Below, one piece after another: positions 1 to 52,026 of a stretch of DNA of 52,026 nt (positions are counted from its first letter, which is position 1; each line of letters begins with the position of its first letter). The translations under genes were made by a program, and so were the position numbers. Source of the DNA: Methanobrevibacter sp. (GTDB lineage Archaea; Methanobacteriota; Methanobacteria; Methanobacteriales; Methanobacteriaceae); NCBI RefSeq assembly GCF_017410345.1, contig NZ_JAFQQZ010000054.1, positions 1 to 52,026 on the forward strand, written 5' to 3'. The notes under the pieces are model-generated. The model did not search any database. It saw only the letters and a list, made by a program, of their open reading frames with translations, and was not told the origin of the DNA.

Positions 1-21
1 TAAAATAAAATAAAATAGAAG

Positions 22-1170
22 TTAAGGAGCCCCTGCATAAGGGCTGAACCCTTCTTGGAAATGCTCACATAATTTTTCCAATTCTTCTGGAATGTTTATT
101 TTTTGTGTACAGTAATCTATGCAAGTTTCACACTTGGTGCAATCGCTTGCAGGAACCTTTTCATCCCCTAACTTATCATAATACAGCCTATAGATATTTG
201 ATTCCGGCTGTACCTTATGATAATTGTATAAGGTGAAATATTCTGGAATTGGAATCTCCAGAGGGCATGCCTTAAGGCAGTATCCGCATTCACTGCAAGG
301 GACGGCAAGATCTTCCCTTAACTTATCCGCTTCATTAAGCAGGAATTCTGTTTCCTCTTCTGTTAATGGCTCAAAGTTTTCAAAGGTATTGATGTTTTCC
401 AATAGGTCTTCCATCTTATTCATGCCGCTTAAGACTATCTTCACATGTTCCAATGATGCACAGAATCTCATTGCAAAGCTGGCAATTGACTTATTTTCAT
501 CAAACTCCTTAAAGTCATTTTCAATATGTTCCGGCTGATTTACAATCACTCCGCCTTTCAATGGTTCCATAACATAGACCTCAAGGCCATGCTTTACGCA
601 TAAGTCATAGCATTTATGGGCCTCAATGGCAGAATCCTCCCAATCCAAATAATTAAGTTCCAATTGGACTATATCAAGGATATCAGCATACTTGTCAAGG
701 AATTTCTCAAGGAGTTCAGCATTATCGTGGAAACTAATGCCTATTTTTTTAGCAACTCCATTCTCCTTCATGCTTTTAACATATTCAAATGAATTATGCT
801 CTTCAGCCAATTTAAGCCAAGGAACATTTATGTTATGTACAAAGAACACATCAAAATAGTCAATTCCAAGCCTTTCAAGCATGATATTTACAAACTTTTC
901 ATTGTCCTCTTCACTTGTCAATGCCCATGTAGGCATCTTATCGCAGATTTGATATGATTCACGGGGATATCTTTCAACCACTGCCTTTCTGATGGCTGTC
1001 TCACTTTCTCCATTATGATAGGCAAAAGATGTATCAAAGTAGTTGAATCCCTTTTCCATATAGATATCCACCATTTCATTGAATAGTTCCTGATCTATTT
1101 TTGCAGGGTCATTCTCATCAGTTTGAGGCAATCTCATGCATCCGAAACCGAATTTTGTTTTATAATTCAT
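22..1170 (-). CDS. Aldo/keto reductase with C-terminal ferredoxin domain
   Basis: A 382-residue oxidoreductase. The N-terminal part (about 1-280) is an aldo/keto reductase barrel: GFGCMRLP at the start, FDTSFAYHNGESE near 46-58 with the catalytic Asp and Tyr, a Lys near 78 and FVHN near 110. The last 90 residues hold a bacterial-type ferredoxin module with Cys clusters near 291 (CSECGYCLKAC) and 340 (CTKCETCIDYC), enough for two 4Fe-4S clusters, so electrons probably come from ferredoxin as well as or instead of NADPH. This fusion is common in anaerobes; the substrate cannot be told. The ATG at 1170 has GGAGAT seven bases upstream. It is transcribed away from the giant helicase gene. Confidence 0.92.
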   Translation of the reverse strand: MNYKTKFGFGCMRLPQTDENDPAKIDQELFNEMVDIYMEKGFNYFDTSFAYHNGESETAIRKAVVERYPRESYQICDKMPTWALTSEEDNEKFVNIMLERLGIDYFDVFFVHNINVPWLKLAEEHNSFEYVKSMKENGVAKKIGISFHDNAELLEKFLDKYADILDIVQLELNYLDWEDSAIEAHKCYDLCVKHGLEVYVMEPLKGGVIVNQPEHIENDFKEFDENKSIASFAMRFCASLEHVKIVLSGMNKMEDLLENINTFENFEPLTEEETEFLLNEADKLREDLAVPCSECGYCLKACPLEIPIPEYFTLYNYHKVQPESNIYRLYYDKLGDEKVPASDCTKCETCIDYCTQKINIPEELEKLCEHFQEGFSPYAGAP

Positions 1171-1578
1171 TTTTAATCTCCAAATATTTTTAAAATCACA
1201 AAAATCACAAAAGATTATACAAAATTAAAAAAATTGTATGAAATTTTGAAAATATTCTTTCAAAATTGTTGTTTTATTGTTATATAATCATAATTTTAAT
1301 TTATTGTAAATATAAATGTTTTTATATGAAAAAACAATAGCAATTTATTTCTTCCATATTCTTTTATTTTACTAAAAAAAGCCCGAAAATACTTATTATT
1401 TAAATTTGATTAAAATTAGGGATTTATATAAAAATTGCTATTTACAAAACTTTATAAATTACTATTTATATAAATATTATTGTATCAAAAAATTCTAGAT
1501 AACTTCATGAAAATATTCTTGAATTTAGAATTTTATTTAATCTTACAAATATAATTTCTAAAGTAAAGGGATTTTAAT
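1171..1578. promoter_or_regulatory. Divergent promoter region, AT-rich
   Basis: A 408-base gap between divergent genes. It is almost pure A+T. A TATA-like box (tttatataaat, 1465-1475) precedes the helicase gene by about 110 bases, and a second candidate (tttatataaa) lies near 1421-1430. No RNA gene or conserved hairpin was recognised. Confidence 0.4.
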
Positions 1579-4500
1579 ATGCAATTTCGAACACCATCAA
1601 AAAACAACACTATATCTAATAAGGATATTGAGAAGGAGTTTAAGAATCTAAGAAAGGAACTCTTGGATTTGACCTTAAGAAACCCTCTTCTTAGCTTCAA
1701 GCCAAGGAATAGGAATCTCAGTATCATTAATCAAACACCAATGAATGCATATAAGATCCTTGTTATAGAAAACAAGAGGATGTATTTCTCCCCTAACAAG
1801 GCAGAGACTAAAAGATCCAGGGCTCACACTTTCATAGACCAGACAAAGGAATTCCTGTCATCAGAAACCGATAAGACTTTAAAGGCTGATTTGACACCTA
1901 GTGAGCTTCAAAGAAGACTGTTTTATATTGACCAGCAATCCAAGACCATGGTTCAGGAACAGGGTTACAATATCCTATACATAGCCTTGGGATTCATAGA
2001 ATGGATTGACAAGAAGAAACCTAGACAAAAGAATTTAGCACCTCTCATTCTTATTCCTGTAGCTTTGGAACGAAAAAAGGTTGGAAACTCATTCTCATTG
2101 TCCTGGACAGGTGAGGACATTCAAAACAACATATCCATCCAAGCCAAACTCCGAGAAGCGGGAATAGAACTGCCTAAATTTGAGCAGACTTCCTACATAG
2201 AAGGGGTTAACCAATATTTGGCAGATGTCAAGAAGGCTATCAGACCATTTGGCAAATGGGATGTGAAGGATGATGTTGCATTGGGATTCTTCTCATTCAC
2301 TAAATTTGTCATGTACAATGACTTGAATCCAGAAAGCTGGAGCAAGGATGTCGATTTGACTGAAAATGAGCTGATTCAAGCAATATTCAATCCAAGCAAA
2401 AACATCTATGAGGATACATTTGAAGAGGAGGATGTGGATGAAAAACTCCATTACAAGACAATGTATCAGGTATTGGATGCCGATTCCTCACAGATTGCAG
2501 TTATAGAAAACGTAAAGGCAGGGCATAACCTTGTTGTGGAAGGGCCTCCTGGAACCGGTAAGTCACAGACCATCGTAAACCTGATTGCAGAGCTTATCGC
2601 AGAGGGAAAGACAGTTCTTTTTGTAAGTGAAAAGATGGCTGCATTGGAGGTTGTAAAAAGCAGATTGGATAGTGTAGGCCTTGGAAAATTCGTTTTGGAA
2701 TTGCACTCACATAAGACCAGACGAAAACAATTATTGAAAAACCTTAAAAAGGCAAGCAATGTAAGGGCTACAAGAGACTTGAAGCTGGATCAAACCCTTA
2801 GAAAGCTAGAAAACCTACGTGACCAATTGGACGAATATGCTGAAGTCATTCATGCTCCTGTGGCAAATGTGAATCTCTCACCATTTGAACTGTATGGTAT
2901 GAAGGAGGCATCTGAAGACTATTTCGCACGTCAGAATAGAATGCTGCCATTGGTGAGATTCGATAATGCTGAAGACCTGTCCATGAAGGATTTGGATGAT
3001 ATAATAATTTCATTGGAGAACCTGGCTGAATTGTATTCCACAATTTCCAAAAACAATCCATGGAGCTACTGCAATCCTAAAAGCCTGCTTCCTGCTGATT
3101 TAAGGGAAATTGAATTATTGATTAGAGACAGTTTAGAGTCCTTGAATGATTTCAGATATGAAATGAACATCGTCAATGAGGTCTATGGAATAAGAATACC
3201 AAATACCCTTAAGGAATATGAGGATTCAATAACCGCCTTGAATATTCTAAACAGTGAAAGCGCCAATCTGGTGGACAGTTCAGTATTGCTTAGCAAGCAT
3301 TGGTTCAACAATCCTGAGAAATCATTGGAATTAATCAAATTACTTCAACATTATCAGCATGCTTCCGGATTATTCAATAAGTTTTCAGACTATCTGCTTG
3401 TTGCAGACTTGGATACAATCATATATGATTTGGAAAGGGAATCCAATAAGAAATTCAAACTATTTGGCGGAAATTCCCATAAGGAAGAGCTTTATAAGCT
3501 TTATAATGGAAATGTGCCAAGCGATAGGGAAGCTTTAAACGATTTGATAAAAGTTAGAAACCACATCAAGATAAGACAAAGTCTAAATGACAATGAAATC
3601 CTTGGAAGGGCATATTTCGGTAATCTATGGAGCAAGAATGCAGACATTAATGAGTTGAAGCAAGTGGCAAACTGGATGAACAAGTTTGTCTATCTCATTA
3701 AAAATGGAACTTTCAGTGAAAATACCGTTAAAATGCTTTCAAATGACCTTTTCCTACCGGATATAGATTCCGGCATTGAAGAATATGTTGAAAAGGGCAA
3801 TAGGTTCTATGAAAACCTTAAAAAGCTTGAATCCAAGTTAAATCCAAGAAGCAGAATCATATTTAAAAGAGAAACAGATGATGTTCCATTTGATGCTTGG
3901 GAAAACCAATTGAACAAGTGGAAAGGACAATTGTCAAGCCTCCATTTATGGTCACAATATTCCAATACCAAAAGGGCATGCAGAAACAGCGAAGCATCAT
4001 TATTCATAAAGACCATTGAAAAGAGAAACATCAAAAAGGATGATGTCAAATCTTTGGTTTTAGGCAATTTTGCAGACAGCCTTTTAAACATTGTATTTAA
4101 TGAGAATGATACTTTGGCAACCTTCATTGGGGAATTGCATGAGAATAGAATCAAGGAATTCAAGGATTTGGATGTAAAGATCATCAACTTGAATAGAAAA
4201 AGGATTTTCAATAAACTAAACAGTGAAATTCCTAAGATATATGGTGCTGCAAATGACCCTGAAGCCAAGGTATTGGCTGGTGAATTTACAAGAAAAAGCG
4301 GCCATTTGCCTGTTAGAACATTATTGGAAAAGGCAGGAGGAACCATTAAGAAGATCAAACCTGTCTTCATGATGAGTCCATTGTCAATTGCACAATATCT
4401 TGATCCTACCAATCCTAAACTGCAGTTTGATGTGGTCATTTTCGATGAGGCAAGTCAGGTAAAGCCTGAAGACGCTTTAGGCGCATTCATGAGAGGAAAG

Positions 4501-7500
4501 ACTGCTGTTGTAATGGGTGACACACAACAATTACCACCAACAAGCTTCTTTGATCAGATGACTGACAGTGAAAGCGGTGAAGAGGTTGCTACCGCATTGG
4601 ATATGGAAAGCATATTGCATTTATGTAAATTATCATTCCCAGTCAAAATGCTCAAATGGCACTATAGAAGCCGTCATGAGTCTCTAATCAATATTTCAAA
4701 CAGGGAATTCTATGACAATGAGCTATTGGTTTATCCATCTCCATCACATACAGACCCTGAATTAGGTCTTAAGTTCCATTATAATCCTAATACCCAATAT
4801 CATAGGGGAGAAGGCTCTGCAAATCCTCTTGAGGCAAAGGACGTAGTCAAGGAGATATTCAGACACTTTGAGAGATATGGTGACAAAAAGAGTTTAGGTG
4901 TCGGCACATTCTCTGTAGCTCAAAAGAATGCGATTCTAGAGGAATTGGAGATTGAAAGGAAGGCACATCCTGAATTTGAAGCTCTCTTTTCAGAAAATAA
5001 GGAAGAAAGATTCTTCGTCAAGAACCTTGAAACCATTCAGGGAGATGAAAGGGATGTCATATTAATCAGTGTTGGATATGGTTATGACACTGAAGGAAAG
5101 ATGTCTCTAAACTTCGGTCCATTGAATCAGGACGGAGGAGAAAGACGTTTGAATGTTCTTGTCACAAGGGCAAGGGAGAAATGTGTTGTATTCACCAATT
5201 TCAGAGCTCATGACATTCATTTGACTGCAAATCCACCATTTGGTGTAAAATCATTGCAAAGTTTCCTGGAATATGCTGAAAATCTGCATTATAATCAGGA
5301 TGTTCAGTATGATGACTATGATGAAGCTCCATTTGAAGATGCAATCTACAATTTCATAGCAGAAAACGGTTATGAAGTGGACAAGAAGGTAGGTTGTGCT
5401 GGATTTAGAGTGGATTTGGCAATCATAGACCCGGATAATCCCGGAAAATATATCTTAGGTATCCAATGTGATGGCCATAACTACGCTTCAAGCAAGGTGG
5501 CAAGAGATAGGGATAGGCTGAGAGAGCAAGTATTGAATGGTTTAGGCTGGAACATCTATCATATCTGGTCAACAGACTGGTATAGAAATAGGGACTTGGC
5601 AAGAGCTAAGCTATTGGAGAATATTGAATCAACAATCACAAGCACTAAAGTAAAGGACTTGAAGAAGAAAATCAACGACGTAGAATCAATGAAAATCAAC
5701 CCTGTAACCACTGTTGTCCTTGGAAAAGATGATGAAAATGAAGATGATGATTATATTGCTGATAATGAAGAGGATGATATAAGCATTATTGATAATGATT
5801 TGGCCAATATCCAATCCATTAAGGAGGAGATGGATGAAAAGGCTGAAAAGGAAAAAGAAAAGGAAGACCTGATCAATAGGTATTTGGAAGACTTTGATGA
5901 TGAATTGACTAAAGAATCTTCTGATGAAAGCAAATCATCTGTTGAAGATAAAACTTCTATTGAAGATGAATTTTCCATTGAAAATATTCCTGATCTTGTT
6001 GATGATGAATATGATGAATCTATTCATATTAATGAGGATATAATAAAAGAAAAAGATAAAAAAGTGGATATTCCTGTTGAAGATAAAAAACCTATTCAAA
6101 AAGAAATAGATGAAATACCGGATATTCCTGTTGAAGATAAAAAACCTATTCAAAAAGAAATAGATGAAATACCGGATATTCCTGTTAAAGATAATATAAT
6201 CAATGAAAAAGATCAACTGAAACAATCCAATACTCATAAAAAACAGGAAAAAAGTCAAAAAACTAAATCTAAACAATCTAAGAATACAAAATTCAATTCA
6301 TCTAAAGATGATGTCTCCTCTAAATTTGAAGGAAAATCCAAAGTGAAAGAATCTAAAGTTAAAGGGGATGCTTCAAATAAAAAAGACGTTCTTGATGGGG
6401 AATTCAAAGTCAAAGAAAGAGCTCAACGTTCTGAAAGTTTTGAAAATTCTTCAAATAGAAACAGAAGCAATGATAATAATAGGGCAAAATCTTTAATGAA
6501 CAGATTGAGGAATATAGGGGATGAATTAGTAAATAATAAGCAAAATAATGATTCTCAAGACATTAAAGAACCTAAAAAGGTTCAAAAAGAACAAAAAAAG
6601 AAAATAGAAAAGCCTAAAAAAGAAAAATCAATTGATAAAGCTCAAGAGCAAATAAATAAAAAATCAAATAAGAAAGAAGTTCAAAAAGAAACTAAAATAG
6701 AAATTAAAGATGAATCTATTGATTTTGATAATGAAAGTAAGGATAATGAAATAGATGAAAATGTAAATCTTTATAAAGAAGAGGAACTAAATATTATTGA
6801 AGATAATATAGAATATGATGAAAAAGATAATACTGAAGAAATTTTCGAATATGCTGAAGAAGATATAATTGAAAATAATATAAACGATATAAGCGGTGCC
6901 CCAGTATACATCTTTGAGGATGATGAAGAGGATATGGATGATGTAATTGTATTCGGCCTTGAAGATGAAGAAGAGGGCATTGAAGAGATTTCAGAAGATA
7001 TTATCAATGAGATTAAAGAAGAAGATATGGAAAACAATGAAGCTGAAGGTATTGAAAATATGAGAGAATATAAGGCTCCAAGAAGAAAGAAAGACGATGA
7101 TCAATTCAATGATTCTCCAGATGTTATTGTTCCTATTAGTGCTGAAATGAGAAACAATAATCAAAACGATCATTACGATGAAGATGTAGATTATATTTCT
7201 CCTATCGATGATGAGGAATTTGAGGAATATTTAGAAGAATCTGAATCAGAAGATGAATTTGAAGAATTTTTTGAAGAATCTGATGATTTGAATGAGGAAA
7301 GCAATAGAGAATCTCAAGCAAATGATCATCCACAAACTCAAAATCATCCAGCACAAGACCCTAATGATCCTGATAATCCGTATTATTACAGTGCAGTTGG
7401 AATTGAAAATGCCCTTAAGAAGAATGCTGTTCAATACCCTAAAAATAATGACAGGAACAAGACTGGAATTGCAGGAACGGTCAATAGCCTTAAAAATGAA

Positions 7501-8640
7501 ATGCTCTACTTAAAGGCTTCTATGGATGAGATAGAGAATCCTACTGAAAGGGAAATGGTTTATGTTATAGACCGTAATGCAGATGATGAGTTCTTTGAAG
7601 ATCCATATGACCCATATATAGAACCTGAAGTTATTTATAATACTCAAAATACAGAAAAGGATAACTATGAATCATTATTTACCTCTAAAAAACATGAATA
7701 TTTAGATAAAATCGAGGAATATACCAATTCATCTTCTGATGTTGAATATATTGAAGATTCTTCTGATTCATTTTTAAAGGATATTCCTGAATTCGATTAT
7801 ATTGATGAGGAATCTGAACCTATAATTCCTATTGGTCAGGAAACCGAAATCTATCATTCTTCTGATGATTATTCCCAAATTGCTGAAACTATACCTGAAG
7901 AATCAGTTATTATAGAGGAATTAGGTTCAGAATTCATTGAAGATGATGAATTTGAACATATAGATGACATCGAAATCGATGACGATGAATTTGAAGGAAT
8001 CATCACTGATGTAGGTCAAGGCTATCAGAACTTGGAGGATCAAAGAATACAGGAAGCTAATGTTCTCAGTGCTGTAGATAATACCAGATTAACTCCTTCC
8101 GGTAAATTAAGCGATTATATTGAAGACTACAAGGAAATTGAAGACATAATCATCAAGTCTCCAGCTGAAATCTATGACGATGAGAAGAAATTGGCTACTG
8201 CTGTCATGGATATAGTTGCTGCTGAAGGTCCTGTTCATATTGACATTGTTATTCGTAGATTAAGAGAAGGCTGCGGCTTATCCCGTGCAGGAACTAAATT
8301 TAAGAATACCATACTTGATATCATTGACCGCAATGAAAATCATTTGCTTTTGATTAGAGAAAATGATTTCTTGTTCATAGACTATGACTCTGTAAAGGTT
8401 AGAAAAAGAGTTAAGCCAAATATCGACATGATTTCTGAAGTTGAAATAGAAAAGGCCATTGATTTGGTTTTAAGTTTTGAAAAATCCTTGAAAGTTCAAG
8501 ATCTGGCTAAAAATGTTTCCAGAGCTTTCGGTTTTAGATCAACATCTAAAAAGACTTCAAATAAGATCACTTTAGTCATAGATTCCATGATTGGCAAAGG
8601 AATTTTAATCAATAATAATGGTAAAATAGAATTCAGATAA
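1579..8640 (+). CDS. Giant DUF4011 / SF1 helicase / MTES_1575-type nuclease / DUF3320 protein
   Basis: A 2353-residue protein. Visible parts in order: a DUF4011-like N-terminus (LLDLTLRNPLLSF near 30); a superfamily 1 helicase with Walker A GPPGTGKS near 322, Walker B IFDEASQ near 955, GDTQQLPP near 980, QGDERDVI near 1153 and VTRARE near 1193; a Vsr/MTES_1575-like endonuclease (about 1250-1340, with VDLAIID, QCDGH and WSTDWY); about 780 low-complexity residues rich in Asp, Glu, Lys and Asn (about 1374-2154); then a DUF3320-like domain and winged-helix end (about 2190-2353). Proteins of this layout usually lack the long insert, which makes this one unusually large. The family is often found in defence islands, so a role in nucleic-acid surveillance is likely, but the function is inference. 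The start has a weak AGGGAT site upstream. Confidence 0.9.
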   Translation: MQFRTPSKNNTISNKDIEKEFKNLRKELLDLTLRNPLLSFKPRNRNLSIINQTPMNAYKILVIENKRMYFSPNKAETKRSRAHTFIDQTKEFLSSETDKTLKADLTPSELQRRLFYIDQQSKTMVQEQGYNILYIALGFIEWIDKKKPRQKNLAPLILIPVALERKKVGNSFSLSWTGEDIQNNISIQAKLREAGIELPKFEQTSYIEGVNQYLADVKKAIRPFGKWDVKDDVALGFFSFTKFVMYNDLNPESWSKDVDLTENELIQAIFNPSKNIYEDTFEEEDVDEKLHYKTMYQVLDADSSQIAVIENVKAGHNLVVEGPPGTGKSQTIVNLIAELIAEGKTVLFVSEKMAALEVVKSRLDSVGLGKFVLELHSHKTRRKQLLKNLKKASNVRATRDLKLDQTLRKLENLRDQLDEYAEVIHAPVANVNLSPFELYGMKEASEDYFARQNRMLPLVRFDNAEDLSMKDLDDIIISLENLAELYSTISKNNPWSYCNPKSLLPADLREIELLIRDSLESLNDFRYEMNIVNEVYGIRIPNTLKEYEDSITALNILNSESANLVDSSVLLSKHWFNNPEKSLELIKLLQHYQHASGLFNKFSDYLLVADLDTIIYDLERESNKKFKLFGGNSHKEELYKLYNGNVPSDREALNDLIKVRNHIKIRQSLNDNEILGRAYFGNLWSKNADINELKQVANWMNKFVYLIKNGTFSENTVKMLSNDLFLPDIDSGIEEYVEKGNRFYENLKKLESKLNPRSRIIFKRETDDVPFDAWENQLNKWKGQLSSLHLWSQYSNTKRACRNSEASLFIKTIEKRNIKKDDVKSLVLGNFADSLLNIVFNENDTLATFIGELHENRIKEFKDLDVKIINLNRKRIFNKLNSEIPKIYGAANDPEAKVLAGEFTRKSGHLPVRTLLEKAGGTIKKIKPVFMMSPLSIAQYLDPTNPKLQFDVVIFDEASQVKPEDALGAFMRGKTAVVMGDTQQLPPTSFFDQMTDSESGEEVATALDMESILHLCKLSFPVKMLKWHYRSRHESLINISNREFYDNELLVYPSPSHTDPELGLKFHYNPNTQYHRGEGSANPLEAKDVVKEIFRHFERYGDKKSLGVGTFSVAQKNAILEELEIERKAHPEFEALFSENKEERFFVKNLETIQGDERDVILISVGYGYDTEGKMSLNFGPLNQDGGERRLNVLVTRAREKCVVFTNFRAHDIHLTANPPFGVKSLQSFLEYAENLHYNQDVQYDDYDEAPFEDAIYNFIAENGYEVDKKVGCAGFRVDLAIIDPDNPGKYILGIQCDGHNYASSKVARDRDRLREQVLNGLGWNIYHIWSTDWYRNRDLARAKLLENIESTITSTKVKDLKKKINDVESMKINPVTTVVLGKDDENEDDDYIADNEEDDISIIDNDLANIQSIKEEMDEKAEKEKEKEDLINRYLEDFDDELTKESSDESKSSVEDKTSIEDEFSIENIPDLVDDEYDESIHINEDIIKEKDKKVDIPVEDKKPIQKEIDEIPDIPVEDKKPIQKEIDEIPDIPVKDNIINEKDQLKQSNTHKKQEKSQKTKSKQSKNTKFNSSKDDVSSKFEGKSKVKESKVKGDASNKKDVLDGEFKVKERAQRSESFENSSNRNRSNDNNRAKSLMNRLRNIGDELVNNKQNNDSQDIKEPKKVQKEQKKKIEKPKKEKSIDKAQEQINKKSNKKEVQKETKIEIKDESIDFDNESKDNEIDENVNLYKEEELNIIEDNIEYDEKDNTEEIFEYAEEDIIENNINDISGAPVYIFEDDEEDMDDVIVFGLEDEEEGIEEISEDIINEIKEEDMENNEAEGIENMREYKAPRRKKDDDQFNDSPDVIVPISAEMRNNNQNDHYDEDVDYISPIDDEEFEEYLEESESEDEFEEFFEESDDLNEESNRESQANDHPQTQNHPAQDPNDPDNPYYYSAVGIENALKKNAVQYPKNNDRNKTGIAGTVNSLKNEMLYLKASMDEIENPTEREMVYVIDRNADDEFFEDPYDPYIEPEVIYNTQNTEKDNYESLFTSKKHEYLDKIEEYTNSSSDVEYIEDSSDSFLKDIPEFDYIDEESEPIIPIGQETEIYHSSDDYSQIAETIPEESVIIEELGSEFIEDDEFEHIDDIEIDDDEFEGIITDVGQGYQNLEDQRIQEANVLSAVDNTRLTPSGKLSDYIEDYKEIEDIIIKSPAEIYDDEKKLATAVMDIVAAEGPVHIDIVIRRLREGCGLSRAGTKFKNTILDIIDRNENHLLLIRENDFLFIDYDSVKVRKRVKPNIDMISEVEIEKAIDLVLSFEKSLKVQDLAKNVSRAFGFRSTSKKTSNKITLVIDSMIGKGILINNNGKIEFR
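6067..6192 (+). repeat. 54-bp in-frame tandem repeat inside the helicase gene
   Basis: Two identical 54-bp copies (6067-6120 and 6121-6174) and the first 18 bases of a third with one change (6175-6192). Each unit encodes 18 residues beginning DIPVEDKK and ending KEIDEIP. It lies in the low-complexity part of the giant protein; exact identity points to a recent slippage or unequal exchange. Confidence 0.95.
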
Positions 8641-8953
8641 TTTTATTTTACTATACATTTTTTATATTAAATTTATCTTTTTTTATATTCAAATTTTTAT
8701 TAATTCTTTAATATAAATGAGGCTTTCTTTTTAAATTATTAAATATTACTTCAATTTTATAATTTTGAACTAATTGATATACATATCCTTATTATTTTTT
8801 AATATTTTAGTCAATTTTTATAGAATCTCCATATCCTTATGATCTAATAATTTTCTACTTTAATAATTTTCTAACATCATAATTATCAGAATAATTAATA
8901 TTATTACTTTTTCTATTATAATTATTATTTATTTATTACTTTTTTCTATATTT

Positions 8954-9131
8954 GTAATACTTAAATTTTTTTAAAATTATTAAAAAATTGAAAAAAAGTA
9001 ATACTAAAATTTTTATATATTATTACTAATTTTATAAAAAGTAATACTGTATTGATTTTTAAAAGTAATAAAAAATTGATAATTATTATTACTTAATTAT
9101 TATTTATTTGATAAAAAGTATTACTTTTTAT
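8954..9131. repeat. Cluster of AGTAATA / TATTACT motifs ending in a 21-nt palindrome
   Basis: Copies of AGTAATACT lie at 8997-9005 and 9040-9048, shorter AGTAATA at 9064-9070, and the reverse form TATTACT at 9021-9027 and 9087-9093. The cluster ends at 9111-9131 in a hairpin with 10-bp arms (ATAAAAAGTA and its complement) around one base. This looks like a multi-site binding region; no binder is known. Confidence 0.5.
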
Positions 9132-9474
9132 AGATCTTATAATTTTAAGATTTTTTAATTATAAATCCTGAAAATTTGGAAATATGATAAATTTTTTGGC
9201 ATTAATAAAAATTTCATTTTGAAAGATTAAAACAAATAGAGAGAAAAATAATTCAGCTGAAAAATAGTACTATTTCATATCATAAAATGCGAACAGTCCA
9301 TGTTATTGAAAACTATATTGCAATTTTTCTTATGAAAAATCTGTTAGTTAGATTTCAAGTGTAAAATGAAAAATTCTGGCCAAAAATCAAAAATGTTCTA
9401 AAATATAAAAAAGATACAATTACATATATATCAATTAGTTGTTTTTTGATAGTTTTGAATATTGTATATTTTTA

Positions 9475-9502
9475 ACTTCGTTATACTGTAGTTTAACGAA
9501 GT
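9475..9502. other. 28-bp 11-6-11 palindrome, candidate recombinase core site
   Basis: The left arm ACTTCGTTATA (9475-9485) and right arm TTTAACGAAGT (9492-9502) are inverted copies matching at 10 of 11 positions, separated by CTGTAG. The 11-6-11 layout is that of dif/Xer sites, including archaeal ones. The arms are not a known dif sequence to me, so an operator is an equal possibility. Confidence 0.35.
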
Positions 9503-10045
9503 AAATTTTTATAAAAAATTCATGAAAATCAGCTAAATGGCCTTCTTTTTGATTAATGAAAAATCGATTTTTTTATAGGAATTTTTTCAAAAATAATCAT
9601 AATTTCTTAAGATCTGTGTTTATTGAAAATTATTAGATTTATTATCACAATTTTATTGGTCATTATAATATTCTATTTATCCCTATTATTAAATTTAAAA
9701 AAATGGAAATTTGTTTAATTTTATACGAATAGTTTAATTATTTTAGAATTATTTTATTCTGTAAAAAAATTATAAATTTTAAAATAATTAAAATTAGTTT
9801 CATTTAATACGAATTGTTTTAAATTATAAAAATAAAAAAATCAGTTCGAATATAAAAAATAATTAGTTTTATTATAAACTAATAGTTTAATATAATATAA
9901 ATTGTTTGTTAATTTACAAATAGTTCAGTAAAAAAGAAATATTTTTATATAATGCAAATAGTTAGTAAAATATAAAACAAAAATTTATCAATTTTCTTAA
10001 AAAAAAGCAAGTATGAAATTAAAAAAAGTAAAAAAAGAAATAAAA

Positions 10046-10330
10046 TTACTTTATTTCCTCTAATTCTTCCAGTTCAGCCTTGAATTTATAATCCTGGAAC
10101 TGATAATACTTAAATCTATAAGGCATTTTAGATCTTTTAGGTCTCTTTTTAGCTTTAGGTTTATTCTTATTCTTAAGCCTATCCAATTGAGCCCTCTTTT
10201 TTTCTCTGTTTCTTTGAGCTCTTTGAGCTTGTGTTGTGGCTAATAGTTTTTTATTTCTTCGGTGGTGAGGAGGATTATAGGAATTTCTATGAATTAGTCT
10301 TCTCCTGCTTCTAATAATTGATATTGACAT
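10046..10330 (-). CDS. Small very basic protein, unknown
   Basis: A 94-residue ORF, rich in Arg and Lys over its first 70 residues (for example RNREKKRAQL and KPKAKKRPKR), followed by an aromatic stretch (YRFKYYQFQDYKF) and an acidic end (ELEELEEIK). No signal peptide or membrane segment. The composition suits nucleic-acid or ribosome binding, but no family is recognised. ATG at 10330 has AGG seven bases upstream. It sits 29 bases after another small ORF on the same strand, so the two may be co-transcribed. Confidence 0.55.
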   Translation of the reverse strand: MSISIIRSRRRLIHRNSYNPPHHRRNKKLLATTQAQRAQRNREKKRAQLDRLKNKNKPKAKKRPKRSKMPYRFKYYQFQDYKFKAELEELEEIK

Positions 10331-10359
10331 TTTAAAACCTAAAATAAAAAGATCTGAAT

Positions 10360-10539
10360 TTATAAAGTATTGGTTCTTTTATCTAAAGTATTTTGAATCT
10401 CATCAATCCTATCAACTACTACACGAATGGCCTGTTCACCATTTCTAGTAGGATTAATACCTTGTTCAACTAATAATGCATCTCTGATATCTCTTAATCT
10501 GTCAATAGAATCAATTTTCATAATAGTACTATAAAACAT
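10360..10539 (-). CDS. Small protein, unknown
   Basis: A 59-residue ORF starting MFYSTIMKID. This ATG is chosen because GGTGAA lies three bases upstream; an in-frame ATG 36 bases earlier (10575) has no ribosome site. The sequence is mostly amphipathic helix (RLRDIRDALLVEQG, VVVDRIDEIQNTLD), hence a likely small helical or coiled-coil protein. No family is recognised. It lies directly upstream of the basic 94-residue ORF. Confidence 0.5.
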   Translation of the reverse strand: MFYSTIMKIDSIDRLRDIRDALLVEQGINPTRNGEQAIRVVVDRIDEIQNTLDKRTNTL

Positions 10540-10762
10540 AATTTCACCATATAATTGAGATAAATTGTTAAGCATATCTAAATTATTATTCTAAAAAATA
10601 CAATTAAATATATGATTTTTCTAATATTAATAGTTATTAGTAAAAATTGAAAATAATGGAATATTTATTTAAAAAATAGAAAAAAGAATTAGAAGATAAA
10701 ATTAGAAAAAAATTAATAAAAAAAAATTAAAATAAAAACGAGTAATATCCTAAGATATTACT

Positions 10763-12994
10763 TTATAATATATTTACTTTCTTTTGAACAGTATCGGCAA
10801 CATAACCTAATGCAGTATTGGAATATGAACACTTCATAGTGTAAGTTCCTGAAGCCAAACCGCTTATAGTAGCATATCCGTTTTCATTGGTAGTTACTTT
10901 ATAAGTATTTATATCGCAAGGTACTGTATTATTTAAACCAATGCTTAAACCTTTAACAGCATAGTTAAGGAAATTATTAGCCATTTCAGTAGCATTTCTT
11001 CCATAAACGTAATCCATATTATGGTCATTTAGATAAGACCCAGGATTGGATATACCTGTAAAGTTGCTAGGACTATAGTTGTCATCATGAGCCCTTTTAA
11101 GCCATGTGCAAGTAGCCAAATCGACTTGAGTTCTAGTAAATCCTAATACAACCCTATTATTATATTGCTTTAAATAATTCTGATACCATTTACTGCTCAT
11201 ATCATAAAACATACCACTATCGCATCCTCCAAAAATACAGAAGACACAAACATTTTCATATCCATATTTATATATGTCTTTACAATGTTCGTTAGGACCG
11301 ATATCATCATTAACTAAAACAGTATATCCTTTGGATCTTAATATTTTAGCTATATCATTGATGAATTTCAAGTCCTTTTCCTTATTGTATATATTATCGG
11401 AATCAATGATAATGGTCTTTTTAGTCATCTTGACTCCAGTTCCTGATGATTGATTTCCGAACATGGAAGTGATGCTAACAGTTTGATTAACAAGAGGGTT
11501 TCCTTTTGAATCTGTCAATCTTATAGTAAACTCTCCAGGTGTGCCATTTTTCACGATTATCTTTGCAGTGGCATTAGTCAATACCTTAAGAGTAAATGAT
11601 TTGCTGCTGGACTTATAGCCAACGGAACCGGCATACTTTATCTTAACGGCATAACTATTAACCTTTGAATCAATCTTCAATGACACTTTACCATTTGAGT
11701 CAGTGGTCTTTGTATATTTAGTGCCGCTGAAGTTTATTACAAGTTTTTCACCTGATACCGGCTTTCCGGAACCATCCTTCAAGTAGGCATATAAATACTT
11801 GCCTCTGACTACAGAGGAATTGGCAATACTGATTTTAGTGCTTGCAACATAAGATTTCAATTTAAAGGATTTAAATCCAGACTTATAATAGCCTGAACCA
11901 TCATAATAAATCTTAGTTGTGTAATTACCAGGTTTTGAGTTAATCTTTAAGCTAACCCTACCATTCTTATCAGTAGTCTTATAGAAATATTTATAGACAT
12001 TTTTGCTATAATAGAACTTAATTCTAATTGATTTATTGGCTAATGCCTCACCATTATAGGTTTTTAAGTATGCATATAGATATTTTCCTCTAATGACTGA
12101 TTTGCTGGCAACACTGATATTGGTTTGTTGCCTATAGATTTTTAGAGTAAAAGACCTGTTGGATGGCATATAAGATGTTGAACCTGCAAATTTGATCTTA
12201 AATGCATATTTGCCTGCAGGATCTGTCAATTTTAAACTAATCTTACCTTTGCTATTGGTAGTCTTAGTGTATTTCTTGCCATTCAAAGTTATGGTAATAG
12301 TCTGATTGGCTATAACCTTACCGCTACTGTTTCTTAAGTAGGCATAGAAATATTTGCCTCTAGCAATTGATTTGCTTGTAACGGTTATTTTTGTTTCATA
12401 TCTATAAAAATTAATAGTAAAAGAATTTTTGCTAGGGAGATAATCGGAATCTCCTTCAAATTTAGCTTTTAGTGCATATTTGCCTAAGTATGAGCTAAAT
12501 TTTAATGAAATCGCACCATTCTTGTTGGTGGTTTTTGTATATTCCTTACCTGCAATATTTACTGTGATATTCTTGCCGGATATTGGATTTCCATCATTAT
12601 CCTTCAGGTAAAGATAAAAGGTTGTACCTCTAACCACAGAAGTGCTTGAAATGGAAATGGATGTATTCTCTTTTGATTCCTCTTCATTATTTGTTATGGA
12701 AGAATCATCTTCATCAGGCATATTCTCTTCTGTAAGCCCAGTATTGGCCCCTGATGAATCTGGTGATAAATCATTTTCCTCATCACCATTTGAATTAGAA
12801 TCACCATATTCAATCTGATTCTCATCTGAATCAGAAGAAATGTAATTGGCATTATCAACTGAATCGATTCCTATAGCGTCAGCTGAATCAATACCATTCA
12901 AATCATTGTCATTTATTTCATTAGCTGATATTACATTAATACTCAAGAACAATATCAATGCAAAAATCAGGGTAAATCTTATCTTCTTCGATAT
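10763..12994 (-). CDS. Secreted adhesin-like protein with Ig-like repeats and a nested domain
   Basis: A surface protein typical of Methanobrevibacter adhesin-like families. After the signal peptide comes an acidic Ser/Asn/Asp-rich linker, then five Ig-like repeats of about 90 residues, each beginning like SVxRGKYxYAYLK and containing YTKTTxxxGKxSLK. The fifth is split by about 180 residues (roughly 500-682 counted from the TTG at 12958) starting KKTIIIDSDN and containing FGGCDSGMF and ATCTWLKR; the Ig fold resumes at YKVTTNENGYATI and ends the protein. There is no C-terminal anchor helix. With ATA at 12994 as start, a GGAGGTG site lies five bases upstream and a textbook signal peptide results (SKKIRFTLIFALILFLSI..ISA). 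The first ordinary codon, TTG at 12958, has no ribosome site and cuts off the basic part of the signal. Confidence 0.85.
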   Translation of the reverse strand: MSKKIRFTLIFALILFLSINVISANEINDNDLNGIDSADAIGIDSVDNANYISSDSDENQIEYGDSNSNGDEENDLSPDSSGANTGLTEENMPDEDDSSITNNEEESKENTSISISSTSVVRGTTFYLYLKDNDGNPISGKNITVNIAGKEYTKTTNKNGAISLKFSSYLGKYALKAKFEGDSDYLPSKNSFTINFYRYETKITVTSKSIARGKYFYAYLRNSSGKVIANQTITITLNGKKYTKTTNSKGKISLKLTDPAGKYAFKIKFAGSTSYMPSNRSFTLKIYRQQTNISVASKSVIRGKYLYAYLKTYNGEALANKSIRIKFYYSKNVYKYFYKTTDKNGRVSLKINSKPGNYTTKIYYDGSGYYKSGFKSFKLKSYVASTKISIANSSVVRGKYLYAYLKDGSGKPVSGEKLVINFSGTKYTKTTDSNGKVSLKIDSKVNSYAVKIKYAGSVGYKSSSKSFTLKVLTNATAKIIVKNGTPGEFTIRLTDSKGNPLVNQTVSITSMFGNQSSGTGVKMTKKTIIIDSDNIYNKEKDLKFINDIAKILRSKGYTVLVNDDIGPNEHCKDIYKYGYENVCVFCIFGGCDSGMFYDMSSKWYQNYLKQYNNRVVLGFTRTQVDLATCTWLKRAHDDNYSPSNFTGISNPGSYLNDHNMDYVYGRNATEMANNFLNYAVKGLSIGLNNTVPCDINTYKVTTNENGYATISGLASGTYTMKCSYSNTALGYVADTVQKKVNIL

Positions 12995-12999
12995 ATTTA

Positions 13000-13006
13000 C
13001 ACCTCC
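13000..13006 (-). promoter_or_regulatory. Strong ribosome site placing the adhesin start at an ATA codon
   Basis: GGAGGTG on the minus strand is followed after five bases by in-frame ATA (12994-12992), then TCG AAG AAG. No in-frame ATG, GTG or TTG exists between this site and TTG at 12958, 41 bases further on. Confidence 0.7.
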
Positions 13007-13010
13007 TTTT

Positions 13011-13384
13011 TGAAATAAACTGTTCGTATAAACTGAATTTATCTATTTTAAATTCTTGTACTAAAATTTTTATTTTTTATCTTATATATACTTTTAGTAA
13101 AAATTGGCCTTTTTATTAGAAAATAAGCACAATTTGAGAATATTTTCCTAAATAAAAATCAAATATTAATTTTTGAAATTTGAATGATTTAAAAAAAGAA
13201 TTCTTTGAAATAATTGCTCAAAAATATACTTAAAAATATACTTAAAAATATATTAAAAACATAAAATATATCAAAATATACATAATGAATAATTTTAGTT
13301 ATCTATTTATTATAAAATAAAAATATATAATAATATTAAAATAATAGAAAACATTTAAAGAAATAAATGAAATAGAGGAATTTT
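13011..13384. promoter_or_regulatory. Divergent promoter region of adhesin and DUF368 gene
   Basis: About 370 AT-rich bases between divergent genes. A 12-base unit close to aaaaatatactt is repeated three times near 13220-13255, the last copy imperfect. TATA-like stretches occur near 13320-13335 for the plus-strand gene. Nothing else was recognised. Confidence 0.35.
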
Positions 13385-14239
13385 ATGAATTTTGATTTCA
13401 AAGAGATGATTTTGATCTTCCTTAGAGGCCTATTTATGGGATCTGCAGATATTGTTCCTGGCGTTTCAGGAGGAACCATTGCATTGATCACTGGAATTTA
13501 TGAAAGATTGATATATGCCATCAGCCGCATAAGATTCAGTTTCCTAAAGCCACTCTTAAAGGGCAATCTCTCCGATTTCAAGGAAAGACTGATTGAAGAA
13601 ATTGATTTTGAACTCTTTATTCCATTGGCATTAGGTATAGGAATTGCATTCATCACATTAGCTAAAGTGATCAGCTATCTTCTAGATACCCAAACAGCAT
13701 ATACCTTTTCATTCTTCTTGGGATTAATCTTGGCTTCTGCATATATATTATACACTAAATTAGGCAAATTCAATCTAAGATTGCTGATCATCACTCTAAT
13801 TGGAATCATTCTGTCATATGTTTTTGTAGGATTGAACCCGATTGCAACAAACCACAGCCTGATTGTAATATTCATTTCAGGCCTTATTGCAATCTGTGCT
13901 ATGATCCTGCCTGGAATATCAGGATCTTTCCTATTATTGCTGCTAGGGCAATATCAATACATGCTGAATGCCTTGAATTCAAGAAATCTCATAGAGATTT
14001 TCGTATTCTGCATTGGAGCGGCCATAGGAATCCTAGGATTTTCAAAGCTATTGAACTATCTGCTTGAAAGGTACGAATCCTCCACTATGGCATTTTTGAT
14101 TGGTATAATGGTTGGAACATTAAGATTACCTATAAATCAGATTACAACAAACAATGGGTCTTGGTTCATTTGCATCTTGCTAGCCCTTATAGCATTTGCA
14201 ATAATCATTGCTTTAGAGAAAAAATTCAAAAAGGAATAG
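13385..14239 (+). CDS. DUF368 membrane protein, polyprenyl-phosphate transporter
   Basis: A 284-residue integral membrane protein of the DUF368 family. The signature SADIVPGVSGGTIALITGIYE lies near residues 20-40 and a second, related half-site MILPGISGSFLLLLLGQY near 178-195, consistent with an inverted-repeat transporter with about eight membrane helices. Bacterial members (PopT) recycle undecaprenyl phosphate to the inner face of the membrane; here the substrate would be a lipid carrier for pseudomurein or glycan assembly (inference). Full length. A GAGGA ribosome site precedes the ATG. The HEAT-like gene follows after 63 bases on the same strand. Confidence 0.88.
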   Translation: MNFDFKEMILIFLRGLFMGSADIVPGVSGGTIALITGIYERLIYAISRIRFSFLKPLLKGNLSDFKERLIEEIDFELFIPLALGIGIAFITLAKVISYLLDTQTAYTFSFFLGLILASAYILYTKLGKFNLRLLIITLIGIILSYVFVGLNPIATNHSLIVIFISGLIAICAMILPGISGSFLLLLLGQYQYMLNALNSRNLIEIFVFCIGAAIGILGFSKLLNYLLERYESSTMAFLIGIMVGTLRLPINQITTNNGSWFICILLALIAFAIIIALEKKFKKE

Positions 14240-14302
14240 TAAAATAATAAAATTCTGACAAAATAAATAATATTCTTAATAATCTTCCAAATTGGTGAAA
14301 AA

Positions 14303-15946
14303 ATGGGTTTATTTGACTTTATAAAAAAAGATAAAAAGAACGATAAGAATAAAAAGGACAATAATGCAATTGATTTCAGTTCTTTAGAAAAAATAAGCCC
14401 TGATGATATAAGAATTGCCAAGGAAAAACGTCTTAAGAATGACTCCAGATCTAAAGAGGACGTTTTGAAGGATGAAGCATTTAGGGCAATTGCAATATCT
14501 CACGACAACAGAAACAACAGGATTGCTGCAGTTATGGAAATGAAGTCACAAGATGTTTTGGAAGATCTGGCTATGGACAATAAGGACAGATATGTGAGGA
14601 CCATATCTGCATCAAGGATTACAGACCCTAACATCTTGAAGGAATTGGCATACAACGCCAAATACACTGACGTTAGGCAAATAGCCTTTGACAAATTGGA
14701 CATGGAAGAAAATGTCCTTGCAGAAATTGCCAAATTTGACAAGAAAGGCAAGAACCGATTGGTCGCAGTTCGTGAAATTGAGGATGAACTTGTATTGATG
14801 GATGTCTGCCTCAATTCAAAAGACCAGAAAGTATGCTTCAATGCCATAGAAAGAATTGAAAACAATCAGATTTTAGCGGAAATATTGAAGAATTCAACTG
14901 ACAAGAAGATCATAAACCTGATAATAAACAATGAGAACTTCACTGACGATGAGATCCTATCCAATATTGCATTGAATGAGGATTATGACAAGTTCATCAG
15001 GGTTGAAGCTTTGAATAAGTTGGATGCTGATGCCAATAATGACATCATTAAGGAAATTGCATTCAATGAGAAGGATGAGCATGTATGTTCCGCTGCAATA
15101 GAAAGATTAGGTTCCCAAGAGGACCTTATTGAAATTGCATTGAATTCAAAATCTTCATCATCAAGGATTAAGGCAACTGAAAAAATAGAAAATGAAGATG
15201 TCCTGAAGGAAATCGCCTTGAATGATGAGGACAAGTTCGTTAGAATTGAAGCAATAAAAGACATGAAAAATGAAAATATTCTTAAGGATATCTATACATC
15301 AGAGGACGATAGTTTCGTTAGAAGTGAAGCTATCAAGAATATTGAATCATTGACTAATTTAATTGATATTTCTATCAATGATGATGATTTAATTGTAGCT
15401 AAAAATGCTTTAAATAAAGTGATTTCCAATAGGGAAAATTATAGGGATGATGACTCTTTTGATTATGAAAGCAATTTGATGAAAGTTGCCATATCATCCA
15501 AACACGAGGAAATAAGTAAGTTAGCCATTGGCAGTATTGAAAATGAGGAGCTATTGGTAAAAGTCAGCGAGGAATCCAATTATCTGGACAGCCAGCTTGA
15601 AGCGATATCCAAAATAAGATCTGAAAATGTGCTGTCTGAAATTGCAAAAAGCAATAATGATTCCAATATTAGGTTTAATACAATCAAGAAGATTAAGGAT
15701 AAAAAACTTTTAGAAGACATATCAGTTAATGGCCAATTCAATGATGCACGTATTGAAGCCATCTCTAAAGTAAAGAATCAGGAGATATTAACCGATTTAG
15801 CACGTAATGATGAAGATCCAAAGATTCGTGAGGCAGCCTGTAAGAACATTCAGAATGTGACTGCATTGGATGATATTGCAAATAATGACGAAGACAAATA
15901 TGTCAGGGAAGTGGCTGCACAAAGGTCTAAATTGCTTAAAAAATAG
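14303..15946 (+). CDS. HEAT-like repeat protein
   Basis: A 547-residue soluble protein. A short Lys-rich head (about 1-25) is followed by about 15 tandem helical repeats of roughly 30 residues with the pattern D-x-x-V-R-x-x-A-x-x-x-I followed by xxxxLxEIAxN (for example DKFVRIEAIKDM, DPKIREAACKNI, DKYVREVAAQRS). This is typical of HEAT/PBS-lyase-like solenoids that act as protein-binding scaffolds. No catalytic motif is visible. GGTGA lies upstream of the ATG. A poly-T stretch after the stop (about 15960) suits an archaeal terminator. Partner unknown. Confidence 0.8.
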   Translation: MGLFDFIKKDKKNDKNKKDNNAIDFSSLEKISPDDIRIAKEKRLKNDSRSKEDVLKDEAFRAIAISHDNRNNRIAAVMEMKSQDVLEDLAMDNKDRYVRTISASRITDPNILKELAYNAKYTDVRQIAFDKLDMEENVLAEIAKFDKKGKNRLVAVREIEDELVLMDVCLNSKDQKVCFNAIERIENNQILAEILKNSTDKKIINLIINNENFTDDEILSNIALNEDYDKFIRVEALNKLDADANNDIIKEIAFNEKDEHVCSAAIERLGSQEDLIEIALNSKSSSSRIKATEKIENEDVLKEIALNDEDKFVRIEAIKDMKNENILKDIYTSEDDSFVRSEAIKNIESLTNLIDISINDDDLIVAKNALNKVISNRENYRDDDSFDYESNLMKVAISSKHEEISKLAIGSIENEELLVKVSEESNYLDSQLEAISKIRSENVLSEIAKSNNDSNIRFNTIKKIKDKKLLEDISVNGQFNDARIEAISKVKNQEILTDLARNDEDPKIREAACKNIQNVTALDDIANNDEDKYVREVAAQRSKLLKK

Positions 15947-15956
15947 CATCTGATTC

Positions 15957-15967
15957 TCTTTTTTTAA
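15957..15967 (+). terminator. Poly-T terminator after the HEAT-like gene
   Basis: The run ctctttttttaa lies about ten bases after the stop. Archaeal polymerases stop at such U-rich runs without needing a hairpin. Confidence 0.4.
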
Positions 15968-16103
15968 AAAATAATATATTAAAAACTAACTCTTAAAAAA
16001 GTAAAACTAAAAAAAAATTTAGAATAAAAATAAAAAATTTAAAAAAATTAGAAAATTAAAAATAATCTAAAAAAATAAAAAAATAGTAAATAAGAGATAA
16101 CCA

Positions 16104-19007
16104 TTATTTACTTGCATTTTCTTCAACCAACTCTTTTGCATGAGCGGTTATATTCTCACTTAGAACTTCTTTTAGGAAATCTCCTGTATAAGTTCCGGAT
16201 TCTGCGACCTCTTCAGGTGTTCCTGTGGCAATGACTTCACCACCGCCATCTCCACCTTCAGGACCTAAATCAATGATATAATCCGCTGTTTTTATGACAT
16301 CCAAGTTATGTTCAATGACCACTACAGAGTTTCCTGCATCTGTCAATCTGTTTAAAACGTTCAACAGTTTCTTGATGTCATCGAAATGAAGACCTGTAGT
16401 AGGTTCATCCAATATATATAATGTCTGTCCGGTACTGGATTTGGAGAGCTCCTTAGCCAGTTTCACCCTTTGCGCTTCCCCACCCGAAAGGGTAGTGGCA
16501 GGCTGTCCTAGCTTTATGTAACCTAAACCTACATCATATAATGTCTGTAGCTTCTTAGCTATTCTTGGCACATTCTCAAAGAATGCCAATGCTTCCTCGA
16601 CAGTCATTTCCAATACTTCATAGATGTTCTTTCCCTTATAGCGAATATCCAAGGTCTCATCATTGTATCTCTTACCCTTACAGACTTCACAAGGAACATA
16701 AACATCAGACAGGAAGTGCATTTCAATCTGTATGATTCCATCACCATAGCATGACTCGCATCTTCCTCCCTTTACATTGAAACTGAATCTTCCAGGCTTA
16801 TATCCTCTTGCCTTGGATTCTGGAGTCTCTGCAAAGAGCTCCCTTATTGGAGTGAATACTCCCACATAGGTGGCAGGGTTTGAACGTGGAGTTCTACCGA
16901 TAGGAGTCTGGTCAATTCTTATGATCTTATCGATGTTTTCAATTCCTTCAATATAATCATGCTTTCCAGGGTGCAGGTATTTTCTATTGATGATAGTGGA
17001 TAATCCCTTATACAATACTTGGTTGATCAGACTGCTTTTTCCTGAACCGCTCACTCCTGTAACACAGGTAAAGAGCCCCAATGGAATATCAACATCAATA
17101 TGTTTCAGATTGTTTTCAGCAGCTCCCTTAATTGTTAGGAACTTGCCGTTTCCAGTTCTTCTTTCAGTGCTGATAGGAATGGTTTCCCTTCTTGATAGGT
17201 ATCTGCCTGTAATGGACTCTTGAGACTGCATAATCTCTTCAGGACTTCCTTCAGCGATTATCTTTCCTCCGTGCTCCCCAGCTCCAGGTCCTATGTCAAT
17301 GACATAATCTGCAGACAAGATGGTCTCCTCATCGTGTTCCACTACTATTAAGGTGTTTCCTATGTCCCTTAAATGCTTTAAGGTACCGATGAGCTTCTTA
17401 TTGTCCCTTTGGTGAAGACCTATACTTGGCTCATCTAAAATGTATAATACACCTACAAGTCCTGAACCTATTTGGGTAGCCAATCTGATTCTCTGTGCCT
17501 CTCCACCGGACAATGTTCCTGAGGACCTTGACATTGTAATGTAATCCAATCCAACATCAACAAGGAATTTCAATCTGGCCTTGATCTCCTTCAAGATCTC
17601 CTTACCGATGAACAATTGCCTTTCTGTAAGCTCCAAGTCCTGGAAGAACTGATAGCTGTCCTTGATTGACAAGTCACACACATCCATAATGTTCATATCA
17701 CCAACAGTAACTGCCAATACCTCTGGGCGCAACCTTTTACCGCCACAGACAGGACATTTGCGGTCACTCATGAATTTGGAGATATAACTTCTATTGTAAT
17801 TTGATTTGGTTTCTATATATAACCTTTCCATTCTTGTGATGACACCTTCAAACTTACGGTTCACTCTGTAGGACCTGTTTCTTCTTTTAAATGCAAATGA
17901 AACTTTCTCATTGGACCCGTAGAGAATGATGTTCTGCTGTTCAGGAGTCAGGTCCTTGAATGGAGTGTCCATGCTGAATCCGAAATGTTCGGCCACTGAT
18001 TTCAGCATTTGATAATAGTAATTTTCTCTTTTGGTTGATTTGGACCAAGGGACTATAGCACCGTCATTCAAGCTGAGGTTTTTGTTTGGAACGATCAAGT
18101 CAGGATCCATTTCCATTTTTGTTCCAATACCATTACATTCAGGACAGGCACCTTGTGGTGCATTGAATGAAAACATACGAGGAGTCAATTCCTGGAAACT
18201 TATGCCGCAACTGGTACATGCAAAGTCTTCGGAATAGGTTTTTTCATATGTGGATTCATTCCCTTCATCATCCCTTTTATTAAACATGACGGTTACAAGA
18301 CCTTCTGCAAAATTACAGGCAGTTTCTACAGAATCTGACAATCTTCTTTGGAAGTCTATTCCTTCTCTTATTACAAGCCTGTCGACTACTAACTCTATAT
18401 TATGCCTGAAGTTCTTTCCAAGCTCTATATCCTCATCAAGGCCTTTAATTTCACCATCGACTCTAACTCTTACGAATCCCTTTTTCCTGAAGTCTTCTAG
18501 AATGTCCTTATGTTCACCTTTACGATCCTTTACAACCGGTGCAAGCACATGAATCTTGGTTCCTTCTCCCTCTTCTATAATGGATTCTGTTATCTGTCCA
18601 ATGGTCTGATGGGAAATTTCCTTTCCACAGTTCGGACAATGTGGAACTCCTATTCTTGCAAACAATAAACGCAAATAATCATAGATTTCTGTAATGGTAC
18701 CTACTGTTGATCTTGGATTTACCTTTGTTGTCTTTTGGTCAATTGAAATTGCAGGGGATAATCCTTCAATATAATCCACTTCAGGCTTTTTCATTTGGCC
18801 TAAGAACTGTCTTGCATAAGCTGATAAGGATTCAACATATCTGCGCTGTCCTTCAGCATAGATAGTGTCAAATGCAAGTGTTGATTTACCGGAACCGCTT
18901 AAGCCTGTAACAACTACAAACTTATCTCTAGGTATGGATAAATCAATGTTTTGGAGGTTATGTTCCCTTCCTCCCTTCAGTACAATGTATTTTCTTTCGG
19001 TACTCAT
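16104..19007 (-). CDS. uvrA: Excinuclease ABC subunit A
   Basis: A 967-residue UvrA, the damage-sensing ATPase of nucleotide excision repair. It has two ABC ATPase modules: Walker [14 protein letters not shown] near 34 and [13 protein letters not shown] near 650; ABC signatures LSGGEAQR in both halves; Walker [11 protein letters not shown] and [10 protein letters not shown]. Zinc-binding CxxC pairs are intact ([42 protein letters not shown]). Length and motifs are normal. Methanogen uvrABC genes are generally regarded as acquired from bacteria. No uvrB or uvrC is in the window. AGGTGA precedes the ATG. Confidence 0.98.
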
Positions 19008-19321
19008 TATTTCACCTGTATAAGCGTAATTAATTGTTATTTTTTATATTATTTTATTATTATTTTAAGTTCTCTTTATTGTAATATAAATAGGATTACA
19101 GAGAGCATTTGAAAAATATTATTTATATAATTTTAGTTTTTATACATACAAACTAATATTAGTATTAACTATTATATAAATATTTGTTATTATAAATTTA
19201 ATTAAAAATAATAAGGATTAATTTAAATTATAAGAATTAAAAAAATAGACTTTTTTTAAAAGAATTAAAAAAAGCAAATTTATTTTATAATAAGAAAAAA
19301 TAAAAAAAGAAAAAGATGAGA
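19008..19321. promoter_or_regulatory. uvrA promoter region with a 12-bp palindrome
   Basis: A 314-base AT-rich gap. On the minus strand, TATA-like boxes lie near 19122-19131 and 19171-19180. A perfect palindrome ACTAATATTAGT at 19152-19163 sits just downstream of the second box, where a repressor of uvrA could bind (inference). Nothing else was recognised. Confidence 0.35.
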
Positions 19322-20284
19322 TTAGCTATAATCAGCCAATCTTTTGATTCTCTTAAGCATGTCTGGGTGTGTGGATAAGAGTTCCATCACCTTATTGGAA
19401 GTCTTGACATTTACTTTAGAATCTCTGAGTACGTTAAGCTCTTCTGCACTTATGGTTCCATCATGGTCCAAGTCCAATTGAGCCAAATTGTTGAATTCAT
19501 TTCTTGCATTGGATATGTCAGTCAAGAAGAATGCCTTTGTTCCTTCCACATCCTTGATTTCAGATTGTGGGACTCTTGCAGCACCGTAAACCAATTTATA
19601 CAATGCAGAAGCCAATTTTTCAGGCTTGCAACCTAATTCAACGCTTCCTGCATCTGCATAATACTCTCTTATTCTTGAGATGAAGAGTACAATCAATTGG
19701 CCTAAGAAGTAAGCGATCAACGCCAAAACACCAAGGATTGCTCCACCATTGTCATTGTCTCCACCGCCGGAGAACATCAGTGAGAATGATAGGTAGTAGC
19801 AGACCAATGGAATCGCACTGACAATGGTTGTGATTGCCATATCATTATGCTTGATATGGGACATCTCATGGCCTAAAACAGCTCTAAGTTCCTCTTCATC
19901 AAGCAAACCAAGGATTCCTTTGGTGACACATACATGTCCGCTGCGTTTGGATCTTCCATATGCAAAAGCATTTGGCACCATTGTATTGGATATTCCCACC
20001 TTAGGTTTAGGAATATTTGCTGCAGCAGCCAATTCTGCCACCATTCTATGAAGTTCAGGAGCTTCAGCTTCACTTAATTGATGAACTCCCATTGAACTTT
20101 CCACAATCTTTGGACCGAACAGATATTGGAGGAATAGGACAACTAATCCTGCTATTGCATAGAATCCATAGAAGCCTCCATATCCTAAGAAATTACCTGC
20201 CAGCATGATCAATATGTATAATAGACCGAACATGACCAGCATAGAAAGCCATAATCTTAATTTGAGTTTCCAAGTTCCTTTCAT
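19322..20284 (-). CDS. htpX: HtpX-family membrane zinc metalloprotease with EF-hand loop
   Basis: A 320-residue M48B peptidase. Two membrane helices occupy about 10-60; the zinc site HEMSHIKHND lies near 140, followed by another pair of hydrophobic segments (about 155-210) and the third zinc ligand region REYYADAGSVELG. HtpX removes misfolded membrane proteins. Unusual feature: near 268-285 the sequence LDLDHDGTISAEELNVL matches the EF-hand calcium loop pattern DxDxDGxIxxxE, so calcium may tune activity (inference). GAGGGG lies upstream of the ATG. Confidence 0.93.
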   Translation of the reverse strand: MKGTWKLKLRLWLSMLVMFGLLYILIMLAGNFLGYGGFYGFYAIAGLVVLFLQYLFGPKIVESSMGVHQLSEAEAPELHRMVAELAAAANIPKPKVGISNTMVPNAFAYGRSKRSGHVCVTKGILGLLDEEELRAVLGHEMSHIKHNDMAITTIVSAIPLVCYYLSFSLMFSGGGDNDNGGAILGVLALIAYFLGQLIVLFISRIREYYADAGSVELGCKPEKLASALYKLVYGAARVPQSEIKDVEGTKAFFLTDISNARNEFNNLAQLDLDHDGTISAEELNVLRDSKVNVKTSNKVMELLSTHPDMLKRIKRLADYS

Positions 20285-20440
20285 ATAAAACCCCTCTTAT
20301 ATTTTTCATAATGATTATTAATGTTTAAGTATTTAAATTTATCTAATTACTTAATGTTAATCAATATAATTTAATATTTTAATTAAAATGAAATTCCAAT
20401 GTTCAATTTATAATATTTAAATAAAGGAAAAATATTATTT

Positions 20441-22024
20441 TTAGAAACTGAATAAAGTAGTTTGTCCCTTATCAAGTTCCTCTTTTTTCTCCTTTTTAGA
20501 TTCAGAGTCTCCATCAGATGATTTTTTCTTTCTTAATTTTGACTTAGGACTGTTTTCCAATGAGTATTCATTTGCTATCTCATCCAATTCATCATCATCA
20601 AAATCATCAAAGATATCTATTACAGTTGCATTCTTATGTGAATCGATATCTTCTAAATCCTCTTCATTGGAAGCAGATTCGTTTTCAATATTCATATCTT
20701 GAGGAGGAATCTCTCTGAATATTCCATCTTTAATGGTCTTTCTCCATTCCTCTTTTTCCTCTTCCCTCATCTCTGCCTTGATCTTTTCCATCTTGTTTAT
20801 TACGGATTTAGGAATCTTTTTCTTTCTGAAGAACTTGATCTCATCGTCTTCAAGCTCCAGGAAGTCTGATATTTCCCAAGCCACTTCATCATTTTCAAAC
20901 ATTATTTCAAAATAGGGGAAGATTGTATAGGCCACCTGAAGTGAAACATGCATTTTCTCTTCCATTTTAGAGGCTATCTGGTCCCTCAATGCCCTTTTTC
21001 CACGGGTTCTTCCCATCATGGTGAATGCCATCGGGCCAACTACCTTGCTGAATTTCCTATAGGTTTCATTCTTGGAGACTGATACTCCTACACCCATAAA
21101 GTCAGATGCATACTTCCAATAGCCGTAATACTGGCTGGAGCGGGTCCTTCCAAAGTATAGGTCAGCTTGAGAGATCATTTCATAAGCCTTCTTGACTTCA
21201 TTGTTCCTTTCATATTCCCTTGGAATGTTCTCAGCAATATATTCCATAACCAATGTAGGATCCTCATTGTTTTCAAAGAGTGAACGCTTCACATGCTCAG
21301 GATTCTTGCTTTTCAATACCCTTGTTACGGTATCGAATATTGTACTTGTATTGTCCTTTTGGCTTGTTGAATCAAGGGCTTCCTCTGTCAATTCCCCTCC
21401 ATTTTCAACAAGAGCCTGCAAGGTGTTGATTGATGAACGCAAGTCTCCGCTGGACCTCTTTGCCAATTTCATCAGGACTTCCCTATCAACTTCAATTCCC
21501 TCACTTTTGAGCACCACATCACGAAGGTACTTGTTGATTGAAGGGGATTTGATCTTATCCATTTTAATGACTTGTGCATTCTTCTTTATAGTGGTAAGCT
21601 TATTGCTGTAAAAGTCATTTGCCATCATTACGATAGGCTGTTTGCTTTCCTTGATGATTTTGTTCAAGGCCTTTGTTCCGCCCCTGTCATTGGTTCCATG
21701 AATACCGTCAACTTCGTCCATTATGATCAGTTTTCTATTGTTTCCAAAGAGTGAATATGTATTTGCTGATTCACCTATTGTTGACATCAACAGGTCATGT
21801 GAACGCTTGTCACTTGCATTGAGTTCAATATATTCGGAGAATTCATCTGCTATGATATGGGCTATTGTGGTCTTTCCTGTTCCTGCAGGCCCTATCAATA
21901 ACAATGGTGGTTGAGGCTCTCCGTTTTTCCACTTCTCAACCCACTTTTGAATGATCTGCTTTTGCTTTACATTACCGACAACATCATCAAATGTCTTTGG
22001 CCGGTATTTATCTGTCCATAACAT
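20441..22024 (-). CDS. rfcL: Replication factor C large subunit
   Basis: A 527-residue archaeal clamp-loader large subunit. It starts [17 protein letters not shown], with Walker [10 protein letters not shown] near 44, Walker B IIMDEVDG near 100 and an AAA+ lid; a family C-terminal collar follows, then a charged tail. The last residues, GQTTLFSF, form a PIP box for binding PCNA. The start is placed at the ATG with AGGT nine bases upstream. The gene follows rfcS by 52 bases on the same strand, the usual operon for the RFC complex that loads PCNA at primer ends. Confidence 0.97.
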
Positions 22025-22076
22025 GATTGTTACCTGAAATTAAATAATAATTCATAAGAATAAGTTACAATAAGAT

Positions 22077-23021
22077 CTAAAGGAATTTGGCAAGCAATGC
22101 TTCCAATTGTATTCTTGGATTGGCTCCTTCCCTGATTCTGAAGTCTGTTTCAGCTATTGCTCCAATCAGATTCATATAGACGTCTCCATCCATCTTCCCT
22201 TCCATCACTCTAGAGGAAACATCCTGATAGATCTGATTGACCATATCCTCTCCGCTTGTACCCTGCATTATCATCACTTCCCTCAGGATATCACGGGATT
22301 TCATGAAGTCTCCCATCAATGCGGCATTGACCATCTTCTTGATTTCCTGTGGCTTTGCCTTGGATACGACTTCAAACACATGGTCTTCAGTTATTGAACC
22401 TGTGGACGCTGCAGATTGGAGCATGTTGACGGATTTACGCATATCCCCTTCTGCAAAGTTTACGATGGTGTTGATTGCAGCCTCATCGTATTGGCAGCCT
22501 TCAGCTTCTGCAATATATTTCAATCTGTCAGCTATTTCCTCTGCCTTTATTGGTGTGAATCTGAATATTGCGCATCTGGATTGGATAGGATCGATTATTT
22601 TAGAGGAATAGTTACAGGAAAGAATGAATGAAGCTGTTTTTGTATACATTTCCATTTCACGCCTTAATGCATGCTGTGCATCCTTTGTCATGTTGTCCAC
22701 TTCATCAAGGAAGATGATTCTGAATGGAGCTCCAACAGGTTTCAAACGGCAGAAATTCTTAATGTCTGTTCTTACGGTTTCAATTCCCCTTGCATCTGAA
22801 GCATTCAATTCAAGGAAGTTCTGTCTCCAGTATTCGCCTAAAATTGATTTTACAAGTGCGAGAGCGGATGTTGTCTTTCCTACCCCTGCCGGACCGGTAA
22901 ACATTAAGTTTGGCATGCTTCCTTCCTCGACATATTGCTTTAGCCTGCTTACAATATGCTTCTGTCCAACAACATCATCTAAAGTTTGCGGTCTGTATTT
23001 TTCTACCCAAGGTCCTAACAT
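22077..23021 (-). CDS. rfcS: Replication factor C small subunit
   Basis: A 314-residue AAA+ clamp-loader small subunit. Motifs: [17 protein letters not shown] at the start, Walker [12 protein letters not shown] near 43, Walker [10 protein letters not shown] near 105, and the sensor/arginine-finger region [19 protein letters not shown] near 133-153. Full length and intein-free. GTGAT lies upstream of the ATG. It heads the rfcS-rfcL operon. Confidence 0.97.
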
Positions 23022-23341
23022 ATTATCACTTTATAATCATTAATTTCATTTGTTTTTTAAATTAAACGTTTTTAAATCCTTTTTAGGATTTGAATTTTTC
23101 ATTTGGAAAATACTTAAAATATATTTTTTTATACTATATATAATATGATTTTCATATTTTTTAAAACTTATTATTTTTTAAATTTTAAATAAAAATTTTA
23201 GTAAAGAATTAGTAAAAAAAATCAAAAAATTTAATCTAATTATAATATTAATATAAAAAAATAGCCTAAAGATATGTTAAAAATATGTAAAAAAATAAAA
23301 AAAGTAAAAGAGAATAGATATTCTCTAATTTAATAAAACAA
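23022..23341. promoter_or_regulatory. Upstream region of the rfcS-rfcL operon
   Basis: A 320-base AT-rich gap. A minus-strand TATA box (complement of actatatataat) is centred near 23138, about 115 bases before rfcS. No RNA gene or strong hairpin was seen. Confidence 0.35.
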
Positions 23342-24598
23342 TTAGATTTCAACAGATTCAGGCAACTCTTCGGTGATTGAATATTCCAATGTTGCTAAAG
23401 TGAACATCTTAAGCATCATTTTAGGAGAAAGGTCAGCTGCTCCGATACCGCTTATTCCAACATAATTAGGAACTGTATCCTTTTGATCAATCCAACTGTG
23501 GACTCTTTGGGCCATGCTCAAGTAATCTGACTTGTCAATGGTTTGGCTTAAGTCTTCACCTGAAGGATTGGAAGCCTCATCGATATCCCTTATTTCAATT
23601 GAAGAATTCTTGTTCTTGTCAACGTTCAATAGATATTGTGAGAAAATATCAATACATTGAGCTTCAGTGTATTCATTTCCTTCATATTCTATGCTTGTGA
23701 AATCATAGTTCCTTTCGGATACCTTTTGAGCAAGATTAGGAACATCTGTCATCTCTATTTCAGTTGGAGAATCAGATAAGTCATCATCATCTGTATCATT
23801 CAGGTCATCTGTATCATTATCATCCAAATCATTATCTTCAGAATCATTCAAATCGTCCAAATCATCAATAAGGTCATCTGAATCATTAGTTGAGATTCCT
23901 GGAATCACTATAGAACTTCCGGAATCATTCTTGTCTGAATCGGATATTTTATTCTTATTGTCTGACTTGTCTGTCTTGTTCTTATTGTCAGTTTTGTTGA
24001 CTTTTTCAGTTAGAGTTTTGGATGAATTGTCTTTTGAACTGTTTAAAGATTTGGAGCTGTTTGATTGCTCTTTGGTCTTATTGACTTCAGTATTGTTTTT
24101 AGTTTGATTAGTTTTATTTTCAATCTTTTCTGTCAGCGCTTTGCTTGCATTGGTATCATTAGTCTGATTGTTTGTCTCATTGGTTTTATTATCTTCCTCT
24201 TGCATTTGAGCTTGAGTCGGATCATTGCTTACATCATCGTTAAAGAATCCATTATCATCTGTTGGTATGATTGAACTGAAGCCGTCATCTCCACCGGAAC
24301 CGCCATTGTAATAAGCCATTCCAGTTACAGCGCCAATGGCCAATATGATAACCAAAGCACAGATTATAGGTACCTTATACAAGCTAAAGAAAGACTGTTT
24401 CGTATTCTCTTCGATAACCTGTTTTCTAAATGTATTCACCGGTGTCAAAACTGTTCCGCATTCCTTGCAATACTTTGAATTGGAATCGTTTGTCTTTCCA
24501 CAAGTTGGGCAAATTCTTGCCGAATTCAATTGAAAACCGCATTCTCTACAATATTTCTCTTCATCATCATTTACTGTATGACATTTAGGACAAATCAT
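23342..24598 (-). CDS. Zinc-ribbon membrane protein with pseudomurein-binding-like repeat
   Basis: A 418-residue protein with two zinc ribbons (CPKCHTV..CRECG and CPTCGKT..CKECG, residues 3-51), one membrane helix (about 75-97, PIICALVIILAIGAVTGMAY), a long Asn/Asp/Ser/Lys-rich linker (about 105-285) and a folded C-terminus. Near 356-400 the pattern LSMAQRVHSWIDQKDTVPNY followed by VGI resembles the pseudomurein-binding repeat found in methanogen wall proteins (A-x-R-V-x-x-x-I-x-x-x-x-x-L/V-P-x-Y-V). The likely topology is ribbons inside and wall-facing domain outside, which would make it a wall sensor or tether (inference). GGGGGTGA precedes the ATG. Confidence 0.8.
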   Translation of the reverse strand: MICPKCHTVNDDEEKYCRECGFQLNSARICPTCGKTNDSNSKYCKECGTVLTPVNTFRKQVIEENTKQSFFSLYKVPIICALVIILAIGAVTGMAYYNGGSGGDDGFSSIIPTDDNGFFNDDVSNDPTQAQMQEEDNKTNETNNQTNDTNASKALTEKIENKTNQTKNNTEVNKTKEQSNSSKSLNSSKDNSSKTLTEKVNKTDNKNKTDKSDNKNKISDSDKNDSGSSIVIPGISTNDSDDLIDDLDDLNDSEDNDLDDNDTDDLNDTDDDDLSDSPTEIEMTDVPNLAQKVSERNYDFTSIEYEGNEYTEAQCIDIFSQYLLNVDKNKNSSIEIRDIDEASNPSGEDLSQTIDKSDYLSMAQRVHSWIDQKDTVPNYVGISGIGAADLSPKMMLKMFTLATLEYSITEELPESVEI

Positions 24599-24829
24599 AT
24601 TTTCACCCCCGAATAGGTTAAAAATGATTGCATGAATATAAATTAGAATAATAAATAAAAATTATTTGATTATCATATAAATATTCATCAATATTATATT
24701 AGTTAACTAATATTTAAATATTTACATAAAATTGATGTGAAATAATTAAAAATAGAATAAAAAAATAAGAAGGAAAGAAATTATTTGACTTATACCATAA
24801 AAAATTAAAAAAAGAACAGGAAATAAAAA

Positions 24830-25291
24830 TCATTTATTTCTTAAAAGGTCTTCAAGCTCCTTTTGTGAAATGATTCCCTTTTTAAGCAAATGATTGAATA
24901 AATCCTCTAGTGTAATGCATCTTAAATCGTATTTTTCCAGATAATCCCTTATGGCATCAGGATTGTTATAGGCTATTATTCCATTGTTTTTTATTGCTAT
25001 TGCAATGGAAGAGGCTTCTCCATCCCCTAAAACCTGATTCTTATGATCATTTTTAATATCATAATATATGTCAAAAGTCTTGGTATTCAGTGAAATCTCT
25101 TCTACCTTAACGAATCCCTTATCCACCAGATCGTTTAAGCTATCCTTTATGAAATCAGGAATGCTCGGATTATTCAAGGAATTGAAGGCCTTATTGGAAA
25201 TGACAATATGATAAAATACTTTTTCCAATAAATCTGCCCTTTCTATCTTTAAAAAATACAATAAACAGTCTATATCATAAATAGTTTTCAT
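24830..25291 (-). CDS. PIN-like nuclease, third gene of XRE/ImmA/PIN module 1
   Basis: A 153-residue PIN-like protein: IYDIDCLLYF at the start (first Asp), GDGEASSIAIA near 95 (acidic Glu), then IAYNNP where PIN nucleases of the DUF3368-like group usually have Asp-Asp, and LFNHLLKKGII near the end. The equivalent gene in module 2 (44690-45214) shares DxDCL, DKGFVK, GxGEA, the NN pair and LKKGII. Presumed RNase effector or toxin; activity is uncertain because of the Asn pair. The start is the ATG at 25291 with GGGTGA four bases upstream; GTG at 25297 lies inside that site and is rejected. A 216-base gap separates it from the peptidase gene. Confidence 0.75.
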   Translation of the reverse strand: MKTIYDIDCLLYFLKIERADLLEKVFYHIVISNKAFNSLNNPSIPDFIKDSLNDLVDKGFVKVEEISLNTKTFDIYYDIKNDHKNQVLGDGEASSIAIAIKNNGIIAYNNPDAIRDYLEKYDLRCITLEDLFNHLLKKGIISQKELEDLLRNK

Positions 25292-25297
25292 ATTCAC

Positions 25298-25507
25298 CCT
25301 CTTTACATATGTTGCTAGTTTTACTTAAAAACTACAAAAACCCTTTACTAAACCTTCACAAAATCTATTAATTTAGATTTAAAAACTAAACCTTTGCATA
25401 TTTATAAAAATTTAATCCAAAAAAGGATTAAACTGCACCCCAATTAGAAGATTAATGAGTAAAATCCTCATAGTTTTTTTAATAAATCATAGTGAATCGC
25501 CTCTCTT
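25298..25507 (-). promoter_or_regulatory. Structured spacer between peptidase and PIN genes of module 1
   Basis: A hairpin TTTAATCC..GGATTAAA (25411-25432, 6-base loop), a second inverted repeat AAATCTA..TAGATTT (25361-25380), and direct repeats ACTAAACCTT at 25347-25356 and 25385-25394 flanking it. On the minus strand a TATA-like TTTATAAATA (about 25400-25409) could drive the PIN gene alone. The matching gap in module 2 is only 12 bases. Confidence 0.4.
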
Positions 25508-26293
25508 TTACACGAACTTATGAGTCAGATCGCTTCTGAATGCATCCAAATACAATTCATCCCGCTTTCCAGCACTGATCTTATTCTCATTGAATGCCTT
25601 CTCAACTGAACGGATGTATTTGCCTAATGAGAAATACTTTTCAGATTCGCTGGAAGGAGTATACAAGCTATCGCTAAATCCATTGATTCTGGCACTATAG
25701 CCTATTTGAACGGAGCGAAGTTCCATACACTCTTCCAAACTAATGAATTCATGCTCCCTAAGTCTAAACAGCATGGCATGATGGCTAATTTGGAAATACT
25801 GCTCAGCCCTTATGACCTCTTCCAATGTCCATTCTGTGAGGCCATTTGTCTTTGCATATCTTTCCAATCCCTCATAGGTCATTATCAGGTATGATGCAAA
25901 TATATTGGCTTCGACTTCAGAATCGTCATCATTGGAATCCTCACAGATTATCAGATCCCTCTTATCCTCTTCAAAGAGCAGATGGTATAACTCATGTGCC
26001 AAAGTGAACCTTTGCCTTCCTTTGGACATGTTTGAATTGATGCAGACCACCATATCATGGGAAAGATCTTCTATTGATGACTTTTTCTTCTCATTGGATC
26101 CATTCAAGTCAATGCCATTAATGTTCTTTATGCACATTCCGCTTGTATTGTCGCTCATTGGATAAAATAGAATGGTCAAATCAGGCAATTTGGATAATAC
26201 AATAGAGAACAAGTCAATCGGACTGTATGGATTCAAGTCCCAATCCCTTCTCAATTCAACTGCCAATGAATTCAATTTGATCTTATCTCTCAT
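25508..26293 (-). CDS. ImmA/IrrE-family metallopeptidase, module 1
   Basis: A 261-residue COG2856-type peptidase. The zinc site FTLAHELYHLLFEED is near 95-110, with the third ligand in EANIFASYLIM near 129. The C-terminal half shares EQYFQISHHAMLFRLR, SARINGFSDSLYTP and KRDELYLDAFRSD with the module 2 copy (45227-45952). ImmA/IrrE peptidases cleave a partner XRE repressor to switch on genes after a stress signal; here the partner is the upstream HTH gene. GGTGAT precedes the ATG, and the first 11 bases overlap the end of the HTH gene, so translation is coupled. Confidence 0.88.
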   Translation of the reverse strand: MRDKIKLNSLAVELRRDWDLNPYSPIDLFSIVLSKLPDLTILFYPMSDNTSGMCIKNINGIDLNGSNEKKKSSIEDLSHDMVVCINSNMSKGRQRFTLAHELYHLLFEEDKRDLIICEDSNDDDSEVEANIFASYLIMTYEGLERYAKTNGLTEWTLEEVIRAEQYFQISHHAMLFRLREHEFISLEECMELRSVQIGYSARINGFSDSLYTPSSESEKYFSLGKYIRSVEKAFNENKISAGKRDELYLDAFRSDLTHKFV

Positions 26294-26627
26294 TCAAATC
26301 ACCATCGTCGTTCAATTCATTCAAGAAGCGCATATTCATGATTATCTTATGCACTGAAGCGATGCAGTCCAAATCCTGTGTGGCTGCATTTTTGGATCTG
26401 AATGAGAAGTTTATTGAATTGTATTCATCGCTTTTGCAGAGAATATATGAATCGCTGCACCCATAAAGGGAACATAGCTTATCAAGGAGAGATAGATTCA
26501 AATTACGGTTGCCTGATTCAATCTGAGACAATAATGGCTGGGAAATCCCCAAATAATTGGCCAAATCAGATTGAGACAATCCTTTAGACTCTCTAAGCTC
26601 TTGTAATCTTTTGCCTATTTTCTTCAT
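26283..26627 (-). CDS. XRE-family HTH regulator, module 1
   Basis: A 114-residue repressor-like protein. The helix-turn-helix is IGKRLQELRESKGLSQSDLA through ISQPLLSQIESGNRN (about 4-42). The tail has FRSKNAATQDLDCIASVHKI, similar to FRSNNRNLSLEDIAEMNRI in module 2, possibly the peptidase target. GTGAT lies three bases before ATG at 26627. Its promoter has paired GTAATA/TATTAC half-sites around the TATA box, which suits autorepression. Confidence 0.88.
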   Translation of the reverse strand: MKKIGKRLQELRESKGLSQSDLANYLGISQPLLSQIESGNRNLNLSLLDKLCSLYGCSDSYILCKSDEYNSINFSFRSKNAATQDLDCIASVHKIIMNMRFLNELNDDGDLNER

Positions 26628-26975
26628 GGAATCACTATAATATCTCTAATATTATTTTAGTAATAAAAATATATAAATATTACGATTAAAATATTACAAA
26701 CAATTATTTTTATGAAATTCCCAAAATTTTTTAATGATTTTTATATCTTTTTATTTAATGAAATTTAAAAATATATACAAAAAATTAATATTTTTATCTA
26801 AAATTAGATTTAATTCAATTAATTTAATAAAAATTATATAATTTTGATAAAAAAATAGAATTAGATAATAATAAAACAATATTACAAAATAATATTTTTG
26901 ATTTTTTTAGAAAAATAATAAAATTAAATAAGTAAAATGACAAAATACTAATTAAGCAAAAAGAGGAGAAAAAAT
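26628..26975. other. Divergent intergenic region between module 1 and the Mrr_N-SHOCT gene
   Basis: A 348-base gap of nearly pure A+T carrying both promoters. For the plus-strand gene a TATA box (attatataat) lies near 26833-26842. No RNA gene was seen. Confidence 0.35.
26660..26697 (-). promoter_or_regulatory. Module 1 promoter with inverted TATTAC half-sites
   Basis: GTAATA (26660-26665) and TATTAC (26678-26683) flank an AT-only TATA box centred near 26671; a further TATTAC lies at 26692-26697. The box is about 44 bases before the HTH start. Likely operator of the XRE protein by analogy with module 2. Confidence 0.45.
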
Positions 26976-27764
26976 ATGGCAATTCCAGACACCTATGATT
27001 TAGTATTACCATTGCTTGAAATCATTAAAGACAAGGATGAATATAAAGTTTCAGAAATTATGGATGAAGTCATAGACTTTATAGACATTTCAGATGAGGA
27101 TAAGGAAATCAGATTACCGAACAATGAACCGGTGATCAATTCGAGAATAAGCACTGCTAACACTTACCTTAAGAAGGCTGAACTGATTGAATCCAATCGT
27201 TTCATGTACTTCAACATCACTGAAGAGGGATTGAATGTATTGGCAGATGAGCCTGAGAAGATAACCGAAGAGGACCTGATGGAATATGGAGGATTCAAGG
27301 ATTATAAAAAGATATTCATTCATGATGAGGAGGATAGAAGCATAGACCTCGATGATCCTGAATTGAATCCTACAAAGGCATTAAGGGAAAGCTTTGCAAA
27401 GCAGATGGAAGATGTTAAAAAGGAGATTGAAGAGGAAATGAAAGAGGAAAACAAGAAATCATCCAATAGAAAGTACTTCCAATCAAAGGAGTATGAGGAT
27501 TCAGATAAGGTATTTGGCATCAAGGCAAACAGGGATAAGAAGGACGATGATGATAAATATTCCAAATGCCATGACAAAAAGCATAAGCATCATAAGGATA
27601 AATGCAAATGCCATCATAAGCATAAAAAGATAGTTCTCAATATTGAATTTTCACCTGCAGAGGAATTATTGAAGTATGCAGAGCTCTTAGAAAAAGGATA
27701 TTTGACTAAAGAAGAGTTTGAAAAGAAGAAAGAGGAATTATTGAATATTGAATATAAGATTTAA
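26976..27764 (+). CDS. Mrr N-terminal-domain-like protein with His/Cys-rich segment and SHOCT tail
   Basis: A 262-residue protein. The first 95 residues resemble the winged-helix Mrr_N domain of restriction protein Mrr (PDTYDLVLPLLEIIKD, INSRISTANTYLKKAELIES, RFMYFNITEEGLNVL). There is no Mrr catalytic domain. A charged coiled region follows, then a metal-binding-looking stretch (about 197-220: KCHDKKHKHHKDKCKCHHKH) and a SHOCT-type end (about 228-257: PAEELLKYAELLEKGYLTKE). A DNA-binding or recruiting role is inferred; nuclease activity is not expected. GAGGAGA precedes the ATG. It is divergent from XRE module 1. Confidence 0.7.
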   Translation: MAIPDTYDLVLPLLEIIKDKDEYKVSEIMDEVIDFIDISDEDKEIRLPNNEPVINSRISTANTYLKKAELIESNRFMYFNITEEGLNVLADEPEKITEEDLMEYGGFKDYKKIFIHDEEDRSIDLDDPELNPTKALRESFAKQMEDVKKEIEEEMKEENKKSSNRKYFQSKEYEDSDKVFGIKANRDKKDDDDKYSKCHDKKHKHHKDKCKCHHKHKKIVLNIEFSPAEELLKYAELLEKGYLTKEEFEKKKEELLNIEYKI

Positions 27765-27812
27765 GAAAAAAGTTTAAAATTTAATAAAACTTTCAAGAAA
27801 AAAGAATTTAAA

Positions 27813-27836
27813 GATTGATTATATCTATAATCAATC
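27813..27836. terminator. Bidirectional hairpin terminator
   Basis: Perfect 11-bp arms GATTGATTATA and TATAATCAATC around two bases, followed by T-rich sequence, between two converging genes (stops at 27764 and 27897). Confidence 0.6.
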
Positions 27837-27896
27837 CCTATTTTTATTTTAATTTATTTTTAAGTCTTTACTATTTTTTAATACAATATACTGTTT

Positions 27897-29090
27897 TTAA
27901 ATCATTTCACAGTAGATATTCACTGCATTTTGAACCATTTCATCCTTTTTCTTATTGTAGGCATCCTCCAAGTAGAATGAGACTTCGGTTCCTTCATAAA
28001 TGTATGACTTGTCATCCATGAATTCATTGGTATAGAAGAAATAGGACTTGCCGTTTGCCTTTATGAATCCTGAATTTCCATGGTCGAATACCTTGCTAAT
28101 GACACCATACTGCCTTTCCTGACCGAAGTATTTCAGGCTGACCCACATGTTCTTATATTCTTCAAACAATGATTTGAAGTCTGTGTTTTCCAAATCAAGG
28201 CCATAATTGGCTAACAATTCCTTCAAGTCATCTTCAATGGTCCATTCCTTGGCGTTTCTAATGACATAATACATGTATTTATTCATTATGGCCTCATCCT
28301 CAAAGCCTTTGATTTCCAGGATATCCCCTACTAATGAGAAGAGCTTCACCTTATTTTCTATCTTTCCATCACGGGCCAGTATGGCTTTTGCAGCCCATCT
28401 CAATGATTCGTCGAATTCCTCCTTGAAGAAGTAGTTTTCAGCCATATCCCTTGAGAGATACCAGTCATGTTTGGTTTTCAAGATGTCTTGCAGGAACTCT
28501 ATGGAATCGTCATACTCTCCCAGTTCCTTATATGATTTGGCTATTCTCAACTTGAACCAAATGTCATTGTCATTGTTGAAATTAGGGATTGTAACCAATG
28601 CATCCTGACAATACTTGATTGTCTGGTCGTATTTCTCTATTGCAAGCAATGCCTTTGTGGTTTGAAGATAATAGTTTTCCTTATTGGAATTCATAGTGAC
28701 TTCAGCATTTGGCTTGAACTGCTGGTTGCTCAATAGTTTCGGATCCAATTTGGAGGCCCAACGCAATACATCCAAATACTGTTCGTTTTCAGTGTAGATT
28801 TTCATCAATTTGATTACAGACAATGTGTATGGGCATGGTTTAGGAGCTCTTGAGGAATCCTTTTGTTTTACTGTATCAACCACTTTCTTGGCTGATTCCT
28901 CTATTTCATCTGTGAATTCGTTATCCTTGATCTTTACAAAGTATAAATCCCAGGCATATTTTTCCTTATCACCTGGGGATAATTCTACTCCTTCTTCCAA
29001 TGCCAATTCATAATGCTCCAATGATTCATCATATTTTTTAACCTTATTGTATGCTCTTGCCTTTTCTATGTTTACTTCCTTGCTAGACAT
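27897..29090 (-). CDS. TPR protein with C-terminal cold-shock-like domain
   Basis: A 397-residue protein. Helical TPR-like repeats fill about 1-310 (ARAYNKVKKYDESLEHYELA, LRIAKSYKELGEYDDSIEFL). The last 70 residues (about 325-395) read as an S1/cold-shock OB fold: YGVISKVFDHGNSGFIKANG, then KSYFFYTNEF and EGTEVSFYLED. The combination suggests an RNA-binding adaptor; the partner is unknown. GGGG lies upstream of the ATG. It is a single gene with convergent and distant neighbours. Confidence 0.75.
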   Translation of the reverse strand: MSSKEVNIEKARAYNKVKKYDESLEHYELALEEGVELSPGDKEKYAWDLYFVKIKDNEFTDEIEESAKKVVDTVKQKDSSRAPKPCPYTLSVIKLMKIYTENEQYLDVLRWASKLDPKLLSNQQFKPNAEVTMNSNKENYYLQTTKALLAIEKYDQTIKYCQDALVTIPNFNNDNDIWFKLRIAKSYKELGEYDDSIEFLQDILKTKHDWYLSRDMAENYFFKEEFDESLRWAAKAILARDGKIENKVKLFSLVGDILEIKGFEDEAIMNKYMYYVIRNAKEWTIEDDLKELLANYGLDLENTDFKSLFEEYKNMWVSLKYFGQERQYGVISKVFDHGNSGFIKANGKSYFFYTNEFMDDKSYIYEGTEVSFYLEDAYNKKKDEMVQNAVNIYCEMI

Positions 29091-29339
29091 TGTGTTTCCC
29101 CTTTTACTATGAGTTATATTTTTTAAATTTTAATTATATTTATGTATTTTTTTACTGATTATAAAAATAGTATAAAATTCGTTTTATATAAATATTTTTA
29201 ATTTATTAAAAAAAGTTTGAAATAAATAATATTTAAAATTATATTAAAAAAATTAGATAAAAAAATAAAAAAAAGTAAAAAATTAGAATATTATTAAAAT
29301 ACTTGAAATAAAAGAGTAAAAATTAGAATAATATTAAAA

Positions 29340-30551
29340 TTATTCTAACAATAATTTAAGCAAATTGCAGCCAACCAATTCACCTAAAGCACCATCCTTA
29401 ACGCTGTCTTCATCGTAGACTGAAACATCATCAGCTTCATCTTTAGATGAATAGATTGCAATAGGGACAGAATCTCTTGTATGGGTACCTACATCTATTG
29501 GAGTAGGATGGTCAGGCAATACAGCTATCTTAAAGTCCTTGTATTCATTTTCCAATGCATCAACCAATGGAGCAAGAATGAATTTATCTATATTTTCAAT
29601 TCCTCTTACCTTTTCTTCAAGGTTTTTGGCGTGTCCTGCTTCATCCGGTGCCTCTATGTGCACAAATACAATATCATTATCTTTTAATGCATTAACTGCA
29701 TATTCACCTTTTGCATTATAGTCTGTATCAAAGAATGCAGTTGCTCCAGGAACATCAAGATTGGTGCAACCTGAACAGACTCCTAAACCTTTGATTAGGT
29801 CCACACCGGTGATTACAGCACCTTTAAGGCCATAGACATCTTCCATCTTTGGCATGTCAGGCATGGTTCCCTGACCCCAGAACCAAACCATATTGCAAGG
29901 TTCCTTGCCCTCTTCTATTCTTTTTTGGTTTACTGGGTGGTCAGCCAATGCCTCTTTTGATTCTATCATGATTGATTTCACTTCATCTGCAAATGAATCA
30001 AACTCTATCTTATCTTCAATGGTATCTCCTACAAAGTCATGTGGAGGGACCATATCCAATTTTGCTAGCTTTTCAGCATTTTCCTTATCATTATATACAA
30101 AGATATGCCTGTAGCTTACGCCAGGATAGAACTTGCCCTTGAAGTCAGGATATTTATCATTGAAGTATTCGTTCAAGGCTTCCATAAGCTCTGCAGCTTC
30201 CTCTGATGAGATGTGTCCTGCATTGGAACTTGCCATCAATCCGTCCCTTTCGGTGATTGTGTTGCAACGGAACACAACATCTCCCTCTTTGGTCTCTATG
30301 CCCATGCTTGCAGCTTCAAGTGGGCCACGGCCGCTATAATAATCCAATGGATCATAGCCGAATATGCTCATGTTAGCCACATCTGAGCCTGGAGGCAATG
30401 TTTCTGGCACATTTTGGATTAATCCGGTTCTTCCTTCTTTAGCTATCTTATCCAAAATAGGTTTATCAGCTACTTTTAGAGGGGTTTTTCCATCTATTTC
30501 CTCTAATGGATAATCACTTGCACCATCTTCTATAACAATAACATATTTCAT
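29340..30551 (-). CDS. apgM: 2,3-bisphosphoglycerate-independent phosphoglycerate mutase (archaeal type)
   Basis: A 403-residue enzyme interconverting 3- and 2-phosphoglycerate in glycolysis and gluconeogenesis. It belongs to the alkaline-phosphatase superfamily: VIVIEDGASDYPLEEIDGK at the start (metal-binding Asp), PPGSDVANMSIFGYDP near 53-68 with the phosphorylated Ser, HIEAPDEAGHAKN near 300 and LPDHPTPIDVGTHTRD near 345. Length is normal for archaeal ApgM. GGAG precedes the ATG. Upstream are two direct repeats of CTGTAATAATC (30598-30608, 30612-30622). Confidence 0.96.
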   Translation of the reverse strand: MKYVIVIEDGASDYPLEEIDGKTPLKVADKPILDKIAKEGRTGLIQNVPETLPPGSDVANMSIFGYDPLDYYSGRGPLEAASMGIETKEGDVVFRCNTITERDGLMASSNAGHISSEEAAELMEALNEYFNDKYPDFKGKFYPGVSYRHIFVYNDKENAEKLAKLDMVPPHDFVGDTIEDKIEFDSFADEVKSIMIESKEALADHPVNQKRIEEGKEPCNMVWFWGQGTMPDMPKMEDVYGLKGAVITGVDLIKGLGVCSGCTNLDVPGATAFFDTDYNAKGEYAVNALKDNDIVFVHIEAPDEAGHAKNLEEKVRGIENIDKFILAPLVDALENEYKDFKIAVLPDHPTPIDVGTHTRDSVPIAIYSSKDEADDVSVYDEDSVKDGALGELVGCNLLKLLLE

Positions 30552-30597
30552 TATAAAACTCCTTTTTCTTTTAACAATGTTATTAAATAAGTCTAAT

Positions 30598-30622
30598 CTG
30601 TAATAATCAAACTGTAATAATC
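30598..30622. repeat. 11-bp direct repeat upstream of apgM
   Basis: CTGTAATAATC occurs twice, separated by AAA, giving a 14-base period, about 50-70 bases before the apgM start. A possible regulator site; no binder is known. Confidence 0.4.
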
Positions 30623-30719
30623 TAAAACTTTTATTTTTTAATCTAATACTGTCTAAATATTGATTAAAACAAATAAAAAAAGTAAAATAATATTAAATTA
30701 AAATCAGCTAATTTAATAA

Positions 30720-31736
30720 TTATTTGTTCTTAATAATGTTTATTAAATCTGTAAGCATTGCAGAAGCGGTTTCCAAGGATCCTGCTCCCTTACCCATTAC
30801 AGTGATGTCATCTGCCAGATCGGTAGTGACATTTGCCAAGTTCAATGTGCCATCGATTGCAAACGGACTGTTTTTCTTGACAAGTCTTGGAGATACTTTC
30901 AATTGCTTTTCAGATACCTCTCCAATCAATTTCACATAGTAACCTTGTTCCTTGGCAAGATTGATTGCATCAAGGGATACGTCTGATATTCCTCTAACGT
31001 CGACATCAGCGTATGTCGCATCGATTCCCAATACGGAATTTGCTAAAATGACAACTTTGCATGCCGCATCGATACCTTCCACATCCTGTGTAGGGTCTGT
31101 TTCAGCAATTCCTAACTGTTGAGCCTCTTCCAAGGTATTTTCATAGCTCATTCCTTCTGTGGTCATTCTTGAAAGGATATAGTTGGTGGTACCGTTTAGG
31201 ATACCTTTGATTGAACTGATTCCACAGCTTGCAAGGGTTTCCTGACATAGGTTGATTATAGGCATGGCACCGCCTACAGATGCTTCAAACTTGAAGTCAA
31301 CACCTGCAGCTTCCTTCGCTTCAATCAATTCCTTGTAGAACAATGCCAAATGTCCCTTGTTTGAGGTCACTACATCCTTTCCATCGGCAAAAGCCTTCAA
31401 TGTCAAGGATTTTGCAGGTTCAGCATCCTTGATGTTTGTTGGAGTAGCTTCTATCAGGACATCATAATCAACAGCATCCAACACTTCAATTCCTGATTTC
31501 TCGCTTCCATAATCAGGATAGTTAGCCAATTTGCCGGTTTCTTCCTTGGTCTTAAGGAGCATTTCCTCATCCAAACCATCCTCACAGATTGCTGAGGTAG
31601 ATGAATCAGCAGCTGCAACCACTTTCAATGTGATTCCAAATTTGTCTTTGACCATTTCCTTCTTCAAGGAGATAGCCTTTGCAACTCCCTTTCCTACAGC
31701 TCCGAATCCTATTAGTATAATTTTGCATTCATCCAT
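30720..31736 (-). CDS. hom: Homoserine dehydrogenase
   Basis: A 338-residue NAD(P)-dependent enzyme reducing aspartate semialdehyde to homoserine, on the path to threonine and methionine. The nucleotide-binding motif [10 protein letters not shown] is near 9-18; SNKGHLAL near 120 and the catalytic region [26 protein letters not shown] and [19 protein letters not shown] follow. It lacks a fused ACT domain; instead a separate ACT protein is encoded 11 bases upstream. AGGAGG precedes the ATG and begins right at the stop of that gene. It connects to the O-acetylhomoserine sulfhydrylase gene at 37279. Confidence 0.96.
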
Positions 31737-31747
31737 TCTAATTCCTC

Positions 31748-32233
31748 CTAGACCTCATCGATAACCAAGAAGTCCTTCTCCTCAGCTATTTCCATAACCT
31801 TATTGTATGCTATTTCCCTTTTGCCTAAATCAAGCTCGATTGTAAGCAATGCAGTGGATTTGAGTTCGCCATCTAGTTTCAATTGCAAATCACTTACTAC
31901 AAGGCCATCGACAGCATTGATCTTATCTACGGTGTCTCTTAAATCCCTGTCAATGATGTGTCCATAGAGAATGGCGCTTAGCTTTTCCTTTTTGATGGTG
32001 TCGTCAACTTCAATCAATGAAACTCCCATTTCCTTGAACTTGTCAACAACAGCCTGCAGGTTTTCCCTTTCGCCTTCAAGTGCTATTTGAATAGCAGCTT
32101 TTCCTTCTCCAGCCTTGATTTCCCTTTTGTGAACAATTGTTACTACATTAGCTCCAAGCTCTCCTATAGGATTCAAGATGGATACCAATTGTCCAGGAAC
32201 ATCCAATATTTCAAGAATCAGATTCATTCTCAT
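31748..32233 (-). CDS. ACT-domain protein, probable regulator of homoserine dehydrogenase
   Basis: A 161-residue protein with an ACT domain at the start ([20 protein letters not shown], about 3-75) and a second alpha/beta half ([17 protein letters not shown], about 90-160). ACT domains bind amino acids. Its tight linkage to hom (11 bases) suggests it gives feedback control by threonine or methionine in trans; this is inference. GGGGAT precedes the ATG. Confidence 0.85.
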
Positions 32234-32322
32234 AATATAATCCCCTTTTCAGTAATTTACAATTAATATAATTTTAATAAATTTATTCAATTTATAACTG
32301 TTTAATAGAATAAACCAATTAT

Positions 32323-32538
32323 TTAACCAGTCCATTCCGCTTTTTTAACAACTACATTTCCGTCCTTATCGGTTCTTGCGTTTCTAACGATTTTGCTTGC
32401 ATCGTTCTGTACGGATTCATCTTCACGGTTCAAGTTAAGATTGTCAGTGATGTAATAGGTTCCTTCCAATTCAGGAACTTTATCCAAGGTTTTTGAAAAT
32501 TCTTCCAAGATCTTTTCTGCATCTTTTTCAATTGCCAT
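32323..32538 (-). CDS. Archaeal GatC-related protein (amidotransferase subunit C)
   Basis: A 71-residue protein starting with KDAEKILEEFSKTLDKVPEL, then TYYITDNLN and a conserved end VVVKKAEW. This matches the archaeal GatC-related family, thought to stabilise GatA-GatB, which makes Asn-tRNA(Asn) and possibly Gln-tRNA from misacylated precursors. gatA and gatB are not in this window. AAGGAG precedes the ATG. It lies 187 bases after asnB, another amide-forming enzyme. Confidence 0.75.
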   Translation of the reverse strand: MAIEKDAEKILEEFSKTLDKVPELEGTYYITDNLNLNREDESVQNDASKIVRNARTDKDGNVVVKKAEWTG

Positions 32539-32725
32539 TTAAATTCTCCTTAAAATTTTTTAATATTTTGATTATTTTAATTATAAATGCTTTTTTAGCT
32601 TATTTTATAATGTTTTGGAATATAAATTAAGTTTATATTACTTTAATATATGTTTATTAATATTAATATACTTTTATAAATTAAGAAAATTATTTTAAAA
32701 TTATTAAAAATTGATTAAAATAATC

Positions 32726-34294
32726 CTATTGATTCTTTAGATTATCAATAAATTCCTCAATGTCAAAGGACCTTAATACTCTCTTTTTAAGTATCTTATT
32801 GATTCCAGAACCGTATTGGGCTGCCTTCTTAGGCCTGTCTGCTATATAATCCGGAACTCCAATGGATTTTGCAACATCCCTTAAGATATGTTTTCGCAAT
32901 ATGTCTTCATTGTCTTTTATCTTATATTTTCCAGGAATGTCCAAAGCTATGTTTATTATGTCCTTGTCTAAAAAGGGCACTCTAAGCTCCACTCCATTTG
33001 CCATGGATACCGCATCATCACGTTCAAGGTTGACATGATACATGTTTGCTATGTCATGATAGATCTCTTCATCTAAATCAAAATAGGCATCAAATAATGA
33101 GTTTTCCTCAAAGTGCTTCAGATAGCGGTTATATCCGCCAAAGAGTTCATCTGCTCCCTGACCGGATAGTGCCACTTTAATATTATCCTCTTTCATGGCT
33201 TTTGTGGCTAAGTAGATGGTCATTCCAACTCCCAATTTCATAACATTGTCATCTTCAATTGCAGTGAGAACTGGTTCCATTGATTCCTTTACTGTATTTT
33301 CATCAATGATTACTGTCTTTAGCGGAAGATCCAATTCTTCAGCTATTTCCCTGCTGAACTTAATGTCCTGTGAATTTTCCACTCCAACAGAGTATAATTT
33401 AATGTTTAATGGTTTATTTTCAGCTATTTGTTTTAATAAAACCGCTAAAATAGTGCTGTCTACACCACCAGAGAATATCAATCCAATATCAACTATATTC
33501 TCCACTCTTTTTTCCACAGCTGAATATAAGTCATCCTTTAATAATTCATTATAGACTTCATAACTGTCTTTTGTTTCCAAATATTCATTATATTCATTAT
33601 AGTTGGATTTGATTGATTTGAAATCAGTGCTGATAATCTTATTGATTAGATTGTTTTCCAAATCTACCATTTCCCAATTATATAATATGGATCCAGGGAT
33701 TAAATCATGAATATTTTCATCATCAATTCCAGCTCTCCAAAGGCCCTTTTTCTCTGATGCAAAGGATTTCAAGTCCTTTTCCTCATCCATTCCATAGAAT
33801 AAAGGCTTGACTCCGATTGGATCTCTGGAGATTGCAAGATTATTATTTTTCTTATCATAAACTGCAAAAGAATAGTCTCCATCCAATTCCTTCATTGATG
33901 ATTTAACTGATTCCAATAGATTTTCTTCATTTAAATCATAATGATAATTGATTAGATTAGCCAATAATTGACTATCACTTTTAGACTCGGAATAATTCTT
34001 ATAATTTTCCTTTAGGAATTCTTCAATCTTTTTGAAATTATAAATCTCTCCATTGAAGACCAAAACAAGATCATTAAGCATAATTGGCTGTTTATTCTCT
34101 TCCAGATTGTCATATATTTCATTGTTTTCATTTAGAAGATTAAAAATAGATAGCAGATTATGACCTAAACCTATACCATTCTCTTCATCAATAAATGTAT
34201 TGGAGTAATCTTCTCCCCTATGCTTTATTGACTTTAAGGCAGAATCCAACAATTCTGGATTAATATTTCCTGCCATACCTACTATTCCACACAT
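32726..34294 (-). CDS. asnB: Asparagine synthetase (glutamine-hydrolysing)
   Basis: A 522-residue enzyme. The N-terminal glutaminase starts MCGIVGMAGN with Cys2 as nucleophile, then HRGEDYSN and NGEIYNFK; the synthetase half has the ATP loop IFSGGVDSTILAVLL near 270-284, SGQGADELFGGYNRYL and GVELRVPFLDKDI. It makes asparagine from aspartate, glutamine and ATP. Full length. GGTGAG precedes the ATG. Some archaeal AsnB-like proteins amidate other carboxylates, but nothing here points that way. Confidence 0.93.
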   Translation of the reverse strand: MCGIVGMAGNINPELLDSALKSIKHRGEDYSNTFIDEENGIGLGHNLLSIFNLLNENNEIYDNLEENKQPIMLNDLVLVFNGEIYNFKKIEEFLKENYKNYSESKSDSQLLANLINYHYDLNEENLLESVKSSMKELDGDYSFAVYDKKNNNLAISRDPIGVKPLFYGMDEEKDLKSFASEKKGLWRAGIDDENIHDLIPGSILYNWEMVDLENNLINKIISTDFKSIKSNYNEYNEYLETKDSYEVYNELLKDDLYSAVEKRVENIVDIGLIFSGGVDSTILAVLLKQIAENKPLNIKLYSVGVENSQDIKFSREIAEELDLPLKTVIIDENTVKESMEPVLTAIEDDNVMKLGVGMTIYLATKAMKEDNIKVALSGQGADELFGGYNRYLKHFEENSLFDAYFDLDEEIYHDIANMYHVNLERDDAVSMANGVELRVPFLDKDIINIALDIPGKYKIKDNEDILRKHILRDVAKSIGVPDYIADRPKKAAQYGSGINKILKKRVLRSFDIEEFIDNLKNQ

Positions 34295-34603
34295 AATCTC
34301 ACCAATTAATAGTTTAATAATCTTAAATTTTACTTTATATTCCTTTTTTACATTTAATAATATTGTTTTGATTACTTTTATAATTAATTATTTGGCTTAA
34401 TTGACTATAATTTTATGATTATTTTAAAATATTATAATCAGATTGTAACTTTTTTTAAAAAAGAAAAGATATATAAATAAAAAAGTACAAATATTTAGTT
34501 ATACCTAAATATTATTTAGGAATACTTAATTATTACTGTAAGTATAAAAAAATTATTTTTTATGATAATTACAGAATAATTATTAAATTTATAGGTGTTA
34601 GAT
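34295..34603. promoter_or_regulatory. Divergent region with stacked inverted repeats before the TM2-like gene
   Basis: A 309-base gap. A plus-strand TATA box (atatataaa) lies at 34470-34478. Downstream are overlapping inverted repeats: ATATTTAG..CTAAATAT (34491-34498 and 34505-34512) and CCTAAAT-ATT-ATTTAGG (34504-34520). They overlap the expected transcript start and could be an operator or a leader hairpin. Confidence 0.45.
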
Positions 34604-34879
34604 ATGGCAAAGAAAAATACATACTTGGCAATGATTCTATCAGCAATCGTTCCAGGTTTAGGTTTAGCATACGATGGAGAAGTAAAAAGATTTTTAATTT
34701 ATCTGGTATTGGGCATTATATTCGCAGGATTCTGGATTCATTTCGGAATGCCTTTGGATGCTGAAATTGACAATACCGGTTTCTGCTGCTACTTGGCATA
34801 TATCATTACTTGGATCTTCGGTCTTTATGACACTTTAAGAACCACTATTGATGTAAACAGAGGAAACGAAGCTATTTAA
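34604..34879 (+). CDS. Small TM2-like membrane protein
   Basis: A 91-residue protein with helices at about 6-38 (YLAMILSAIVPGLGLAYDG, FLIYLVLGIIFAGFW) and about 55-75 (CCYLAYIITWIFGLYDTL). The pair of helices around an LGLxYxG turn is like TM2/DUF5683 small membrane proteins, whose function is unknown. The ATG at 34604 is chosen since AGGTG lies seven bases upstream; the GTG at 34595 is part of that site. The complex promoter suggests tight regulation. Confidence 0.75.
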   Translation: MAKKNTYLAMILSAIVPGLGLAYDGEVKRFLIYLVLGIIFAGFWIHFGMPLDAEIDNTGFCCYLAYIITWIFGLYDTLRTTIDVNRGNEAI

Positions 34880-35118
34880 ATTAAAAAAAACTCTTTTTAT
34901 AAATTTTTTTATTTATTTTTTATTTTACTATTTTTTACTTTTTTAACTATTTTTACTGATTTTATGTTTATTTAACTATTTTTACAATAATCATTAATTT
35001 AAAAAAAAGAATAATCAAATAAAAGACTGCAAAAAGATTAATAGTTTTAAAAAAAGATTAAAAAAAGACTATATCAAAAGTAAAATACTAATAAAAAAAG
35101 AAAAGTATAGGAAAATAA

Positions 35119-36255
35119 TTAGTTAACATTATTTCCTACTTCAATTTTATCAATGACCTTCTGTCCTTCCTCAGCCATTTCAGAGAATGTTGCAATTGTC
35201 TTTTGCATTTCTGGAAGTGCTTGGTTCTTGTAATTGCTTACATCTTCAATTGCAGCCAATGCATCTGCAAAGGATGCCTTAAGGACTTCAGGTGAAATCA
35301 TGGTTTCCATGCTTTGCTTTTGAATCTCGTTTCCTTGTTCCCTTAACATTTTGGAAGTGGATTCGATTACCATTTCAGTAGTTTCATTCAAGGTCTTGAT
35401 CTTGTCGATTACAATTTTCTGATTGTATAATGCACTTGCAACCATTACTCCGTTTCTAAGTGCAGTTACAGTAACGTTTTTAGCACGGGTTACCCCTCTG
35501 ATCAATTCCTTGTTGTTTCTTCTTACAACGTTCAAGGAGATGATACCCTGTTCGTTTACAACAATCATCTGTTGCATGTCCATGATTCTTTGCCTTAGCG
35601 GGAAGAGAACCTCTTCACGTACAAAGTCAATCTTATATTGGTCCACACCTTCTATTTCAGCCTGACGGATTTGCTGTTCAATGGATAGGTCCATTTGTTT
35701 TCCAAGTTCAATGTCAGTCATGAGCTTTTTGGTGAGTTCCCTTAAGTAGTTTTCTTCAGCAAGAAGAGTGGTGTTGTCATTCTGCAATACTCTGCTGCTT
35801 GCATCAAGGGACATTAAGATATTGGAGATGGCCTCATCAGCCTTTTCATATCTTGAGAAATAATTCCTGACAGGTTTCAAGAGTTTTCCCAATATGCCTG
35901 ATTGACCGAATTCAATTGCAGCAGGGTCAAGGTTTCTGATTTCCCTTTCCAATTCCTCTAGTTTTACGCCAATATTGGCTGCTTCATCTCCCCCTTTTGC
36001 TATATCAACAAAGCGAGTGGTCAGGAGATTGTTCTTGTTTGCAGATCTGTTGATGGTGGCAAGACCGAAATCATCCAAAGGTTTCAAGATGTTTTCCCTT
36101 TCTGCCACATTATCGAAATTAGCTTCAAAGATTGCATGAGCATTGTCATCTGCCTGTTTCTTGATTTCAGGATTTGGAATCTTTTCTTCCTCTTCCTTCA
36201 AACTTTTGTCTACTTCTTCTTTAATATCATTTACATTAAGTGAAAATTCAGCCAT
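35119..36255 (-). CDS. TelA/KlaA family protein (toxic anion resistance)
   Basis: A 378-residue, mostly helical cytoplasmic protein of the TelA family. Signatures: ILKPLDDFGLATINRSANKN (about 56-75), PVRNYFSRYEKADEAISNIL (about 128-150), NYLRELTKKL, then ALRNGVMVASALYNQKIVID (about 270-290). Members are linked to tellurite, antibiotic and envelope stress by an unclear mechanism. It is preceded by a zinc-ribbon coiled-coil gene at 130 bases, probably the same transcript. GGGTGAT precedes the ATG. Confidence 0.88.
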   Translation of the reverse strand: MAEFSLNVNDIKEEVDKSLKEEEEKIPNPEIKKQADDNAHAIFEANFDNVAERENILKPLDDFGLATINRSANKNNLLTTRFVDIAKGGDEAANIGVKLEELEREIRNLDPAAIEFGQSGILGKLLKPVRNYFSRYEKADEAISNILMSLDASSRVLQNDNTTLLAEENYLRELTKKLMTDIELGKQMDLSIEQQIRQAEIEGVDQYKIDFVREEVLFPLRQRIMDMQQMIVVNEQGIISLNVVRRNNKELIRGVTRAKNVTVTALRNGVMVASALYNQKIVIDKIKTLNETTEMVIESTSKMLREQGNEIQKQSMETMISPEVLKASFADALAAIEDVSNYKNQALPEMQKTIATFSEMAEEGQKVIDKIEVGNNVN

Positions 36256-36385
36256 AATATCACCCTTTCATTATACACAATAAATCAAAATACAATGTGT
36301 CATATAATTTTATGACACATCTTATTTATAAAGTTTTGCTTTTTTTGGATAAAATTTGATAAAGATATAAAAAAATAGATTAAAA

Positions 36386-36940
36386 TTATTCATAATCCTT
36401 TACGGAATCGATCAATTCATTCATTTCCTTAAGAAGAGAGTCTATTTCATCATAGGATTCCTCTTCCCCATTGCTTATGCTGATGATGAGTTCGCTTTGC
36501 AATTCACCCATCTTGCCAATGATTGACTCCAAAGTCTTGATCTTTTCCTTTAGGGCAGAAACTATCTTTTCTGAATATTCATCAGATAGCTCAATCATGC
36601 TCACTGCTGCTTCGGCTTCCCTGAAGAAGCTTACCCTGCAGCTGTCAACTTCAGCTCTGAATCTGCAATAGGACATCTGGCCATTAGGGAATTTCTTTTC
36701 AAGAAGTTCAATGACCTTCTCTTCCTTGGTTTCATAGGTTTCCTTGAGTGTTTCAACTCTTTTCTTATAGAATGAATAATCAGGTTTATTGGTTTTAGGT
36801 GTTGTATTGGTTGTGGTTGTTGTAGTCTTAAAGATGTCTTTTGGTTTTGCTTCATCCAGTTTCTTTCCACAGTTGGGACAGAAATGATCTTCTGGGAATA
36901 ATTTGAATCCGCAGTATATGCAAAAATTATCTTTAGCCAT
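36386..36940 (-). CDS. Zinc-ribbon coiled-coil protein
   Basis: A 184-residue protein. A zinc ribbon CIYCGFKLFPEDHFCPNCGKK (residues 7-27) is followed by a Thr-rich linker (TTTTTTNTTPK) and a long helical region likely to form coiled coil (YKKRVETLKETYETKEEKVI, and about 115-184). No membrane helix. It is upstream of telA-like on the same strand, so it may be its partner, by analogy with small helical partners of TelA proteins in bacteria (inference). GTGAT precedes the ATG. Confidence 0.75.
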   Translation of the reverse strand: MAKDNFCIYCGFKLFPEDHFCPNCGKKLDEAKPKDIFKTTTTTTNTTPKTNKPDYSFYKKRVETLKETYETKEEKVIELLEKKFPNGQMSYCRFRAEVDSCRVSFFREAEAAVSMIELSDEYSEKIVSALKEKIKTLESIIGKMGELQSELIISISNGEEESYDEIDSLLKEMNELIDSVKDYE

Positions 36941-38562
<1,622 letters not shown>

Positions 38563-38573
38563 AAATAGTAAAT

Positions 38574-38617
38574 AGAGGATAAAACCTCTTTAAAAAATTT
38601 CTTTTTTTTCTTTTTTT
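38574..38617 (+). terminator. Terminator after metY
   Basis: A short stem AGAGG..CCTCT (38574-38589) is followed by T-rich runs to 38617. Confidence 0.5.
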
Positions 38618-38636
38618 AAATAGAGATAAATCTCTA
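38601..38636 (-). terminator. Terminator after the unknown 216-residue gene
   Basis: On the minus strand a stem TAGAGA-TTTA-TCTCTA (38621-38636) comes 16 bases after the stop and leads into A/T-only sequence. It overlaps the T-runs ending the converging metY gene. Confidence 0.4.
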
Positions 38637-38652
38637 AAAAATAGTTCTTATT

Positions 38653-39303
38653 TTAATATAATTGCGGACCTGTATACTCATTCTCTTCTGTATACACTCT
38701 AATCAATGTATCAACTGTATCCTCATACATCAATCTGTAGCCGATTGCACCGCCAAACTTGCTTTCAAGATTGTTCAAAGCTTTGTTGGCACCGTCACTA
38801 CCATTATTGATTACATACCACATTCCATGTGGAGTGTATATGAAGAGCTCCCCATAGCCATCTTCTGCACCATTCTTGAAGCTGTCTGCAGGGTCATAGA
38901 TCTTTGTGGAATGGATTGCCAAACGACTTAAATCCTGTTTTGGCTGTGTACCGCTTTTGAATAACATATTGAGCCAATTGTAGCATTGGTCCTTAAACTG
39001 AACCTTTTTGATTGGATCAGACATTTTGGATTCTATATTCTCTCTTCTCTTAGCCAATGTGTTTGTTATTCCAAGTATCTCCTCTACTTTTGGCACGTCC
39101 TCTTCCAGGCATCTGTATCCTTCAGGTCTTCCTGTAACCTTGATGTTACCTTCTACAAAGTCCATCCTTTTCCATTTTTTCATGTATGGCTTTACCTTTT
39201 CCCATTCCTCATCAGGTATCTTCTTGTTCAATCCGTAGAGATAGCCATATTCCATTGCATCATAACATTTTGTTTCTAACTTTAAATCCTTATCTCCTGC
39301 CAT
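38653..39303 (-). CDS. Unknown 216-residue protein
   Basis: I do not recognise this protein. It is soluble, with an N-terminal helical part (about 1-100: KCYDAMEYGYLYGLNKK, DEEWEKVKPYMKKWKRM) and a more beta-rich end (GYGELFIYTPHGMWYVINNG, IGYRLMYEDTVDTLIRVYTE). No signal or membrane segment. Of two adjacent ATGs the second is used, since GTGAT lies three bases before it. It is a single gene with its own terminator, converging with metY. Confidence 0.65.
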   Translation of the reverse strand: MAGDKDLKLETKCYDAMEYGYLYGLNKKIPDEEWEKVKPYMKKWKRMDFVEGNIKVTGRPEGYRCLEEDVPKVEEILGITNTLAKRRENIESKMSDPIKKVQFKDQCYNWLNMLFKSGTQPKQDLSRLAIHSTKIYDPADSFKNGAEDGYGELFIYTPHGMWYVINNGSDGANKALNNLESKFGGAIGYRLMYEDTVDTLIRVYTEENEYTGPQLY

Positions 39304-39402
39304 CATATCACTTTTTATCTTTGTTTATATTATATTGAACAAATTGACATATATAAATTTATGGATAAAAATTTAATATATAAAAATATATAACGGCAAA
39401 AA

Positions 39403-39828
39403 TTACCATTTCATTTTATATTTCCTTAAAAATTCATCATCATTTTGAACATTAATATAGAAATAGGAATATAAACTTGGAAAAACCTTTTTTAGCTTTA
39501 CAAATTCATCCAATAATTCATTATAGACATTATTGTTCTCATCAATCGAATCTTTATTTATTATATAAGCGAATATTGCATCAAAATCATCATATTCCGG
39601 ATCATCCTTATATTCCAAATATATTTTTGAATTTGGGAAGAAATTATAAATAAGATATGAACTGATATTAATTAAATCAATTAGATTTGATTTATCTAAA
39701 CAGAATTCTTTTATTTCATTTGGATTAACTAATATGAATTCATCCCTAAACCCTTCGACTCTTGCCTTCTTATTTAAAACTAAATTATTAATGTTCAATT
39801 TATTTACAACCCCCTTAAAAGTGTACAT
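39403..39828 (-). CDS. Unknown partner of HEPN-like protein
   Basis: A 141-residue acidic soluble protein: MYTFKGVVNKLNINNLVL at the start and YLEYKDDPEYDDFDAIFAYI near 75-95, followed by helix (VYNELLDEFVKLKK). No family recognised. ATG at 39828 has GGTGAT four bases upstream; a TTG at 39846 is rejected. It follows the HEPN-like gene by 24 bases, so the two form a probable toxin-antitoxin-like pair in which this would be the antidote or regulatory part (inference). Confidence 0.65.
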   Translation of the reverse strand: MYTFKGVVNKLNINNLVLNKKARVEGFRDEFILVNPNEIKEFCLDKSNLIDLINISSYLIYNFFPNSKIYLEYKDDPEYDDFDAIFAYIINKDSIDENNNVYNELLDEFVKLKKVFPSLYSYFYINVQNDDEFLRKYKMKW

Positions 39829-39852
39829 TTTATCACCAAATATCAAAATAAA

Positions 39853-40212
39853 TTATTTTTTTAAGCTTTTCAAAACCTCTTCTGAGATGATTTTACAATC
39901 AGACACCTTGTTCACATCAAAAAATTCATCATAATCCGCTTCATTGCGAATGTCTCTAAGAATTCTCAATTGATCACCTATTTTTCCTTTTTCACCATCC
40001 AAGCCTTCAAAGTGTTTTATCAAGTCCTTATGAGAAATTTTACTGCCAGGTTTTCTTCCCTTTCTATTATTGTAAATGTCTCTAGCAATTAGATAACAAG
40101 GATAATAGTATCTTCCCACAGCTGTTCTTTGATATTCCTCATTTTTTGAAAACATTCTGAGATGTTCACCTACATGCCAAAACTTAATCCAATTAAATCT
40201 AATGAAAATCAA
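39853..40212 (-). CDS. HEPN-like protein
   Basis: A 119-residue all-helical protein with a HEPN-like pattern: RTAVGRYYYPCYLIARDIYN near 30-48, SHKDLIKHFEG near 60-70 and ILRDIRNEADYDE near 84-96, where RNxADY replaces the usual RxxxxH of active HEPN RNases. Such small HEPN proteins often pair with an antitoxin. The start is uncertain: the ORF opens at 40212 but a ribosome site is not obvious. It is the first gene of a two-gene unit and lies at the downstream edge of the defence island. Confidence 0.65.
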   Translation of the reverse strand: MIFIRFNWIKFWHVGEHLRMFSKNEEYQRTAVGRYYYPCYLIARDIYNNRKGRKPGSKISHKDLIKHFEGLDGEKGKIGDQLRILRDIRNEADYDEFFDVNKVSDCKIISEEVLKSLKK

Positions 40213-40507
40213 CTCTTTTTATCTGTTTTTCCTCCTTTTTGCTTATTTTAGTATTTATTTTAATCATATATAAATATTATAGTTTTATTTAGAATATAAC
40301 TTACAATTTTATTGTTATATTAAAATTAAAGTGTTAAAAATCGTTTTTAATTTTATGTATAGTTTACTATATATGGAAAATAAATGATTAAAATTTTAAA
40401 AAAAAAGTTAGTAAAAAATCTAAATTATTTTAAAAAAAAGAGGGGTGAAAAAAATAAAAATTTAAAAAGAAGTTAAAAGCTATCTGCAAAGAGATAGAAT
40501 AAAAAAA
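40213..40507. other. AT-rich spacer at the end of the OLD operon
   Basis: About 295 bases with poly-T/poly-A runs and no ORF. It should hold the end signal of the OLD gene and the promoter of the HEPN pair; a minus-strand TATA-like stretch (complement of catatataaatat) lies near 40264-40276. Confidence 0.3.
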
Positions 40508-42214
40508 CTAATCGGAAATCAATTTAAATAACCTTATGAACTTCTCATCAATGTCCTTCTCTTCAGCATATAAAGCTAAGTATTGTGCAAATGTAGGTTT
40601 GCTGAAGCCTCTATATGTCATATTATAGAATATGTCTCCTAAAGATTTTGAAAATTTCTTGGATTTTCTTATCTTTTGAATTGCCTTAGCATCTATTTCC
40701 ACTTCATATCCACATTCATCGCTTATGTATTTGGATAATGCCTGAGCGAGCACATCATTTGGGAAAGTGTCTTCAAACTCTTTCTGGCCAATAACAAAGA
40801 TATTTGAGTTTTCAATCATTCCATTTTCAATCCATTTGTTTAATCTTTCCTTTGTTTCCTCATCAGCATCATTGTCCATCAATGCAAAGATATCCGTTTT
40901 GGAAAATGAATTCTTTATTATGCGTATGAAATTAGGTATGTCCTTTATGCCATCTGCCTTTACAATCTTTAGGAAGTTTTGGGTGATTGGATAGCCATAC
41001 AATTTCTCATACATGATTGGAATGAACTTAAGCTCTGATTCCCCCTCCACAATAAGTAACTTGCTTGTAAAGAAGAGGTCTATGTTCATTATTCCAAGAT
41101 TTGCCAATGCTATCTGGGTTTGGGTAGTGCTGTCCAACTCAAAAATTTGAGATCCTCTTTCTGCATCAAGACTTATCAACTTGATTTCATCAAGATTGAC
41201 TTGATTGATTAAGAATGGAGAGTGAGTGGTTATTATTATCTGTTTTCCCTCTTTAGAAAGGTCTTTTAATAAGCGTAGAACATCTAATTGGGCTTTGATA
41301 TGAAGGTGGGTTTCAACCTCATCGAATACATATACAAGGTCATTCTTGTCCTTTTTATGCTTGAAAATAGCAAGTGTGGTACGCCTGTTTGTACCGTCTC
41401 CCATCTTTTCAAGAAGCATTTGCTGGTTATTATTATTTAGTAATTCTACATTGATCTTTAGATTGAGTTTAGGTTCGCTTGTAACTATTGGATTTATTTC
41501 CTTGAAGTCAGGAAGGAATTCTTTCAATTGAGTGTTCAGTTCCTGTGCATTTTCATTGTTCAATTGTTCCTCTTTGAAATTGTCTATGTAATCATCAATA
41601 TGCTGATTGATAGTTTTTCCTTCTATCTTATAGTCCCATATGTCTTCCTTTAGCTCCTTAAAGAAGGTGTTTTCAAAGAATGAATCTATGTTTTCAAATT
41701 CTCTACTACCTAAAAAGCTGATTGGATAATTTAGAGTTTTTACTTCTGTGAATTCATCGTTTTCTAACTCTTTGATTATATTTCCCTTTAATGTTTCCAC
41801 TTTAGAATTGGACCTGTATGTAATGTTGAATGTAAATGAGTATTTCTTTAAGATTTGCTTTTGCTCATCTTCTTCTAAACTGTTGAATTCTTGACTGTTT
41901 AACTCTTCTTTGATTTGATTGGATTTTTCTATAGAAGGTTTTATCTTATATGTATTATTAAGTGTGTCTTCATTGACTTTTGATTCCATGAAATAGGTAT
42001 AGTCAATATCCTCTAGCTCTATAGTTACAGGATTTTCTATTTCATTGAAATCGTTTATGTCTATTTTCTTTTTACTAAATAGAATTTTAAGTGAATCTAT
42101 AAGTGATGTCTTTCCTGCATCATTTTCCCCTATTATTACATTCAGGCCTTGATTGAATTCCATATTGAAGTTCTTTAATGACCTGAAGTTTTTGATTTTA
42201 ATTGATTTTAGCAT
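40508..42214 (-). CDS. OLD-family ATP-dependent endonuclease (AAA ATPase + TOPRIM)
   Basis: A 568-residue protein. It starts MLKSIKIKNFRSLKNFNMEF, with Walker A IIGENDAGKTSLID near 27-40; the ABC-type Walker B is VYVFDEVETHLHIKAQLD near 290 and ITTHSPFLINQ follows. The C-terminal TOPRIM nuclease has IVEGESELKFIPIMYE near 385 and ALMDNDADEE near 445. OLD proteins cut DNA and occur in anti-phage systems such as Gabija and P2 old. Here there is no UvrD-like helicase next door, so it is not Gabija. GTGAT lies four bases before ATG at 42214; the in-frame GTG at 42223 is part of that site. It directly follows a 129-residue gene. Confidence 0.9.
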   Translation of the reverse strand: MLKSIKIKNFRSLKNFNMEFNQGLNVIIGENDAGKTSLIDSLKILFSKKKIDINDFNEIENPVTIELEDIDYTYFMESKVNEDTLNNTYKIKPSIEKSNQIKEELNSQEFNSLEEDEQKQILKKYSFTFNITYRSNSKVETLKGNIIKELENDEFTEVKTLNYPISFLGSREFENIDSFFENTFFKELKEDIWDYKIEGKTINQHIDDYIDNFKEEQLNNENAQELNTQLKEFLPDFKEINPIVTSEPKLNLKINVELLNNNNQQMLLEKMGDGTNRRTTLAIFKHKKDKNDLVYVFDEVETHLHIKAQLDVLRLLKDLSKEGKQIIITTHSPFLINQVNLDEIKLISLDAERGSQIFELDSTTQTQIALANLGIMNIDLFFTSKLLIVEGESELKFIPIMYEKLYGYPITQNFLKIVKADGIKDIPNFIRIIKNSFSKTDIFALMDNDADEETKERLNKWIENGMIENSNIFVIGQKEFEDTFPNDVLAQALSKYISDECGYEVEIDAKAIQKIRKSKKFSKSLGDIFYNMTYRGFSKPTFAQYLALYAEEKDIDEKFIRLFKLISD

Positions 42215-42223
42215 GGATATCAC

Positions 42224-42613
42224 TTACTCATTAAATGAATTTAAAAATGGAATTAGATATGTAAGTTCAATAGGTTTGTAAGTTTCTTTTCTGGTTTGAT
42301 TATCGTAGATTACTTCACAAATTTCAAAACTTAAGTTGATTTCTTCGTCTTGTTCTTTTCCAAAGCAGACCCAAGTGTTTAGTTCTACAAAGTAGTTAAT
42401 TTGTGGAACTAACATTTCATCTTCTCCTTGGAAAGTCATTTTATTGTTTAGTTCGTTGAACTCTTTTACAGTTGTTTTTAGAGTTGATCTGGCGTATACA
42501 TTGTCTAATTCTGTGTAATTGTTTTCATTTAGCCATAAGACGAATTGGAATGTAATGTCGTCTAGTTCTAGTATTTCTTTAGTTTCTAAGTTTTTAGCTA
42601 TTGCTACTTGCAT
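42224..42613 (-). CDS. Small unknown partner of the OLD nuclease
   Basis: A 129-residue soluble protein (starts MQVAIAKNLETKEILELDDI; ends YLIPFLNSFNE). It looks alpha/beta, with no membrane segment. No family recognised. GTGAT sits upstream of the ATG. Its stop is nine bases before the OLD start, whose ribosome site begins right after the stop, so the two are translated together. A role as regulator or structural partner of the ATPase is inference. It starts 34 bases after the upstream unknown gene. Confidence 0.7.
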   Translation of the reverse strand: MQVAIAKNLETKEILELDDITFQFVLWLNENNYTELDNVYARSTLKTTVKEFNELNNKMTFQGEDEMLVPQINYFVELNTWVCFGKEQDEEINLSFEICEVIYDNQTRKETYKPIELTYLIPFLNSFNE

Positions 42614-42647
42614 GTTATCACACTAATTTTATATTAAAATTTTTTTA

Positions 42648-43571
42648 TTAAATTAAATTAGGAAAAAAATCAAAATTGTTTAATCTATCAAAATTTTGAG
42701 AATAAAATTCCATATTTTTACTATATTTACCAAAGACCCCATTATTTATATATTCTCCTTTTATTCTTATTATTGTGCTTTTTTTAGGGGAAACATTTGT
42801 AGTTTTTGACCTTATCACTCCAAATTTAAGATTATCATTTATCCTAATTTTAACTATCCTAAAATTTTTTATAGAGCAATCAATTAGTTTAATGTCAAAT
42901 AAAGACCCTTCGGCAGAATTTGATTCTTTTAATTTTAAAATATTATTTCTATCTATTTCCACAATTTTATTAAATAAAATTATTTCAAAAATAATCTCTT
43001 TTACAATATAAAAATATGATTTTAAAGCTTTTTCATAATATTCAAATTCCTCATTTTTTGATTTTGATAACTCTATAAATTTTTTAAATTTATCTGAATC
43101 ATGAAAGGAATCTCTTAAATTCAAAATTAAATCGAAAATATTATTATCTTCTGGAAAAAAATCATTAAAAATGTTTTTTAATTCAAGATTATCCCTATGA
43201 CAGTTTTCATCATATTGATTAAAAATATGGGAATAAGGCAAATTAATTAATTGTATAACTTTATCATCATAATAATAATGATTTAAAACCCATAATATAA
43301 AATTTATTTTTAAAGCCAAAGGAAAGCAATAATCTTTTATCATTTTTAAGATAGGCAATGCATTTTCAGGAAAACTCTTAAAAAAATATAATGAAGCTGC
43401 TAAAAAACTTTCAAATTGATTTTTATCTTCTAAAGAAAAATGAAAAAAATTATAATAAAACAAATTTTTATAATCTGCTAATGAATTTAGTCTTTCAAAT
43501 TCCTCTTTAAATTCAGAAACCTCTTTTAATTCTAAAAAAGATTCACCAATTTCTTCCACTATATACATCAT
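42648..43571 (-). CDS. Unknown protein overlapping YaaC
   Basis: A 307-residue mostly helical protein, very rich in Phe, Asn, Lys and Ile. The first 230 residues look like a helical bundle (FEEFERLNSLADY-like segments, LFYYNFFHFSLED, ILNLRDSFHDSDKFKKF); the end (about 235-307) is beta-rich (CSIKNFRIVKIRINDNLKFG, STIIRIKGEYINNG). No family recognised. The start at 43571 follows AAGGAAG and overlaps the YaaC end by 29 bases; the ORF is open up to 43634 but that would overlap by 92. Translational coupling to yaaC is likely. Confidence 0.65.
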   Translation of the reverse strand: MMYIVEEIGESFLELKEVSEFKEEFERLNSLADYKNLFYYNFFHFSLEDKNQFESFLAASLYFFKSFPENALPILKMIKDYCFPLALKINFILWVLNHYYYDDKVIQLINLPYSHIFNQYDENCHRDNLELKNIFNDFFPEDNNIFDLILNLRDSFHDSDKFKKFIELSKSKNEEFEYYEKALKSYFYIVKEIIFEIILFNKIVEIDRNNILKLKESNSAEGSLFDIKLIDCSIKNFRIVKIRINDNLKFGVIRSKTTNVSPKKSTIIRIKGEYINNGVFGKYSKNMEFYSQNFDRLNNFDFFPNLI

Positions 43572-44688
43572 CCATAAACTTCCTTTTAATTTCTTCTTTT
43601 TCTTCTCTAAGATTATTTTCTTCAATAGATTCATTGACTATTTCTTCTACCAAACCTTTTATATTATCAAAATCAAAACCAGAAGGTTTATAATATTCAA
43701 CGGAAAAAATTAATTCTTTATTTAATATTTCGTTTAAAATTAAGTTGGGAAATTTTCGCATATTTATGTCTAAAAATTTTTCGATTATATAAAAATAACG
43801 ATTCTCATCTAATGAATTTTCACTAACCCATGGATTAATATAATATCTTGACAACATACTCAATAAATACAAAATTAAAAAATGAACTGTTATCTGAGAA
43901 AAATAAATGAAACGATTATCCTGATTTAATGAAGATATAAAAAATTCTTCACCCATAATATTTCTTATTACAATATCTCCTTTTTCGTAAGGTTTTTTAT
44001 AACAACTCATATGATCTTTAGAAACATTAGGTGTAAAATAATATTTTTCAAAGTTAGGCAAATTATTAAAATAATTATTGATTAAATCTTCATTGTCAAA
44101 ATAATCTCCTTGATATAATAAATATACACCATTTTCATCTTTTACTCTATCTACTTTTATAGCCAAAGATTTTTTATTAAATATCATTTCATAATCATCT
44201 TTTAATTCTGGAATAAATGAAAGTAAATCATCTAAATTAAAATCAAAAGACTTAATATAACTAATATCACTATTTTCTAAAACTTGATATAATTGCAAAA
44301 AAGTTCCTGTTACAGGATAAATTTTAAAATCAAGCAAATCTTCAGATTTGAATTTATGGACGTTTAAACCATGTCCTGTTGAATCATCCTGATAACATCT
44401 TTTTGCTAATATTAAGGCTTTCACTAAACATGATGCTCCATAATATAACAATGTAGGTTTAGTTAAGACAGATGCATCTCTAGAGGAAACATAATACTCT
44501 TTTGCTTGAGTAATATAATATTTCATCAAATATGCTCTCTTTTCGAACTTTTCACTATTATCAAACTTTTTACAATTTTTTTTAAAATAATTCAAACAAA
44601 TATCAATATTTTCAAATTTTTTAAATTGGTTCCATAGTTCTTTATTGGGATTTTCTGTTAAAATAATTTCTTTTTCCATAATAATCAT
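43543..44688 (-). CDS. YaaC-like protein
   Basis: A 381-residue protein resembling the YaaC family: PNKELWNQFKKFENIDICLN at about 13-33, AKEYYVSSRDASVLTKPTLL then YYGASCLVKALILAK near 62-97, and HGLNVHKF near 107. YaaC proteins have no settled biochemical function and often sit near restriction and other defence genes. The ATG at 44688 is only one base after the stop of the PIN gene and has no ribosome site, which points to re-initiation after the PIN reading frame. A second ATG (44679) is possible. Confidence 0.75.
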   Translation of the reverse strand: MIIMEKEIILTENPNKELWNQFKKFENIDICLNYFKKNCKKFDNSEKFEKRAYLMKYYITQAKEYYVSSRDASVLTKPTLLYYGASCLVKALILAKRCYQDDSTGHGLNVHKFKSEDLLDFKIYPVTGTFLQLYQVLENSDISYIKSFDFNLDDLLSFIPELKDDYEMIFNKKSLAIKVDRVKDENGVYLLYQGDYFDNEDLINNYFNNLPNFEKYYFTPNVSKDHMSCYKKPYEKGDIVIRNIMGEEFFISSLNQDNRFIYFSQITVHFLILYLLSMLSRYYINPWVSENSLDENRYFYIIEKFLDINMRKFPNLILNEILNKELIFSVEYYKPSGFDFDNIKGLVEEIVNESIEENNLREEKEEIKRKFMDDVYSGRNW

Positions 44689-44689
44689 A

Positions 44690-45214
44690 TTATTTATTTT
44701 TTCTTAAATAACTTGTAAAACTATCTGCATTTAACCATCTATTATATTTTAACATTTTTGACCAAATCAAATTACCTTCTTTTTCAGTGATTATACCCTT
44801 TTTTAAGGCCATTACAAGAATATCTCCTGTAGTGATTCTTTCCAAATTATATTTTTCCACATAAGGCATTACATCTTTTGTATTATTGCTTGCCACAATA
44901 CCATTATGCTTTTTGGCATGAGCAATGACAGCTGCTTCCCCTTTTCCTATAGTTTTATCTGAGAAATAATTTGAAGATAATTTCATAAAAAGAAGATAAT
45001 CTTCCGTATCTGTATCAAATTTAACTATTTTAACAAAACCCTTATCAATTAGATTATCAACTCTATTCTTAAGTTTTTGTATATGTGGTCTGTCAAATTC
45101 CTCATAAACTTCATAAGGAAGGAAAATGCATTCAAATTGTTTTTCTAAAATGGAGGTATCATCTATTACAATAAAACAGCTTAAACAATCAGTATCATAA
45201 AAAGTAGGCTTCAT
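44690..45214 (-). CDS. PIN-like nuclease, module 2
   Basis: A 174-residue paralogue of the PIN protein at 24830-25291: FYDTDCLSCF at the start, DKGFVKIVKF, GKGEAAVIAHAKKHNGI, ASNN where Asp-Asp is expected, and RITTGDILVMALKKGIITEK, the usual end of DUF3368-like PIN proteins. It has a 20-residue extra tail (RWLNADSFTSYLRKNK). AGGTGATAAG precedes the ATG within the 12-base gap after the peptidase gene. Probable nuclease effector of the operon; the Asn pair makes activity uncertain. Confidence 0.78.
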   Translation of the reverse strand: MKPTFYDTDCLSCFIVIDDTSILEKQFECIFLPYEVYEEFDRPHIQKLKNRVDNLIDKGFVKIVKFDTDTEDYLLFMKLSSNYFSDKTIGKGEAAVIAHAKKHNGIVASNNTKDVMPYVEKYNLERITTGDILVMALKKGIITEKEGNLIWSKMLKYNRWLNADSFTSYLRKNK

Positions 45215-45226
45215 CTTATCACCTAC

Positions 45227-45952
45227 TTAGAATGATTCATTATCATTTAAATTGTACACCATATCCTCACGAAAAGCATCTAATAATAGTTCCTCTTTTT
45301 TTCCTTGGGAGATTAAATCTTCTTCAAATGCTTTTTCTGTTAATTTGATGTAATTTCCAATGGTCAAATATTCCTTATTTAAATACGGAGTGTATAAGCT
45401 TGAATCATAACCTCTAATGGATGCATTACGAATAACATCTTCCTTAAATACCATATACTGTTCATAAGTAATTTCATTTAAGAAGAATCTGAGTCTCAAT
45501 AATAAAGCTTGATGTGATATTTGGAAGTATTGTTCAGCATCTATTATTGAATCCAAATCCCACCTTTGAATATCATTGTTTAATTTATATGTTTCTATTG
45601 CCCCATGAGGCATCAATAAGCATGATGCAAAAAGATCTGCCTTTTTCTCTATCTCATCATCACTGTCTAATCCACAAATATTAAAATTATTATCATCATA
45701 CTTTAAGTGATACAATTCATGAGCTATTGTGAAAGCCTGTCTTCCTTTCCTATGCCTTGAATTTACGAATATTATGTTTTCATTATTTAATCTTAGACAA
45801 GCTCCACTAATGTCATCATCCATTACTTTAAATACTATTGTCAAGTTCTTTATTTTATTTATGGCAAGTGAAAATATGTCAATGGATTCATTTATATCGA
45901 TTTTCCATTGTCTCCTGCAAGCACAAGCCAATTCATTCATTTCCAAATACAT
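45227..45952 (-). CDS. ImmA/IrrE-family metallopeptidase, module 2
   Basis: A 241-residue peptidase. The zinc site is FTIAHELYHLKYDD near 75-88 with the third ligand in KKADLFASCLLMPHG near 108-120. It shares EQYFQISHQALLLRLR, GYDSSLYTP and KKEELLLDAFRED with module 1. Expected to cleave the neighbouring XRE repressor when triggered. GGAG before the ATG overlaps the end of the HTH gene; only two bases separate the two. Confidence 0.88.
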   Translation of the reverse strand: MYLEMNELACACRRQWKIDINESIDIFSLAINKIKNLTIVFKVMDDDISGACLRLNNENIIFVNSRHRKGRQAFTIAHELYHLKYDDNNFNICGLDSDDEIEKKADLFASCLLMPHGAIETYKLNNDIQRWDLDSIIDAEQYFQISHQALLLRLRFFLNEITYEQYMVFKEDVIRNASIRGYDSSLYTPYLNKEYLTIGNYIKLTEKAFEEDLISQGKKEELLLDAFREDMVYNLNDNESF

Positions 45953-45954
45953 AA

Positions 45955-46287
45955 TTACTCCTGTTTATTTGTAACCCTTGATAAGAATTCTAAATTATTA
46001 ATTATTCTATTCATCTCTGCAATATCTTCTAAAGATAAGTTTCTATTATTTGATCTGAATGCCATATTAGTTTTGGAATACTCTCCAATACCTAATATTA
46101 TATATTCTGGAGAGCATCTGTAAAGATTAGATAGTTTGATTATAGAATCACTCTTTAATTTTCTTTCATTACTTTCCAACTTAGCTATTTGACCCTGTTT
46201 GAATCCAAGATATTCTGCTATTTGGTTTTGAGTGAAATTATGTTCTAATCTCATTCTTTTTAATCTATCACCTACTGTTTCTACCAT
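45955..46287 (-). CDS. XRE-family HTH regulator, module 2
   Basis: A 110-residue repressor-like protein (METVGDRL form starting MVETVG). The helix-turn-helix is GDRLKRMRLEHNFTQNQIAE through FKQGQIAKLESNER. The tail FRSNNRNLSLEDIAEMNRII is like module 1 and may be the part recognised by the peptidase. ATG at 46287 is preferred because GGGGT lies upstream; a GTG at 46302 in that site is the alternative. It heads a run of seven tightly spaced genes and probably represses them through the inverted repeat at 46321-46363. Confidence 0.87.
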   Translation of the reverse strand: MVETVGDRLKRMRLEHNFTQNQIAEYLGFKQGQIAKLESNERKLKSDSIIKLSNLYRCSPEYIILGIGEYSKTNMAFRSNNRNLSLEDIAEMNRIINNLEFLSRVTNKQE

Positions 46288-46320
46288 ATTTTTAAACCCC
46301 ACTATTCATTTAATAATATA

Positions 46321-46363
46321 TTGGAATATTTTATTATATAAATTTAACTAAAAAATATTCCAA
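46321..46363 (-). promoter_or_regulatory. Operon promoter inside a 12-bp inverted repeat
   Basis: Perfect arms TTGGAATATTTT (46321-46332) and AAAATATTCCAA (46352-46363) enclose 19 bases that contain the minus-strand TATA box (TTTATATAA, centred near 46338), about 50 bases before the HTH start. A bound dimer pair would block TBP, the classic autorepressor layout. Confidence 0.65.
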
Positions 46364-46443
46364 ATGGTTGAAAAATTGGATGCTAACAATTTTTAAATAT
46401 CTGTGAAATTATAAAAAGTATTTATAATTTTTTATAAAATAAC

Positions 46444-47976
46444 TTATTTTAAATCATTCGGAATTTCTGATGCAAATAATACCATAGAATTATCTGTTTG
46501 TTTTTCAGATTCAATAGTGTCCACAAAATATAATAAATAAATTATTGCATTCCTAACAATTTTAGATATTTTTATTACAGCTTCTAATAGCTCCTCTTCA
46601 GTCATTGCATCATTTTCATCTTCTTTAGGATATAATTTAATTTTTAAAGACCTATGAGTTAATGCATTCCTAATATCATTAAGTTTTTTCTCTTCACCAT
46701 ATAAAATATCTTCATGAATATTAAATAAAGCTTTTAAACCATTATTCTCAAAATCAAAAGTTTCTCTTATTTTTTTCTTCTTAAAGTCTTTATACCAAAG
46801 TCCTTTAAAATTTACTTGCTTTTTATTAATATTTAAATCTAAATAGAAATTTATAAAAAATGCAATTTTGTCTAATATATTATAAAAATTCTTGAATGAA
46901 TCTTTTAATAATTGTATTCTAATATTGTGTAATTCATAATCATAGGAATCAATAATAATAACATTATTATTTATAAAACTTAAATCTAATTTATTATATT
47001 GTGATAATATTAAATTTAATCTGCTTGAAATAAAATCCATTTTTATCTGATTTAAATAAGAAGACAAAATTAAAAATTTGTCATCCTCAAGTTTTTCATT
47101 TTCTTTAATTGGAAGAGTCATTCGTTTTATACATATAGAATCACCAATACAATTTACACACTGTTGACAAAAATTACATAAATTTAAATATAACTTATTT
47201 TTTAAGCAAAAAACATTTGAGAATTCCTCCAAATTTGTATAATTATCATTTATTTTAAATCTTGAAATTTTTATATTATCTAAAAATTCCTTAGAATTAT
47301 TCTCTTCAAAAATTTTAATATGTTCTTGAGCAATATTTCTTGCTGAAAATGTTAAATTATTACTTTTCAATGCTTTTTTAAATGAAAGATATGAATCTTT
47401 TAATATTAAATCATCATGATTAACAAGAAATCTTAATTTTAATAAACATAAACCTTTATTTACTAAAGCCATCCCAAAATTTGGATTTAATTTCAATGCA
47501 TTTTCATAATATTCTAGTGCATCTATATACCTTCCAAGACCCATATGTAAATTTCCCAAGTTTACTAAAGATTGAACTTTAATATTTAACTCAGCCCCAT
47601 TATTATAAGTTAAAGACCTTTTGTATAAATCTTTAATTTTAATTATAATATTCTCTCCATTAACAAATTTTTCTGAGGTAATTGAATAATAATTCAAGTA
47701 CCCGTTTGCCAAATTATAATAAATCGAAGCAGGTGTAAAAATTTGTGAAATATAATCTAAATGTTCTTCAATATAAATAATGCCTTTATTTATTAAGGAA
47801 GAATCTTTTGTTTCTAAACCTAAATCTATATATAAATTACTCAAGAGAGAGCATGCATATTTAGATTTTGATCTTTCTAATTTGCTTATAATTCTCCAAA
47901 CCTCTTCTAAATCATTAGATTCTAAAAAAATATATGCTTCTTTATATAATTTTTCAATTTCATCCCTATTTAACAT
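46444..47976 (-). CDS. TPR protein with LA2681-like HEPN domain
   Basis: A 510-residue protein. TPR repeats occupy about 1-215 (LNIKVQSLVNLGNLHMGLGR, ALEYYENALKLNPNFGMALV). A Cys cluster CNFCQQCVNCIGDSIC lies near 265-280 and may bind zinc. The C-terminal part (about 330-500) is HEPN-like with the RNase motif DIRNALTHRSL near 435 (R-x4-H), as in LA2681-type proteins. Probable RNase effector with a sensing TPR part. There is no good ribosome site, and a TATA box (TTATATAAAAA, centred near 48000) is only 24 bases before the ATG, so the message is probably leaderless. It is upstream of, but separate from, the XRE operon. Confidence 0.78.
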   Translation of the reverse strand: MLNRDEIEKLYKEAYIFLESNDLEEVWRIISKLERSKSKYACSLLSNLYIDLGLETKDSSLINKGIIYIEEHLDYISQIFTPASIYYNLANGYLNYYSITSEKFVNGENIIIKIKDLYKRSLTYNNGAELNIKVQSLVNLGNLHMGLGRYIDALEYYENALKLNPNFGMALVNKGLCLLKLRFLVNHDDLILKDSYLSFKKALKSNNLTFSARNIAQEHIKIFEENNSKEFLDNIKISRFKINDNYTNLEEFSNVFCLKNKLYLNLCNFCQQCVNCIGDSICIKRMTLPIKENEKLEDDKFLILSSYLNQIKMDFISSRLNLILSQYNKLDLSFINNNVIIIDSYDYELHNIRIQLLKDSFKNFYNILDKIAFFINFYLDLNINKKQVNFKGLWYKDFKKKKIRETFDFENNGLKALFNIHEDILYGEEKKLNDIRNALTHRSLKIKLYPKEDENDAMTEEELLEAVIKISKIVRNAIIYLLYFVDTIESEKQTDNSMVLFASEIPNDLK

Positions 47977-48026
47977 ATTATCAAATATTTTCCTTTTTAT
48001 ATAATTAAATCATTTGTAAATAATAT

Positions 48027-48040
48027 TGTCCACTCGGACA
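48027..48040. promoter_or_regulatory. GC-richer hairpin before the TPR-HEPN gene
   Basis: TGTCC-ACTC-GGACA, a small hairpin that stands out from the AT-rich surroundings, just upstream of the TPR-HEPN TATA box and 43 bases after the stop of the membrane gene. Operator or terminator; cannot tell. Confidence 0.35.
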
Positions 48041-48082
48041 TCAATTCAAAACCTAAATATTAAAATATCTTAATTTTTTAGA

Positions 48083-48700
48083 TTATAAATCCCAATTTTT
48101 CTTTAGAAGACTAAACAAATCATTTGCAGAATTTATTTTAGAAATATTCCTTTTTATAAGGGCATCAATTTTTAATTGAACTTCATGTCTTTCTTTATCA
48201 AAATTACTGAATCTGATATAATTTTTTCTACAGTTTACACAACTTTCTAAATAGAACAACCCATAATCTTTTATCTGTAATTCAGTTAAACATAAAGTAT
48301 TATCCTCTAATTCATTAGGACAAATTGGATCACCAACATAAAAATGATAATTTCTTTTATAAACCATAGCAAAAAGTTCTTCAATATGCACTTCCCAAAA
48401 TAATTTTTTATTATTCCTAACTAGTAAACTGTAACGTTTTTCAAAATCGTTTATAGGAATGTACAAATAAGGAGGCTTTTCAATCATTTTTAATCTTATG
48501 AAAGCTATTGTAAAAGTAATTAAAAATATTAATAAAAATATAATCCAATGATTTATAAAGTTTAAATAAAGTTGATCAAAAATAAATAAATTTTTATCTG
48601 TTGAGAATAACAAACTAATAATAAGATTTGTTATGTTTGTTATAATAGCTCCAAATATTGCACTAATTAATGTATTTTTTAATTCAGTCATAACAATCAT
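48083..48700 (-). CDS. Two-helix membrane protein, unknown
   Basis: A 205-residue protein with two membrane helices (about 10-32 TLISAIFGAIITNITNLIIS; about 52-70 WIIFLLIFLITFTIAFI) and a cytosolic domain of about 130 residues. The domain has CP near 129, a Cys near 138 and CVNC near 156, which could form a zinc site. No family recognised. Small two-helix proteins with a sensor domain are common as membrane effectors in abortive infection, but that is only suggested by context. A minus-strand TATA box near 48783 lies between 8-bp inverted repeats TATATATT/AATATATA (48763-48786). Confidence 0.65.
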   Translation of the reverse strand: MIVMTELKNTLISAIFGAIITNITNLIISLLFSTDKNLFIFDQLYLNFINHWIIFLLIFLITFTIAFIRLKMIEKPPYLYIPINDFEKRYSLLVRNNKKLFWEVHIEELFAMVYKRNYHFYVGDPICPNELEDNTLCLTELQIKDYGLFYLESCVNCRKNYIRFSNFDKERHEVQLKIDALIKRNISKINSANDLFSLLKKNWDL

Positions 48701-48839
48701 ACATTTTTCTTAAATTTCCCAATTAATTATTTTAAAAATTAAAATATTTTGAGTATTTTTTCTATATATTTATCCATGAATATATAAAAAATTTCATTTG
48801 TTTCTCTTCAATATCATAGTTATAATTAGAAATAAATAA

Positions 48840-51833
48840 TTAATTTAAACTAGATTCAATTGTTTCAATTTCTTCATCCGTTAAATCATATAATTCATAA
48901 ACAAGTTGATTAATTTTTTTATCAGTGATTTTAATTTGTTGTTCTATTAATCTTTTCTTAAAAGGAGTTTTAGAAACTAAAAGTTCTTTAATTAAATTAT
49001 TTAATTTATGAGATAATTCTATAAACGGAAGTTGATCCTTTATTCCAATATCAATGAAAGGCATTGCTTTTACTATAACAGGTTTCACTTGAGGTAAAAT
49101 TCTTCCATTTTCCAATGAATAAAGACGATAAATGAAACTATATAATTTAGAATTTAAAATTGCAGTTACAAAGTAAGGGTCAAATTTTTCGTTTGTTCCA
49201 AAAAGATAAACTCCATCTGTAGCATAAAGTTTATTTTCATCTACTGCAACAATTAATTTATCCGCAGTTATGACACCAACAATTTTTTTATCTTTAAGGA
49301 ATATTTTTTCTTTTCTAGGCCTATGAAGAGAATATAAAGGGTGTTTTTTGGTTTTAACTTCCTTACAAGTAATTTTATCTCTGAATTGTTTTATATATGA
49401 ACATATATTAGGGATAGTTGAAAAATTATCTTTTTTTGTAGTATAAATTAAATAAGTGTCCTTATAATCAATATAATGTCTTTTGATTTGAACACCACCA
49501 AAAATTGCTTTTTTTACATGAGTTTCTTCTAAATTGTTTTTTAGTTTTGTTTCTTCATCAACCATAAAAGCTTGTTTATAATCCGGTGAAGCTCCTCTTT
49601 GCATTTTATCTTCATCTAAAATATCATCAATAGTTAAATTAGATTTATTTTCTATTTTCTCTAAAAGAGAATAATTTTTAACATTATCAGTTATAAAAAG
49701 GTTTGAAGGGATGTACTCTAATAATTTTTGATTGTAAGTATTGAAATTAGAGTGTTTTAATATAGCTCGAGGTTTTTCTGAAATATTAGTAAAATTACCC
49801 GCTACAATTTTTGAGTTATAAGTTTCTTTATTTTTAAAGATTATAATCGCTGACGGTTGATTAACTCCTTTAAAAACATTCATACCCATGTTAAGCAATT
49901 GTGAAATATGATAATTTTTTATCAAATATTGTCTGAGTAATAAATAACTTGATTGGTATAAAATAACATCTGGAACAATCATTCCAAATAATCCATTATT
50001 AGTAAGTTTTTTTGAAAATACATAAGTGAAATATAAAAATGAATTTATCATTCTTACCACTATCTCACCATTTTTCTCTTTTAAATATTCAAGTTCGAAA
50101 TCTGAAAATGAAGCTCCCCATGGCGGATTGCCAATTACCGCATCAAAACCTCCATTTTCAAATATGTCAGAAAATTCATCTTCCCAATCAAATGGATTAA
50201 TTTTTGATATGTCATCATCAGTCAAATCCTCTTCTTCTAATATGTCAGTTCCAATTAAACTGTTACCACATCTTATATTATTCCCAAGATATGGCAATGC
50301 TCTTTCTTGGATTAATTTTTGTTGTTGCTCAAGAACATCTTTATTCTCATCTTCTAAAACTTTCAAAAGCAAAGATAATTTTGTTACTTCTACAGCTTGA
50401 GAGTCAATGTCAACACCATAAATATTATTCAAAAGAATTCTTTTCTTTTCTTGGATAGTTAATCTTTTAATTCCTTTTTTATCAGTATATATTACATTTT
50501 TTGGAGGTTGATCTAAATTAGAATAATAATCTGTATGCCAATCTAAGAGTTTTTGATAAGCCCCTAATAAAAAGCTTCCAGACCCACAAGCAGGATCTAC
50601 AATTCGTAGTTCAGAAACTTTATTCGGTGTTTTTCCTTTTAAGAGTTCACCGATTGTATTTTCCACTATATAATCTACAATATATTGTGGAGTGTAAAAT
50701 ACACCTCCTGCTTTTTTAACCTCAGGTTTGTCTTCTACTTTTGCATGATGAGCATCAGTTAACCTAATGACTTTTCCTAAAAATTGTTCATAGATGTTTC
50801 CTAAGATTTCTGTGGAAATCATACTAAATTCATATGGGCAATCAGGATAATATAATCCTTTGATAATCTTTTTCAATGTGCCATCATCAACATGCAAAGT
50901 TGGTGTTAATATATCCGCATCTAAATTGATGTCTTCTTCTTCAGTAAAATGAAATAATCCTGAATTATATTTTGCATCCGCTTTTTTGCATAATTCTATA
51001 AAACCTTCATAGACAGGACATTTATCTATGTTATTCTCTGCTAAATCCAGTAATTTTTTCAATTTTCCATATCTTTCAATGCCCCTATCTTCTGCAATCC
51101 TTAAAAAGATAATCCTATCTATGATGAGTTGAACAGCATAATTTAACTCTTCAACTTCTAATTCTTTGTTTCTTAATGCAATGTTTCTTGCTAAGATTAA
51201 TCTCCATTCTTCAATTGTTTTTAAAAATTCGGAATCTACAGAAGATGTGGGGTTCTTTCCATCAAGATCTTTATCACTAAAGTAATTATCAAATTTTCCA
51301 GATAATACTGCTTCTTTACTATAAATATTATAAATTTCTTCCCAATTTTCAACATAATCTGTATATTTGTAGTACTTGATCCTATCTGTTTTAGGGTGAT
51401 GGCTTAGTTTTGGAGCGGATTTTGGTACATAGATTGATAATTCTTCAAAATCAGTTAATAAACCAACAGATAATTTTCCACTCCAAGTGTATCTTTTTAG
51501 TTGAAAAGCATATTCCTTACTATTTTCAACATTGACATGAGGTGCTTTAGCCTCTACAAAAAATTTTCTTGTTCCGCCCACTCTGAATGAATAGTCTGGA
51601 TTTTTTGGCTTTCCACTAACTAGAACAGTGTCTTCAAATTCAACATCCTTGTATTGTGGAGCGACACCCGCATCATTGTACACGTCCCAGCCTAATGCTA
51701 TAAAAAATTTGTTGATGAAGTTAATTTTTGTATTTTCTTCATCAAAAGAAACAGATTTAAAATAATGTTCATTTGCTTTAAATTCATCGACTAAATTTGC
51801 GATTTGTTCTTTACTGGATTCAAAATCAACCAT
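48840..51833 (-). CDS. Type IIG restriction-modification enzyme (fused nuclease, N6-adenine methylase, specificity domain)
   Basis: A 997-residue single-chain enzyme. The N-terminal nuclease has PDYSFRV near 76 and FFVEAKAP near 90, a PD-(D/E)xK site. The methylase core has DPACGSGSFLLGAY near 415 and AVIGNPPWGASF near 565 (adenine-type NPPW). The C-terminal third is a TaqI-like target-recognition domain (RPRKEKIFLKDKKIVGVITA, and KLYATDGVYLFG). Such enzymes methylate self DNA and cut unmodified DNA; the target sequence cannot be read off. Full length, no frameshift. ATG at 51833 is chosen because GGTG lies seven bases upstream; TTG at 51845 is rejected. Confidence 0.92.
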   Translation of the reverse strand: MVDFESSKEQIANLVDEFKANEHYFKSVSFDEENTKINFINKFFIALGWDVYNDAGVAPQYKDVEFEDTVLVSGKPKNPDYSFRVGGTRKFFVEAKAPHVNVENSKEYAFQLKRYTWSGKLSVGLLTDFEELSIYVPKSAPKLSHHPKTDRIKYYKYTDYVENWEEIYNIYSKEAVLSGKFDNYFSDKDLDGKNPTSSVDSEFLKTIEEWRLILARNIALRNKELEVEELNYAVQLIIDRIIFLRIAEDRGIERYGKLKKLLDLAENNIDKCPVYEGFIELCKKADAKYNSGLFHFTEEEDINLDADILTPTLHVDDGTLKKIIKGLYYPDCPYEFSMISTEILGNIYEQFLGKVIRLTDAHHAKVEDKPEVKKAGGVFYTPQYIVDYIVENTIGELLKGKTPNKVSELRIVDPACGSGSFLLGAYQKLLDWHTDYYSNLDQPPKNVIYTDKKGIKRLTIQEKKRILLNNIYGVDIDSQAVEVTKLSLLLKVLEDENKDVLEQQQKLIQERALPYLGNNIRCGNSLIGTDILEEEDLTDDDISKINPFDWEDEFSDIFENGGFDAVIGNPPWGASFSDFELEYLKEKNGEIVVRMINSFLYFTYVFSKKLTNNGLFGMIVPDVILYQSSYLLLRQYLIKNYHISQLLNMGMNVFKGVNQPSAIIIFKNKETYNSKIVAGNFTNISEKPRAILKHSNFNTYNQKLLEYIPSNLFITDNVKNYSLLEKIENKSNLTIDDILDEDKMQRGASPDYKQAFMVDEETKLKNNLEETHVKKAIFGGVQIKRHYIDYKDTYLIYTTKKDNFSTIPNICSYIKQFRDKITCKEVKTKKHPLYSLHRPRKEKIFLKDKKIVGVITADKLIVAVDENKLYATDGVYLFGTNEKFDPYFVTAILNSKLYSFIYRLYSLENGRILPQVKPVIVKAMPFIDIGIKDQLPFIELSHKLNNLIKELLVSKTPFKKRLIEQQIKITDKKINQLVYELYDLTDEEIETIESSLN

Positions 51834-51925
51834 ATTATACACCAATCCTTTACTTAAATAAAAATATATTCCTTATCATTAATAAATATAAATAATTTAG
51901 CAAAAAATTGGTGAATAAAGGATTT

Positions 51926-51991
51926 GAATAATTTATCATTTAATATTATTCATTTAAATTCTTTTTCAATAGAAATATTGATAAATTATTC
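51926..51991 (-). promoter_or_regulatory. 13-bp inverted repeat upstream of the restriction-modification gene
   Basis: GAATAATTTATCA (51926-51938) and its exact complement TGATAAATTATTC (51979-51991), 40 bases apart, just upstream of a minus-strand TATA-like box (about 51886-51894). Likely a regulator site; it could instead mark an end of the island. Confidence 0.5.
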
Positions 51992-52026
51992 TTTTAAATT
52001 AACATAAGGAAATAAAAATATAAAAA

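Follow-up and report, generated by a model that had tools for sequence, protein, structure and literature searches.

Closest described systems

In Hhe, a DUF4011-domain anti-phage protein, the domains follow the order DUF4011, SF1 helicase, Vsr-like nuclease, and DUF3320. PDC-S37, a single-gene phage-defense candidate, received no mention in the literature searched (coverage of which was partial), where DUF4011 and DUF3320 are themselves seldom mentioned. SF1B helicases of the UPF1/SMUBP2/Sen1 type are not known to have a fused Vsr-like nuclease or a comparable C-terminal pair of winged helices. MTES_1575 combines an SF-I helicase with a novel Vsr-type REase and two wHTH domains that overlap DUF3320 (Anantharaman et al. 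2013, PMC3710099). In B. subtilis, mitomycin damage is repaired by the MrfAB (YprAB) pair (PMC11194089); among the YprA helicases, MrfAB belongs to the repair and not to the defense branch (PMC12458937).

The window analyzed here, a 52,026-nt contig stretch from a Methanobrevibacter sp. with a 1.84-Mb genome that named relatives put close to M. olleyae, encodes a giant of 2,353 amino acids (positions 1579 to 8640, forward strand, as are all features of the gene given below) that, judged by its profile matches, belongs with the PDC-S37/Hhe-like helicase-nucleases. The PADLOC profile of PDC-S37 scores 1619.8 bits, its best stretch aligning aa 15 to 1403 with model positions 4 to 1384 of 1550, so that the likeness covers the whole helicase-nuclease part. 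A model of this length leaves no room for the ∼780-residue block described below, and the gene, unlike a patchy defense gene, is core and vertically inherited. The likeness to Hhe (676 bits in PADLOC) extends over homologous DUF4011, helicase, and nuclease parts, and Pfam matches follow the Hhe order; the respective NCBIfam scores, 910.3 bits for Hhe (NF042953; cut-off, 2000) and 1302.7 bits for ProA (NF058533; cut-off, 1500), are below their cut-offs, and the giant linker and its embedded module set the protein apart. With MTES_1575-type proteins the giant shares the SF1 helicase, the MTES_1575 REase, and two C-terminal winged helices, where the models agree with the published analysis; the HEPN domain of MTES_1575 itself is absent from its Pfam matches, and a long disordered linker separates its nuclease from the wHTH domains. 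MrfA and MrfB are different enzymes (an SF2 helicase with the MZB domain and a DEDDh exonuclease, as opposed to an SF1 helicase with a Vsr-like nuclease) and come into consideration as ancestral gene neighbors of the giant, possibly in a shared pathway. The protein is an unusual build of a probable genome-care or defense enzyme and does not represent a new type of system. Its giant tether and the module embedded there make it a lineage-specific variant, a description of which was not found in the part of the literature covered by the search.

Domain architecture and predicted disorder

The protein starts with DUF4011 (aa 27 to 191, positions 1657 to 2151; PF13195, E = 5.8e-41), followed by a UPF1/SMUBP2-like SF1 helicase (aa ∼289 to 1207, positions 2443 to 5199) that was recognized from Pfam AAA_11 and AAA_12 matches, PDB sequence matches, and motifs. 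The helicase motifs are intact (Walker A GPPGTGKS at aa 322, DEASQ at 956, GDTQQLPP at 980, and LNVLVTRARE at 1191), and the closest solved structures of the motor by sequence are those of UPF1, SMUBP-2, and Sen1. The Vsr/EDxHD-type nuclease (MTES_1575 REase; aa 1252 to 1349, positions 5332 to 5625; PF18741, E = 1e-34) is modeled with a fold close to that of I-Bth0305I (3r3p; Foldseek TM-score of 0.77 by target length). The C-terminal DUF3320 region (aa ∼2195 to 2353, positions 8161 to 8637), in which the match to PF11784 itself is limited to aa 2203 to 2240, is predicted to form two winged helices, with Foldseek matches to winged-helix proteins and AlphaFold pLDDT values mostly above 90.

Between the nuclease and DUF3320 lies a charged low-complexity block of 783 residues (aa 1393 to 2175, positions 5755 to 8103), in agreement with the ∼780 residues of the preliminary description. 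The block has no Pfam match at E ≤ 1, is rich in Glu (17.0%), Asp (12.9%), Lys (10.1%), Ile (10.1%), and Asn (8.6%), so that Asp and Glu together account for 30% of its residues, and is devoid of Trp and Cys. In an AlphaFold model of aa 1241 to 2353, built with 35 orthologs, 670 of the 1,113 residues have pLDDT values below 50; aa 1444 to 1926 and 2001 to 2130 are predicted to be disordered, with values of ∼25 to 45 over most of their length. The ordered parts of this model are the nuclease, a charged helix at aa 1407 to 1444 (positions 5797 to 5910; pLDDT up to 84), part of the conserved module discussed below, a conserved helix preceding the C-terminal domains (aa ∼2135 to 2162, positions 7981 to 8064), and the winged helices. 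The longest predicted disordered run among 251 ORFs (from 20 sampled stretches of this genome and the window) is the 961 residues of the giant, followed by 647 in the next protein and a median of 36, as ranked by a simple charge-hydropathy measure, which orders proteins and does not prove disorder. With its low predicted order, biased composition, and lack of domain homology, the block looks like an intrinsically disordered region and is, as had been suspected from its letters alone, predicted to be mostly disordered.

Growth of the linker

Counted from where the nuclease ends up to the conserved C-terminus, linker length is 13 to 72 aa in bacterial relatives, 47 to 62 aa (and acidic) in the related family f2, which is probably Methanothermobacter, 113 to 185 aa in the genera g9, g11, and g17, and 377 to 1,104 aa in a single Methanobacteriaceae clade of the Methanobrevibacter type. 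In a core tree built by a quick method, with SH-aLRT support only and long branches among the outgroups, all long-linker orthologs form one clade, as does every genus sampled more than once, deep paralogs excepted. Eight other Methanobrevibacter genomes carry continuous orthologous ORFs of 2,265 to 2,633 aa, the copy in G009 beginning at a contig edge. Tandem repeats cover 3 to 33% of the long linkers versus 0 to 3% of the core, and the units, which differ from species to species, are multiples of 3 nt in 195 of 206 cases; the giant itself has 2.8 copies (93% matches) of a 54-nt (18-aa) unit, KEIDEIPDIPVEDKKPIQ, at positions 6045 to 6194. These data show a linker that gained its length at the root of the Methanobrevibacter-type clade and has since continued to change by in-frame tandem duplication, which bears out the earlier impression of a fast-growing block.

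A useful control is provided by eight same-family paralogs, about 50 to 58% identical over their most conserved part, whose linkers measure 21 to 43 aa. In G088, G104, and G118, the paralog linker is just 23 to 25 aa long, while the orthologs found next to the short-linker paralogs in G088 and G104 have linkers of 921 and 1,015 aa, respectively. The retention of short linkers in these paralogs indicates that the growth is specific to the gene of the giant and is not genome-wide drift. A single linker can be traced along the tree from ∼50 to more than 1,000 residues with same-family paralogs as controls, illustrating how an archaeal enzyme of gut and rumen methanogens gains a very long disordered tether through in-frame repeat growth. 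Four patchily distributed paralogs with a short nuclease-DUF3320 linker (L092, L147, L148, and L149) include several that have an extra 500 to 800 aa between the helicase halves instead.

A conserved module inside the block

Most of the block has an identity of 0.1 to 0.6 among members of the genus, with a rise to 0.79 to 0.83 at aa 1933 to 2007 (positions 7375 to 7599). This module of ∼75 residues, which was absent from the preliminary description, reads YY..L.KN...Y...SL.EIENPT....V.V.DR in the giant and, in 35 to 40 sequences from several genera, Y/F-Y ... L-x-K-N-x3-Y ... Y-I/L-x2-S-L/M-x-E-I-E-N-P-T-x4-V-x-V-x-D-R. It was found in 70 of the 120 family genomes searched, in 7 genera, as a single copy per genome that lies in the gene of the giant in every case with a complete frame; degenerate forms are readable in G032 and G027, and there was no match at the short-linker loci of f2, g9, g11, and g17. 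A known domain, or one shared with other proteins, was considered and rejected, given the lack of Pfam matches at E ≤ 1 and the single match per genome. The predicted elements are a strand (aa 1935 to 1937), a helix (aa 1964 to 1986), and a second strand (aa 1993 to 1995), and a second model, from 46 rows, gives strand-helix-strand, with pLDDT values of about 60 to 80, i.e., moderate confidence.

A stretch that is conserved like the enzyme domains means that the block is not pure filler. The original view of the whole block as a linker has to be narrowed to this extent: a conserved and probably folded element occupies about one-tenth of it, in the long-linker lineage only. The module also shows how a conserved element can arise within such a tether.

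Selection and codon usage

The dN/dS ratio in nine ortholog pairs is 0.01 to 0.04 in the core (where dS is saturated in one pair), 0.01 to 0.07 in the module, 0.11 to 0.24 in conserved stretches outside the module, and ∼0.4 in the variable part of the block (0.35 to 0.55 in eight pairs; the ninth, which is divergent and near-saturated, has 0.92), with no sign of positive selection in the block in any of them. The low values of the conserved stretches are partly circular, as these were chosen on overlapping sequences; conservation of the module is backed independently by the cross-genus search of the 120 family genomes.

Codon usage in the block differs from that in the rest of the gene, as had been noted, yet the claim that its Lys codons are almost always AAA was overstated: AAA accounts for 60 of 79 (76%) Lys codons in the block versus 46 of 120 (38%) before it, with GC3 values of 0.19 and 0.39, respectively. 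Restricted to two-fold codons, GC3 drops from 0.42 in the core to 0.175 in the linker and, within the latter, differs between the conserved stretches (0.28) and the remaining, variable part (0.12). All 20 orthologs measured have a lower value in the linker than in the core, including a GC-rich one (0.52 versus 0.79). Codon bias here thus follows conservation and is not a mark of foreign origin.

Proposed role of the tethered enzyme

The explanation that we favor as a whole, with a probability of about 45%, is that the giant is a core helicase-nuclease of genome maintenance, possibly with antiviral activity, and that its DNA-binding tail is held on an acidic disordered tether. It is an old, vertically inherited Methanobacteriaceae protein consisting of DUF4011, a UPF1-like SF1 helicase, a Vsr-like nuclease, the linker, and tandem winged helices, in which the motor and the nuclease would act on DNA chosen by the winged helices. 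As a long flexible tether, the block would give the DNA-binding winged helices access to DNA at a distance from the motor and the nuclease, and its acidity could keep non-specific DNA away from the protein, which would hold the nuclease in check until the helicase and the winged helices engage the proper substrate. The embedded module may dock on a partner or back onto the helicase or the nuclease. Counting against this explanation is the dN/dS of ∼0.4 in the variable part, fast enough for it to be mostly filler. An intriguing but rather unlikely elaboration is that of a family-wide core nuclease for genome surveillance in these archaea, with the tether setting its activity and the lineage-specific module acting as a docking site for a partner (MrfAB and the replication/repair machinery being possible ones), a member of a "defense" family having become a housekeeping DNA-repair factor in methanogens.

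The chief rival of the tether explanation, to which we give tentative weight as a less probable account, is mostly neutral growth: replication slippage in an AT-rich genome would have lengthened a linker whose length matters little, with selection keeping only the net charge and the module. The same dN/dS of the variable part, its many gaps, the species-specific repeat units, and the fact that its codons are the most AT-rich of the gene all fit this account. It is less easily reconciled with the short linkers of the same-family paralogs, some of them in the same genomes, with the lack of any complete ORF of the long clade that has gone back to a short linker among the genomes sampled, and with the preservation of acidity throughout. 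Net charge per residue ranges from -0.09 to -0.27 in the long forms and from about -0.23 to -0.38 in presumed Methanothermobacter, all linkers measured, short and long, being net acidic.

Phyletic distribution and gene neighborhood

In collections with one genome per species, a hand count that left aside genus g3 found the gene in 63 of 64 good genomes, G128 being the exception. Genus g3 has either a more distant copy only (linker, 77 to 170 aa) or nothing. Together with the core tree, these counts show a gene that is near-universal in Methanobacteriaceae and vertically inherited. A large DUF4011 gene is also core in P. aeruginosa, where it flanks a defense hotspot (PMC10250203).

The gene of the giant lies directly downstream of, and in the same direction as, mrfA-mrfB in f2 (the five g18 genomes) as well as in g9, g11, g17, and g10; in g8, mrfA-mrfB is likewise upstream, with one gene in between. 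Domain assignments for the pair come from the g17 copies, in which mrfA has MZB and an HRQ1-like winged helix and mrfB has RNase_H_2. By gene order, then, the ancestral place of the gene is beside this DNA-repair pair, and the old neighborhood suggests a role in the repair or surveillance of DNA. In Methanobrevibacter, the gene adjoins an aldo-keto reductase gene, and in this genome mrfAB is found on another contig (C31), so that the neighborhood argument is an ancestral one only.

The preliminary description had raised the possibility that the block is a pathogen-variable zone. The corresponding scenario, an antiviral defense protein with the block as its virus-facing, arms-race part, draws on the 1,620-bit and 676-bit PADLOC matches to PDC-S37 and Hhe and on the matches, below cut-offs, to the NCBIfam models of ProA and Hhe, profiles that allow a defense role and make antiviral activity of the giant possible. 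As an account of the block, it appears improbable: patchiness is a property of the short-linker paralogs, while the gene itself is near-universal and vertical; dN/dS in the block is below 1; and the gene sits in conserved chromosomal surroundings, about 32 kb from the defense-like island of the window. A caution follows for annotation, as the label "phage-defense candidate" can fit a core, vertically inherited gene with ancestral DNA-repair neighbors.

Charge pattern

The succession of acidic, Lys-rich, and again acidic parts that had been noticed in the block is real in the sense that its charge blockiness has a z-score of 8.0 against residue shuffles. The Lys-rich, net basic stretch between the acidic arms spans aa ∼1541 to 1700 (positions 6199 to 6678), and the same pattern was seen in all 9 Methanobrevibacter genomes tested (z = 4.5 to 12). 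Such patches in a long disordered block would suit phase separation, in which the charged block would drive the enzyme into condensates with DNA or with partners. The linkers of most other genera have their acidity spread more evenly, and patchiness there is weak or absent; it is accordingly not a conserved property, and we regard condensate formation as quite improbable.

Integrity of the reading frame

That the giant is an artifact of assembly or gene fusion can be dismissed: although several MAG contigs end in the block, two orthologs have N gaps in its repeats, and a frameshift in G033 and an in-frame stop in G003 fall within it, this explanation is refuted by more than 25 genomes, the single-contig assemblies G011, G062, G067, G088, and G094 among them, in which a continuous ORF runs from the nuclease through the long linker to the C-terminus.

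The stop in G003 (locus L065) is a TAA near position 10277, and the frameshift in G033 (L068; positions 13500 to 13637, reverse strand) lies in a repetitive part that contains an A8 run; either could be an assembly error or a real break. In L121 and L126, the N runs lie exactly inside the linker's species-specific tandem repeats, and short-read MAGs will for this reason under-report linker length. Split two-gene forms were rejected as a general feature, since the short C-terminal ORFs in MAGs are mostly at contig ends and the remaining cases comprise two N gaps in repeat arrays and the single breaks in G033 and G003. Programmed frameshifting, suggested by three overlaps of 136 to 137 nt, was likewise rejected, as two of the three overlaps span N runs.

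Surroundings of the gene in the window

The giant is followed by a 2.1-kb, very AT-rich gap (positions 8641 to 10762; 12 to 29% GC). No Rfam match was found in the window, this gap included, that would indicate an RNA element within the gene or downstream of it. The gap contains a basic 94-aa ORF (positions 10046 to 10330, reverse strand) that has no Pfam match and whose position is kept in several loci of the genus. Further downstream, positions 40508 to 51845 form the AT-rich, defense-island-like region, with GC3 of ∼0.13 to 0.17 in the genes from position 42648 on. Its genes encode a type IIG restriction-methylase fusion, a HEPN_LA2681 protein with TPR, an M78/ImmA-like peptidase, a YaaC-like protein, and an OLD/GajA-like ATPase-TOPRIM protein.
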